A stretch of 64,000 nt of DNA from Isoetes taiwanensis (taxonomy: Eukaryota; Streptophyta; Lycopodiopsida; Isoetales; Isoetaceae): NCBI GenBank assembly GCA_021234155.1, contig JAJEKV010000136.1, positions 124,001 to 188,000 of the forward strand. Reading direction: 5' to 3'. Positions within the stretch are counted from its first letter, which is position 1. Each line of letters begins with the position of its first letter. Position numbers and translations under genes: made by a program. Below are positions 1 to 64,000 of the stretch, piece by piece. The notes beneath the pieces are model-generated. The model ran no database searches. It saw only the letters and a program-made list of their open reading frames with translations, and was not told the origin of the DNA.

Positions 1-515
1 GGTTCATCTGCAAAAGATGCAGAAGATGCTCCTGGCTTCCTTGCGCTTTAGTTCAAGCTCCAAAGAACCCGGTTTTGAAGGTCGCCGAAATTGGCTATGC
101 CGGCCCAAAGCGAGGGGGCATCATGCTCGGGGGTAGATTGAAGATATATTCGCTTGCCACTGCAATGCCATGCTTTGAATATCAAAGTGAGCCATCTTTT
201 TGTCATTTCTGATGCTATTTGCATGCTTTAATCCGACAAATGGACTGTAATATAGGTTTGCTTCTTCTGTCTCTGTTTGCTTTTGAAGCTTTTCTCTGTA
301 ATATAGGTTTTCTTATGGTCTTCTTTTCATGTAAAGGGCGGAGTATTTATATTACAACATGGTTTCTGCTTAAATCCGGCAGACAGTTCATAGCCATAGA
401 TGTCTAGGTTTAATTTCCAGGCGAAAGCATTCAAAGAAAGAATGCGCCATAGCTGTATCCAGTCTCCGCCATAGCCATACATGAACGTAATTTCAACCTC
501 CCGTCTATTACGCAC
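1..515. other. AT-rich stretch, no gene seen
   Basis: No supportable gene. On the minus strand near 20-60 a short frame reads ELELKRKEARSI, loosely like the coiled-coil end of the gene at 1648-3961. That gene already has a complete last exon, so this is probably chance or old debris. Confidence 0.4.
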
Positions 516-671
516 GGGAAAATACCCCCCTCGGGTTTTCCGGGGGCAATCTGCTCGGCGGCGCCGCCAGCGGTGGCGGACACACTCGCGGCTCCGCCGC
601 TCGTGCGCCGCCACCGTGGCGGCGCCGCCTCGCAGATTACCCCCCGGAAAACCCTCGGGGGGTATTTTCCC
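516..671. repeat. GC-rich foldback element, about 156 bp
   Basis: Two arms of about 53 bp, 516-568 and 618-671, are inverted copies with only a few mismatches. Each outer end is GGGAAAATACCCCCC and each inner end is GGCGGCGCCGCC. The spacer pairs further (CGGTGGCG with CGCCACCG), so nearly the whole element can fold into one hairpin. It sits in AT-rich DNA, which suggests insertion. A possible TTA duplication flanks it, but the left edge is unclear. The theme of a GGGTTTTCC block beside a G-run also occurs in the LINE 3' ends of this window. It resembles a foldback MITE; no transposase is visible. Confidence 0.6.
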
Positions 672-1647
672 TTATACATAGAAAAAAGACTGGCATCATA
701 TTGCTCTACCACAATGCTTTTCCTGGTAATTTTTTAATTTACGCACCGTTAATGCGAAAGCGTAGATCCACCATTAAATTTATCTTAGCTAGAATTTAAG
801 AAAACCGTGAACCTCATAAAAGGCGAGCATGGTTTTGGCCCATCCCAGGACGCGCCATGCTTTTTCGTCAAGCATTACTCTGAAGATCATGATATCTTTT
901 CCTCGGCAAGCTAGTAAATTCTATAATTTAGTAAGGCATATGTGCTTTTGTTGCATCCTTAATAACACCACCATCGGTTCTTTTACCAAATACCATCGTT
1001 AACAAGTGAACAAAATAGCAAAGGTGGAAAACGAAAGCATCCTCACGTGCAGAAGAAGAGCGCAATCAAACAAGATGGCAATCTTGAAGGCCAAACCTAT
1101 TTGTAGATTATATTTACACGTACTTAAAAATTGCAAAGAATTTCTAAAATGCCGAAAGAATTAAAGACTAAGCACTGCATGATTATTTCTGAAGCACTGC
1201 ATAAACATTAGTGCTTTTTATGTTACAACTCGTCCAGTATGGAACCTGGACTTCAGCACAGGAGCATGTATATTCTTTGGTAGCTATGGGGCATTTTGGA
1301 GTACCTCACGCGAACCATTGGAGGAACTGATTATGCATGCTTTTAAACCCTGATAGATGTTTTAACATGATTCGCTACTAACAACAAACATGTCAGTATC
1401 TGCAAATAAAGCATCGTATTACAACTATCACCATTAGATCATTCATTTAATGAATAATTCGTCACCTTCAAATGCAGCTTGCCTCAGATTGCATGTCCAA
1501 TCTGCGTACTCCTCCTGAAAGTTGCAAAACAGTCTTGATCAGAAAAAGGCATCAAGTGAATGAAAGCATGCGAAAATCTTTTTTCATGTTTGCAACTATG
1601 TCAGAATTTATTTGTTATAATATTGCTTACGAATTTAGCCATGCTAA
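672..1647. other. Downstream flank of the SSX2IP-like gene
   Basis: AT-rich, with no supportable reading frame. It must hold the 3' untranslated region and poly(A) site of the minus-strand gene whose stop codon is at 1650-1648. I could not place the poly(A) site with confidence. Confidence 0.4.
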
Positions 1648-3961
1648 TCACCTTGTGTCCTCATTATTTGATAGGTGCTTACTCATTATTGAAGCCTGCA
1701 AAACGTTATGATCCCTAGGTTAAGGAAATTATTTACTAATGCTCCAGCAACATAAGCCATAGATGTTCAGGATACCTGCTCTTGTATAATACTTCTGGCC
1801 TCCACCAACTGTGCTTCCAACTCAAGCTCACGCTCACTAGCCTCACACGTTACTTCTGCTCCCTTCTGAGCTTCCTGCAGTTGTGTCATCCTTTCCTGTA
1901 GATAACCATGTTAAAACCAGAAGGTTCTAGACAGCTGGAAGTTCATAGGAAAAGGGCATGATGGTACCTTGATTGAGGTCATCTTTGCACGTAAGCTTTG
2001 CTCAATTTGGTCCCTAGCCATGTGAAATGGAAGATCGAAAACATCCTAAACCATCAAAAACCTTTAAATTAGAGGATACAAGCTTCTACAAAATATAGTC
2101 TTTAAATTGAAATCATGATATCTTTCGTACCGTGCGACCTCCCAAGGGGGTTGCTGGTGGTTCCAAGTCACTGTTTCCACCATTCGTTGTTCCTAGTCTG
2201 ATAGGTCCGTTTGGCGTGTTTAGAAAGTCACGCATATCTGACTGTATACAGAAGAGAAAACAAGTACCATACGATTATTTACATGCATGCGACTGTACAA
2301 ACATAATTAGGATAACAAATACCTGCATTGACCGTAGTAAAGAACGTAAATCAGCATTTTCAGCCATCAATTCTTGTTTTTTAGCCTCATATGCATCAAC
2401 CTGGTATTTAGATTATCCCAAATGTGATTTTGTCCTGTAATCGTAACAAGGGACATGACATTTAATTCTAAATGAATACTCACAATCATTTTGTAGAAGT
2501 CTCCATCAGCTTTCCTGCTATTCCACGTGCCACGTTGTCTACCTTCTTTCTGTTCATGAACTCCAATAGATGGCTTAATGGCCAAGACATGATAAAAACA
2601 ATAGTGGCTTAGGAGACAGTAACATTTGCTTTACCTGCAACAGGTTCATGATTTCCATCCCTGCCTTTGATTCTTTCTTCTTCTCCATCAAAACCTGATT
2701 TAGTCGTTCCTGTAACATACACAGGTGAGGTCCTTTTAAGAAATGCATCACTTCATATGTAAGAACTGCACCTGCAGCTTCAGATATTCCTTCTCTTTCT
2801 TTTTCAACTCATGTGTTTGTTGTGTCCTCAATTGCTGTGTACCAAGTGATTCAGAATATATGCATTGAGCATTTTGTTGAAAAATCAGACATGTCAAACA
2901 AACCTTTTAATTTATACAAACCTGAGCTCCAATTACCATACGCTGAAATTCGTCTCGTTCTTGCTGAAGCTTCTCCAACTGAATCTTGAAAGCAGAAGAA
3001 GTTCTTTGCTCCTGATCTTTATACCGACAAATTATTATCTTACTTCCATATCAAAACTTCATAGAAGAGTTCAACTTCATCAGCGGGAAAACTGGAACAA
3101 TCATTTATAGATAACTACAATGATGAGGCACACCAGCTTTGTACCTTGCTGGCTAATGTTGCTAGCTCTCTCTCTTTGCCAACTAACTGGGCATCAAGCC
3201 TCTCTATTTTAGATTCAAGCCTGGACATGTCGGACAAGAACCTGGAATCGCCAGATGTCAGCGCCATTTAAACTCCATACTGGATACTCTCAAGTAAGAT
3301 AATACCTCTGTCTCTGCTCATTAAATGCCTCTCTAAATTCAATGTCACGTTGACGTTGTTGAAGAAGGGCATAAATGCAGTTGCAGGTTTCAGCAATTGA
3401 AACCTAAACAGACCTAGCATTTGTTAACAAACAATACAAAATCCATGTTTCCTTCAATGTCGCACTTACAGGATTGTTAGAGAACAAATTAAGATTTGAA
3501 GGGAAGCCATAGGTTGCTAATGTTTGGTTGAGATATTTGGCACAGTGCTCCAAATTGTTCACGTCAGCAAATGCATACTCTCTGTAAAGAAGAAAAAGAA
3601 CTTAATAATACTAGGAAAGCATTGCTGAGCTAAATATCTAGGTGGTGTTGCCGGCTAAATATCTATGATGCTGGTCATAATAAATTACAGAACGAGATAT
3701 TTATGCTTGATTACAGTAAAAATGCTGAAAGGGAAGATCTAGCAAGTTAGAGCGCTAACTTACCCGTTAACTAAATCGCTATTGAAAGAGGGCTGCAACA
3801 AGAAAACGAAGACATAATCAGAACTACTCAGGTTTGTCTCCAATCCATTAAGCAAATTATGGAATGGCGTTCGTAACATTGAAAAATGCAGAGCCTTGTC
3901 AACATTTCTGATCATGAGACGAAATTACCTCAAACTCAAGCGACCCATCACTGACGCCCAT
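1648..3961 (-). CDS. Afadin/alpha-actinin-binding (SSX2IP/ADIP) family protein, 14 exons
   Basis: Reading the minus strand with GT/AG introns gives exons 3961-3929, 3792-3764, 3581-3470, 3403-3306, 3241-3145, 3011-2922, 2834-2772, 2709-2635, 2573-2484, 2400-2323, 2241-2131, 2045-1968, 1895-1776 and 1695-1648. All phases agree and the total is 1122 nt: 373 residues plus a TGA stop. The start codon opens MGVSDGSLEFE. Residues about 22-60 carry the family signature (NNLEHCAKYLNQTLATYGFP). Long Glu/Lys/Gln-rich coiled coils follow to about residue 230, then a Gly/Pro-rich linker, a second coiled coil, and the end ARSIIQEQ-ASIMSKHL. In animals SSX2IP works at adherens junctions and centriolar satellites; plant homologues have been linked to microtubules, so a cytoskeletal role is inference. 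There is no frameshift or stop. It is the only clearly intact cellular gene here. The exon 9 acceptor (AAG) is the weakest splice site. Confidence 0.9.
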
Positions 3962-4700
3962 GGCCACAACTCAAATGCAAAGATCTGGCGGATCCGCTGC
4001 AATGGCGCTGTGAAATGGCTGGCGCTGGATCATTGTGGCGCCCATCTCTGCCCCAGGGCTTGGCCAGCCCGATTCATGCCACATACGACGCGTACACCGT
4101 ATGTATGCCAATTTCGGCCACGTCCGGGATTTAACGAGGTGCTTATGCACTCCGGTGCTTTTATCGGCTGCCGGTTTAATTCGAGAAATGGTATTGACTC
4201 GCAAAACTGTACTATCGTCACTAAACACTTCGGATGTTAAACCTTGTTACGTTTGGAAAAAGTTTGGGAAAAAGTTTGTGTCTTTTTTGGGTTGCCCCTA
4301 GGGGGGCAAACCCTCGTTTGTGTGGGTTTGTGGCATATCCTGGGTATATGCTGGAATATCCCGGGATATGCCGGTATTCGCTAAAAACCGATTGTCACCC
4401 GATGGCTGGCGGTCAACCCGATTCAAATTGCGTTTCAATCGCCAACCGGTAATCGGCGGCTCAATCCGGGGCAAAACATTTTCCGTGGGATAAAATCCCT
4501 GGTTATTGTGGAGACATGCATTGCGACTTACGCAACGTAATGCAAAAGGATTCTTCTCCTACGCTTTTACGACTTCAAACGCGGAAGCAAGGCAGCAGAG
4601 CTTCATATAGAAACAGGCTCAAGGACGAACTCATCCCAGCGACGGGGAATCTTCCTTTTTCTATTTTATAACAGGTGATTTCTTAGCCGTTTTAGATGCG
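3962..4700 (-). promoter_or_regulatory. Presumed 5' UTR and promoter of the SSX2IP-like gene
   Basis: This lies directly upstream of the start codon at 3961 and is more GC-rich than the flanks. Around 4292-4316 there is a short imperfect inverted repeat around GCCCCTAGGGGGGC. No TATA box is clear. The assignment rests on position only. Confidence 0.35.
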
Positions 4701-6100
4701 TTTTGTATTAGACCTATGGCGATGATCAAAGCTCTGTTCTTCGAGCAAGCTTTTAGTTAATTGGACCCAACTAAGATGGAGCTGTTGAAGGATACATCCC
4801 TATTGATTTATTCTTATTTCCTGGCCTCTGCATTTCTTTTGGTTTTTGCACTACAGTTTTCCATCATCAGTTTAGATACAATAACCACAGATTTTCTTGC
4901 ATTTTGTTCAATGCATTTGTCTGCATCATCTACAGTAACCATAGATTATTTGATGGTGCTTGAGGGGCATATGGAAATTAGTCTTGGCAAGCGTTGTGCA
5001 CCCATATCCTCTGCATGCATATTCGTTGGCATCTTTTCTTATATCTTAGCAATATATATGTTTTTCTTTGTAGTTATGCTTCCCTTATACCTTTTTGGAA
5101 CGAGGTAGATCGTACCTATGAACAGAGTGCGACTTCTTTCTCTCTGCTCTTTCCGTGTTCTTTTCCTAAAAGAGTTCAGTTCAGAAGTATTTGCCACAAA
5201 ATCTTCTACACAAAAGTATTCATTTAAAGCCTTCCAAGTAAGGGTGAAGTTTTGCTGTGCTTTATATTGATTAGCTTTAGAATTCATGATATATTATTGC
5301 ATTTGATGCTTTGAAGCATATGAGGTAATGCATTTGATGCTTTGAAGCTGCAATTTATTTTAATGAGGAATTAGGCCTCTTCTTATGCGATAACGACATC
5401 AAAGTGCCCCTTACGTTAGATGTTTCTGCTTTGGCCTAGAATTGCATTTAGGAGCTGCTACTAAAGCCATGTAGTTTCTGTTCATCAAGTAGCTGTGAAT
5501 TATGCTTTGAATTTTGGTTGTAGGTTGTCACAGGAGGTACTATCTATTTGTCTAGATTCACTTGATGTTGTCTCATGGTAAAGTAGGTGGGTGGAAAAGG
5601 GGGACATTAGTTTAACTGTTCATTCGAGAATCCACAAGCTATAGTATTGTGAGCCTTTCATGATTCCTTTTCTTTTCTGGTCATGGATCAGGTAATTTTA
5701 TGTGTTGTTGTTCTATTGATCTTCGTCTCACAGCTAACATTGTGTCATCTCTTCCTCTCTTATCATCTCGCCTGCAGCTTGCGTCATGGAAATAATAAAA
5801 GCTTTGTTTTGTGACAAAGGTCATTGACTGCACAATCTACAATATGTTATCAAATGAGTATATGTTGAATCTGCATGTATGTTTAAGACAAATCCCTGCT
5901 AGCAAAATCTTGCAGTTCTTTCTTGCAGATTTTGAGTTTATTCAAATTTTCCCTATATAGAATTTGACTTCCAGCACTTCATGATTCCTTTGCCCCTGGG
6001 AAGATACATTTTGTGCAGGGTTCTAAGGCTATGGCCAGTGTCCAGACCTCTATACTGCTACAACTACTAGAATTAGCCTTATCTTATCTTCTTCTTGGTA
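4701..6100. other. AT-rich stretch, no gene seen
   Basis: A hydrophobic frame of 115 codons at 4761-5108 exists on the plus strand. AT-rich sequence readily yields Leu/Ile/Phe-rich frames, and I see no motif, splice structure or homologue. Nothing else is supportable. Confidence 0.4.
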
Positions 6101-6290
6101 GCCTTTTAATATTTGGTTATTGTGTTTGGTGATGGGGCTTAGTGCCCAGGTTTTAGATGGGTTGTTGCCCTTGCATGTGCCGTCCCATAACCCGTTGGGT
6201 TCCCGTGGACGTAAAAATTTATCTTATCTTATCTTATCTTATCTTATCTTATCTTATCTTATCTTATCTTATCTTCATACCATGGTTCAT
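6101..6290 (+). mobile_element. Short retroposon (SINE-like or 5'-truncated LINE) with TATCT tail
   Basis: The 3' end is recognisable: GTCCCATAACCCGTTGGGTTCCCGTGGACG split over 6182-6211, then an A-run and about a dozen TATCT units. The piece AACCC-GTT-GGGTT can form a hairpin. The same architecture with a different stem occurs at the LINE ends at 17912 and 39155. The 5' boundary is not visible; 6101 is a guess. No tRNA-like promoter was found, so it could equally be a truncated LINE copy. Confidence 0.5.
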
Positions 6291-6389
6291 AATATGGTTC
6301 ATACCATGATTATGGTCATGACCATAGCACTTACTACGACCCTAATCATGCTTACGGCACTTCACACCAATGACTCTTGGGGCTTGAAT

Positions 6390-6640
6390 TCTCGGGTGGA
6401 TTCTCGGGTGGAAGAAGTGCTGACACCGTTTGGCAGAGGCATTGCGGACACCCCACAAGAAGTAGTGTTGACACCGCTAGGTAGAGGCATTGCCGACATT
6501 CCACAGAATGCAACACCCTGGGGGCTTGAATTCGGGTGGAGCGGTGTTGTATTTGTGGAGGCAGAGGCATTGCTGACACCCCACAAAATGCATCACACTG
6601 GGCTTGAATTTTGGGGGCATTGCTGACACTCCACAAAATG
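6390..6640. repeat. Degenerate interspersed repeat around GGCATTGCNGACACYCCACA
   Basis: The motif GGCATTGC-(N)-GACA-YYCCACA recurs near 6440, 6487, 6568 and 6618, with variants of GGGCTTGAATT between copies. Spacing is irregular (about 45-80 bp). It is open in several frames but looks like satellite-like repeat rather than coding sequence. Confidence 0.5.
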
Positions 6641-7955
6641 AATCACCCTACGGAGCCTGCTTCAGTGTTATCTGGCACACCAGGAATTGTCCGCCATGCA
6701 GTTTTGAGGTGCTCTAAAAATGTACATTTAGAGCAATAAGAAGAGATGGATGAATGCACAAATTGCCAAATGCAAAAGAATTCTTTGCTGATCTTTCATA
6801 TAATGGGTTTGTGCATTTTGGGTTTCTGCACATATTTAAATCCAATAAAACTTTAAAAAAAAAGAAAAAAAAAAGAAAAAAAAAACATGGGTCTGGCCTT
6901 CTCCAAATAGTCTACAAGCTAACGTATATCAGGACATAAGCAATCCCCCAAATCAGAAACCCCATGTACCCCAAAAATAGGTAGGACTAAAGAAAATACT
7001 TGAAACTACTTGTAGAATAGGATTGAAGACGAGCTAACCTTTTTGCCCAAGTGACGCATAAGACAAATTTGTAAGAAGAGTCGTCAGAAAATTGATGCGC
7101 TTTGAATTATTCCCAGCACAATAGCCTTTTTGTTTGTGATGAAGTAGGTCTGCTTTTAGATCTGGAGAGGGAATATAGTTTTAATGTAGGATAGATTACG
7201 AGATCCATCGATTGACCAAAAAAAAAAGGAGAGATATCCAATCGAGTTTGTTACCCTTTACAACTTCACCATCTGCCTTTAAATAAATATGCTTCTTTGA
7301 ATTCCAACACGAAACTACAAAACAAATAATATGCAAACACACCCTCAGGGCACTGGAGGGCAACCCTCCGTGCGCAAGCACCTTGTTTTTTTCAGCAGGC
7401 TTGCCTAAGCTAAGCCACATGACCACATGACCGAACATTCTAACAATTTTTCTTTCAAGGATTTTTTCCTTTCGAGCATCTTAAGGTTTTTGTCTTCTTC
7501 TCTTGTTTTTTAGTTCTAACTCGTGTCCTGACTGAAGCTTGCGAAACCCTCTGCATAGATGTCCTCAAAAGCGGAGCCCTTTGCGCGCTTGTCCGCAAAC
7601 TTTTTGAGAAAATCAGAGGAGAGTATGGACAAGGGTTTTGGAATCATCATCAAAGAATCTTGTGTTCAGTCTTATAAACTTGGTCAATGTCTTGTTTGTG
7701 TTCAGTAATCCTGCAAATATTGTTCTTTACTCGAGCAATATCTTGATGCCACATGTTCTTGTTGAAGAAGTGGGGGCTATAGAGGACTCAATTGTTGGGT
7801 TGCCATAGTCGAAGAACCCTAAATGGTTAGCTTGCTCCCCCCTCCTTTGCCCCTTTTTTCGAATGCTTGGAATCTCTTAAGACAGATGCAATCAAATGTG
7901 TCGAGGAGAACAGTGGCCGCTTAATACATGCTGACATCTTGTATACAAGGCTTAA
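6641..7955. other. AT-rich stretch with A-rich tract, no gene seen
   Basis: An A-rich run at 6856-6887 could be an old poly(A) tail, but no element body is recognisable before it. A block of about 75 bp at 7318-7392 resembles 59256-59330. The stretch 7530-7950 may be worn PPR-gene sequence, but its frames are broken. Confidence 0.35.
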
Positions 7956-8540
7956 AAGACATATTTGTTGGTAACAATCGGGTAGATTTATGTGTTATCA
8001 ATGCATTGATTGGCACATAGGCTAAATATGGATTACTGAAAGAAGCACGAGCAGTGTTTGACAGGCTTCCAATTCGAAATTCATTTGTTTGTGTCACATT
8101 TAAGGGTTTGAATAGGACTTGAACCCACTACCTCTGGAATGTGACAAAATGGTTTGGATGAAACCCCATGAAACCGAACCATACGCTCCAGACTTGATGG
8201 TTAATCGTCACAGTTCGGACAATGCTAACAGGATAGGCCGAAATGAATCTGGATTGGAAACCCTGAATTGCTTTGAAAAGATAAAACTGCACATCATAAC
8301 ATTGCATGCATGAGACAAGCCTAGGAACCATAATATCTATGATGAAAGGCCAGAAAGTACATTTTGAGATCATCCAGAAAGGATTGAAGGACCCATACCT
8401 GGTACCAACCTTAGCAAAGTGTATGCAAACAGTGGCTTACTACCAGATGCACAAGAAGTCTTTGACAAGCTGTCCATTCAAGATGTTCTTTCCTACAATG
8501 CACTACTTGCAGGATATGCAGCAAGTGGATAAGCATTAAA
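7956..8540 (+). pseudogene. PPR protein pseudogene fragment
   Basis: Two pieces match plant PPR helices. One at about 7965-8095 reads INALIGT-stop-AKYGLLKEARAVFDRLP. The other at about 8405-8530 reads KVYANSGLLPDAQEVFDKL and then DVLSYNALLAGYA. Both show the helix-turn-helix pattern of a 35-residue repeat (AKYG, A..VFD.LP). Stops and frame changes separate them, and no start codon or targeting peptide is visible. Intact PPR proteins bind organellar RNA and act in editing or processing; this copy is dead. A second fragment lies at 18360-18490. Confidence 0.7.
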
Positions 8541-11500
8541 GTGATTTAAACAATATCTATCTATCTATCTATCTTGTTAATTTGGGTTTTCCCGATCTGG
8601 AGAAAAATGTTTTAGGAATTTTTTTTAAGTTTTATTTCTAAGGTTTTGGGGATTTTGCGTGCCGGAATAAATTTCCGATTTCTTAAACCGAAGAAATTTT
8701 TTTCCTATGGTTTTACATCGTTTGGCTCTCCTTATTCGATTGCAGCCGGATGCATGCCACGATTGCTAATATGATTGCAGCTGGATGCATGCGACGATTA
8801 CTGAGCTTAAGCTTTTTCGGCATGCAGGGGCTCATAGAAATTTTTTTGTCTGATGATTTATATCCCGCGAATCTCAAATTTGATTATCGGCCGGATCATT
8901 TTAGGGTGAGTTTAACAGCATAGAAGCAGGATAGCAGGTAAAAATCTTCCTCCTATTTTTTTTTATTCTACCGAGCTATAGGAGTTGGCCCAAGTAGAAG
9001 AAGGAAGACATACGTTTTCCGTCAGCCGATGTCCAAGAAATTGATTCTGCATCTTTTGAAGTGGAGTTAACTGGAGTGATGGAGACCTGTCTATAATCAG
9101 CACCATTTTTTGGGTATGATGAGAGGAGGTTTTGGGATTTTTCTTTCTGGCATTCTTAGAGTAGTTTGGCATGGGCCTTTATGTAATGTGGTATGCATGG
9201 CATGATCTATCAATCTCTCTCTTTTTTCTTTTTTTACATCGCTGCAATGAAAGATCCCTTTATATGTATGTATTATTTTCTCAGAAAAACGGTTTTTTTC
9301 CTTAAAAATCTATGTAACAAGCTCTTTATTTGATTCTTAGAGTCTAGGTTCCTCCTAACCCATATTTTATAGCAGTAAATATCCTAGAAACAGGCAGCAA
9401 TATCTATCTCAATTAACCAAAGCATCTGTTCATACTTGCAAGTAGTTGGCAACTAGATGGTAAATGTTTTAGAGGTTCTAAACAGATTTTTGGTGTATTT
9501 TTCCTTCAGGGCTTAAACTGGCAAGAAGAGTTTTGTCCTTGATAATCAGTGCTATCTATAACTTTTTCCCTTCCTTTTGCCATAATCCATCTTTGAGCGA
9601 TTTATCAACTTATATGCCATTTATTTTTTAGGTAGAGTTTAAAGTTGGAATAGAAGATTATACATTGGCTGCATCATCCAATCACCCCAAGTAATCAGGG
9701 ACATTGCAGATTAGATCCATGTATTATTCAAATGGTTCTATATTATTATATGCAGAGGTTTCATTCTATGTCCTCATGTTCAGGTTTATCTACTTCCACA
9801 TTCTTCTGTCTTGCTAGATTTATGGAAACCAGCCAAGATTTTTGGCGAGAGCTATTCCCTTCCATTGCAGGCGATAAGTGATGTGAGAAGAAGAGAGGAC
9901 ACATGTGAATGCAACATGAATGCAATAGGTATTGGCTATGAGGACACACATTCCCATTCTCATGTTGCCTTTTTGATGTCTTTGAATTTGGAAATGTCAC
10001 GACTCTTATTATTCTAAATCCAGGTGTTGATACTGCAGACAATATCGTTATCGGTCTCACACTTTACAAGTAAGATTGATTTTATATTTACATGGATATT
10101 GTGTTATTATTATTTCAAATATTAAGAATGAAGTATGATATGATAGAAAAATACAACTCATCACAGTATTTTTGTTTCTCTTTGCCCCTGTTTCTATAAT
10201 TTCTATATAGTTGTGTAGCTCCTATAGTTGTGTATATAGTTCTCTTTGCCCCTATTTATATATTATGATGCTCCAGAATGCAAGTACGAAACTGTTGCAC
10301 TGCATTGATTTGCCACTGCCATTGCCATTGCTCTGCTCGAGTTCATGCTTTAAGAAAGCAAGATTGGGGGCAAGAACCCATGTATCAATTTCTAACTTCA
10401 GATATGATGTTTTGGATCGAAGGAATGCGTAGCCATTTGCATGCTAAGAAAAGGATGCTCTGAAACGATTGATTCTTTGGCAGTTTTTTTTTTCTAAGTT
10501 TATAGCCACCTTTTAAAATTTATTGGATTTGTCTGCAGCATAATAATTCTGATCTCTAAATAGCAGGAGCTTGGCATCATGAACTTCTGATTTGACAAGC
10601 GCTTGCAAGGCCACATCTTCAATATCACAGATTTTATGTCCTTGGGCAATGCATACTCTTTGCTATTCTATTCCTGTCAGCAACTGCCATAGATAAGGAA
10701 AAATGCTTTGGTTTTTTTTTTTTTTACATAAGATTGAAGCAGTATTAAGCCTTCAAGTGGATGGAGAATGAGCGGACATTTTGTTCTCTACACGATTTTC
10801 ACCTATTTGCATATCCTGGTTGGATTCCCAATTCCCAAATGCTTCAATCAATTCTTCTCTTCCTTCTCTCATTACTGCGATATACTATTTGGATTGTATG
10901 AGAACTACTTTCACCTGCACACTCTTGCTCAAGTATATTTCCAAGCATGTATCTTGGTGGGATGTGGTAAGCTCAGTAATGAAATTGAGTATGGATGAGT
11001 GGCAATGCATTTCACCATATTTAGTAATGTATCGCTAGATTGTGTCTTTTCTTAGTAATTCCACTAAATCTTGAAACAAGATGTTTATGGTGAAGGATGT
11101 ATAGTTGCATGTCTTAGTCACATGGACATTTGAGGCCTTTCTGTTACAGCATTGCCAGGCAAGATGTTTATTCCAGTATACTTTACAATAAACAGATGCA
11201 ACACCCAACTCTTGAGGATTTGTGTCCTCGGAATGTGCTCTTCGATGCTAGAAGACTGAAGACTTTGAGTTTGCCAGTGGTAAATTATCTTTTTGTTTGC
11301 TTATTAAGCCAAGTTGGCTGTACTTTCTAGCTTTTCTTGCATGATCAGGTTGCTCACTGGTTTGCAATTGAGAAATTCACTACATGACACCTGTTCGAGC
11401 ATGTAGAGTGCCTGATTCAGTTTATCAAGTGTTCTCTCTCCAAATCTAATGCTCATTCATGCTTTTACATGTTTTGAATTTTTTATTTCAATAAAGACAT

Positions 11501-11565
11501 AGAAAAACATCATTGGTCCATTCTTGAACAAACGTGCAAGGATGGATTGCTCACAGAAGATATCA
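8541..11565. other. AT-rich stretch, no gene seen
   Basis: This begins with a short TATC microsatellite at 8552-8574. Duplicated blocks near 8750 and 8775 (GATTGCAGCYGGATGCATGC) form a small direct repeat. Poly(T) runs occur at 10487-10495 and 10712-10724. No reading frame shows family motifs. Confidence 0.4.
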
Positions 11566-11870
11566 ACTGCAATATTCTATCTTTTTCAAAAATTGCATAT
11601 TCTATCTTTTTCAAAAATTGCATGTAGCGTGCTTGATTCTATTCATCGAATATTCTCCAATTTTAATGCTCATTTACTATTTCAAATGTTGGATTTTTGT
11701 TGTCAAATAAAAATTAAACTAATATCATTGGTCCATTGTTAGAATATTATTGCTCCATTGCTGGCATTTTTTTTTTCAAAGAGACTTACAAAGCAATATC
11801 ATTGTCCATTGTTAATTTCTTTTTCAAATAAGACACTTAAAAGCTATATAATTGGTTCATTGTCCAAGCA
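11566..11870. repeat. Tandem duplication and degenerate AT-rich repeats
   Basis: A unit of about 25 bp (TTCTATCTTTTTCAAAAATT plus GCA) is duplicated at 11577-11628. Further on, variants of ATCATTGGTCCATTGTT and TTTTTCAAA recur near 11720, 11800 and 11850, giving a loosely periodic region. No coding content is seen. Confidence 0.5.
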
Positions 11871-12655
11871 ACGTGTAGAATAACGTGTAGAATAGCTGAC
11901 ATATGGATTTGCAAGGAGATCTTAAATATTTGTATTCAATGCATGCTTCTGAGTTTTCCCATGGGTGCTTTTCGCAATATTATTGTAGCCCAAGTCATCA
12001 ACCAGAGAGAATACCTTTCTTGACTGAATATCTCCAATATAACAACAATTTGCGTGACACCGAGTGAATTTGTACTTGAATTGCAAGAGGCAACAACATC
12101 ATTCCTACGGTTCATATAGGTGGTATCCATATTCATTGGACTGAAAAAACCTTACATCATGCTTGCCCTAAGTTCATAAGGCTAGCAAGAATATTTTATA
12201 TGATCGAGTTAATGACCTTTGCATCTAAAATGATACACTTATGGAAAATTTGCAAGTAGATTGCCATAGACACTTTGACGGACTGTATCTCTCACATCCG
12301 GTGTCAGATTTTCATGTGCTTGGGCTTGTTGGAAAGCTGGTTCAGAGAGCTTTCCAACGGTGTATGGTACTTGCATGCTTGTCTTTGTTTCAGTGCTCAA
12401 ATCTGCTGTTTTCCGGGCTGTGTGCTAGGGTTTTTGTGGCAGCCCTTCTTCTTCCTTCTTTGAGAAGTATAGCCCTCGCCTGATGCCGTTGTTGGCCTTG
12501 GCCACGCGGTGTTGAAAGGTGTGTGTTGTACTCTTATTGAAGGTTACGAGAATGTTTTACTAATTCATACCCTAGTTTCGATGGTGTTGTTGATGAAAGT
12601 CCGACACCAATATAGGGATTGGCGATGTTTTAGTAAGTATTGAGAAAGGGTTTCG
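11871..12655. other. No gene seen; left flank of LINE copy 1
   Basis: A mixed-composition stretch without recognisable genes. It runs up to the 5' end of the LINE at about 12660. Confidence 0.35.
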
Positions 12656-12757
12656 CGATTGACTAGCCCAAAAAGGTGCTCGGCCCGCGTTCTTGAGCCC
12701 CCAAATTCAATTCTAGGCACCCTTTCCGCAGCGAGAGATCCCTCAAACTTTGGAAGT

Positions 12758-13300
12758 CATGCCCACAGAAGATGGGCGGCACAGGAAACCCAAGGCGAGG
12801 GGCCCGCGACAAACGGTCCCGATCGGCCATCATGGGCCGGGGGGAGAGTCATCCTCCATGAAGAAGGAGGCTCGGGCTAAGGCTAAGGCCCCTCGCCGAG
12901 GCCGGCCCGGCCCGGAAGGGATTAATTGCTCGAGACCACATAGGAACTCCTCCCGCCGAAGAGAATTGGAGCCACGTCAAAGCGGGAATGGAGGCTAACG
13001 GTGCTCGTATTGAGGCTAACGATTACCGGGCCGGGCATGGCGATGGAGATGGAGTCCCTCGCATCCCATGTGCTCAAAAGGCAAATCGGGTCGAGGAAGA
13101 ACCGTGATCACAGTGCTTGAGACCCGCGACGATGCGATGTGGAAGATGGCCTTGGCCTTGCACACTTCGAAGCCAGAAGCAGCCAGCAGAGGTTGCCGAC
13201 ATGCGGCCCGCCTAGACTCACAGGTTCATCACTCCGACACCATGACACAGAGAGGGAGCCGCAATGAATGGAGACGATGGTCACGCCGCTCCTGGCGGCC
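12758..13300 (+). pseudogene. LINE copy 1 ORF1-like region
   Basis: The frame opening near 12758 contains the very basic stretch MKKEARAKAKAP, shared with copy 2 at about 34130. A Lys/Arg-rich protein ahead of an endonuclease-RT frame fits a nucleic-acid-binding LINE ORF1, but no RRM or zinc knuckle is seen. The frame shifts repeatedly after about 80 residues. Function is inferred from position and charge. Confidence 0.45.
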
Positions 13301-14374
13301 GAGGTAGAGGCGGCCCACCACCATGGCACGGGGAGCACTGGCCGCTCTTTGCGCACTGACCTGCATACGCACCGGGATCTTCGAGTAAGATCGAACAAGA
13401 AGCCCCGCCGACGCTGTGGGTGGCCGGGCTCGAGCACGCCCGCTACTCGTGAGCCGGAGCTCCGTGGATCGCGGGCAACCATCCACGCATTGCAGCCGTG
13501 GTCTCCCTACCGAGGTTCATAGTCACCGCAAGTGATCTGGTGAGGAGATGGGCAAAGCGGCGGGCTCAAGCTGTGCTCCCCGACTTCCTGAGGGGCGAAG
13601 CAGCGGGCGGCCGCTATCGCCCCGGCCTCCCGCCCGGCAGCCCGTCCCGCCGCTTTGCCCCCGGCCACACTCCGGTCACTCCCGCCATCCCGGCCACCAC
13701 CACCACCCCGGCCGGGGACCCGGCCTTCGCCCACCTTGGACCCCCAGCCGCAGAACTCGAGGCCTTGGCCGGAGAGGCCCAATCGGTAGTTCGAGGTATG
13801 CGAGGCGGCGAGGGGAGAGTCACGCCCACAACATCCGAACACACATTCTCGTCGGATGACATTCCGGGGCGATTCACATTTCTCGGCGGCGGCATGGGGC
13901 TCGGCGCCGGGCCGTGGACCGCATTGTCATATTCCGCGGTTCGCGGATGCACAGTGCGTGATGCCATATTGCGCCCGGAGGCGGATGTTGAAGGGGACAT
14001 CCACGTATGTGGGCCGGGACCTCACACCCGTACAGCGGGAGGCACGCCTTGAGCGAGGGGCTTGTCAGGGTCGAGGCATTTAAGCCAGCGGGGGTGCCGC
14101 GGGGATTGGTTCGGCGGGGATGCATTTTTAAAACTGACACCGCTCTTCTGCTGCGGAACCGCATGACCCCAACCCCACCGTACCGCAGCGGCCACAGCCG
14201 CTTCTACTACCACGGCCCCCCTTCTCCTGCTCCTACTCCACGCTCCCTCGCGGCCCCACCCTCTCGGCCACATCTTTTGCCTCCGCTCCATCTACTTCTC
14301 CTCGGCCTCTGCTTCCCGCCCTCCCCGCTGACTCGAGTTGCGCATACCATCCTGGGCCGACAAATAGGAATTGT

Positions 14375-17300
14375 GTCTCGGGTGGTCTCATGGAACTGTC
14401 GAGGCTTCCCTTGGCGAAGGGGGGATCCCCGAACTCCTCCGTGGCGGCCCGGTATGGATCTCATCTTCCTCATGGAGACATGGGAGCATCTTTGGACACA
14501 AGCTACGATTTCTTAGGGTTACCAACATTTCTCGGTCTTCAATACTTGTACAGGACGGCGGGGTCATGGTGGAGTGGCTTGCTACTACCGGGACAACCTT
14601 GGCACATTCGGTTACCCTCCGGAAGAGCAGACCCGGACACAACCCGGTACTACGGGTTCGTGTGCATAATACCGGTGGCAACCCTCTTTCTCGGCGCTGT
14701 TATTTCCCTCGCAGAGCGGCACCTTCTATCGCGACCACCCCCGATCGCGGATAGGATGGACCCGTATGTCGATCTATATGATGACATCTGTTAAACATCG
14801 GCGGTTGGGTAGGGTCGTCCTTCTTGGAGATTTCAATGCGGACAGAGTAGAGCAGCCCATGCGACTTGACCCCCTACGACGGCGATGTCCGGCAGTTTCG
14901 CCCAGAAGTAGCCCTGGCCGCGGCGGGTCGGATGACAGCCAGTCTTTCGCTTTGGCGGGGGCGGTTGCTCTGCTATGTGGCATTTTGACTTGATAATTTG
15001 CAATGGCCTTTCCACGGTGGCCCGATTCTCATAAGTGCACATGCGAGGCGAGGACAATCGGGGGAGGGTCTAGTGTGGTGGACTATGTGCTTGTAGTTCG
15101 CAAGATATGCATCTCATCGGTCGTTTCGGGTGGGCCTGACGGTCGGGATGAGGAGGTCGACTCGAGATCACCTCCCACTTTATTTGGACCTGGTTTGGCG
15201 AGCCGCGGAACCCCCACTATGCCAGCCCTCGCCGTCCTCGGTTGAGACTTCGATTATGGCGGTGAGAGGACTGGCAAGATGCTCATGAGCGCCCTCGGTA
15301 ATTTGCGAGACCTCCACACTAGAAGCGGCCGAGATGGACCCACCGACTTCGCTATTACGGGATCACGGCCGGGCCGGTGCTTTGGCGGACCCCCAGCGTC
15401 GCCCTTTCGGGGTCAGCAACATTCCGCGTAACCGATGGTTTGATCGCGGATGTAAAAAACATAGCTGGCGGCTTCCGTCACATCTGGATCCGGTACCGGC
15501 TTACGGGGAGCCACCACGATGCAGCTCATCGCGGAAGGACACAAAGGCGCGGTACCTTTGCCAAGCATCGGGGGAGATGTTGACTCTTTGGACACTCATC
15601 CTCGAACCTTTTGGCGCAGAGTGCTTGAAGGCCAGCCCAGCCCTACGGGGGACATCACACGAGGCGGTGGGAGCGGTACTTGCGGCGGCTCTATGACCGG
15701 CGGGGGCAGCGTGACGCCCATACCCCCACGGGATGGCCCCCATTGGTTCGTGGATGAGGATGTTGAGGAGGGCCCGCAGCGGCTAGCTAATGGGAAGGCG
15801 GTGACCACCGATGGTATGCTTGGGCGAAGTTACTCAAGTGGGGCGGGGCGGCCGCTTGTGGCCTGGGTCCTCACTACTGTTCAGCGAGCATTGCGGGGAG
15901 GGTTTGCCCCGTTCCAATGGACCTGGCCGGGTTGTTCCCATTCACAAAGCGGGCGACCCACCTTTGTCAGGCCAATTCACCTACGGACGATCATGGTCGA
16001 TTCGATTATTTGCCAAACCGTTGGGTGGCATTCTCGGCGGCAGTTGATTGACCGGGCGGAGGAGCGGATGTCGCGAGCCCTCGCAGGCGGGCTTTGACCC
16101 GCCACTCAACGATTGACCATATCTTTACGGCTGCGGCACCGATTGAAGACGGCCCGGAATCACCTACCGGACTTGTATTCTTTGCTTTGTGGACCTTCTA
16201 AAAGGCTTTTGATCTGGTCCAAGGGAAAAGTTGTGGGCTAGATCTGCGTCAAGCTGGGGCTCCATTTGCACGTGCGAGAATGCCATATACGAGGTTGTAT
16301 GAGAGTTGTTTTGGCGGGGATGCGGTCGGCCAGCCAAGCATTTACCGGTAGTATCGAGTCGGCGGGGGTTGCCCCTCGCCGACACTTTTTGGCCTCTACA
16401 TTGATCGGTTAGAGCCCCGCTTCGCGAGCATGGGGGGATGGCATACATCTTTTGCACCAGGTCATCGCCGGCTCATCTATGCGGGACGATGTTGGCTTTG
16501 CTGGCCCACACCCGGAAGATATGCAGTCTCACGGATGCCCTAGACACATTTTGTCGGGCTCTGAGACATGCAGCGCGTCAATCACGGGTCAAGACCGGGG
16601 TGGTTCTCATATCCTCTTCCGCCACCCCATGCCTCCTCGTGACTCACATATCGGGGGCGGCACGGTGGGCGTCCGCCCACCTACAAGTACCTGGGGGTGG
16701 AGTTCCCCTCCTCGCCTCTTTGGGGCGCGTCTATCCGCTACTGGGTGGCAAGAGGTCGGAAAGCGCTTTATGCAATCTGAGAACAAGGTCCAGGCAGAGC
16801 TATATGATTGGGGCCATCAGTCACATCCTGTTCGCACCGGTCGAGATTCGGTCCTTCATGCACGGGGTCGAGGTTTGGGGCCCCTATCGTCTCTTGACGA
16901 CACGGAATGACTTGGGCTTGGTGCGAGAAGGCATTTTTGGCACGGGCACTTGGGGTGAAACCTTGATCCCCTATCGATTCTCGGCTGCAGAAACCGGATT
17001 CTTGCCGCTTCAGCGGGCGACCCTTGATAGACACATCGTCTATTTTTGAGAAAGTGGTTACTATGGGTGATGCTCGGCTCCGCGACCGGCTTACACCTTG
17101 TGGCCATGAGTCATGGCTTAGGGCTGTTGGAGGGGTAAGAGAGATCGAGTGGTTCGCCCAGATGGAACGATGCGAGAACCGATAATGTTGGTAGGCAAAT
17201 GCACCCGATCGTGATGTCGTGGCGGGAGTACCTAGATGCTTGTTTCCTTGGCAAGCTCGGGATCCCATTGCTCTAGAGCAGGTCAAAATGGCCCATTACA

Positions 17301-17681
17301 AAGGAGCACATCAACCCCGTGTTAGCCCGGGGCCCACACCTCTACTGCGTTCCCTGCCTGCCCCGAAAAGCGCAGCTCATTGCCTCCATTCGCGACAGTG
17401 CCCACCATCTTCGCGATCGAGGAGGCGGGGTGGATTGGGGAGCCCCGCCAGACGAGCTGTCGTCTTTGTCAAGCGGGTGCCGTTGAGGATGAGTCTCACA
17501 CTTTCGAGTTGCCAGGCTCTCCGCCGGTCGGTCGGGCCGATCACGCTCCCTTAATGCGGCTGGGCGTGCCCTTGCATTTGCCGATGAACACACCGCCAAG
17601 ATGCGTGCCACGGGGTCATACATCCGGGAGGTACCGGACTCGCGAGGTCACCTTTGCCCCACCGGGTCGTGTCCGTGACTA
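14375..17681 (+). pseudogene. LINE copy 1 ORF2: endonuclease, reverse transcriptase, C-terminal Cys/His region
   Basis: Read across frames, it opens with the endonuclease start VVSWNCRGFPW near 14383 and continues with RVVLLGDFNA near 14811, typical of apurinic-type LINE endonucleases. RT segments follow: VPIHKAGDP near 15935, then the motif-A remnant near 16190 (LVFFALWTF..AFD in mixed frames) and the YADD position at 16487-16500. The C terminus matches copy 3. The YADD codons read TATGCGGGACGAT, one base too many for a frame. At least a dozen frame changes make it dead. Confidence 0.75.
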
Positions 17682-17682
17682 G

Positions 17683-17912
17683 GCACTACGGGGTGGTGCA
17701 TGATTTGTATATATTGGGATGTTTTCGCATTTTATATGATTAGCACGGTTTGTGTCAGGTGATTGTCGCCACAGTTTTTCCTCGAAAACCCTTCGGGGCG
17801 GGGGTTTTTTAATCCGGGCAGTAATCCGCTTGCTGCGTTTTTGTATTGGGTCCCATAGACCGATTGGTCTCCGTGGACGATAAAAGTAACTTCCTTCCTT
17901 CCTTCCTTCCAT
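17683..17912 (+). repeat. LINE copy 1 3' UTR with terminal hairpin and CTTC tail
   Basis: It contains TTTTTCCTCGAAAACCC, then CTTCGGGGCGGGGGTTTTTT, then AGACC-GATT-GGTCT, which can form a small hairpin, CCGTGGACGATAAAA, and the microsatellite. The same block ends copies 2 and 3 and the short elements at 21633-21816 and 23458-23655. In other LINEs such 3' hairpins are where the RT binds its RNA; here that role is inference. Confidence 0.75.
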
Positions 17913-18355
17913 GCTACCTGTTCTACATTCCCAAGTTGAAGCTTCGGTACATGGATTGCACAACACAGCGTTCTAAGCATACTATCACAAGCCTTTACCA
18001 AACATACAACATATCCATTTTCCTTCTTCCATTTCAGATCAAAATTTAGCAAGGTGTTCTAAAAATGTTTGCAACGCCATCAGTACCAATAGAATTGCAT
18101 TCATGCCCAACAACACCCCATGCCATACTCTTGCGTCCTCCAAGCCACATTGTCTATTCTAGCCAACAGTCAAACAAGCACCCCTTCATGTTATTACTAA
18201 GCCCGGCAACGCCGGGCACCATAACGAGTATTTCCTAATGAGAAAATGTTTGTTTGCATTTTGGAGATGTGTGCTAGCTTAGGAGCCTTAGCCAAGGGTA
18301 GAGAGATATACAGGGAAATGTGAGGAAGGGATATGGAAAAGATTTGTTTGTTGCC
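17913..18355. other. AT-rich stretch, no gene seen
   Basis: Flank of LINE copy 1. It contains only a small GC-rich inverted repeat, GCCCGGCAACGCCGGGC, at about 18201-18217. Confidence 0.35.
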
Positions 18356-18359
18356 ATTT

Positions 18360-18490
18360 TTTTGCTCTGTGTATGTGAAATATGGTGCACTAACAGAGGC
18401 ACAAGAAATCTTTGATCAGTTGCCAGTCCAAGATGTTGGCAACTTATGGACCTGCATCTTGCTTTGCATATCAATACATTTTGTCGGAGC
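18360..18490 (+). pseudogene. PPR protein pseudogene fragment
   Basis: The plus strand reads CSVYVKYGALTEAQEIFDQL followed by PVQDVGN. This matches the consensus second helix of a PPR repeat (VYVKYG.L.EAQEIFD.LP..DV). Sequence on both sides does not continue the repeats in frame. It is a small relic, similar in kind to 7956-8540 but not an exact copy. Confidence 0.6.
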
Positions 18491-19365
18491 AATGTAGATG
18501 GCATGAGAAAGTGATTGTTTTTAGGATGCAAATGTTAGTTCTAGCTGGTTTACTGGAAAAAGTTTGCAACTCTGTAGCTGTGCTGTAATGATTCCTACGA
18601 AACTTTTATCGTTTAGGTAACCATTCTTACTGTACATGATGGTATATGACTTGCTAGTGTTTCTGTCGTACGAGTCAACATATATATTCTCAAATTAAAT
18701 AACATCAAGTTATCAGTCTATTAAGCTGCAATTATGAAACTATTGGTATCCTGCATCATTCCCATGCGGTAAGCTATGTGACCAGACTTTTCAGCTTGTA
18801 GATAAGGTTTCGTCAACTTCTTGACTAAACTCCTCCCAGATTGCTTCTACATGTGCTCCTGAAACAAAAAAATCTAAACACCGGGTTCAGCTTATAATGT
18901 AGCAGTTATGTTCCACATTTGAATAATCTAGTATCTTGCCAATCTGTTGGTCGAGACAGTTGTGGTAGCAGTGGAAGGAATGGCCGGGACGAATCTAGAA
19001 ATTTTGGTAGTGATTCTGATAAGTTGTTATATGATATATAGGTGATCATTTTGGAGAAATTCCTAGGCAGTCAGAGAATCAAGGGTTGACTACCCCCAGG
19101 TTAAGCTCAGACAATGCTAGTTGCAACAATAATAACCTGTTTTCAAGCCTATTATTTTCATGTCGAGGCAAGATCTTCCTGGTCCTGAGGGTTTAACATC
19201 CAGCTTGCTATGGCTGGAACCAGAAACTCTGACCCTGGAGAAACACCTTCGCGACGTTACTTAGAATTTCCATAACATGGCATCCCATAAAATATGTGCA
19301 TCCATCTTTCATATTGATATCCATCTCCCAGAATCTGTCATCCTAAACTATTGTTTGATGTATCA
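18491..19365. other. AT-rich stretch, no gene seen
   Basis: No frame with recognisable motifs and no structured repeat noticed. Confidence 0.35.
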
Positions 19366-19369
19366 GCCT

Positions 19370-20105
19370 AGTTATATCAACTTGCTAAAAGTTTCTACTG
19401 CACCCAAGGTGTGGCTAATGCCAAATTTTGTCAATTTTGTTACGACTTCAACAACTGACTTCAATGCATGACTTTCTTCCACTAAGAGCGGACTCAACTT
19501 CTTTAGTGCACCAAAGCTGTCATGAAAGACATTCCCAATCCTGATCAGTAAAGTATGTGCCAATAAACCTTACCATCATTTCTGTAATTTCTTGTCCAAC
19601 AAAAATTCTTGCAAACAAGCCTGGGATCTCTGGCCTCACAAGCAGAACAAATGCCCTGAATGTGTTTTGTATGTCTTTGTACATACGACATTTGGAGCAA
19701 ACAATTATCATGACACTAAATGCTTCACTCTGGAGAGTCCTCTTATCTGATTCCAATACGGGTAACAATATCTTCCATGCAACCTGTCTTGCATGTGGCT
19801 TCCCATATCATAAGAGACAAGGAACCATAGATATGCATCTTTCTGGATCTGACAACTCAAGTATTTGGAATGCATCATCCCATCTAGTATCAAGGTAAAG
19901 TGCAACCTATAATAACATTTATATCTCCCAATAAGTGAGACTTCCACTAGAGAAGTTATATCCACGGAGTTATAGAAGCAACTGTAACAAATAGGTCCCT
20001 TGCACCTTGTTCCATATCCTTCAAAATAAACTCAAGAGAGCCAAACACAGTTGCTGCATTCCGACCATCTTCAAGAGAATATATGAAAGTTGCGGGCTTG
20101 TGATA
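19370..20105 (-). pseudogene. Broken helical protein gene fragment, family not recognised
   Basis: On the minus strand, protein-like segments line up in order: about 20103-19962 (TVFGSLEFILKDMEQGARDL then FVTVASITPW), 19883-19770, 19768-19520 (RTLQSEAFSVMIIVCSKCRM, PEIPGLFARIFVGQEITEMM) and 19555-19372 (VFHDSFGALKKLSPLLVEES). They are alternating hydrophobic helices, perhaps HEAT/ARM-like. A stop ends the first, and a frame change near 19550 joins the last two. It may be the exon remains of a cellular gene. I do not recognise the family. Confidence 0.4.
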
Positions 20106-21630
20106 GGTGTGCATCTTGGAATAATTTGTCTATTGGGATGTTTTGCAAACTAAAATGAGCATCCACAAGGTCCACCTTTAAGCATAATATAGAAGAAACA
20201 AGTTCAAAGAAAGTAGTTAAGTTGGATGCCTATCTACTTGGATGAGTCAAAGGGTTGTCCTATCTAGTTGGATGAGTCAAAGGGTTTGTTGTACGTATTG
20301 GCGATTGAGCTAACATCTTCCTTGAGTGAAATATAAAACAATATCTACACTTCCTTAGCAAAAATAAAAATCATTACGATGTTGTGAAGATCTAATTAAG
20401 TTATTGGTATTCTAGACTAGACATATAGGATTTAAAGATCGTATTTGGTTCGTCAAATATAAACATACCTATTCTCAAGCATGCCAAGTTGAGTAGTGGA
20501 AGCTAAACCAGTCAAGGATGCTACCATAAATACGCAGTAACTATTTGTAAGGTGATGGATAAACGTTATGTAGATGAATATAAAGTTCATCTCCTATCTA
20601 TTTCTCCACTCTCTATTCCTCAAACAATTCAAGGAAATTAATGATGATGCAAGAGGATGTTAACCTATAGCTTAAAAAGTACAATGTGAATGCGTAGTAT
20701 GGTTTGAGTTCCATGGATGATAATTACCCATATCCTGCAGGTATTCCTTGTAGCCAAGTTGAGTAGTCATAAAAAAAAAAAAATTTGATGAACGTGGACC
20801 TTTATTACTCAAAAGAATACAAAGAGTATATGGGGGACTCAAAACCCAGTGGAGTAGATATCCACTAGAGCAACACTAACCACCACATACATAACATAAA
20901 AAAGCAGAGAATACAGATCACCATGAGCACAACTATTTCGGGAAAGATAGATACTGCTTCAACCAAGGTAGCGACAAAATGGCGTGAGTCTACCACCAGC
21001 TTAGTGATATATAACCTTCCAGTTGTGCAAAAACAGGTAATAACTTAGTAGTGGAAGGTTCTTTGCATTCAATAAGGTTATACATATCTGTCCACCCCTC
21101 TCGCGAGTCATTGCTGTCGTGTATTTTGATTGACAAAAACATGTAACAAAGTGCCTCATTTTAGTAAACATTGTGGAAAATGTCTGGCCAGTTTGCCTAT
21201 AATAAAGTTGAATTGAACATGCTAATAAAAAATAGTAGCATGTTGATATCTCCTTCTTTTTACAGTAGTCCTTTATGCAAATATGCTTAATTTATGGACA
21301 TCCAGGGAGGCTCTTGGTTCATTCTCTCCATATCCTTCACATTTGCATAGGTATATGGCGTATGCATTATAAATTGCACCACTATATGTGCTATACAAGG
21401 AGCAACATAGTCTTACATAGTTGATGTTTGCGATTTCATGATCCTTTTTACTCAACAATTAGCCCAAACTAATGCCTTCATTGAATCACCATAATGAAGC
21501 CAAAATAAACCTAAAACATGCTTATTGCTATAAGTTCTTGCAAGCTCCACAATGCTATTCAGGCAACTAATGAGAAACCTACTAGCATCAATGGCATGTA
21601 CATCAACTCAGAGGCTTCCATTGCAAGAAC
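20106..21630. other. AT-rich stretch, no gene seen
   Basis: A tandem duplication of about 33 bp (CTATCTASTTGGATGAGTCA AAGGG) lies at 20229-20286. A poly(A) run at 20771-20783 may mark an old insertion. Nothing else is supportable. Confidence 0.4.
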
Positions 21631-21632
21631 CA

Positions 21633-21816
21633 TGGGTATACTTATTACTACCAAGGTTTTTCCCTAGAAACCCTTCAGGGGAGGGGAGGGGATTAATCCT
21701 GACAGTAATACGCGTGCTGCTTTCTTTATTTGGGCCCCATGGGCCAATTGGTCTTTGTGGACGATAATACATTTTATTCTATTCTATTATATTCTATTCT
21801 ATTCTATTTATCACGT
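21633..21816 (+). mobile_element. Short retroposon sharing the LINE 3' end, ATTCT tail
   Basis: It starts at CTTATTACTACCAAGG and continues with TTTTTCCCTAGAAACCC, a G-rich block, GGCC-AATT-GGTC, TTTGTGGACGATAA and TATTC/ATTCT units. It matches the last roughly 150 bp of LINE copies 1-3. The tail unit is a pentamer, whereas the LINEs carry CTTC. It is either a 5'-truncated LINE or a SINE borrowing the LINE end. A related copy lies on the minus strand at 23458-23655, with a similar 5' start. Confidence 0.65.
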
Positions 21817-23140
21817 TCCAGATTTACTATGCAAAACAAATCAAGTTCCTAGAAAATGACTATTTCTTGTATATGGCTCCTTGGGTAGTACATTTTGATG
21901 ACCACCTTGGGTCTGAAGTTCAATTTGGGACCATGTCATGATCCCATTGCCATGCCTCCAACACCCGAATGCTATGCAACAAAACATAAGGCATTAGATA
22001 GACTACCAATTTATATTCCAAAATAATCCCACACCCTCATCCCCCGCAACTAACAAGGATTTACAACACAAAAAGATCGGACATGCCATCGACACTAATC
22101 TATTTGCCATAGCATTGGCACTATGGCAAGGGAATGCATCTTTGATGAAAAAAAAAATAAAAAATAAAAAAAAAATGATTCTTATCCTAACAAATCACTA
22201 TTGGTTTATGATTGTCATTTTGTCTATAAACCATCCAACATGCTCTTTAAAATTAGTTTTAAGTTATGTAAATGACATGAGTTTCTATGGATGCATGTGA
22301 AAATTTTGGGTCATAGTGTGTTAGCAAGATGTTACTTTTCTTAAAGAAGCACCACAACATATAGCATTCAAAAAAAGTCATGCCTCTCACGATTTTGTTT
22401 CTTAGTATAATCATTATTTATCTAAACATATATAATTGAGTTTGTCTAAAGTGCTTTTGACGTGTCGGCAACAGGTGAATTGTTTCGAAAAAATAGTGAG
22501 GGTTATTTTTCGTTGACGAAAGTTACAGTTGTTTCTTTCTTGTTATTCCATTGTAGTCTAGGTCGCGTCAAATCACTTTGAACCACGTTAGGACACAGCC
22601 ATAGCGAGGGGTCCGGTAGTGCTGCAGAAGCTCTGATCCGCATGCAGAGGTATTTGAGATCTGTAAATTTTTGGCCTAATTACATTAATTATCAAATAAT
22701 TTGAGAATGAAATTTCTAAGATCGATGAGTGTTCGAGTTTATCATCGCCCTAATTTGCCTAGGCTTTTCAAGAAGGGCTAGCTTCCATTTCAAGCAGAAA
22801 TTTTAGCCCGATCTGTGCCGCCTTTTGCCAGATGGATTGCTAGACTTAGGGTGAGTATTGGAGATATGTGCAGTGGAAGAAGGGGTAGCGATGGTATTGA
22901 GAACAAGTGTGGAGCTCCGGCTTCTGATTCTATGGTGCTTCCAAGCAAGAAGAAGTGAGGTCCACGCTTGAGAGCAACATTTGCTGCACATTTTATATGA
23001 AAGCTCCGCTCCGATTTATTGCCTCTCCTAGTAAAATCAATCCAGCTTAAGAGCTTAGTCCCACCTGATTTGATGGTCCATTTCTTCACTTGTATGCTTA
23101 AACACTATTATTCCTATGTTCCGGATTTGTGTATAAAATG
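21817..23140. other. AT-rich stretch, no gene seen
   Basis: A-rich microsatellite at 22149-22175. No recognisable coding motif on either strand, including the mixed-composition stretch 22780-23090. Confidence 0.35.
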
Positions 23141-23144
23141 GGCT

Positions 23145-23231
23145 ATTATGTTTGTGGTAGCCTCGGACCCTGCATTATGTTTGTGGTAGCCTCAGACCCT
23201 GCATTATGTTTGTGGTAGCCTCAGGCCCTGA
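23145..23231. repeat. 29-bp tandem repeat, three copies
   Basis: The unit ATTATGTTTGTGGTAGCCTC plus RGRCCCTGC repeats three times with one or two substitutions. Confidence 0.85.
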
Positions 23232-23394
23232 ATGCAGGAGGATAAACATTGTCAGTTTCGGATTTAGCCAGAGCAATAGGGCTCAGCATCCCACAAATTT
23301 GCACATCGAGCTATCGCATAATTCATAGCAGCAACATGTACATTTTGTTTCTTTTTAGATCGCTGTTCATGTTTAACTACAACAGATTTCCAAA

Positions 23395-23655
23395 CTTTTC
23401 TTCCTGAAGAAGATAAGATAAGATGAATTTTTACGTCCACGGGAACCCAACGGATTAAGAATAGAATAGAATAGAATAGAATAGAATAGAATAGAATAGA
23501 ATAGAATAGAATAGAATAGAATAGGTTTTTAGCGTCCACGAAGACCAATTGGCCTATGGGACCCAAACAAAAAGAGAGCAGCAAGCGTATTACTGACAGG
23601 ATTAAAAAACCCCCGCCCCGAAGGGTTTTCGAGGGAAAAACCTTAGCAGTAATAA
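23395..23655 (-). mobile_element. Two retroposon 3' ends in tandem
   Basis: On the minus strand, an element like the one at 21633 runs from 23655 (CATGCTTATTACTGCTAAGG) to GTGGACGCTAAAAACC and a tail of about 13 TATTC units at 23525-23458. Directly after it comes a second 3' end, ATCC-GTT-GGGT, CCCGTGGACGTAAAAATTC, with TATCT units to 23395. That second end matches the family at 6101-6290. So two families with different hairpin stems and tails abut here. Confidence 0.7.
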
Positions 23656-26525
23656 GCATGCTGGCACACTGTACAATTGCATAGGATAGTTCAATACCGT
23701 CTCGTAGGACACAAACGAGTCCGTGCATCCATAACGTCCTGGAGGTATGACCCCAACAAACCCACTGACGCCGTAGTCAATAACTGATGCAATGGCTGGC
23801 TAGGCACTAGTAATCGAACATATCGCTCTCCGATATGGGCAAATGCTGGGCAGATCTAGAGGGCATGACATTCATCCTCAATGGCGCCCTGGTGGCAAGA
23901 AGAAAACAAAGATGATAGAATGTATGTTTTATCTTATATAAGGTTGTTAGACCATTTTTTGAACATACAATAGCCACTGATCTTAATGTGGAAAATATTG
24001 AGAATAATTTTGGGTCATTTTTGGCATATGTTTTTCCATTTCAGCCAATATTGTAAAAGCAATCATGAGATTGCCATAGGAGGCATGGGCACGTATTTTT
24101 TCCAAAAATAATTCAGCGCTATGCATTTTCTTCAAGTATGTGAAGGATTGCAAACAATCTCTTGCACCTCTTCTGCAGTTGTTCCAAGAACTCCCAAACT
24201 ACATTGATATGATCCGTGCAATTTTTTTGCATCATCAGTTTCGTTGGCCTACATAAGCAGCTCTCCATAACTTGTCATTTGTAGAGGAAAAATCTATTTT
24301 GCATGCATAATAAAGCATGCAACAAAAAAATATAAAATGATATGCAAAATATGATACTGCTCAATCTTACATGATGGCGTAGCTCTGTGCAAAGCCACCA
24401 ACAAAAATGCCTTTCAAGTTGATCAATTAACTCTGACAATCCTAGACAATTAACTCCGATCATCTTGCTAAACAAGATCTCCGCCCTATACAAGGCCATA
24501 AAAAAAAACCCGACTTGAACTAGTAAAAACTAGCGCAAACATCGGCATTGGTCAATCCCTTTGCTGTCTTATCTGGCCATACGAGAACGGTACCATTCTT
24601 CCAAAAGCAAACATTTATAGACGCTTAAATCTTCAAAGGACCATTAAATGACCATGTAGGAAAAATCTGTATTCCTGTTCTACCAATGTACCATCATAAC
24701 ATGTATTTTATTCGGAAACAATAAATAAGATACAAGCAAGACCAGAGACCTGTGATTCAAAGAACCATATATATGCAATAAGACTTGCAGCCAATGCAAA
24801 CATAAAATACAATAAAGGATTGTTGTGTGTTCAGATCAAAATATAGTGAGCACAAAAAGAAGTGCTTTAAGTTAAAAACAAGCCATAGGCAGCAGCTTTT
24901 CCATTTGTAATAATATATATGTGGTAAAAATGATTTCACTGCCATGTTGCCAGCTCTATCATGGCATATCCTTGAAAAGCATTTTATTTTTAAGCCAAAG
25001 GGACAGATTTAGAACGAGGTAAATAACCATAAAGATACAGAAAGCTCCATATTTTAGTAAGTCTTCAAAATGTTCCTCGTTTATATGAGAGACAAGTACC
25101 TTCTCTCCAGAAATTCTCAATCAAAACATCGTTGTAACAGCTTGTAGAACCACAAACAGTAATAGTGTACCTTAGCAGCATTTTAACTTGCAAACTTAAA
25201 GCTTGTAAACAGGTTCCAAAAGGGTTGGACACCTCCATGTACTTGTAGATATTTGAACTTCTTTAATCTTTCCTTGACAAAGTAAAAAGAGAAGCCCGTA
25301 CCTACAGCCAACCAATACATTATTAGCCATAAACTGGGTAAAAATCAAGGACCAAAATGTACCTTAGGCTTCTCGGTTGCCAACCGATCAGACCTTTTGC
25401 CCAAAAGATCAAATGAGCATAGTAATAAATCAAGAACTAGTTTGAACCTAATTATTGACATAATAATGATCACGACTCCAATTATCATTTAGGCGATAAT
25501 GCTTCAATCAGAAACATAAGGTTAAGGATGCAGACCCGAGCTTATAATCCTTGTTAAAATATTGAGGACCCTTAGGCAAGTACCTCAGTAGACATCAGGA
25601 ATATAGAAGAGCAAATGCAACTGCCATATCTATGTCTTTCATACAAACAGTTCAATTGAATGTTTAAAGTGGTAAGAAAACCCAAGGTCATCTATTAGGT
25701 CCAATATAGCTTGAAATAGAGCTGCCAATGTATGCAATATCTTAGCGACCTTTGCCATTTGCATGAGAATTTTTAGGGGAAATATAAAGGTCTACACCAG
25801 GGCATATAGAATCAATATGATACATGACCGGCCCATCCTATTCCTATATCGAAATATAATAAGGTTTAAGAATAACTCTGATATTATCCCTGGGCATGTA
25901 AACATTTAAGGACAAAAGGATATCTAAAATAAGCCAAATAGATTTCCCTCTTGAAGTATGCGAATATATGCCATTCAGAAACCTCTTAGCAAAACTTGCT
26001 TGTGTTCGTAGATAGATATTCAGTTAGAAGAATGTAAACTTTCACATTTTTAACCTGCTTCACACCTTGAGATTGAGAATGGAATGCATGTACAGACCCT
26101 TAGCATAGTCGTGCCACTATACACAGGCAGACTTTCATCCCTAATAATCATCAATATTAATAAAAAACCACTGAAATATCTGGTTCCCTTCCATGTCCGC
26201 GTCAATATTTTTGGTTTCAGGAACAGATTGTGAAGCTTCACCATATCCTTGTCTATGGGACCTTTGATGATTTTTATTTTGTACAAAAGCTCTGCTTGCC
26301 TTTTTTGCCACAAGTTTCCGTACTGCTCATGCCATCTTCCAAACGATTGCCTTGTGTGCATGCAAAATACCAACATCCTGTGTATGGGCGGCTCATCTAT
26401 GCCCTGTTTAACAGAGCCCAGAAGCTTGTTGGATTTTCTTCTCACTAGATGGCAAAAGGAATGTCATGATCGAGGTAGACAGCCCAAAAGTCCATGCTCT
26501 TGTTTGCCCGGGAAAAATAGTCAAT
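23656..26525. other. AT-rich stretch, no gene seen
   Basis: Several short frames occur on both strands near 26050-26540, but none has motif support or a consistent splice structure. No element boundaries were recognised. Confidence 0.35.
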
Positions 26526-26530
26526 GCACG

Positions 26531-27787
26531 TGTTGGATATGAGCTACTTTGCCGCTTATTGGAGAAGGGCTGATCTTCTGCCCACGAAACTTGGTCCAGA
26601 GGGTAATGTCGATATTTTGAGTTCATTGGCAGAGTCCGTTCAATGGAGTGGGAGAGTTGCCCATCCGTGGCCAGGGGCCTTCAGGAGAGGACCTTTGGGG
26701 CAAACTACTTCCAGAAGGTTTTAAGGGTCCGTCTTCTAGGGTCAACACCCTCCCTCTACATGATGACATTGTGCAAGATCCTGATCGAATCTTACTATGA
26801 TATGGCCTCTGAAACATAAACCCTGTGTGTTGCTAGGTTATTGAAGGGTTTACATTATAGAGGTCGAGTTTTAGTCGGTTGCACTTGGGACATGGTCGAG
26901 AAGTTGTAGTTGAAAACACAAAGCAATAAGCTGACGGAATGGGGTTTGGATTTATCCTCCTCCCAGTATGACAATTAAAAGTCAAGAGTGCCTTTTCCAG
27001 TAGCAAAAGTGTTTGGGATCATTCGGGATGGCCAATAGATCCAAACTCTGTTATTTCAGTTGCCATGGCTCCGCGTGCATGCTTAGAAAAGGTGCACCTA
27101 GTTATCCAAGAAAACGACCACGTTTTGGCCTCCGAAACATAAACCCTACAATAACCTAGCAACACACAGGGTATATTTTGGAGGCCAAAACATGGTCGTT
27201 TTCTTGGATAACTAGAGGAACCTTTTCTAAACGTGCATGCGAAGCCATGGCAACTGAAATAACAGAGTTTGGATCTATTGGTCATCCCGAATGATCCCAA
27301 ACAATTTTGCTACTGCAAAAGGCACTCTTGACTTCTAATTGCCACACTGGGAGGAGGATAAATTCAAACCCCATTCTGTCAGTTCCTATTGCTTTGCATT
27401 TTCAACTGCAGCTTCCCGACCATGTCCCAAGTGCAACCGACAAAAACTCGACCTCCATAACGTAAACCCTTCAATAACCTAGCAACACACAGGGTTTATG
27501 TTTCAGAGGCCATATCCTAGTCAGATTCGACTAGGACCTTGCACAATGTCATCACGTAGAGGGAGGGTGTTGATGCCAGAAGACGGACCCTTAAAACCTT
27601 CCGGAAGCAGTTCGCCCCAAAGGTCCTCTCCCGAAGGCCCCTGGCCACGGACGGGCAACTCTCCCACTCTGGAACTGTGAACTCTCTGCCAATGGACTCA
27701 AAACATTGGCATTACACTCGAGACCAAGTTTCGTGGGCAGAAGACCACCCCTTCTCCAAGAAGCGCCAAAGTAGCTTATGTCCAACA
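26531..27787. repeat. Large imperfect palindrome, arms about 605 bp
   Basis: The left arm 26531-27137 and right arm 27176-27787 are inverted copies at roughly 85-90% identity by eye, around a loop of about 38 bp centred near 27157. Matching landmarks include TGTTGGATATGAGCTACTTT (left) and its complement at 27768-27787, and GGATCATTCGGGATGGCCAA (27013) with its complement at 27278-27297. A motif like TAAACCCTNCAATAACCTAG appears at the loop and again inside both arms. No protein is encoded. It could be a foldback transposon or an inverted duplication; transcripts would form a long hairpin. Confidence 0.8.
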
Positions 27788-30355
27788 CATTCGTAGTCAA
27801 TTGGCCTAAGAGGTGGCTGTGGAATACTGCAATGTAGCGTGTTCGTATTTTTTTCGTTGCCAAAAATGACCGTGCAACTTGCTCCCTAGGGTAATTTTGC
27901 CATTCCGGACGACATGGCAAAGTCAAATCTCCATGCCAGAGCCTCTATACTGCCCGAACAACAAGACACTTGGGTTTCTACACGGTCGCCCGCAGAACGT
28001 TTCGCGGTTTGATAAGTTATCCCGGGCCGATCTTGGATTTTTTTGAACCTGTTCAAAGCAGGTTACTTACGCGGCAGATTTAGCGGTCGCATAGGGGAAC
28101 CGAGCTGGGGAGGGGGGTAGGGGGCATTGGCATACGACCTCCCGGAGGAGCGTTGGCAGGAAAGGCTGCGTCGGCAACCTTTCTGAGGTCTGTCTCCTGG
28201 GGTCTGGCCTCTACCCTCTGGTGAGGCAGCCGTGCGAAGTCCTGGCCTGGTTCGACTTGGGGAAGGGTGCCAGCACTTTAAGTTCTTCAATATCCCTCTA
28301 TTCTATCCCTTGCCAAACTACTCTACCAAAAATTCCAAAAGTTGTCATATTTCTTGCATAGAATCCTAGTCATCATGTCCACATCACCACCATCTTGCCA
28401 TGCCACCCAAAGCCAACATTACCCAATGAAAAGACCGAAGATGGACATCTTTTCATTTTTGGCCTAGTCAAAACTTGGCCTTGCTCACTTGGCATGCCAC
28501 TTGGAGTGCCACATCATCCTTCCCATGCGGTTTATCTTAGGGGACTACTTCATGATCAAGAAGGCAAGGGAAGACAAATACATTAATATCACCTGTCAAA
28601 AGACCTTGTACAGCAACCAACGAATCTCTGCTTATGCTAAGCTGATAACAACAGCCTCCATTCATAAAGATGGAGAGGAGAGCCAAATTTCAGCTAAGGA
28701 AAAAAAATACAAAAGTATATGTATAGTATTACTAGTAAATAAAGACCCAATAAGTTTCCATGGTAAATCACCGTAGTGAAACAATTTACCAAAATCTAAA
28801 TATCTATATGGTCCTAACTTGAACACATAATGTTATTGGGTCAAATACTATCACCCATAAGTTCATAAGAAAAGCCAAAAGTAGCATCCAATGGCCATAA
28901 TGTACCATGGAATTAATATTGCACTTCAATGAATGTTTTAAGTTAAATACAAGTGGGTATACACATCAAGAACCAAATTTAGATTACCTCAAACTATTCT
29001 TATAATTAAGAAATACAATCAACTTATTAGACACGTCCAAAGGCTTATTCCCTAAAGGGTTACTGTTAAGTTACTCTCTTGTAGATATGAGTAAGAGAAG
29101 CCAACAAGCCACATGCATACACAAAAAAAAAAACCTTTTTACAGTCTGTTTCCATACTCCCAACCTTAATATTTCTTTCAAAAATATCAAGCTTGCAATT
29201 AGCAGCCCTAGAAACCTTACAGGAATCAATTTCTAGGCCAAAGACAAAGTTAAAACTATCAATATCAGAATACTCATGATGCAAAGACAAATTAATTGTA
29301 TTTTCCATTTCAGTTATCTATTATACATATCCAACATTTGGTTATAACCAATCACATAAATATCTGAGAATACCATAATTGTTTTACATTTTCAATAAAT
29401 TATTATTCCAGCAGGATTTACAGAAATGTAGAATACCCAATGGAACGTGCTTACTTGACATCTTGAATTGTAGAACTATAGCTTAAGTAAAAACATCAAA
29501 GCTTGGAGCAAGAAAACCTGGTTACCTGCAGTTAAACAGCCAAACATTAGCCAGGGTAGGGTAATTAAGGCAGAACTGACAGGTAAGCTATAGGTTTTCT
29601 TGGGTTTATCCCCTTCACCAAGCCACAATGTTTGATGACATAAATGTACATGTTATACCTTAGGATCTGCTCTATTCCTCCTGTTCAACATTACCAGGTT
29701 TAATTTGGGTTAATTATGCACTTTATAGTTAAATCTCCACTTATCAGCTGAACTCCCTTAACATGAAGTCTTCACGTTCTCTAACTTAGCCTTATATAAT
29801 TTCAGCCATATGGTGCAAACAAACTAGCAAGCATCCTGGCCTATATTCAAAATTAGTTTTAACTAGAGGTAGTGAGCGGATGTTTTTGCATACAACTTGT
29901 AACTCTTCTATCATTCTGCCATGCAATCCCCTAGGATGTGTAGATCATGGAGAACCCACATTATACTCATGTAATTCAAGAAGTTTCACAAATCTTACCA
30001 TTTCTGTAAACCAGCATTAGTTATACTCAGATTTTTTTCATTATTCTATATTTTGAATCAAGGATTTCCATGCTTAGTAAGGTACACTACCTGGTATACA
30101 GCCAGACATCCCATAAGTTGTGCAAATCTGATGGATTCCTTCTTTATGTATAGATTATTCATGAAGCATCCCTGATCTTACCATCTCTTTAACTATTCCT
30201 AAGATCTACACTCCCACTTCATGCATTTTCATCGTTTAATTCATAATTGTTCACAAATCTTCAATCAGATCATAATTATAATTAATAAGGCATACATCTA
30301 TCCTAGATCTCATACAAGCATAATGTAGCCTTACATAACCTTCCACTACAGGATC
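27788..30355. other. No gene seen
   Basis: 28060-28290 is GC-rich and partly echoes palindrome-arm phrases (GTCT-CTGGGGTC..CTCTACCCTC). It may be another piece of the same element. The rest is AT-rich. A minus-strand frame of 80 codons at 29308-29066 has no recognisable motif. Confidence 0.35.
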
Positions 30356-30399
30356 TATTTATCTTGTTTCACAAATTATCATATCAGTTCTAAAATATG

Positions 30400-30739
30400 A
30401 AATAAGAACCTGAATGAGCTTCAAATTTTGCAAATCTCCCAAATGTAAAGCTGTATTTGTTGCCATGTTCATAGTATCAGCCTCCTTCAGAGCTGTGATA
30501 GGATCTGCATCTTTAGCCTTCTGTTTCACCATTTCCTCAGTATTTCCATCCTTAACAGCAGTATTATTTCCTTCTTTCCCTCCATTGGTCTGGCTTTTGC
30601 TATTCTCACCAGCAGGCCCCTTAGCAGCTCTTCTAAAATCAAACAGCTTCGTACTCTTAGGTTCAGCTGTCTCTAACCTCTTTCTGGTGGCCATGTTCAG
30701 GTCACCTTTCTTCCTACCCATCAACGGAATGCTACACAA
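30400..30739 (-). CDS. Putative first exon of an uncharacterised charged protein
   Basis: The minus strand opens at 30739 (or at the internal Met of MGRKKGDLNMATRKRL near 30721) and runs about 105 residues. It is rich in Lys, Glu, Gly and Asn, then reads LHLGDLQNLKLIQ with a plausible donor CAG|GTTCTT near 30412. Charge-rich low-complexity composition suggests a disordered nuclear protein or a retroelement ORF1; no domain is recognised. It is divergent from the exon at 31161, with about 420 bp between the starts. Downstream exons were not found. Splicing is inference. Confidence 0.35.
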
Positions 30740-31160
30740 GATATAGCATTCTTCAGGCGCAAGGCAGAAGCTAAGGCTGTCATCCTAACCGAGATTTGTT
30801 CTGTCCATTATTTATGCAATGGCAGAAAGTGTACCTAATCAGTTTAGTTCTATTCCAGCAGTATCTTTAGACATCCGGTCCCTTGGATATATCTATTCTT
30901 GAAAATAGAAAAGTACCTTATCAAAGCTGTAGACGGAGTGCTTGCACATGCTCATTTGCAACCGTTCCTTGCTTAAAACGGCCCTGGTAGATGACGGCCC
31001 TTTGTCCCTGTTGTTAGAAAACCCTAAACCATATATTGCATGTATACAATTGATTGTACAAATAACCACAAGTGGCGGATTAGTAGGCAGTTTAAGGCAT
31101 AATATCAAATTATACCATCTATATAAGGATCCTCCACCAATGCATTTCTTTATAGTAGAG

Positions 31161-31493
31161 ATGGCAGGACGCCCTGAGGGGTCCCAAAACAGAGGCCATA
31201 CTAGAAGCAAGCTTATTGAACTGCTGAGAAGGGCAGGGATTGAGCATCCAAGTCCTCAGCCATCCAAAGCCCAGTTGATGGAGCTCTGCAAGTCGCACAA
31301 GATTGATCCTAACAGAAGCAACTTTAGTGTGAGCATCATTAAGTTTATTCCCACTCTTCAGCACTGTGCAAATTCTGCTGCAAATATGTGCAAGACTAGG
31401 GAGACCCCAGTGAAGAGTGTTGAGATCGAGTATGTTGCTGATTCAGCTAGTGAGGATGACGATTTTATTGTGGAGGAGATGCCACTTAATCAG
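31161..31493 (+). CDS. Putative first exon of a protein with a SAP/HeH-like helix pair
   Basis: The plus strand opens MAGRPEGSQNRGHTRSKLIE and stays open for 111 codons to a possible donor CAG|GTTTAC at 31493. Residues about 15-50 (SKLIELLRRAGI, then PSKAQLMELCKSHKI) have the two-helix pattern of SAP/HeH-type nucleic-acid-binding domains. A short acidic patch (SASEDDDFIVEEMP) follows. Without the donor the frame continues 22 hydrophobic codons to a stop at 31557, which looks like intron read-through. Later exons were not recognised between here and the LINE at 32153. Domain identity is inferred from pattern only. Confidence 0.45.
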
Positions 31494-31559
31494 GTTTACA
31501 CATTGTTTCTACTATTGCTAATGCTTGCACTTCTGCTAATATTATTACCGTATCGATAG

Positions 31560-32152
31560 AATAATATTAGGAATAGTAATGGTACCACTGTTACCAGATC
31601 CATGCATAATGATATTAGTTTGCCAATAATTTTACTAAGCTTATCTAGTTACATAATCCATAGTGTGCAAATACTCCAGTCTAAGAATCAGCTCTGAATC
31701 TATTGATTTACTGACATTGGATAAATCATTAACAATATTTGGTATATGTTTTGCTGTTGTAGTTAAGTTTAGTTATGTTTAAATGCAAAGTAGAGTGATT
31801 ATGGAGTAATGGAATAGAGGAAATAGATATTATGCATATTTTGGCTAAGTCTGCATGAGCGGTTCGCATGCATGTTCCTGCTAATCATATTTTTCTTAAT
31901 CTAGTTGTTTTATTGTCATTAATGGCATTCTGAAGTGAATCTGGGTTGTTGCATACAGCACATTGCATTTTTATGACTGCGATCCCATTCTAGAGATACA
32001 TCATTAAATCTGATAATAGAATGCACCCTGATCTGCTGCTTAAATTGTTTATGACACTAAGATTTATATATTGCATCATTTTAAGACTAAATGCACTCCC
32101 GAAATTTTGTTACATCCCTTTTGTCTTAAATTACCTAGATCTTATAATCCTG
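31560..32152. other. AT-rich stretch, no gene seen
   Basis: This could be the intron of the putative gene starting at 31161. It ends at the poly(T) marking the L1-type insertion. Confidence 0.35.
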
Positions 32153-32396
32153 TTTTTTTTTTTTTTGAAGGATAACATTAAGTAATATTAATATAGAGAA
32201 AGTACAAGAAGAGCGACACTAGGGTACCCCTGCCCAAACATGGGCGAGCACCCACTCAACACATACACCTACCTACGACTCATGGAATAAATCTGCCAAT
32301 GCTGTCTACAATGCAAAGGGTCCTCTCCCAGACAGCTGCCTTAAACTGCTCCTTCCGAGGAGATGCCAGGTAAGAGAGATACAATTTGTACCTTAA

Positions 32397-32927
32397 CTAC
32401 GGGATCAGAACCCGGGGCTGTACCTCCTCATTCCTGAACACCTTCATACGCCGACGCTTCCAAATGAGCCATACTAACCATGCTTTACACAAATGAAAGG
32501 CCAGACTCTGAGGCTGGGACCACCCACGAGGATACACCCCCAACAGAACCTGTTGACTCTGAAGCGATGTGTGAAGGAGGCGCTGGACCCACTGCCAGGC
32601 CGGCTGGATGTCCGAGCAGAGAAACATACAATGCTCCAGGGTCTCCGCACAGGCACCACACATTGGACACCGGTCGCTGATCCGCGGATTGATCCTGTGC
32701 ACCCACGTGTTCACCCTCAGGGACCGGTGCACTATCTGCCATAGCAGGACACGAATCTTGGGGGGCGAGATTGGGTTCCACACCCATCGCCAAATGTTGC
32801 TCCAGTCATCTCCGGGCACCTGAAGACTCCAGCCATCTGAGGGGGGCAGCTCATCCTGAATTGCCAGAAGCTCATAGCAGGACTTCACGAAATTCGAGGG
32901 GTCAACTTTTGGATGACAACTCCACAC
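32397..32927 (-). pseudogene. L1-type ORF2 C terminus (zf-RVT)
   Basis: An open frame of 176 residues with WRWVWNPISPPKIRVLLWQI, then VHRINPRISDRCPMCGA and LEHCMFLC. The Cys/Cys...His/Cys pairs are the zinc-binding module found after the RT and connection region of plant non-LTR elements. It has no start of its own and continues a longer, broken ORF2. Confidence 0.8.
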
Positions 32928-33091
32928 CCGCCCCGACGCCTGCGGGGGGGTTCAACGGCAGCGCATTAGCCACCCGTGCCCAAATAGCACAATCCCGTTC
33001 CTGAAGTTGGAACTTGTGGCGGAAAAGCTGCCAGGGTGCAAGCTGACCATCAATATACCACTCCCCAATCGCCGGCACTCCCACGCCGTGC

Positions 33092-33511
33092 TCATCTTAT
33101 TACATGCAGGGGATCAACGGATGCGGCTAACACCAGAGGTGCTGCACCTGGACCAATCGGGATCCACCATGGTGATGCCTCTAACTGAATACAACTGGCG
33201 GCGTCAATGGCAAACAGTGGGCGGACGTGCTCCCAGGCACGCAAGAGCCCCTTCAGAAAGGGAGAGGCATTCACATATGGCCTGATATCCACAAATAACG
33301 CCCATGGAAGCCGCGACGACGCGGGCGGCTTACTTAAAAACAATCGAAAGTGAGATAGCGGCCCGATGAAGTAAGACCATGCCCGGGAGTCAAGTGCATT
33401 CTCCAGGATCGCAAAGACGAACTTGGACAACAGGACCTTGCCATGGAGCGAGAGGTCCAAGAAACCGAGTCCCCCCGCAGCTTTAGGACGCACACATTTC
33501 CACCAGGCCAC
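33092..33511 (-). pseudogene. L1-type ORF2 fragment upstream of zf-RVT
   Basis: The frame reads VRPKAAGGLGFLDLSLHGKV, typical of the region between RT and zf-RVT in plant L1 ORF2 proteins, with conserved PK.GGLG. A stop near 33092 separates it from the downstream piece. The RT and endonuclease are absent because of 5' truncation. Confidence 0.75.
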
Positions 33512-33696
33512 CTTAACGACCGCCCCTTCCTGTTATTGATATGATGCTAATACTTGTTTTATCCTTCCCTAGCGCCCAGCGCCCTTCCCAGCGCCCTACT
33601 CCCTCTCTCTAGCGCCCCCACTCCCCTTGCATAGACCCCCTTGATTTGCCCCTTTCTGGCTTTCTCTCTCTAGGGTTTACAATCTCTCTCTAGACC

Positions 33697-34029
33697 CAAA
33701 ACCCCAAACCCCCAAAAGGTGCACGCGCCTTCGAGTCCCCAAATTGGATTCTAAGCACCCTTTAGGCAGCCGAGACCCCTTAAACTTTGGCACCCCAAAC
33801 CCCCAAAAGGTGCTCACTTTTGCCTTCGACGAGTCCCCAAATTGGATTCTAAGCACCCTTTAGGCAGCCAGAGACCCCTTAAACTTTGGCACCCCAAAAA
33901 CCCCCAAACCCCCAAAAGGTGCTGCACTTGCTTTTCGAGTCCCCAAAACTGGATTCTAAGCACCCTTTAGCCAACCGGAGACCCCTCAAACTTTGGAACC
34001 CCAGCCAGAGACCCCTCAAACTTTGAAAG
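33697..34029 (+). repeat. Tandem repeats of about 97 bp in LINE copy 2 leader
   Basis: About 3.3 units begin CCCCAAACCCCCAAAAGGTG and end AGACCCCTTAAACTTTGGCA. Copy 1 has only one unit. Tandem 5' monomers in other LINE lineages carry the promoter; that role is inference here. The unit ends just before the first plausible ATG at 34031. Confidence 0.8.
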
Positions 34030-34030
34030 T

Positions 34031-34290
34031 CATGGCCACAGAATATGGGCCAGCCTGGGAAACCCAAGGCGAGGGGCCGCCGTGCAAACGGTCCCGATCA
34101 GCCATCATGGACAGGGGAGAGTCATCCTCCATGAAGAAGGAGGCTCGGGCTAAGGCTAAGGCCCCTGGCCGAGGCCAGCCCGGCCGGAAGGGATTGATTG
34201 CTCGACCACATAGGAACTCCCGCCTGGGCAGGGGATTGGAACCATGTCAAAGCCGGGAGTGGAGGCTACCGGTGCTCTCGTATTGAGGCT
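34031..34290 (+). pseudogene. LINE copy 2 ORF1-like region
   Basis: It opens ATGGCCACAGAATATGGGCC near 34031 and contains the shared basic segment MKKEARAKAKAP. The frame ends after about 85 codons at a TGA. Homologous sequence continues in other frames into a Pro/Thr-rich part (IPATTTTPA near 34980). No known domain is seen. Confidence 0.45.
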
Positions 34291-35647
34291 AACAAGGTTC
34301 ACCGGCCGCCATGACAAGTGGAGATGGAGTCCTCGGCATCCCATGTGCTTAAAAGGCAAATGGTGGTTGAGAAGAACCGCATCACAGGTCTGGAGACCCG
34401 CACGCTGCATGTGGAAGATGGCCTTGGCCTGGCACACTTCGAGCGGCAACAAAGCCGTGCAGGAGGTCGCCGACATGCGGGCCGCCCCAGACTCGTGGTT
34501 CATCACTCACGGACACCATGGCACAGAAAGGGAGCGCAAGAATCAGGAGAGACGATGGTCACGGTGTCACCGAACCCCGGTCGGAGGTGGGCGGCCACCA
34601 CCACCATAGTACGCGAGCCTTGGAGGCGCTCTTGCGGACTGACCCGGAACCAACCGGGATCTTGAGTAAGATCCCGGAACAGCAAGCCCGACCCTCGGCG
34701 CGTGTCTTTGGGGGCTCCGAGCGCTCGCTACTTCGAGCCTCGAGCTCCGGGGTTCGCGGGCAACCATCCATAAACCCGAGCGGGGTCTCCCACCGAGGGT
34801 TCATAGTCCGTGCGGCCGGTCGGCGGGGGAGATGGCCAAGCAGCGGCCGAGGCCCTGCGAGAGGCTGTGCTCCGACTTCCACCGGGGTAGAGGCGGCTTC
34901 AGGCCGCTACCCGCCATAGCCTCCACGGCCGGCACCCGAGGCCCCGCCTGGCGCCCCGCCTCCAACCACTCCCATGCCATCCCGGCCACCACCACCACCC
35001 CGGCCCACCGGGACCCGGTCCCTCGCCCACCTTTGACCCGGGCAGAGAACTCGGTAACCCTTGGCGGAGAGGCCCAATCTGGTAGTTGAGGCATGCGAGC
35101 AGGGGGAGAGTCCTCGCCCACAACATCCAGAACATGCATTCTCGATCGGATGACATTCGAGGCCAGTTCACATTTCTCGAGCAGCGTCCGTCATGGGGCT
35201 CGGCCCGGTCGTGGCCGTATTGTCATATTCCGCGGTTGCGGATGCAGTGGTGTGCGTGATGCCATATTGCGCCAGGCCCAGATGCTGAAGGGGACATCCC
35301 ACAGACGTGGACCGGGACCTCACACCCGCAGGCGGGAGAGGAGGAGCAGACAGAGCTTGTCGCGGTCGTGAGGTATTCGCCAAGCGGGGGGTGCCAGGAG
35401 ATTGGTTCGGAGGCGGGATGCACATTCCAGAAACTGACTCTGCTGCGGACCCGGCCCCACCCTTGGCCCAAAGTGGCCCACGCTTCCCCTACCACGGCCC
35501 CTTCTCACTGCTCCTACTCTCGCTCCCTCCGCGACCGTGCCCTCGACCACATCTTTGCCTCGCTCCATCTACTTCTCCACTTTCGGCCCCGCTTCGAGTC
35601 CTCCCGCTGACTCGGCGATACCATCCCTCACGACAAATAGGAATTGT

Positions 35648-38600
35648 GCCTCGGGTGGTCTCATGGAATTGTCGAGGCTTCCCTTGGCGAGAAGGGGCGG
35701 TCCCGAACTCCGTGGCGGCCGATATGGATCTCATCTTTCTCATGGAACATGGGAGCATCTTGGTTTGAGCTACCCGACCGGGTTACCAACATTTCGGTCT
35801 TCAATACATGCAGGACGGAGGGTCATGGTGGAGTGGCTTGCTACTACCGGACAACCTTGGCACATTCGGTTACCCTCGAGGAAGATGCGGACACAACCGG
35901 GTACTTGTGGGTCCGTGTGCATAATACCGGTGGCAACCCTCTTTTTTCGGCCGCTTTGTTATTTCCCTCGCGAGAGAGCACCTTCTATCGCAGCCACCCG
36001 ATCGCGGGACGGGATGGACCCTTATGTCGATCTATATGATGACATACAGCAGCACCAGCAGTTGGGTAGGGTCGTCCTTCTTGGAGATTTCAATGCACGG
36101 ACAGGAGTAGAGCAGCCCATGCGACTTGACCCCCTCGCTGACGATGTCCTGCGGCTTCGCCCCTGAAGAAACCCGGCCCACGAGGATCGGATGACAGCCG
36201 TGTCACTCAGCACTTTGGACGGTTGCTCCTGCTATGTGGTATTTTTGACTTGATAATTTGCAATGGCCTGTCACAGGGCCCGATTCTCGCAAGTGCACAT
36301 GCAGACAGGACAATCAGGGGGGAGGGTCCAGTGTGGTGGACTATGTGCTTGTAGTTGCCCAAGATATGCATCTCATCGGCCATTTCCGGGGTGGGTATGC
36401 GATAGCGGGATGAGGAGGTCGACTTCGGATCACCTCCCACTTTATTTGGACCTGGTTTGGCAAGCGCGGACCCCCCCCACTACCCAGCCCCTCGCCGTCC
36501 TCAGTTGAGACTAGATTATGAGCAGGCAGAGAACTATGCCGAGGTCCTTATGGACGCCCTCCCAGTAATTGCGGGACCTCCACCGGAGGCGTGATGCCTA
36601 GACCCGGTGACCGCTATTACGGGATGCGGCGGACAGGTGCTGGCGGGCCAGCGTCGCCACCGCGGTGGTCAGCAACATTCTGGCAGAATAGATGGTTTGA
36701 TGCGAGTGTAAAGAACATAAGCGGCGGCTCCATCACATTCGGATCCGGTGCCCGCTTGCGGGCCACCATACGCATGCGCCTATCCGAAAGGAGACAAAGG
36801 CGCGGTATCTTGCCGAGCATCGAGGGGAGATGTTCGCCCTGTTGGACACTCATCCTCGAACCTTTTGGCGCGAGTGCTTGAAGGCCCGCCCGGCCCTCTG
36901 GGGACATCACACCCGGCGGTGGGAACAGGTACTTGCGGCGGCTCTATGACCCGCCCGGGGACGATGCGCCCATACCCCTGGGGATGGCCCCCATTGGTTC
37001 TCGTGGAGGAGGATATTGAGGAGGGCCCGCAACGGCCGGCTAATGGGAAGGCGGTGACCTCGATGGTATGCAGGCCGAAGTTACTCAAATGGGGAGGGGC
37101 AGCCGCTTGTCTGCCGGTCCTCACTACCCTATTCAACGAGCATTGCGGGAAGGTCTCCCCGGACAATGGACCACAAGCGGGGTTGTTCCCATTCACAAGG
37201 CTGGGCGACCCACACCGTCCCGCCAACTACCGGACGATCATGGTCGATTCAAGATTTGCCAAACTGTTGGCTAGCATTCTCGAAAGCAGGTTGACATGCT
37301 GGGCGGAGGCCACAGATGTGCGGGCCCTCACAAAGGCGGGCTTTAGACCCCGCCACTCAACGATTGACCATATCTTTACACCGCTGGGGCGATTGAAGAC
37401 AGTCGGAATCATCGGCAGGACTTGTATTCTTTGCTTTGTGGACTTCGCGAAGGCTTTTGATAATGGTTCCCGAGAAAAAGCCGTGGGCTAGGATGCGTCA
37501 ACTGGGGCTCCTGCCCGTGCGTAATGCCATATACTGAGTTGTATGAGAGTTGTTTTGGCGGGATGCACCGACGGGCCAAGCATTCACCAGTAGTACGGTC
37601 CGGGCCGGGGTTGCCCCCCTCTCGCCAACACTTTTGGCCTCTACATTGATCGTTAGAGCCCCGGCCATCGAGCATGGGGATGGCATACGACTTTTGCACC
37701 AGGTCATCCGCCACTCATCTATGCGGGACGATGTTGGCCTGCTGGCCCACACCCGAAGCTATGCGGTCTCACTTGGATGCCCTAGACACATTTTTGTCGC
37801 TACGACATGCTGGCGTGAATCGGGCCAAGACCGGGGTGGTTCTCATATCCTCTTAGCGTCACCCCATGCCTCCTGCACTCACATATCGGGGGGCAGCTGT
37901 GGGACGCCACGCCCACCTACAAGTACCTAGGGGTGGAGTTCCCCTCCTCGCTCTGGCTTTGGGGAGGCGTCTATCCGCTATGGTGAAAGTAGCCGAAAAG
38001 CTTTATGCCATGCGAGAACAACATCCACCGCGAGCTCTATGATTGGGGCCATCAGTCACATCTGTTAGCACCGGGTCGAGCCTGTCCTTCATGCGGGGGT
38101 CGAGGTTTTGGGGCCCGGCCGTCTCTATGGCGACCTGGAATGACTTGGAGCAGTGCGAAGGCATTTTGGCACGGGCACTTGGGGTGAAACCTTGAGTCCC
38201 CTATCGGTCTCGCTGAGAAAGCTGGATTCTTGCCGCTTCCGGGGCAGCCCTTGATAGACACATCGTCTATTTTGAAAGTAGTTACTATGGGTGATGCTCG
38301 GCTCCCGCTACCTGGCTTACACGCGGGCAATGGGTCCGGCGGCTTAGGGCCTGTTGGAGGGTAAGAGGCATCGGTGGTTCGCCCGGATGGAGCGTCGCGA
38401 GAACACAGGATGCATGCGAGGTGGACCACAAATGCCCGATCGTGGCGGCCTGCGGGGAGTACCTAGGCGCTTGTTTCCTTGGCAAGCTTTGGGACCCGGC
38501 GGCTCTAGAGCAGGTCAAAGCGGCCCATTACAAGGAGCACATCAACCCGTGTTAGCCGGGGCCCACGGCTCTACTGCGTTCCCGGCTGCCTACGAAAAGC

Positions 38601-38920
38601 GCGGGCTCATTGCCTCCATTCGCATTGAGGTGCCCACCATCTTCGCGAGAGATCGAGGCGAGGCGGGTGGATTGGGGAGCCCCGCCGGATGGGCTCTGTC
38701 AAGTCTTTGTCAGCGGGTGCCATTGAGGATGAGTCTCACACTTTCGAGTTGCCCGGCGTTGATCACATCCGAGGCGGATCACGCTCCCTTAGTATGCGGC
38801 GGACTTGCCCTTACATCTGGCGATGAACACACCGTCGATGACGTGCCACGGGGTCGTACATTCGGGAGGAATCTTGGACTGCGAGGTCACCTTTGCCCCC
38901 TTTGGGCGCTTTCGTTGATT
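35648..38920 (+). pseudogene. LINE copy 2 ORF2: endonuclease, reverse transcriptase, Cys/His C terminus
   Basis: Endonuclease landmarks are VVSWNCRGFPW near 35655, RVVLLGDFNARTG near 36070 and SDHLPLYLDL near 36425; the GDFN and SDH motifs are catalytic in this family. RT landmarks are QAGFRPRHSTIDHIF near 37330 and LCFVDFAKAFD near 37430 (motif A). The YADD site at 37720-37733 reads TATGCGGGACGAT, the same one-base excess as in copy 1. The C-terminal part matches copy 3. Frameshifts throughout make it dead. Confidence 0.8.
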
Positions 38921-38924
38921 GGGC

Positions 38925-39155
38925 ACTACGGGTGTGGTGCATGACTGTATATATTTGGGTGTTTCTGCATTGTATATGTTAGCACAGTTTGTCAACAGGC
39001 TGATTGCTGCCACGGTTTTTCCCTCGAAAACCCTTCGGGGCGGGGGTTTTTTAATCCGGGCAGTAATCCGCTTGCTGCGTTTTTGTATTGGGTCCCATAG
39101 ACCGATTGGTCTCCGTGGACGATAAAAGTACCTTCCTTCCTTCCTTCCTTCCTTG
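38925..39155 (+). repeat. LINE copy 2 3' UTR with hairpin and CTTC tail
   Basis: Nearly identical to 17683-17912 over its last 170 bp: TTTTTCCCTCGAAAACCC, the G-rich block, AGACC-GATT-GGTCT, GTGGACGATAAAA, then CTTCC units. Both sides fit one retroposition template. Confidence 0.8.
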
Positions 39156-40500
39156 GGTAAAGGGCTGAAAATGCCAAGAATGATTATAGCTTACCTGCTA
39201 GTCAATTTCATTGTTACCCAGTAGGCTAACATGTGGTTTGTTTGACTGCAGGTAACCAATCATTCTCCTCCCAATCTCTTGCAGTTGGTTGTGGTTGAAT
39301 ATATTGAAGAATAAATTATCACTGTTTTCTACTTGAGACTGTTGTAAGTTTTTTATAAGATGCATAGACATACATCAGGTACTAGCCTATGGATTTGACC
39401 CTCCTTAATCTTATTTTTTGTCTAAAGTACAGAAAAATAAAGAGTATTTACTTGTTTTCCTTACCCTTATTCTTGGATTTATTGAATTTATTTATATCTA
39501 CATGTATATTTTAGTTGATGTTAAGCATTATCAAAAAGCTTTATTAATAGGATAAAAAGTCTTTAATATCTGAATGGTTAGTTTAGAATTTATTATCCAA
39601 AGGTCTCTAAGACTCCCCCATAAGGGGTCAGATAAGTCCAACAGTTTTTTGAGCTACTTGGATGCTTGGTCAAATTATGAGGATTTGTCTTAGGCTAATC
39701 TATATATATATAAAAAAAAGCAACTAGCATGACATCTACCAAGGTCAATCCCTAATGGTAGTATGATCAGGCCATACTTGGACCGAAATCCATGATGACA
39801 CCGAGTTCTAATCCATCAAGTATTTAGTACATAACTACTGTGACCAATACATCAAAGATGACTTAAATCAATGTACCATCTAATCATTCTATTGTCATAT
39901 GCAATAAAGCCTTATGCACCAAAGTCATAGTCATGACCAAAATACCCACTATTGGGTTCATAACTTGGACAAAATTATTTACAAATTGCCATAAGTTGAA
40001 AGTCAACTTACTTCCTAACGATGCTGTGCATCCTTAAACTGTATGCCCTTTGGCCGAAACCACAATACTCCAGATATCAAATGAATTAAGGCTAAAACTT
40101 AAAGCCATTGTGAGGCCATTCACTACTATTTCGGTCTATATCCTTTTTCCATCAAAGTCTATTTTACAACCATGTAAATGCTAACTTTTATAAATCGAGA
40201 GTAGACAAACTATACTAAGCTTTTTATCAATAAGAAACATTCTGGTAAGGGACTCGCAAGGAACACAAATGCATATTGGCATTATATTTCAGCCCTTGCA
40301 TGTATGCCATTAGACAACTGCATGTTTAGTCAGCCGCAATCATGCCATGCATATCAAAGATTACATTAATGTTTAGAAAGTGCATGTTATTTATCATTCG
40401 TTTGCATGTGTAGTGCATCATCTTAGTATAACCCTATCCATAGCTTATTTATTTTGCACATATATAAAAACACTTATCTAAATATAGCTGCCATTCAAAT
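39156..40500. other. AT-rich stretch, no gene seen
   Basis: No recognisable frame, repeat array or element end. Confidence 0.35.
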
Positions 40501-40553
40501 CAGAATAGAATAGAATAGAGTTTTTATCGTCCACAGAGACCAATTGGCTTATA
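40501..40553 (-). mobile_element. Very short retroposon 3' end, ATTCT tail
   Basis: On the minus strand it reads AAGCCAATTGGTCTCTGTGG ACGATAAAAACTC followed by TATTC units. Only the terminal hairpin half and tail survive, consistent with extreme 5' truncation. Confidence 0.6.
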
Positions 40554-41180
40554 ATTCGAATCATAACATGCATGTCACTACACTTGGTGAAATCAAGCAC
40601 AAAGGAATCTGACTTCAAAAATATTAATGTATTGTTGTTATGAAGCCCTTATGGCCAGCATATCCAAATATCGTCGATATGAACCCTCAGCTGAGAAATT
40701 TGACTACCTACAGTATGGCCTTCTGGTTTTATATTGGCTTGCAGAAAGCAGGAAACAGGCCTGTACTAAATCCAAAAATACCACTTATTATAATATATAT
40801 TGCTATGTAAGGATAGACTAAGAGCAATGCCCTTCAAAATACACTATGATATCCAATTCAGTTTGCAAAACTCAGATCATTCAGTTTAAGAGCTTCCCTT
40901 GAAACTTCACATTTATGGAACTCCATTTGTACTTTAAAAATCCAGTGCACTATACATCCTTCCAGCAATACTTGTTCTTGAAAGCAAAAAGACGACAAAA
41001 GGAGGAGAAACCGGTAGGGCTTCTATTTTCCATTATCCCAATGGAGCTGGCCCTTGCAACCAACGGAGCATTCAACTTCATACTTTGCTCCTGTTAAGAT
41101 TTGCAAATATGCTGTAACTGCTTGCGCGGGCATACTTTCCAAGTTGGAGCCTTCGAAAGTGTCTCTGTAAGCAAACCCTC
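40554..41180. other. AT-rich stretch, no gene seen
   Basis: Frames at 40627-40821 and 40915-41097 lack motif support. Confidence 0.35.
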
Positions 41181-41184
41181 AATC

Positions 41185-41580
41185 CGGGAACGCATATATC
41201 TACTCCGGGATATGGTAAACCCGGACACATGTCCGGGTTAACCACTGTTATGTCCGAGCTTACCACACTTTGTCCGAGTTAACCACCATTTTTTGGCCAA
41301 GATAACCACGCGGTGAATTGAGCGTGGGACCGTGTTTTGGCATGCTGATCTTTGAATAGAGGTTACTATCAGCTTCTTGAACGGTTTAATCCAGTGTAAA
41401 CACCGTTGGAATCGCCTTGCCAACCCCTAAAAACCTCATTCTATCAAGAGAGCAGATGATTTTAGCATGGATCAAGCAAGATCAGTGAAAAAACATGCAG
41501 AAACTGTTGTCTTTTGAGCTTGAAACTGAGCAGCAGTGGTTAACCCAGATAAGTGTCCGGGTTAACCACATCCCGAAGTA
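41185..41580. repeat. Degenerate repeats of TGTCCGGGTTAACCAC
   Basis: Variants lie at about 41229-41244, 41250-41265 (TGTCCGAGCTTACCAC), 41270-41285 (TGTCCGAGTTAACCAC), 41297-41312 (TGGCCAAGATAACCAC) and 41553-41568. The first overlaps the inverted repeat CCCGGACACATGTCCGGG. The gypsy element inserted about 20 bp past the last copy. Origin unknown. Confidence 0.55.
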
Positions 41581-42768
41581 GATTTTGTGACATTTCAGGT
41601 ATCTATACGGGATACGTATGCATACCATAACACGTCACCGGTACATAGTGGGCCTAAGGGCCCAAGTGGGGGTTTGCCTATAATGGATTTTATTAGCCAT
41701 GCTAATAAAACCAAAGGATAATTATGGATTATAATGGCATAATTAACCTAATTAAGCCATTATGGTCTAATTAACTAATTGTGACCAATGAGGGGGTGCC
41801 ACCTGGCCCAAATCGATTGGCCAGGAAGGACTTATCATTTTGGGGCAAGGAATAGGGGTCCTACCCCCCAATTCATCCCAAATTCAAATTGGGAGTGAAG
41901 AGGAGCAGCAGCCAGCAGCTTATACATGTTTTGCCAACACTTACCCCCCCAGCCTCGAACTATAGATGCCTACCGTGACCATGGCTCTAGCCAAGACACT
42001 GGTTAGTCGTTAGATAGCTTCTATTCTGCTGAGACTTCTTTGAATAGATGGAATGATTAAATTCTCTTTTGTAAGTTGTTCGGGTAGCATTAGAGATGTC
42101 TCTAGCTAGATCCCCTAATACCCAATAAATGCGGCCTGTGCACAAGAGCCTACCTGGTTGTGGATACTATGATGTGGTTCAGCACCAGATAACGAGTATG
42201 AGGGTGAATCGGGGGTGGGGTCTTGCCTAGCGCGGCCACAGGACTCCTATAGTGTGCTAGGCTTATAGCCGGTCACTGTGTGTGCCGGGTATGGGTCTGA
42301 CACTCTCTAGGCCAGAGGGCGTGAGTCTTTATGGCCGTCCTGGGCTCAAATGGGCTAGTGAGCTAGCCGTTAGATTTAGGGGAGTAAGTCGGGTACGGAT
42401 GCGGGGGTCACGAGGGGGCACGTGTTCTCTAGCACACCCAGGGATCCGTCATAATCGGGGAGGAGACAATTCTCTGACCTGCCTCATCGGACCGGGGAGA
42501 TGTAACCCGGAGTAGTCCCGAAGGAAGGAAGGAAGGAAGGAAGGAAGGAAGGAAGGTATTTTTATCGTCCACGGAGACCAATCAATCTATGGGACCCAAT
42601 ACAAAAGCGCAGCAAGCGGATTACTACCCGGATTAAAAAACCCCTGCCCCGAAGGGTTTTCGAGGGAAAAACCGTGGCAGCAATCAGCCTGCTGACAAAC
42701 TGTTCCAATACACGAAATGCAAAAACACACAAATATATACACTCATGTACCGTACCCATAGTGCCTGA

Positions 42769-43557
42769 TCAGCGAGCCGCCAGGGGGGGGCAAAGGTGGG
42801 CTCGCAGATCCAGTATCTCCTGAATGTACGACCCCAGAGCACGTACTGACAGTGTGTTCATCAGCAAATGTAGGGGCAAGTCCGGCCGTACTAAGGGAAC
42901 GTATCTGGCCCGGATCTGACTGAATGCTGGGCAACTCTGGAAAGTGTGAGACTCATCCTCAATGGCACCCGTTTGACAGCACTGACAGAGCCTGTCCTGG
43001 CGGGGCTCTCCAATCCACCTGCCTGTCTCAATGCGGAGATGGTGGGCACCTGTGCGAATGGAGGCAATGAGTCTGCGCTTTTTCAGGGGCAGCTGGGAAC
43101 GCAGGTAGAGCTGAGGGGCCCGGGCCAACGCGGGGTTGAAGTGCTCCTTGTAATGGGCCGTTTTGACCTGCTCTAGAGCGACGGGGTCCCAGAGCTTGCC
43201 AAGAAAGCAAGCGTCCAGGTATTCCCGCAGGCTGTCATGATCGACCTCTGTGTCCACCTGCACGCATCTGTGCTCCTGCACGTTCCATCTGGCGAACCAC
43301 TGATCTCTCTTACCCCTCCAACAGGCCCTGAGCCGCTGCGGGCCCATTGCCACAGCGTAAGCCAGGTGTGGGAGCCGAGCATCACCTATATTAACCACTT
43401 TCTGAAAATAGATGATGTGTCTATCAAGGGCTACCCGCTGAAGCGGCAAGAATCCAGTTTCCTGCAGCAGAATCTGATAGGGGACTGAATGTTTCACCCC
43501 AAGTGCCCGTGCCAAGAATGCCTTCTGCACCTGCTCCAAGTCATTCCAGGTCGCCAA
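42769..43557 (-). pseudogene. LINE copy 3 ORF2 C terminus, open for 262 residues
   Basis: Uninterrupted frame from MATWNDLEQVQKAFLARALG to a stop at 42769. Near residues 190-215 it has LCQCCQTGAIEDESHTFQSC, a Cys-Cys...His...Cys cluster like the zinc-binding end of L1-clade ORF2 proteins. The homologous regions of copies 1, 2 and 4 carry the same cluster or flanks. It is only the end of ORF2, so it has no start of its own. Upstream frames to 44521 hold a broken RT, including QAGFRP near 44345. Confidence 0.8.
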
Positions 43558-44521
43558 AGAGACGACCGGGCCCTAAACCTCGACCCCGTACAAAAGGACA
43601 GGCTCGACCAGCGCCCAAACAGATGTGACTGATGGCCCCAATCATAGAGCTCTGCCTGGTGACTGTTGTTCTGCATGGCATAAAGCGCTTTCCAGCCTGC
43701 TGTCACCTGCAAGCGGATGGACGTCTCCCAACAGAGCGAGGAGGGGAACTCCACCCCTAGGTACTTGTAGGTGGGCGTGACCTCCACAGGCTGTCCTCGA
43801 TATGTGAGTGCAGGAGGCGTGGGGTGGCATGAAGAGGATATGAGAACCACCCTGGTCTTGGCCAGATTCACGCGCATGTCTGTAGCCTGGCAGAATGTGT
43901 CTAGGGCATCCAGATGAGACTGCATAGCTTCCGGGTGTGGGCGGAAGGTCAACATCGCCCGCGATAGATGAGTGGGCGGATGACCCGTGCAAAAGTCGTA
44001 TGCCATCCCCCCATGCTCAATAAGCCGTGGCTCTGGCGGTCAATGTAAAGGCCAAAAGTGTTGGTGAGAGGGGGCAGCCCCCGCCGACGCCGATACTACC
44101 GGGTGAATGCTTGGCACGCCGGCCGCGATCCCGCCAAAACAACTCTCATACGTACTGTGTATGGCATTCGCGCGACAGCAGCGGGCAGCCCCAGATTGAC
44201 GCAGATCTATCCCATAGCTTTTCCGGGGACCGTGATCGAAAAGCCTTCGCGAAGTCCACAAAGCAGCAATACAAGTCCGCCGATGGTTTCTACTGTCTTC
44301 AATCGCCCGCAGTAAAGATATGGTCAACCGTTGAGTGGCGGGTCTAAAGCCCGCTTGTGTGAGGGCTCGCGACATCCGCCGCCCGCCTTGTGGGTCAATC
44401 GGCCGCGACAAGAATGTCGCCCAACAGATTTGGCAAATCTTCGAAATGACCATGATCGTCCGGTAATTGGCCGGACAGTGTGGGTCGCCCGCCTTGTGAA
44501 TGGGGACAACCCTGCTTGTGG
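43558..44521 (-). pseudogene. LINE copy 3 broken reverse transcriptase segment
   Basis: Frames at 44453-44040 and 44006-43494 carry RT-domain pieces: ALTQAGFRP near 44350, YESCFGG near 44150, then MAYDFCTGHPPTHLSRAMLT and TDMRVNLAKTRVVLISSS. The YADD site near 43955 is altered (TATCGCGGGCGAT). Several frame changes make it non-functional. Confidence 0.7.
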
Positions 44522-45041
44522 TCCTTGGGATTGCATCTCCGGAGGGCTACAAGCACGTCATAGCATGATTCAGCCTATCTGCAAAGTGGCACAGGAGGGG
44601 CGGATGAAGTGGACAACCCTAGCCATTGTCGTATGCCAGCCAACGCCAGGTCATACTTCCGTCTGTTGATATCTTGAGGCCCTGGCCATCAGTTGATCCC
44701 TTGGAGTCTGGGCCGGGGGTAGAGCCTTGTCATGGTGTTATTTCATGTTATTAGGAATGTATTATCTTTTCTGTGATGATGATGGATGGGCCACCCTTCG
44801 TGGTGGTATATTATTTTGCATGATGATTGTATGCTAACGTGTATGTATGCTTCCGCTGTATAGGATTTCCCATTGAGGACGTGGGACGAATGACACCTCC
44901 GTGTTCCTCGCCCGAACACTTGGCCAGCCCAAATGGTCTGAGTATGACGGAGGGCCTTGCCGTGGTGATGTAGTTGCCATGGGAGGGGAATTCCCGTATT
45001 TATATGATGGGAGCATCGTATAGATTATGGGAGCGTCACAG

Positions 45042-45056
45042 TGGTATCATGAGAGC
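45042..45056 (+). other. Primer-binding site, Met-tRNA-like
   Basis: TGGTATCATGAGAGC starts one base after the left LTR. TGGTATCA matches the 3' end complement of plant Met tRNA, the usual primer for Ty3/gypsy reverse transcription. The rest departs from the common TGGTATCAGAGC form. Confidence 0.75.
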
Positions 45057-45715
45057 ATGATTTTGGTGGACCAAAATTATTGCACTGGCCATAGCCGAAC
45101 TCGTTAGTTGACGGTACTTTCTCCTAGGTTAGAGCATTCCAACTCCGTAGTTAGCATGTAAGTTGGCCTAGTTATGGGAGGAATGACCTAAATTGTGGAG
45201 GGAAGTGTTCTCTAGTGGAGTGGCTAAGGTCAGAAAGTGGAGCCAGAGGTTCGAGTTTTGTAATCGCCATGACTTTCTCCATGTAGCTCGGATCGACGAG
45301 ATTTTTGTTCCAACGCGTCGGGCATGGTCCAAATACCCTAGGGGAATCCTCATACGGTAGCAACAGGTCGAAAGAGGGGCTCGAAATCCAACTCGGGCGC
45401 CGCTCACGTTTCGACGCCTCAGAATTCCAGTAGAAACACGTATAATGTGACCGGCGCCCGACTGTATATTTGCGCGTATTTTCGCCGTATAAAAATAAAT
45501 TTTTTTTTTTTTTAAAAAAAGGAAAGTTTCAAAAAAAATTTGAATTAAAAAGTAGAGAGACGTTTCTTTTCGCCCACGGCCTCTCCCCGCCTACCCTAAC
45601 CGCCCGCCATAGCCACCGGAACCCGAGCTTGCAACCCCGCCTTTGCTTGCGCCCTCGCCATCTCCAACCCTTAGCGCCTCACTTCCTTCCTTTCTCCCAG
45701 TCAGCGCCTTCGTCC

Positions 45716-46822
45716 ATGGCCCATACCAAAGGTACTTTGAGCCCCGCCAACCTCACAATACCTCGTATCTACGCCCTGCTTGGGGAGCAGCTGGCCACCG
45801 ACTCTGATATGGTTGAGCTCCTTTTAAACGAGTTGGTGCAACGTTTCAGCGATGGCCTGAGGATACCCTACCCCATATTCCACCTCTCCGAACATTTTCT
45901 TATCAAGCTTAACCTCCAAAAGCAGGCGTATACCATGGTTGAGCAACCTGACAAGGTTATGGTACTGGTTAAGTTCTACCCATCTGAGTGCGAGGAATAT
46001 TCAGAAGAGGAGGGCATTCGGAGAGAGGCTGCCTGCATCAGGGCACTGGCCCGGGAAGATGACACCCAGGAGATAGAGAGAGGAGACACCGCGGCTAGAG
46101 TCCGTGAGTACGTCTACCTAGGTGATGGGAGAGCCATCTTCAATTGTGAACCTTTCGAACTTCCCCCATATGAGTGGAATGAGGCTACCCAGAGCTTCAC
46201 GTGGGATGAGATCCTAGGACATGTCAGCCTGGATTACCTGATAATGGTCCAGCTGGATATGCGAATCCGGCCAGGCCGCTACCACCAAGAGCTGCTCCGA
46301 AGGGTCGCTGCCCGACGGTTTGCCCAGATAGAAGCCATGGCAGCAGCCCATGAGGCCCGGGAACAGGCAGAAAGGGCCCAACAAGAGCAACAGCAAAAGG
46401 AGTAGCAGGAGCAGCAACAGAACCTGGACCAGCAGCAGCAGCCCAACACAGAGCAAGAGACCCAGCGTGAGCCCGATCAAGCGGACAAGCCACCCGTTAA
46501 GAGACGGCGGAAATCCACAGCTCACAAGTCCGGCAGCCAATATAAAGAAAAGCTAAAGGTTGTCGGGAACATAGGGAAGCACGCAAGCTCAAGTCGCCGG
46601 CAGGAACGAATGGACGCCGCACGGCCCCACCCAGCTTCCGGGGGCAAGACTCTGCCCAAGAAGCCTGCCCCAACTCAGAGGGCGGCTACCTCAAGGAAGC
46701 CCCACCGCTTCAAACCGGGCACCGTGGCTTTACGGGAAATCCGTAAATACCTGAAGACCACGGAGCTGCTACTGACCAAGGACTTAGCTCTTGCCCGGAG
46801 AATCCGGGGAGATCATCTTTAG
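45716..46822 (+). CDS. Extra ORF A: unknown N-terminal domain plus truncated histone H3-like C terminus
   Basis: One frame runs from ATG 45716 to TAG 46820-46822, 368 codons, broken only by an in-frame TAG at 46403-46405 (codon 230, context AAGGAGTAGCAGGAG). Residues 1-205 are a folded-looking, unrecognised region. About 205-250 is a Gln/Glu-rich helix, and 255-300 is Lys/Arg-rich (VKRRRKS could be a nuclear signal). From residue 308, SGGK matches H3 11-14. [20 protein letters not shown] and KTTELL match H3 36-61, covering the whole alpha-N helix with Lys56 kept. LARRIRG matches the H3 C terminus (126-132). H3 residues about 65-122, the histone fold, are absent, so it cannot pair with H4 normally. 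The frame matches the upstream domain, which argues for fusion. Alternatives: read-through, or a recent CAG-to-TAG mutation. Confidence 0.85.
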
Positions 46823-47066
46823 CGGGTCTTCGGACATATCCCTTGTAACAATTTTGTAAAAATCAATATTAATCTAAGTTTTGTCTACTGTGTCTCTGTT
46901 ACAAAATAATTATTAGTAATAAATAAATAATTTTTAATAATTATTTAAAATAGGGATGCTGACGTCAGCACTAAAGTAAAAAGGATATTTAAACATTTTT
47001 AGGGCTTCATTCCTTGTTTCTTACCCCTCGGTTCACCCTCCTCCTCCTCCATTCCTTCCAGCGCCA

Positions 47067-47945
47067 ATGGCCACCGTCGACCTACTTGAATGGTACCAAG
47101 ATGGAGAACAATGGGACCTTCAAGTTCCTTTTGACCTCCTACAGCCTTACCTACTCCAGCGGATAGATCTCATATCCAACATGCAGAGTCACCCTGACTA
47201 TGCTGGATTTTTGGAGTTCTACACCGAGGAGATGCTTCCGCTTTGCATCCCTTTGGGAGAACCCCCACAGCTTTACATCGAGCGAGCTGTAGTGAGGGAG
47301 ATGCTTGGGGGAGACAACCCACGCCTACGACGTGCTTAAGAGCAAACTCCGGTGGGGCCGTAACCCACCCGTCGTTATGCATGAGGGGCAACAATATCTT
47401 GAAGTCGCCTTTGCTTTGGCCATTCTCATGGACCAGTACGTCGAGGATGATACCCTGCCAGCAGAGAAAGGCAAGGTTCCCGAATCTTCAGATGAGGAGG
47501 AGGATGAGCATATAGACATGGACGACTTCGTTCGGTGGAAGCAGTTGGCCGAGGAGATGCCGCCACACCGGGAGCGAGGGGCACGCTTGTCCGGATTGGA
47601 TGCCCTTCCCGTTGTTTATCACCAAGGTCAGGAGTTTCTTCTCTTGGATGATATCCTCTGGACGTATCGCATAGTGGTCGGGTTCAAGCGTCGAGACAAA
47701 GCGCAAGTGCTCAGTCCGCGTCCTCACGTATGTGCTGGTGCGTCGCCCTCACCGCCTTGAGGCAAGATATTGCACCCTGGATGAGTATGAAGCTCCTCAC
47801 GGCAGCCCCATTAGCTGCCGCCTATCCTCCAGAGGTTGCTTCTCTTGCGGCCACCACGGTCGACCCAGGGGTCACCTTGTTACATCATCGGCCGCCACCA
47901 CCACCTCCTACATCAATGGGCCAGGATGCGGGGCCTAGCTCCTAG
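47067..47945 (+). pseudogene. Extra ORF B: uncharacterised, with frame changes
   Basis: ATG at 47067 opens MATVDLLEWYQDGEQWDLQV; the frame shifts near 47310 and again near 47720. Joined by homology-free reading order, it is an acidic protein of about 290 residues with an acidic patch (SSDEEEDEHIDMDD near 47486-47525) and a Cys/His-rich end (CRLSSRGCFSCGHHGRPRGH, about 47815-47875) that may bind zinc but is not the usual CCHC spacing. Context CCAATGG is a fair start. No known family. It sits in the gypsy leader between ORF A and ORF C. Confidence 0.5.
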
Positions 47946-48106
47946 CTAGATGTAAAAGGCATTATAAAGTATGGCCTTTGGCCACTCAAAAATATGTAAT
48001 ATTGCATTGATATTTCATGCACTTTTTGAATACAAGCAATTGTTTTTTTCCTACCATACTTGTCTCTCTCTTTCTAGAGTTTGAAGTATAAGGAATAATT
48101 CATTTA

Positions 48107-48526
48107 TTGTATATCTATTCTTGCCTTCTTACAGAAGAAGAAGAGGAAGAGGAAGAGGAAGAGGAAGAGGAAGAGGAAGAGGAAGAGGAAGAGGAAGAGG
48201 AAGAAGAGGAATCAGAAGAAGAGGGGGAGCCATACGACCCCATCAAGGGCTTCGAAATAGTTAACATCCTTCGCGACCATGCTTTTGAACATTTACAGCG
48301 TACACTTCGTCGAACTTGGTCGTATTGGGATTGTACTACGCAAGAAGCTTTCGATGATGCTAATGATCATCTTTGGCAGATATATTATGCACTCCGAGAT
48401 CTCTTTAATCTTCTAATCATCAGTCCTACCCTGGAATTCCAATACGTTATAATCCAAGCTTGGGCTAGGTACAAAATGGTCCGAGCAGTAAGGGAGAGCA
48501 GTAAGGGAGCAGTAAGAGAGCAGTAA
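48107..48526 (+). CDS. Extra ORF C: poly-glutamate acidic protein
   Basis: The frame carries about 30 consecutive Glu codons (GAAGAGGAAGAG repeats, 48135-48205), then SEEEGEPYDPIKGFEIVNIL, a helical region with aromatic residues, and a stop at 48526. A strong 3' splice-site-like sequence (CTTGCCTTCTTACAG) ends at 48134, just before the Glu run, so this may be an exon joined to ORF B. Acidic tracts occur in histone chaperones, but also arise from simple GAGGAA microsatellite growth. Function unknown. Confidence 0.5.
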   Translation: MYIYSCLLTEEEEEEEEEEEEEEEEEEEEEEEEEESEEEGEPYDPIKGFEIVNILRDHAFEHLQRTLRRTWSYWDCTTQEAFDDANDHLWQIYYALRDLFNLLIISPTLEFQYVIIQAWARYKMVRAVRESSKGAVREQ

Positions 48527-48904
48527 GGAAGAGTATTAAGACAATCACTGAAACACTGACTAGAACCAGCAAATGTGAATCAGAACAAAAATTGCATCTT
48601 ATCCTTGTGACCAAAGTATAGAAAATTGTAGGACCGCCATGCTCTGCCATGCCCTCTGGGTCAATAAATCAAAGAACAATTCCTATATCCCTTCACGCAG
48701 CCCTAAGCTAGTTGTTTAAGGTTCCCCTTGTCTAGATGCAACTTTAGTTTTTTTTTTATGTGAAGCCAAAAGTCTTTTTGTAACCGTGGTTTTTATCTTA
48801 ATAATAAAAGTGTTTCTCTTGTCACATTCTTGTTATAACTAATAAAGTTAGTATGCTTATCTTGGATTTGTTTCTATTTAGATGGTGCACACCCTTCCCC
48901 TTGA

Positions 48905-50035
48905 GTGACACCCGTGCAACCGGGCCGTCTTACCCTGGAGCAAGAGCTCACTATTATGAAGCGTCAGCTTACTGAGCTCCAAGATTACGTACTGCAACAA
49001 TTCACCTCAAATGCCACAGGAGTATGGACCAGAGATTCCTGCTCCACAGAACCCGCAGCAGCCGCCACCCGCACCTGTATCTGTGCCTGCCACAACAAGT
49101 CGATCTAAGAGGACACGCCCTAGTTCTTCCGTAGATCCTACCTCGGAGTCTTCTGACTCCACTGACTCCTCTGAGGATGAGGCCGACCATATGAAGACCA
49201 ACAAAAAGGACTATCAGAAAACAGTGGATTCGGCTATCACGAGCATTTGGAAGAACCGAAAGCTTGGACAATTCTCAGGGAAAACCAGGAATGGAGTGGA
49301 TGCGGAATCATGGTTGGATGAAATGCAGGAGTTTGGAAAGTCATACGGAATGACTGACAAGGATACCGGCAAAGTTGCCACCACCAACCTTACAGGTTCA
49401 GCACGGATCTGGTGGAAAGGATATGCCCGCTCTCATGGGCCCATGAGGGGAAGGTGCACTATAAGGTCTTTGCTAAAGCTTTCAAGCCACATTATGTGCC
49501 CAGGGCCCATCGTTGCCAACAAATCCAGACCTTCTACCGCCAGGAGCAGAAAAACATGACCGTGCAATCTTATACGGACGAGTTCATGCGCTTACGCTTA
49601 TACGTCCCAGGGATAAATGAGCGTAGGGCAGTTGAAGGGTATATTGAGGGCTTATCCCCTACCATAAGGAAAATGGTTCGAGCCATAGACCCTAAGACCG
49701 TTGCAGAAGCAGAGGCTAAGGCACTTAGCCTAGAAGAAGACACCCCGAAGTACCAGCCGCCACGACCCTCTTTGTTCACTCAGAACAAGGGGTATACACC
49801 TTACAGAGGGCGCTCGCCTAGTCCAGGGCCTTCTGCCTCTACTGGATATCAGAAGGCTGAGAAGAAAGTTTCCTTCACCGTGCCAGAGAAGTCTACCAAC
49901 ACTGCAAGAGCTTTCAGAGATATCTTCCAAGCTATCCCTAGGGAGACCCGTGAACAGCTACGCAGGGAGAAGGCTTGTTATCGGTGTTTCCGCCCGGGCC
50001 ACCGTATGCAAGAATGATGTCACACAGACAATGCA
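48905..50035 (+). pseudogene. Gypsy gag with CCHC zinc knuckle, frame-broken
   Basis: The parts are LTLEQELTIMKRQLTELQ (coiled coil, from 48930), a Ser/Asp-rich linker near 49110-49190, the capsid region (WKNRKLGQFSGKTRNGVDAE near 49249, then YRQEQKNMTVQSYTDEFMRL near 49535), and the knuckle CYRCFRPGHRMQE plus Cys near 49975-50020. Frames change near 49010 and 49430, and a TGA falls just before the last knuckle Cys. An acceptor-like CTATTTAG at 48873-48880 lies upstream, as if gag were made from spliced RNA. Gag packages element RNA; this copy cannot make it intact. Confidence 0.8.
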
Positions 50036-50194
50036 GGTTGCCTTGGCTGAGCTGGATTGGGAGGACGCATGGGACCCAAACCATCTGGACAACACTGGAG
50101 GATGACGCGCCTGACATAATGGGTGAGTCTCACATCTATGCTGCCATTGAAACGGTCAAGCCAACCACCAGACCTCTGTCATTTCTACGGTTGG

Positions 50195-50820
50195 TCAAGT
50201 AGGTTGTAAACCTTTCATCATTCTTATGGGCACTGGTAGTACTCATAACTTTGCATCTCCTAGAATGGCGGAAGCCTTACAGATCACCCCTTTGAGGTCT
50301 AAGCCACGTCCAGTTACATTGGCAAGTGGGGCCATACGCCACACCGTAGGCGTCGTATCAATTTGAATATTCAATTGCCAGGAGCACCGGTTGCTCTAGG
50401 AGCGGAAATAATGGATATTGGCCGCTACGATCTCATTGTGGAAATGAAATTCTTGGCCGCTGCCAAAGCCAACATTGATTGTGAGAAACGGGAGGTCACC
50501 TTCAATGCAGCCAATGGAGCCCGAGTTACTATAGCAGGTAAGCCAGTTAACCCTATTATGCAATGTATCTCCTTACGCCAATTGCATAGGGCTCTCAGGA
50601 AATCACAGATCACGGGCATGATTCAACTTGCTTCAGTGGAAGCTAAGTCCAAACATGATGAAGTCCTTGATGCTTTGCCTCCCGCAATAGCCGTGGTTCT
50701 TCGGGAATACCATGATCTTTTTCCCAATGAAATCCATCGGCTCCCACCTTTCAGAGGGGTGGAATGTGAAACTACCTTGAACCAGGCACCAAGCCTACCA
50801 GTAAGGCCCCGTATCGGATG
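50195..50820 (+). pseudogene. Gypsy protease and linker, catalytic Asp lost
   Basis: The active-site region near 50215-50250 reads FIILMGTGSTHNF. Ty3/gypsy proteases have DTGS here, so the catalytic Asp appears replaced by Gly (GGC where GAC is expected). After a frame change near 50360, MNIQLPGAPVALGAEIMDIG continues the C-terminal half of the domain and the linker to RT (VLREYHDLFP, HRLPPFRGVE). Confidence 0.75.
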
Positions 50821-52010
50821 AGCATTCCTGAATTGACTGAGCTTAAGAAGCAGTTGCAGGAACTCCTCAAATTAGGCTTCATTAGGCCTAGTGTTTCACC
50901 TTTTGGAGCCCCGATAAGGATGGCACCCTGAGAATGTGCATCGATTACCGCCAGCTAAACAAGCATACTATCAAGAATCGGTATGCTTTGCCGCGGGCAG
51001 ATGACCTTATGGATCAGTTGCAAGGGGCTAAGTATTTTACGAAGATTGATCTTCGGTCAGGGTATCACAAGATAAGGATTAAGGAGGATGACATCCATAA
51101 GTCCGCTTTCCGGACCCGTTATGGGCATTACGAGTTCACGGTGATGCCATTTGGCCTGACCAACGCTCCGGCCACCTTCATGAGGCTGATGAATGATGTC
51201 TTCCGCAAGTATCTTGACGATATTGTCATTATATTCTTTGATGATATCCTTATTTACAGTAAGACATTAGAGGATCATGAACGGCATTTTCGGTTGGCCT
51301 TACAATTATATGTCAAGTTCTCTAAGTGTCGCTTTGCCACCACCAACGTTGATTACCTGGGACATATTGTGTCCACAGAGGGAATAGCCACCGACCCCGC
51401 TAAAATTGAAGCAGTCAAGGAATGGCCCAATGTGTCTGAGGCCCGCAGCTTTCTTGGCTTGGCGGGTTATTACCGTAAATTTGTCAAGGACTTTGCCAAG
51501 CTCGCCGCACCTTTAACTGACCTGACCAAGCATGATAAGGTTAGGGATTGGATGGCACATTGGAAAGACAAGGTACAGGTCGAATTCCAAGCATTAAAGG
51601 ATGCTTTGACAACAGCTCGTGTTCTTACAATGCCATATCCTCAAAAAGACAAGTGGGTTGCCACAGATGCTAGTAAAATCGCTACAGGGGGAGTCTTAAT
51701 GCAAGAAGGTCGGGTTATCCCTTATGATTCTCGAAAGATGAATGACGCTGAGCAGCGATACCCCACGCATGACTAAGAGTTGCTCGCCGTTTGTGCGTGC
51801 TTTGCGCATTTGACGACATTACTTACTTGAAAGGCGATTCCAGTTAGATACTGATCATCAAAGCCTCCAATACATCTTCACGCAACCCCATCTCAATTTG
51901 AGACAAAGACGGTGGATGGAATTCCTTGAGGAATATGATTTTGAGGTCATTTATAAACCCAGCAAGTATAATGTTATTGCCGATGCCCTTTCTAGACATC
52001 CATTCGTCAC
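50821..52010 (+). pseudogene. Gypsy reverse transcriptase and RNase H
   Basis: RT motifs in order: [13 protein letters not shown] near 50875, a short loss at the VLFVKK position, [20 protein letters not shown] near 50932, [15 protein letters not shown] near 51040, [20 protein letters not shown] near 51135 and FFDDILIYS near 51235 (the catalytic pair is intact). RNase H follows with [15 protein letters not shown] near 51655 and IYKPSKYNVIADALSRHP near 51950. A TAA after RYPTHD at 51775 and frame changes near 51790-51880 break the polyprotein. Confidence 0.88.
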
Positions 52011-52229
52011 TAGAACGCATTGTAATGCTATCTCCACACTCTCCAGTGGATTTGGGAAGCAGATCCAACAGGCCCTTCCCACGGATCCAGAATTCCGAGA
52101 GGTATGGCAAAGTGTATCTACGGAAGCCAGAACGGATAAGGAGAGAGAGACTTTCCGCCATTATAAGAAGGAAGCTGAACTCCTTTATTACAAGGACAAG
52201 TTATGTGTTCCTGAGACATCTGGAGTCCG

Positions 52230-53577
52230 TAAGCTTTCTCCATGACACACATAACAGTCCGATAGCAGGACATGCAGGATTTATGAAGGCATATTTCAAA
52301 ATCCGCTCCGGCTATTTCTGGCCAGGAATGAAGAAGCACATTGCCAGGTACATTAAGCAATGCCAGACCTGTCAACAAACAAAGGCAGAACAGTTGCGTG
52401 TTCCAGGGTAATTACAATCCCTCGACATCCCCAATGCAAAATGGGAAGCTATTACCATGGATTTTATCGTGGAGCTTCCGCGCACATTAAGAGGGTTTGA
52501 CGCCTTAATGGTGGTGGTCGACAAACTTTCGAAGATGGCACATTTCCTGCCATGTCGAACCACAGACACTGCATTGGATACCGCCTTGCTCTTCACAAAG
52601 GAGGTATTTCGTCTGCATGGGATGCCCCGTACGATTATATCAGATCGGGATCCTAAGTTTGTTAGTGCATTCTGGAAAGATTTCTTCAGCACTATTCAAA
52701 CTAAGCTTGCCATGAGCACAGCTTATCACCCGCAGACAGATTGTCAAACGGAGCGTACCAATCGTATAATTGAGGATATGCTACGTAACTATGTCTGGAA
52801 CAAACAGTTGCAATGGGCAGACTACATTCATTTGGTGGAATTTGCCTGCAACAGTACTAGACAGGAGTCCTCAAGGATGTCTCCTTTCATGATTAATTAC
52901 GGCTATCAATGCCTCACACCAGACACGTGGCATAACCCAGTATCAAAGGTGGAGGTTTCTCAGCAATTGCTTACAGATATGCAAGCACTAGTCGAAGAAG
53001 TTCGAGCCTACTTGATAGCCGCCAGAGCTCGACAAAAGAGTCTAGCAGATCGACACCGTACTCCCCGCGAGTTTCAGGTCGGTGAGTCCGTCTGGCTAAA
53101 GATTAAGGTGAAGCAAGCCAAACTTAAGATTGGCAACTGTAAGAAGCTTGCACCTAGATGGGCGGGACCATTTTCTATAACCGAAAGGATAGGTTCACAG
53201 GCCTACCGGTTGGATCTACCCGCACATTTTTAGATCCATAAAGTTTTCCATGTAAGTCTTCTCAAGAAGCATCATCCGGATCCAAAGGAGATTCTTGACA
53301 CATCGACACTTCTAAAGATGACTGAGGATCAGTTGGAGATTGTGCCAGAAGCTCTCCTTGATCATGCATATAAGCAAACCCGTCGAACTCAAATTTTGCA
53401 ATACTTGGTCAAGTGGAAACACTTACCCACAGAGACGCAGCTTGGGTTCTTAAAGTGGATTTGGATAAGACTTACCCGTACTTCATGAAGTCATGCCAGG
53501 GCCGAACCATTCAAGATGCAATCATCTCCAATCCGGATGGTAAGCATAGAGTTCTTTTAGTGCGACAGGGGTCATAA
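52230..53577 (+). pseudogene. Gypsy integrase with C-terminal chromodomain
   Basis: HHCC zinc part: SPIAGHAGFM and QCQTCQQTK near 52260-52380. Catalytic triad: Asp in ITMDFIVELP (52455), Asp in IISDRDPKF (52635) and Glu in QTERTNR (52742), so DDE is complete. GPFSITERIGSQAYRL marks the GPY/F region. The chromodomain is at about 53340-53480: PEALLDHAYKQTRRTQILQY, LVKWKHLP. A +1 change near 53440 precedes WVLKVDLDKTYPYF and the end at 53577. Stops at 52409 and 53231 and this shift inactivate it. In chromoviruses the chromodomain steers integration toward heterochromatin. Confidence 0.88.
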
Positions 53578-53963
53578 GAGTGAGATCCAGCAGGAATCAT
53601 TGTAGGGGTTGGGTTACATGCATCTTAGATGGGGAATTGGGCATATAAGCATTCATGATAGGACACATTCGTCTACGGCTATTATGGGAATATTGCCACT
53701 CCTTACGCTGAGACGACACGAAAGCCTTAGGCATGATAGGGCCTCTGCATTCATATTTTCATTTATTTAAGGGGGTGGTCCCATATAACTGCCAACTTGT
53801 GTTTTGAGATAAAATTGTGTTTGAAATCTACTTTTGAATGTAATTTCCTATTGTTTTGTTGAAAACATGACTTCTTGTCCTGCTACCTCCATATGTCACC
53901 CTTTGACGTTTTCAATAAATTAAAGTTATCTCTACCATAATTACTCTCCACTAACTCTAATCC
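53578..53963 (+). other. Gypsy 3' internal untranslated region
   Basis: Lies between the end of pol and the polypurine tract. No reading frame or motif of note. Confidence 0.5.
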
Positions 53964-53987
53964 AGGGGGGGGGGGGGGGAGGGAGAA
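53964..53987 (+). other. Polypurine tract
   Basis: A run of 15 G followed by AGGGAGAA, directly before the right LTR. Such tracts prime plus-strand synthesis. The G-run may be miscounted in an assembly. Confidence 0.85.
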
Positions 53988-55542
53988 TGTGACATTCCAG
54001 GTATCTATACGGGATACGTATGCATACCATGACACGTCACCAGTACATAGTGGGCCTAAGGGCCCAAGTGGGGGTTTGCCTATAATGGATTTTATTAGCT
54101 ATGCTAATAAAACCAAAGGATAATTATGGATTATAATGGCATAATTAACCTAATTAAGCCATTATGGTCGAATTAACTAATTGTGACCAATGAGGGGGTG
54201 CCACCTGGCCCAAATCGATTGGCCAGGAGGGACTTACCATTTTTGGGGCAAGGAATAGGGGTCCTACCCCCCAATTCATCCCAAATTCGAATTGGGAGTG
54301 AAGAGGAGCAGCAGCCAGCAGCTTATACCTGTTTTGCCAACACCCCCTCCCCCCCCAAGCCTCAAACTATGGATGCCTACCGTGACCATGGCTCTAGCCA
54401 AGACACTGGTTAGTCGTTAGATAGCTTCTATTCTGCTGACACTTCTTTGAATAGATGGAATGATTAAACTCTCTTTTGTAAGTTGTTCGGAATACTTGAA
54501 TGGTGTTTATATTAGTTCTTTTTGCTTCTTCCGTGTATTTGAAATTAAGGGAAGGGTAGAGACCTAAAAGCCTCTTAGCATTAGAGATGTCTCTAGCTAG
54601 ATCCCTTAGTACCCAATAAATGCGGCATGTGCACAAGAGCCTACCTGGCTGTGGATGCTATGATGTGGTTCAGCACCAGATAACGAGTATGAGGGTGAAT
54701 CGGGGGTGGGGTCTTGCCTAGCGCGGCTACAGGACTCCTACAGTGTGCTAGGCTTATAGCCGGTCACTGTTTGTGGGCCGTGTATGGGTCTGACACTCTC
54801 TGGACCGGAGGGCGTGAGTCTTTATGGTCGTCCTGGGCTCGAACGGGCTAATGAGCTAGCCTTTAGATTTAGAGGAGTAAGTCGGGTATGGATGCGGGGT
54901 CACTGAGGGGGCACGTATTCTCTAGCACACCCAGGGATCCGTCATACTCGGGGAGGAGACACTTCTCTGACCTGCCTCATCGGACCGGGGAGATGTAACC
55001 TGGAGTAGTCCCGAAGGGTGATTCCTTGGGATTGCATCTCCGGAGGGCTACAAGCACGTCATAGCATGATTCAGCCTATCTGCAAAGTGTGCACAGGAGG
55101 GGCAGATGGAGTGGACAACCCTAGCCATTGTCTTATGCTAGCCAAAGCCAGGTCATACTTCCGTCTGTTGATATCTTGAGGCCCTGGCCGTCAGTTGATC
55201 CCTTGGAGTCTGAGCCCAGGGTAGAGCCTTGTCATGGTGTTATTTCATGTTATTAGGAATGTATTATCTTTTATGTGATGATGATGGATGGGCCACCCTT
55301 CGTGGTGGTATATTATTTTGTATGATGATTGTATGCTAATGTGTATGTATGCTTCTGCTGTATAGGATTTCCCATAGAGAACGTGGGACGAATGACACCT
55401 CCGTGTTCCTCGCCCGGAAACTTGGCCATCCCAAGTGGTCCGAGTATGACGGAGGGCCTTGCCATGGTGATGTAGTTGCCATGGGAGGGGAATTCCCGTA
55501 TTTATACGATGGGAGCATCGTATAGATTCTGGGAGCATCACA
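53988..55542 (+). repeat. Right LTR
   Basis: 1555 bp, TGTGACATTCCAGG to GGGAGCATCACA, flanked by GATTT. It has about 100 bp near 54490-54590 absent from the left copy, and serves as the empty site for LINE copy 3. Confidence 0.93.
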
Positions 55543-55547
55543 GATTT

Positions 55548-55963
55548 ACAGCCATCCCTCAATCCGTCGCCACAGGCACAAAGAGGAGGGATATCTGAGA
55601 TTTTTGTTCTGCTTTTTGCTTTGTCTATTTCTCGTTACCTCTTTTTCTTCTTCTTTTTCTTTTAGTTATTTTCCTCTTGTTCGTGTCTATTATTACATCC
55701 CTTATTTATTCTTAAATTTTTTTCCCAAAAAAAAAAAAATTGATAAAAAAAAACATTTGCAAACGTTATTGCTTTGGGGTCACATGCATTGCCTTCCCAA
55801 ATATACAGGCCCTTATCACCTTCTTTATATATACCCATTATATCTATGTCCTATTTCCCTTCCACCACCACCGCTTCAAGGTTAGTATTACATGGGTTCA
55901 TCGTTGTGTACGGGCGAAGCTCGATCTTTAAGTTGTCAATCTTTCTTTTGACGAGCTTTGTAA
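55548..55963. other. Leader-like sequence before a gag fragment
   Basis: Pyrimidine-rich and AT-rich. A donor-like AAG|GTTAGT at about 55879 and an acceptor-like TGTAAAATTGCAG ending near 55972 could define a small intron ahead of the gag-like frame. No coding content is clear before that. Confidence 0.35.
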
Positions 55964-55973
55964 AATTGCAGAG

Positions 55974-56411
55974 AAAGTAGAAGAGGAAGGTCTGACCCTC
56001 TCGGAAGCCATTAATGCTCAACTTGGCTTCAAGGTATCTATGAAAACGGCGAGTGGCTTTTGGGAGAAACCAATGGGGTCTGCTCCAGGGCTTGGGCCAT
56101 TCAAATGGTCACATGCAGACGTTGTAGATAATGAACCTATTGGGGCCAAAGAGCCAAAGGAATCTTATCAAGCATGCAAGAAGCGGTTAATGCGGGAGAA
56201 TAATTGTTTTGTTTGTTATTCAACTGACCATAAGTTTTATGAATGTCCTACTTATCTTGAAAAGAAAAAAGGGGACAGAAAACAAACTACGCCTATTCTT
56301 AAGTCTGGAACTAAGAAAGAGGACAAAAGTAAGAAAGTAGCTTCTGTTCGAGGCGATGGAAAAGGGAAAAAGATGGTCACTGTCCAGGAGAAATCGGACG
56401 GATTCTGTTGA
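55974..56411 (+). pseudogene. Gag-like fragment with CCHC knuckle
   Basis: An open frame of about 145 codons: EEEGLTLSEAINAQLGFKVS near the start, then KRLMRENNCFVCYSTDHKFY with ECP. The spacing C-X2-C-X4-H-X4-C is a retroviral-type zinc knuckle, here the C-terminal part of a gag. A Lys-rich tail ends at a TGA. No protease or RT follows in this orientation. It may be a truncated element or a gag-derived gene exon given the possible intron upstream; I favour a truncated element. Confidence 0.55.
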
Positions 56412-56510
56412 GAATAATAGTCTCTTACGCTTTTGGGCTACTATTCAAAATAAAAAAAATACACATCCTATTCGATCCGGGTAGTGAGTTTGATGAACTA
56501 AAATTAACTT

Positions 56511-56936
56511 CTATTCCTCAACTGATATAGAATTATCGAACTCGCAAAGAGAAATCTTCGAGATACGAAACTGAGGGCATAAAGAAGCCTCTACAAAAGT
56601 AGGAGCAGGAACATGAGCAGGAACATGAACGTGAGCAGGAGTAACTAGAACATGAACTGGAACATGAACTGGATCAAGAACTGGATCAAGAACTAGAGCA
56701 GGAATAGGGACTGGAGCAAGAACTGGATCAGGAGCAGAAAGCGGAACTGGAGCAGGAGCAGAAACTGGAGTTGAGACAAGAGTCGAATTAGAACACGAAA
56801 CAGAAACAGGGACAGCAAAGACGGAATCAGGGGCCCACGATACTGCACGGATCGAAGTCAATGTTGGTGTAGAGACCTGATCTGCAAATGAACTGGAACT
56901 AGCCGGTAAATCGAAATGATCTAGTACGACAATCAA
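56511..56936 (-). pseudogene. Pro/Val-repeat linker of the partial retroelement
   Basis: The frame reads repeats such as APVPLSAPDPVLAPVPIPAL and DPVHVPVHVLV, produced by a degenerate 12-bp DNA repeat (GAACTGGAGCAG on the plus strand). It overlaps the end of the protease frame in another phase, so a frame change lies between them. Probably a disordered spacer after the protease. Confidence 0.5.
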
Positions 56937-57237
56937 TCTGTGGGTTATGTAGCTCGAGCCAGGGCAGACCCAAGACTATTGGCGCATGAGGGCTAGCAAT
57001 GAGATTGAAGGAAATACTACAAGAAACTCCCTCGAACAAAACCTGAAGAGGCGCAGTACATTCTGTGACTGCACCCAAGGAGATATCCCGTCCATCAATC
57101 ACTTTGACAGAACCAGGATGCTCAACCTTGCTTCTAGGGATGGCGTGCTTACTGGCGAACGCACTATCCATAAAGCAAGCATTTGCACCACAATCAAGTT
57201 GCGCCAACACTTGCAATCCTCCAACTTCTGATTTCAA
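56899..57237 (-). pseudogene. Retropepsin-like aspartic protease domain
   Basis: It reads VLAQLDCGANACFMDSAFA, where D-C-G-A takes the place of the usual D-S/T-G-A active site, and ends VLGLPWLELHNPQIDCRTRS, the hydrophobic I/V-LG-PWL motif that closes retropepsin domains of gypsy elements. One open frame of 112 residues. In an intact element it would cleave Gag-Pol. The neighbouring knuckle and gag on the same strand support the call. Confidence 0.75.
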
Positions 57238-57239
57238 TC

Positions 57240-57705
57240 ATATAGGGATGAAGAATGCCTTGCTGACCTTATCCGATGGAATAAACATGTCAAAAAATGT
57301 GGAAGGAGTCTGAAAAAAGGCGGCCAGCCGATGAGAGACTCCTACGACTCGGACCGGCCCCTAAAGTTTTCTGACTGGTTTGGACGCTTCACAGGGCATC
57401 CACGAGCAATATGGCCAGCTCCTCCACAGTAGAGGCAAAGGTTAGCCTCTCTCTGACGCTGCTTCTCGGCAGCAGATAAAGGTCCTCGAACTGCCTGATC
57501 AATCTGCATAGGCTCAAGTCCTAACCTGCTGGATTCTACTGATGATATCGGGGAGGACTAGCTATAGGCGCTTGTGTGATTGGGAAGACCTGACTACGTC
57601 TCTCTTTCCTATGTTCGAAGAGTCGTTTATCACATCGAACTGCAAATCTGATGACGTCTTCCAAAGTCTGAGGGTCCTCCATAGACAACAACATATCTTT
57701 CACAT
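57240..57705 (-). pseudogene. Gag C terminus with CCHC knuckle
   Basis: The minus strand reads MEDPQTLEDVIRFAVRCDKR near 57680, then QREANLCLYCGGAGHIARGC near 57460-57405. This is the classical C-X2-C-X4-H-X4-C knuckle. Frame changes separate it from the gag N-terminal frame and from the protease. Confidence 0.75.
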
Positions 57706-57709
57706 CCTC

Positions 57710-58147
57710 TCATAACCCCCTTTGGAAACAATCTCGAAGTGCAACATCATCCCAGGCAGTATCTACTGCAATTTGACGAAATTTTGATGCATATACTAAA
57801 GCTGGACGAGAGCCTTGCCTTAGATTGCAGAGTTTTGTGACTGTTGTGCGCTGACGATTGGTGTCTCCAAAGCATGCCTCGAGCTCTGCAGTGAAAGCAG
57901 CAAAATCTTGCAACTCTGGGGCTCCTTTCTCCAATAAAGGAGCAAACCAACTTAGAGCTAGCCCTGTGAGGAGAGAACCAATCAGCCCAACTTGTTCCTG
58001 GGCCATGGGATATCTATGAGGATGGAGCTGAATCACAAGCCATCTGATTCCAACACGTTCCTTAAGCTCTTTATTGTCCAACTGCAACTGCTGGCATACT
58101 TGAACAAGCTGCTGGACCTGCTGTAATAAATTCGAAACCTCCTCCAT
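57710..58147 (-). pseudogene. Gag N-terminal and capsid part
   Basis: The ATG at 58147 opens MEEVSNLLQQVQQLVQVCQQ (coiled coil). The capsid part follows: LIGSLLTGLALSWFAPLLEK, then FTAELEACFGDTNRQRTTVT and LRQGSRPALVYASKFRQIA. These are typical of Ty3/gypsy Gag (Retrotrans_gag). The frame ends at a TGA in QRGL-stop-EDV; a single CGA-to-TGA change would explain it. Confidence 0.8.
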
Positions 58148-58587
58148 ATATATAAAGTCACCAAATATGAGCAAAAAAATGCTTAGGATCAGAGCAGGCA
58201 AGAACCGGTAAGGGATTCCGGTTCAAACTATCATGAACCTACGCAAAAACAAGGAAAATACGTGGAGAATACGCAAGAAATACGAAAGAAATATGCCAAG
58301 ATCGGCAAAGAATCTGATATATGAACATGAATCAAGAATACAATGGCCCAAAGGCAAGCAGGAACACGAGACAGATGCCTAGAAGGCTCAAGACTGGCGT
58401 TGAACCGGAATGGTTCGACAAGAAAGGGGTGCCTTCTTATATATCTAGGCCAACGACCAAGATCGCGCCACTCTAATGGATGAGATCGCGCCAAGCGTCG
58501 CGCATGCATTTAGGTTCTAGAATATTCTAGAACCTCCTGGAGATAGTCCCACATAGGAGGAAGGCGTGAAGGAATATTTTCAACAAA

Positions 58588-58747
58588 TATTGGTAGCGCA
58601 CTTGGCAAGGGTGTGTGACTCGCAACTGGAAGGTTGCAAGTTCAAACCCTGTCTTGTGCAACTACCCTTTTGCATCCGTGTGACGACCATCTTTTGTACA
58701 TACGAGTATAATGTTCATATGATACGAATATCCGTATGGTCGTCACA
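58588..58747 (+). mobile_element. tRNA-like head plus small foldback
   Basis: 58594-58605 (TAGCGCACTTGG) resembles a Pol III A box and 58640-58648 (GTTCAAACC) a B box, spaced as in a tRNA, with an anticodon-arm-like stretch between. The acceptor stem does not pair well, so this is a tRNA relic or SINE head rather than a tRNA gene. Next, a 69-bp piece has perfect 12-bp inverted ends TGTGACGACCAT / ATGGTCGTCACA (58679-58690 and 58736-58747). It abuts LINE copy 4 and may also be the LTR edge of the minus-strand element. Confidence 0.4.
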
Positions 58748-59222
58748 GTAAGAATCCCGTCTCCTGCAGTAGAATTTGATATGGGACTGTGGACTTCACC
58801 CCTAGTGCTCGTACCAAGAAGGCTTTCTGCACTTGCTCCAAGTCATTCCAAGTAGCGAGGGATACTACTGGGCCCCATACTTCAACCCCGTATAAAAGGA
58901 CATGCTCCATTAAGACTTTGAACAGGTGTGATTGATGGGCCCAATCATACAACTCCGCTCTATGACTATTGTTTTGCATTGCATATAGTGCCTTCCAGCC
59001 CGCCGTCACTCGTAGCCATATGGATGTGTCCCAGTGCGTAGTAGAAAGAAACTCCACTCCCAAATATTTCTATGTGGATGCCACTTCCACATTCTGCCCT
59101 TGGTAACTGAAGGTGGGGATCCTCGGCTGACGTGAGGATGGTATGAGAGCCACCTTAGTCTTGGCCAAGTTGACGCGCATATCAGTTGCTTGGCAGAATG
59201 TGTCCAGGGCATCGAGATGTCG
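58748..59222 (-). mobile_element. LINE copy 4, internal fragment
   Basis: Minus-strand frames (59063-58743 and 59326-59006) match copy 3 ORF2: TWNDLEQVQKAFLVRALGVK, VPYQILLQETGFLL and RVTAGWKALYAMQNNSHRAE. It stops abruptly at the foldback element at 58747 and lacks a LINE 3' end, so it was cut by later insertion or deletion. Protein similarity to copy 3 is high, although the DNA is clearly diverged. Confidence 0.8.
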
Positions 59223-60955
59223 TTAACCCGACACAAATGACGAAACAAAAACCATGAAAACACACTTTCGCGCCACTGGAGGGAAACCCCTCGTGTGCAG
59301 CACCTTGTTTCTTCTATTCCCTCCATTCTTCACAAGCCCCTTTTTTTGTTATTTTTTTCTCTTCTTCTCTATGCGCGAGCGGCCATTAGCAGCTCTTCTC
59401 TTGCAGATGCAGTGATAGCGGCACAGGTTAAGAGTATGACCAAAAGGATAAATAGGGCTTCAGAGCAAGCTCTGATTATGGTAGCAATAGGTTGGTTATG
59501 GCTTGTTTTACGAAAAATATTAGATTGGGCTTTCTTTTGGATGCAGGCCAACTGCATTTAAGGCTTCGATCCTTCTCTGTCTTCGACAGCTGTGGCATAT
59601 TAGAGCATAATAGAAGCAAATGGAACAGATAAATCACAGGTGAATAGGGTTTTGAAGAGCTTTGAAATGGTAATGCAGGGTGAAGCTATGGCAGCAAAGC
59701 GTTTATACAGGCTGCTTTTGTTTATATATAGGTATGGCAAGGTAGCTACAGAAACAGAGATAGAGGAAAGCAAGCCTGTACATTTTAGAAATGAAGGCAG
59801 TTTTAGAGAGAAATCTGGAGGCTGTCTATTATTGGCTTCGTTTAATAATTCAACTGATGTTTCAATAATAATTCAACTGATGTTTCAATCTCTTCTATTT
59901 TTGATAATTCAGTTCTTATTTTGTTGACCAGATAAAGAAGAATAGAAGCCATATATTTATTGAATTTTTCTGAAATTTCTGAAATGCTTCATTTATAGCA
60001 GAAAAGTGGATTCATACCTCTTATTCTGCTATGTCTACCATAGATATCTGAACACTCATTATGGTTCTGCTACTGGTATAAATAATGAGGATTGTCATCA
60101 CGATGCCATACCAATAGAATGTTACTTTGTCTGGGTAAAGCCACCATTCTTTGAACACATTATTCTCCAGTTACTTCAGATGATATTCCATAGATAGAAA
60201 TTGCATCATATTTTAGTACCACCACCATCTTGATCTTCTAAAATATAAAAGATTGTGCCAGCAAAATTGTTGCTTTCTCGCAATGCCCCCAAATCATGTT
60301 AGCTTGATCAATGCATCCAAGGCAAATTCAAGAACAAAAGCGAACAACAAGAACCAAAGCAAATCTCAAGGTATATGAGATAGGCTAAGCCTCACTCTAC
60401 TGGCATCATGCATCACCAACATAGTCATTCTTACACAAATTCATAAACTCATTTGAGATTAGAGAAATTGAGATAACACATGAGAGAATCAAAACCAAAT
60501 GCAAAATATCATACTTCAACATAATAATATTCAACTGATCAGAAAACATACCCACAACTTCAAGAACTCCCTTCTATACGAATTTTGGCTCTCTTAAAGA
60601 GAACTCCACTTAATCCTAGCCATTAGATCTAGGCAAATTACAACTTTAGATCTAAATTCTAACTATCATAAATTCACTAGATTTTGCCATCTCAAGATCA
60701 AATCTAGGCCATCCAACTCCTTTGCAACTACCATGCCCTTCCAGATTCATGATAACGGGTGTTTTTGCTTTCTGGGGACTATTTTCTTAGGGGGTGCTCG
60801 CCTGCCATAGTTGTACTTATTTTATTAACGTTTAACGGGTACTTTCTAGGCATTTCTCCTTTTTTTCCAGGTTTCACACATTCCATGGCGTTGATGCACG
60901 TTGGCGGGCTTCACCAATTTCCTACCTCACTCTTCAGGGCATCCTCGAGGCCGTT
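59223..60955. other. AT-rich stretch, no certain gene
   Basis: 59256-59330 resembles 7318-7392. A plus-strand frame at 59295-59561 has a helical stretch (SLADAVIAAQVKSMTKRINR, then a Trp-rich hydrophobic end) and could be a small exon, but nothing confirms it. The rest is AT-rich. Confidence 0.3.
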
Positions 60956-61020
60956 GGCGACCATTTCTCATTTGGGTTTTCCTTGAAAACCCGAAAGGGC
61001 GGGGTTTTTTATCCCGATGA
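60956..61020 (+). repeat. Diverged relative of the LINE 3' GC block
   Basis: GGGTTTTCCTTGAAAACCCG followed by AAAGGGCGGGGTTTTTTATC matches the pattern TTTTCCCTCGAAAACCC plus a G-run and T-run in the LINE 3' ends. It lacks the hairpin, GTGGACG box and tail. Confidence 0.45.
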
Positions 61021-62360
61021 GAAGCCATTGTCCTCTCTCTTGCCTTTGCATATTTTCTTATTTCATTTATGGGGTTGCTAGACATTGTTCCTATGGTCAA
61101 CCCCCATTCAAATTTTCCCACACATTGTATACTGCTGCTGTGATGAATGACAAGCCTGAGAAGACGCCGATAATGAGCCAAAGAAGGACGAGCACATATA
61201 TAGCTACTCGTCCCATCCAGAATAACGATCCGAGGGCTCGGATCGATGCCATTATTGCCATGCAACCACATGGGATGCCCACCAAAGGTGGGCAATTTTC
61301 TAGTTCCTCTAGATTCTCCAAGATTCCATCAAGATTCCTCTAAATTGTCAAAGGTTTTATGGAGATTTCCATAGATTCCCCAAGATTCTCCTAGACTCCA
61401 TTAGATTCTATGAAGATTTCTCAAGATTCTTCAAGATTCCAGATGAGAGGAATCCAAAGGCGCGCGCCCCACCTTTAGCTGATCCCTCCACTGTAAGTTG
61501 CGTTCATTTGAATGCGATTAAAAAAAGAAGCTTCTTAAAAAATCCACTTGTAAATGCTTTGCCACCTCACTACCTTTTTATTGCCACCTCACCTCCTTTA
61601 AAATAAAGAAATTGCAATATAATAAATATTTAATGCTAGGATTTCTCCTTCTCTTTTTTATTTTAACGGCTAAGATTGGCTACACTAAATTCCTTGCACC
61701 TTCCCTACACAATTCAAGGGCCAAGAGTTCGCACGTGCCTGATCAATGATCCAGGGATGCGGTGCATGCCCCATGCATAACCCATCAAATCCAAGAGTCA
61801 TTTTTGCGCCATCTTACAAACCATTCTATTCTATTCTATCCTATATCTTATTGGAAGATACATTTATGCAGACCAACAAGGCCACATACGCATATGTCAT
61901 GGTCCAGATTGTTGAAAAGTTGGCACAACAGTACACGATTTTCCAAGGGCAGGGGGAAGCATAGAGTATTAAGTAGGCCAACATTGGATGGCTCAGAGCT
62001 AGATAGAAGCTTTAATTTACGGATTGTGGAAATGCCAGAAACTGCTTCTTGCTTGGACATTGATGCAGCTACGCAGTTCTTCACAGACACATGCATATCC
62101 AAAGACCGAAAATTGCCACAGCCCGACGAGGAGGCACTTTGAGATCAAATAGCCCATGCCACATACTAGGCAGTTCCATACATCACAGGATAGGCTGTAT
62201 GTCCTCCAACATGGCAGTCACCTCAAGAACACACACTTTTTTGTACAGAAGAGTTTGGCCCCAATACAATTAACCCAGCAATGTGAAGAACTTTGCAAGG
62301 TACGAGAGGCACATCTGTAGAAAGTGTGGGCAGTATATAGGGGGGAAGGGATGTATAGCC
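61021..62360. other. No gene seen; degenerate AGATTCTCCA repeats
   Basis: 61305-61440 repeats variants of AAGATTCYWCNAGATT with about 10-20 bp period. A short ATTCT run lies at 61827-61842 without a recognisable element end before it. No coding support. Confidence 0.4.

Positions 62361-64000
<1,640 letters not shown>

Follow-up and report, generated by a model that had tools for sequence, protein, structure and literature searches.

Here, we describe an H3-derived coding sequence, trimmed of its central part, within an additional open reading frame of a Ty3/gypsy LTR retrotransposon in the lycophyte Isoetes taiwanensis. The element was found in a window of 64,000 nucleotides (assembly GCA_021234155.1, contig JAJEKV010000136.1, positions 124,001 to 188,000, forward strand), and all coordinates given below are positions in this window unless another locus is named. 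The H3-derived piece forms the 3′ end of the first of three ORFs located between the primer-binding site and gag (ORF A, ORF B and ORF C; Table 1), and it shares the frame of the ORF A sequence upstream of it.

The H3-derived sequence in ORF A

The codons at 46694-46819 correspond to H3 residues 36-61 joined directly to residues 120-135, with 31 of 42 residues identical. The best phmmer match among PDB chains was to an H3 (E 3.9e-12), which bears out the original prediction of an H3 fragment fused in frame into an extra ORF. The αN region (22/26) and the C terminus (9/16) are both kept in H3 order, also as predicted, and when each half was scored separately against H3, none of 5000 shuffles reached the observed value (0/5000 for either half). 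A tblastn search with H3 against the whole window identified a single place, 46634-46807 (E 4.3e-13), a second match being at chance level only (E 8). The Pfam Histone profile scored the piece at 21.6 bits (E 2.8e-4) against a curated cut-off of 26.4, and the profile search proposed as a check thus gave a strong result with phmmer and one below cut-off with Pfam. The latter score would fit a chance resemblance from which H3 homology is absent, but this reading is vanishingly improbable considering the order of the halves, and it is ruled out by the phmmer E-value together with the shuffles.

The histone fold between αN and α3, H3 residues 62-119, is absent from the piece, which is therefore H3-derived without being a histone. 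The loss of the fold had been recognized from the outset, with bounds at 65-122 that the best alignment moves to 62-119. The letters SGGK, initially taken for the end of the H3 tail, are present, but the sequence upstream of RKPHRF resembles the H3 N-terminal tail at the level of shuffled sequence, since the observed similarity was reached by 1598 of 5000 shuffles for 96 residues and by 1636 of 5000 for the last 37. That part of the prediction did not hold.

ORF A is far more open than its base composition predicts, with one internal stop against 14.1 expected (uncorrected P 8.6e-6, for a frame that was picked as open), and the remaining five frames over the same stretch hold 10 to 20 stops each. 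The internal stop, an in-frame TAG, separates the N part from the H3 part; the continuous 368-residue numbering used originally has the frame right but reads through it. Downstream of this TAG a glutamine-rich stretch is followed by a basic stretch and then by the H3 piece. No meaningful Pfam match was obtained with the ORF A N part or with either piece of ORF B (best E about 0.2), NCBIfam returned nothing for either part of ORF A or for the second piece of ORF B, and the ORF A N part and the second ORF B piece are not similar to each other (best E 0.30). A single-sequence structure model of the N part was unusable (mean pLDDT 40.5), and that of the C part, at low confidence (pLDDT 64.3), has one helix over residues 104-137, the amphipathicity of which was not significant (reached by 327 of 5000 shuffles). 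Within the basic stretch, RKST followed by AHK at 46508-46528 resembles H3 R8-K14; RKS[TAV] occurred in 334 of 20000 shuffles, and the resemblance was noticed post hoc.

Table 1. Features of the Ty3/gypsy element (41586-55542) and of the H3-derived piece that it carries
Feature	Position	Strand	Basis or remark
Target-site duplication GATTT, left copy	41581..41585	.	Read from sequence
5′ LTR, starts TGTGACATT, ends CACA	41586..45040	+	Direct repeats, blastn
LINE-type fragment inside 5′ LTR, ~2 kb	~42523-44521	-	Interrupts LTR
Primer-binding-site-like TGGTATCA	45042..45049	+	One base past 5′ LTR; read from sequence
ORF A, additional ORF, 368 codons, in-frame TAG 46403-46405	45716..46822	+	N part without known family
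Basic stretch containing RKST	46490..46528	+	By eye
H3 36-61 (αN region), 22/26 identical; I51, R52, Y54 kept	46694..46771	+	Alignment
H3 120-135 (α3 and C terminus), 9/16 identical	46772..46819	+	Alignment
LARRIRG heptapeptide, 7/7, same as mapped NASP epitope	46790..46810	+	Sequence; epitope from PMC4838342
Stop codon at H3 stop position	46820..46822	+	Sequence
ORF B, second additional ORF, frameshifted	47067..47760	+	No meaningful Pfam match, two pieces
ORF C, long acidic run near start (GAGGAA repeat)	48092..48526	+	ORF listing, Pfam
gag-pol, broken open stretches: Ty3_capsid/Retrotrans_gag, RVP_2, RVT_1, RNase H, rve, SH3_Tf2-1	48960..53233	+	Pfam
Chromodomain, partial, then frameshift	53237..53482	+	Pfam Chromo
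3′ LTR	53988..55542	+	Direct repeats, blastn
Target-site duplication GATTT, right copy	55543..55547	.	Read from sequence

The element and its surroundings

Both LTRs begin with TGTGACATT and end in CACA. The pair aligns by blastn in three pieces that are 93.9-96.0% identical, a purine tract lies immediately 5′ of the 3′ LTR, and TGGTATCA resembles the primer site for initiator-Met-tRNA. Pfam matches in broken frames follow the Ty3 order of gag, protease, RT, RNase H and integrase. The chromodomain attributed to the element in the original prediction is partial and in the right place, C-terminal to integrase, but it covers profile positions 2-29 of 53 at 23.5 bits (E 5.2e-5), under the cut-off of 25.1, before a frameshift ends it. 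The element is a probable chromovirus. By reading, gag-pol and the chromodomain together make up nine successive open stretches separated by eight breaks, and with these and the stop in ORF A the copy is dead. Pfam matches to ORF C, with E-values down to 7.9e-4, were all below cut-off, most of them lying on the acidic run. This run is preceded by a CT-rich stretch with cag at its end, which was noted by eye as a possible mark of an intron between ORF B and ORF C. When six queries (the ORF A N part, the H3 part, RT, integrase, the second ORF B piece and gag) were compared with viral contigs, no relative was found.

Other repeats were observed in the window. Apparently related GC-rich LINE pieces are located at 42523-44521, 58743-59329, 16405-17295 and 34371-38944, with repeat pairs 77-98% identical, and the first of these is the piece that interrupts the 5′ LTR, where RVT_1 was weakly matched (17.7 bits, below the Pfam cut-off). 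To the right of the element, 55932-58222 holds the remains of other retroelements, with gag and protease on the minus strand and a zinc-knuckle-like ORF without a Pfam match on the plus strand. A long inverted repeat at 26516-27802 has its arms in nested pairs (283, 211 and 119 nt) that are 84-92% complementary.

Age of the capture and evidence for constraint on the piece

The K2P divergence between the LTRs is 0.050 over 1457 aligned bases, and half of this distance corresponds to 3.1 changes expected in the 126 nt of the H3 piece since insertion. At least 14 nucleotide changes are needed to arrive at the observed residues from canonical H3. The Poisson probability of 14 or more changes is 5.7e-6; it rises to 5.4e-3 when this copy is made to account for the entire LTR divergence. 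When two changes are set aside as possibly brought in by the donor, these values become 1.1e-4 and 0.027, respectively. One of the two, R42K, was set aside since it is also found in an H3-like gene at another locus, and the other, K36R, by assumption. The excess of observed over expected changes suggests that the element probably carried the piece before the present insertion, an estimate of age that assumes a donor close to canonical H3.

The locus sharing R42K (L001) was the one locus returned by a similarity scan of genome contigs, and unlike the element it encodes an H3-like protein with the fold. The gene, at 516-1202 of its contig among ORFs listed over bases 500-1400, has an odd tail (SIGKSIGKSIGK). 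The contig is labelled as an Anaerolineaceae MAG and is probably eukaryotic and wrongly binned.

The degree of constraint was assessed by neutral simulations leading from H3 to 11 residue changes, with codon weights that are slightly wrong because they include 84 ORF B codons read one base out of frame. Substitutions as conservative as those observed arose in 47 of 4000 runs. The piece stayed free of stops in 2123 of the 4000 runs, and all eight key NASP residues were intact in 297, plain counting giving a chance of 0.067, which is weak as evidence. Seven of the 16 C-terminal residues are changed and none of these changes falls within LARRIRG, for which counting gives 0.003, a value that is biased because the C-terminal match was noticed through its intact LARRIRG. 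The αN of H3 is highly conserved in general. The same is reported for the C-terminal region (PMC4838342). The simulations provide moderate evidence, from one sequence, that the piece was under constraint between capture and insertion.

Possible mimicry of newly made H3 and its alternatives

The two retained regions coincide with those through which H3 is bound by NASP. Bowman et al. mapped the NASP epitope on the H3 C terminus to LARRIRG, which they called necessary and sufficient, while H3 126-132 alone binds NASP less well than longer pieces (PMC4838342). Binding was abolished by L126A, A127N, I130A and G132A and much reduced by R131A, and no visible effect was reported for Q125A, R128A, R129A or E133A (PMC4838342). 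The element has A in place of Q125 and D in place of E133 on either side of the intact heptapeptide. The NASP homologue of A. thaliana is also reported to pull down this H3 region (PMC4838342). NASP has another site on H3, at residues 40-59, where I51, R52 and Y54 are in contact; an αN peptide alone binds at only 5.3 uM (PMC9122598). αN and α3 bind different places on NASP. All eight key residues, L126, A127, I130, R131, G132, I51, R52 and Y54, are present by sequence in the element. The NASP studies employed H3 or laboratory peptides (PMC9122598, PMC4838342), whereas the protein of the element is a candidate ligand. Importin-5 is reported to import monomeric H3 and to hand it over to sNASP (PMC9560165), and since this route takes monomeric H3, inability to pair with H4 would not in itself bar an H3 from using it.

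Mimicry of H3 towards NASP or the H3 import machinery is the likeliest function of the piece, with a probability of roughly one in three. The proposal starts from what was observed, namely homology to H3, the shared frame, the location within the element, absence of the fold and retention of epitope residues, and from an age preceding the present insertion if the donor was canonical. From there we infer a capture route, expression, NASP binding and a benefit to the element. A Ty3/gypsy element may have acquired host H3 coding sequence, perhaps through a template switch of its reverse transcriptase. This sequence would have come to form the 3′ end of an extra ORF located before gag, and the codons for the histone fold would have been lost. 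The product would be a fold-less H3 ligand, a basic protein bearing αN and, at its C terminus, the LARRIRG helix. Such a piece could mimic newly made H3 in binding NASP and perhaps the H3 importin, and the element protein or particle might then ride the H3 import route or reach sites of H3 deposition. One may alternatively speculate that the piece works by tying up NASP. Several observations weigh against mimicry: the H3 piece is known from one copy, which is itself dead; what H3 conserves most strongly is also what would stay visible most easily; about half of the neutral runs are free of stops; the affinity of the αN peptide by itself is only 5.3 uM; the helix of the piece is not significantly amphipathic; and a piece of 42 residues would need to reach two separate NASP sites. 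The full scenario, in which an LTR family encodes a fold-less H3 made up of two NASP epitopes and exploits the importin-NASP route to enter the nucleus or to integrate close to freshly deposited chromatin, while the chromodomain on its integrase reads H3 marks, is doubtful.

About as likely as mimicry is that the family captured part of an H3 transcript and carried it along without function, its conservative differences reflecting chance and a donor H3 variant that was itself divergent. The single, decayed copy seen accords with such a passenger, plant LTR elements are reported to have captured host sequences in large numbers (PMC13317346), and broken histone fragments are described in Culex Helentrons (PMC4067079). 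About half of the neutral simulations also stayed free of stops, and a minority kept the key residues. The same simulations speak against a passenger in that so few of them matched the conservativeness of the observed substitutions, as do the openness of ORF A and the retention of the frame up to the H3 stop despite the loss of the central fold.

The piece might instead act by charge, the αN part together with an upstream KRRRK stretch serving as an NLS or a nucleic-acid chaperone without an H3-specific partner. The lysine/arginine-rich region from 46490 on is consistent with this, and nuclear localisation is reported for some products of additional ORFs in plant elements, antisense ones (PMC7264820). 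Charge alone needs neither an exact LARRIRG nor I51-R52-Y54, and similarity to the H3 tail is undetectable upstream while αN is kept at 22/26, so that this explanation appears unlikely. Least probable among the suggested functions, and by a scale to be called remote, is a decoy for chromodomains or H3-modifying enzymes. The partial chromodomain of the same element and the RKST with K at +3, like H3 8-14, would accord with a decoy, but the RKST was found after the fact and is not preceded by A7, no second ARKS-like context for K27 was seen in the 138 residues up to the end of ORF A, and similarity to the H3 tail, taken as a whole, does not exceed that of shuffled sequence, which leaves the decoy without support. 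Among the roles initially suggested for the fragment, mimicry towards a chaperone or in import fits best, because the residues kept are those mapped for NASP, and occupation of chromodomains or H3 modifiers does not.

Capture of H3 by a transposable element is not in itself new, since an H3-like gene, H3L, is carried and multiplied by a hAT transposon in Pyrenophora tritici-repentis (PMC3538342). That system is a DNA transposon in which H3L has a globular domain and is found in the reference genome as 26 very similar genes with ESTs, a few of them truncated by frameshifts; any function of H3L was left open by its authors (PMC3538342). The Isoetes element is by contrast an LTR element seen in one copy, with the fold deleted and the remainder fused into a longer ORF. 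Histone gene fragments are also contained in Helentron-Cq-32A of Culex, which differs in being a rolling-circle element with H4 and H15 fragments that carry a premature stop, a frameshift and indels, in eight copies (PMC4067079). In Phalaenopsis, Ty3/gypsy elements likewise have an extra ORF with a domain acquired from the host, there an AlkB-type m6A demethylase that is active in vitro and is represented by 38 consensus sequences in one species and 23 in another; histone is not among the domains named in the available part of that paper (PMC9289625). The original claim that no LTR element of this kind had been described is uncontradicted by a literature search that covered few subscription papers, the matches listed including no LTR element with an H3 piece, but an H3-like gene is known from a DNA transposon (PMC3538342). 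Within the limits of this search, no LTR element with a fold-less H3 was met before, and the present one appears to be a new form of host-gene capture.

If the full scenario were true, the element would address H3 both before and after its deposition. Should other copies be found to keep the piece under selection, it would constitute a naturally occurring H3 reduced to the epitopes bound by its chaperone, showing which parts of H3 its supply chain needs, and it would represent a new way for a retroelement into the nucleus.
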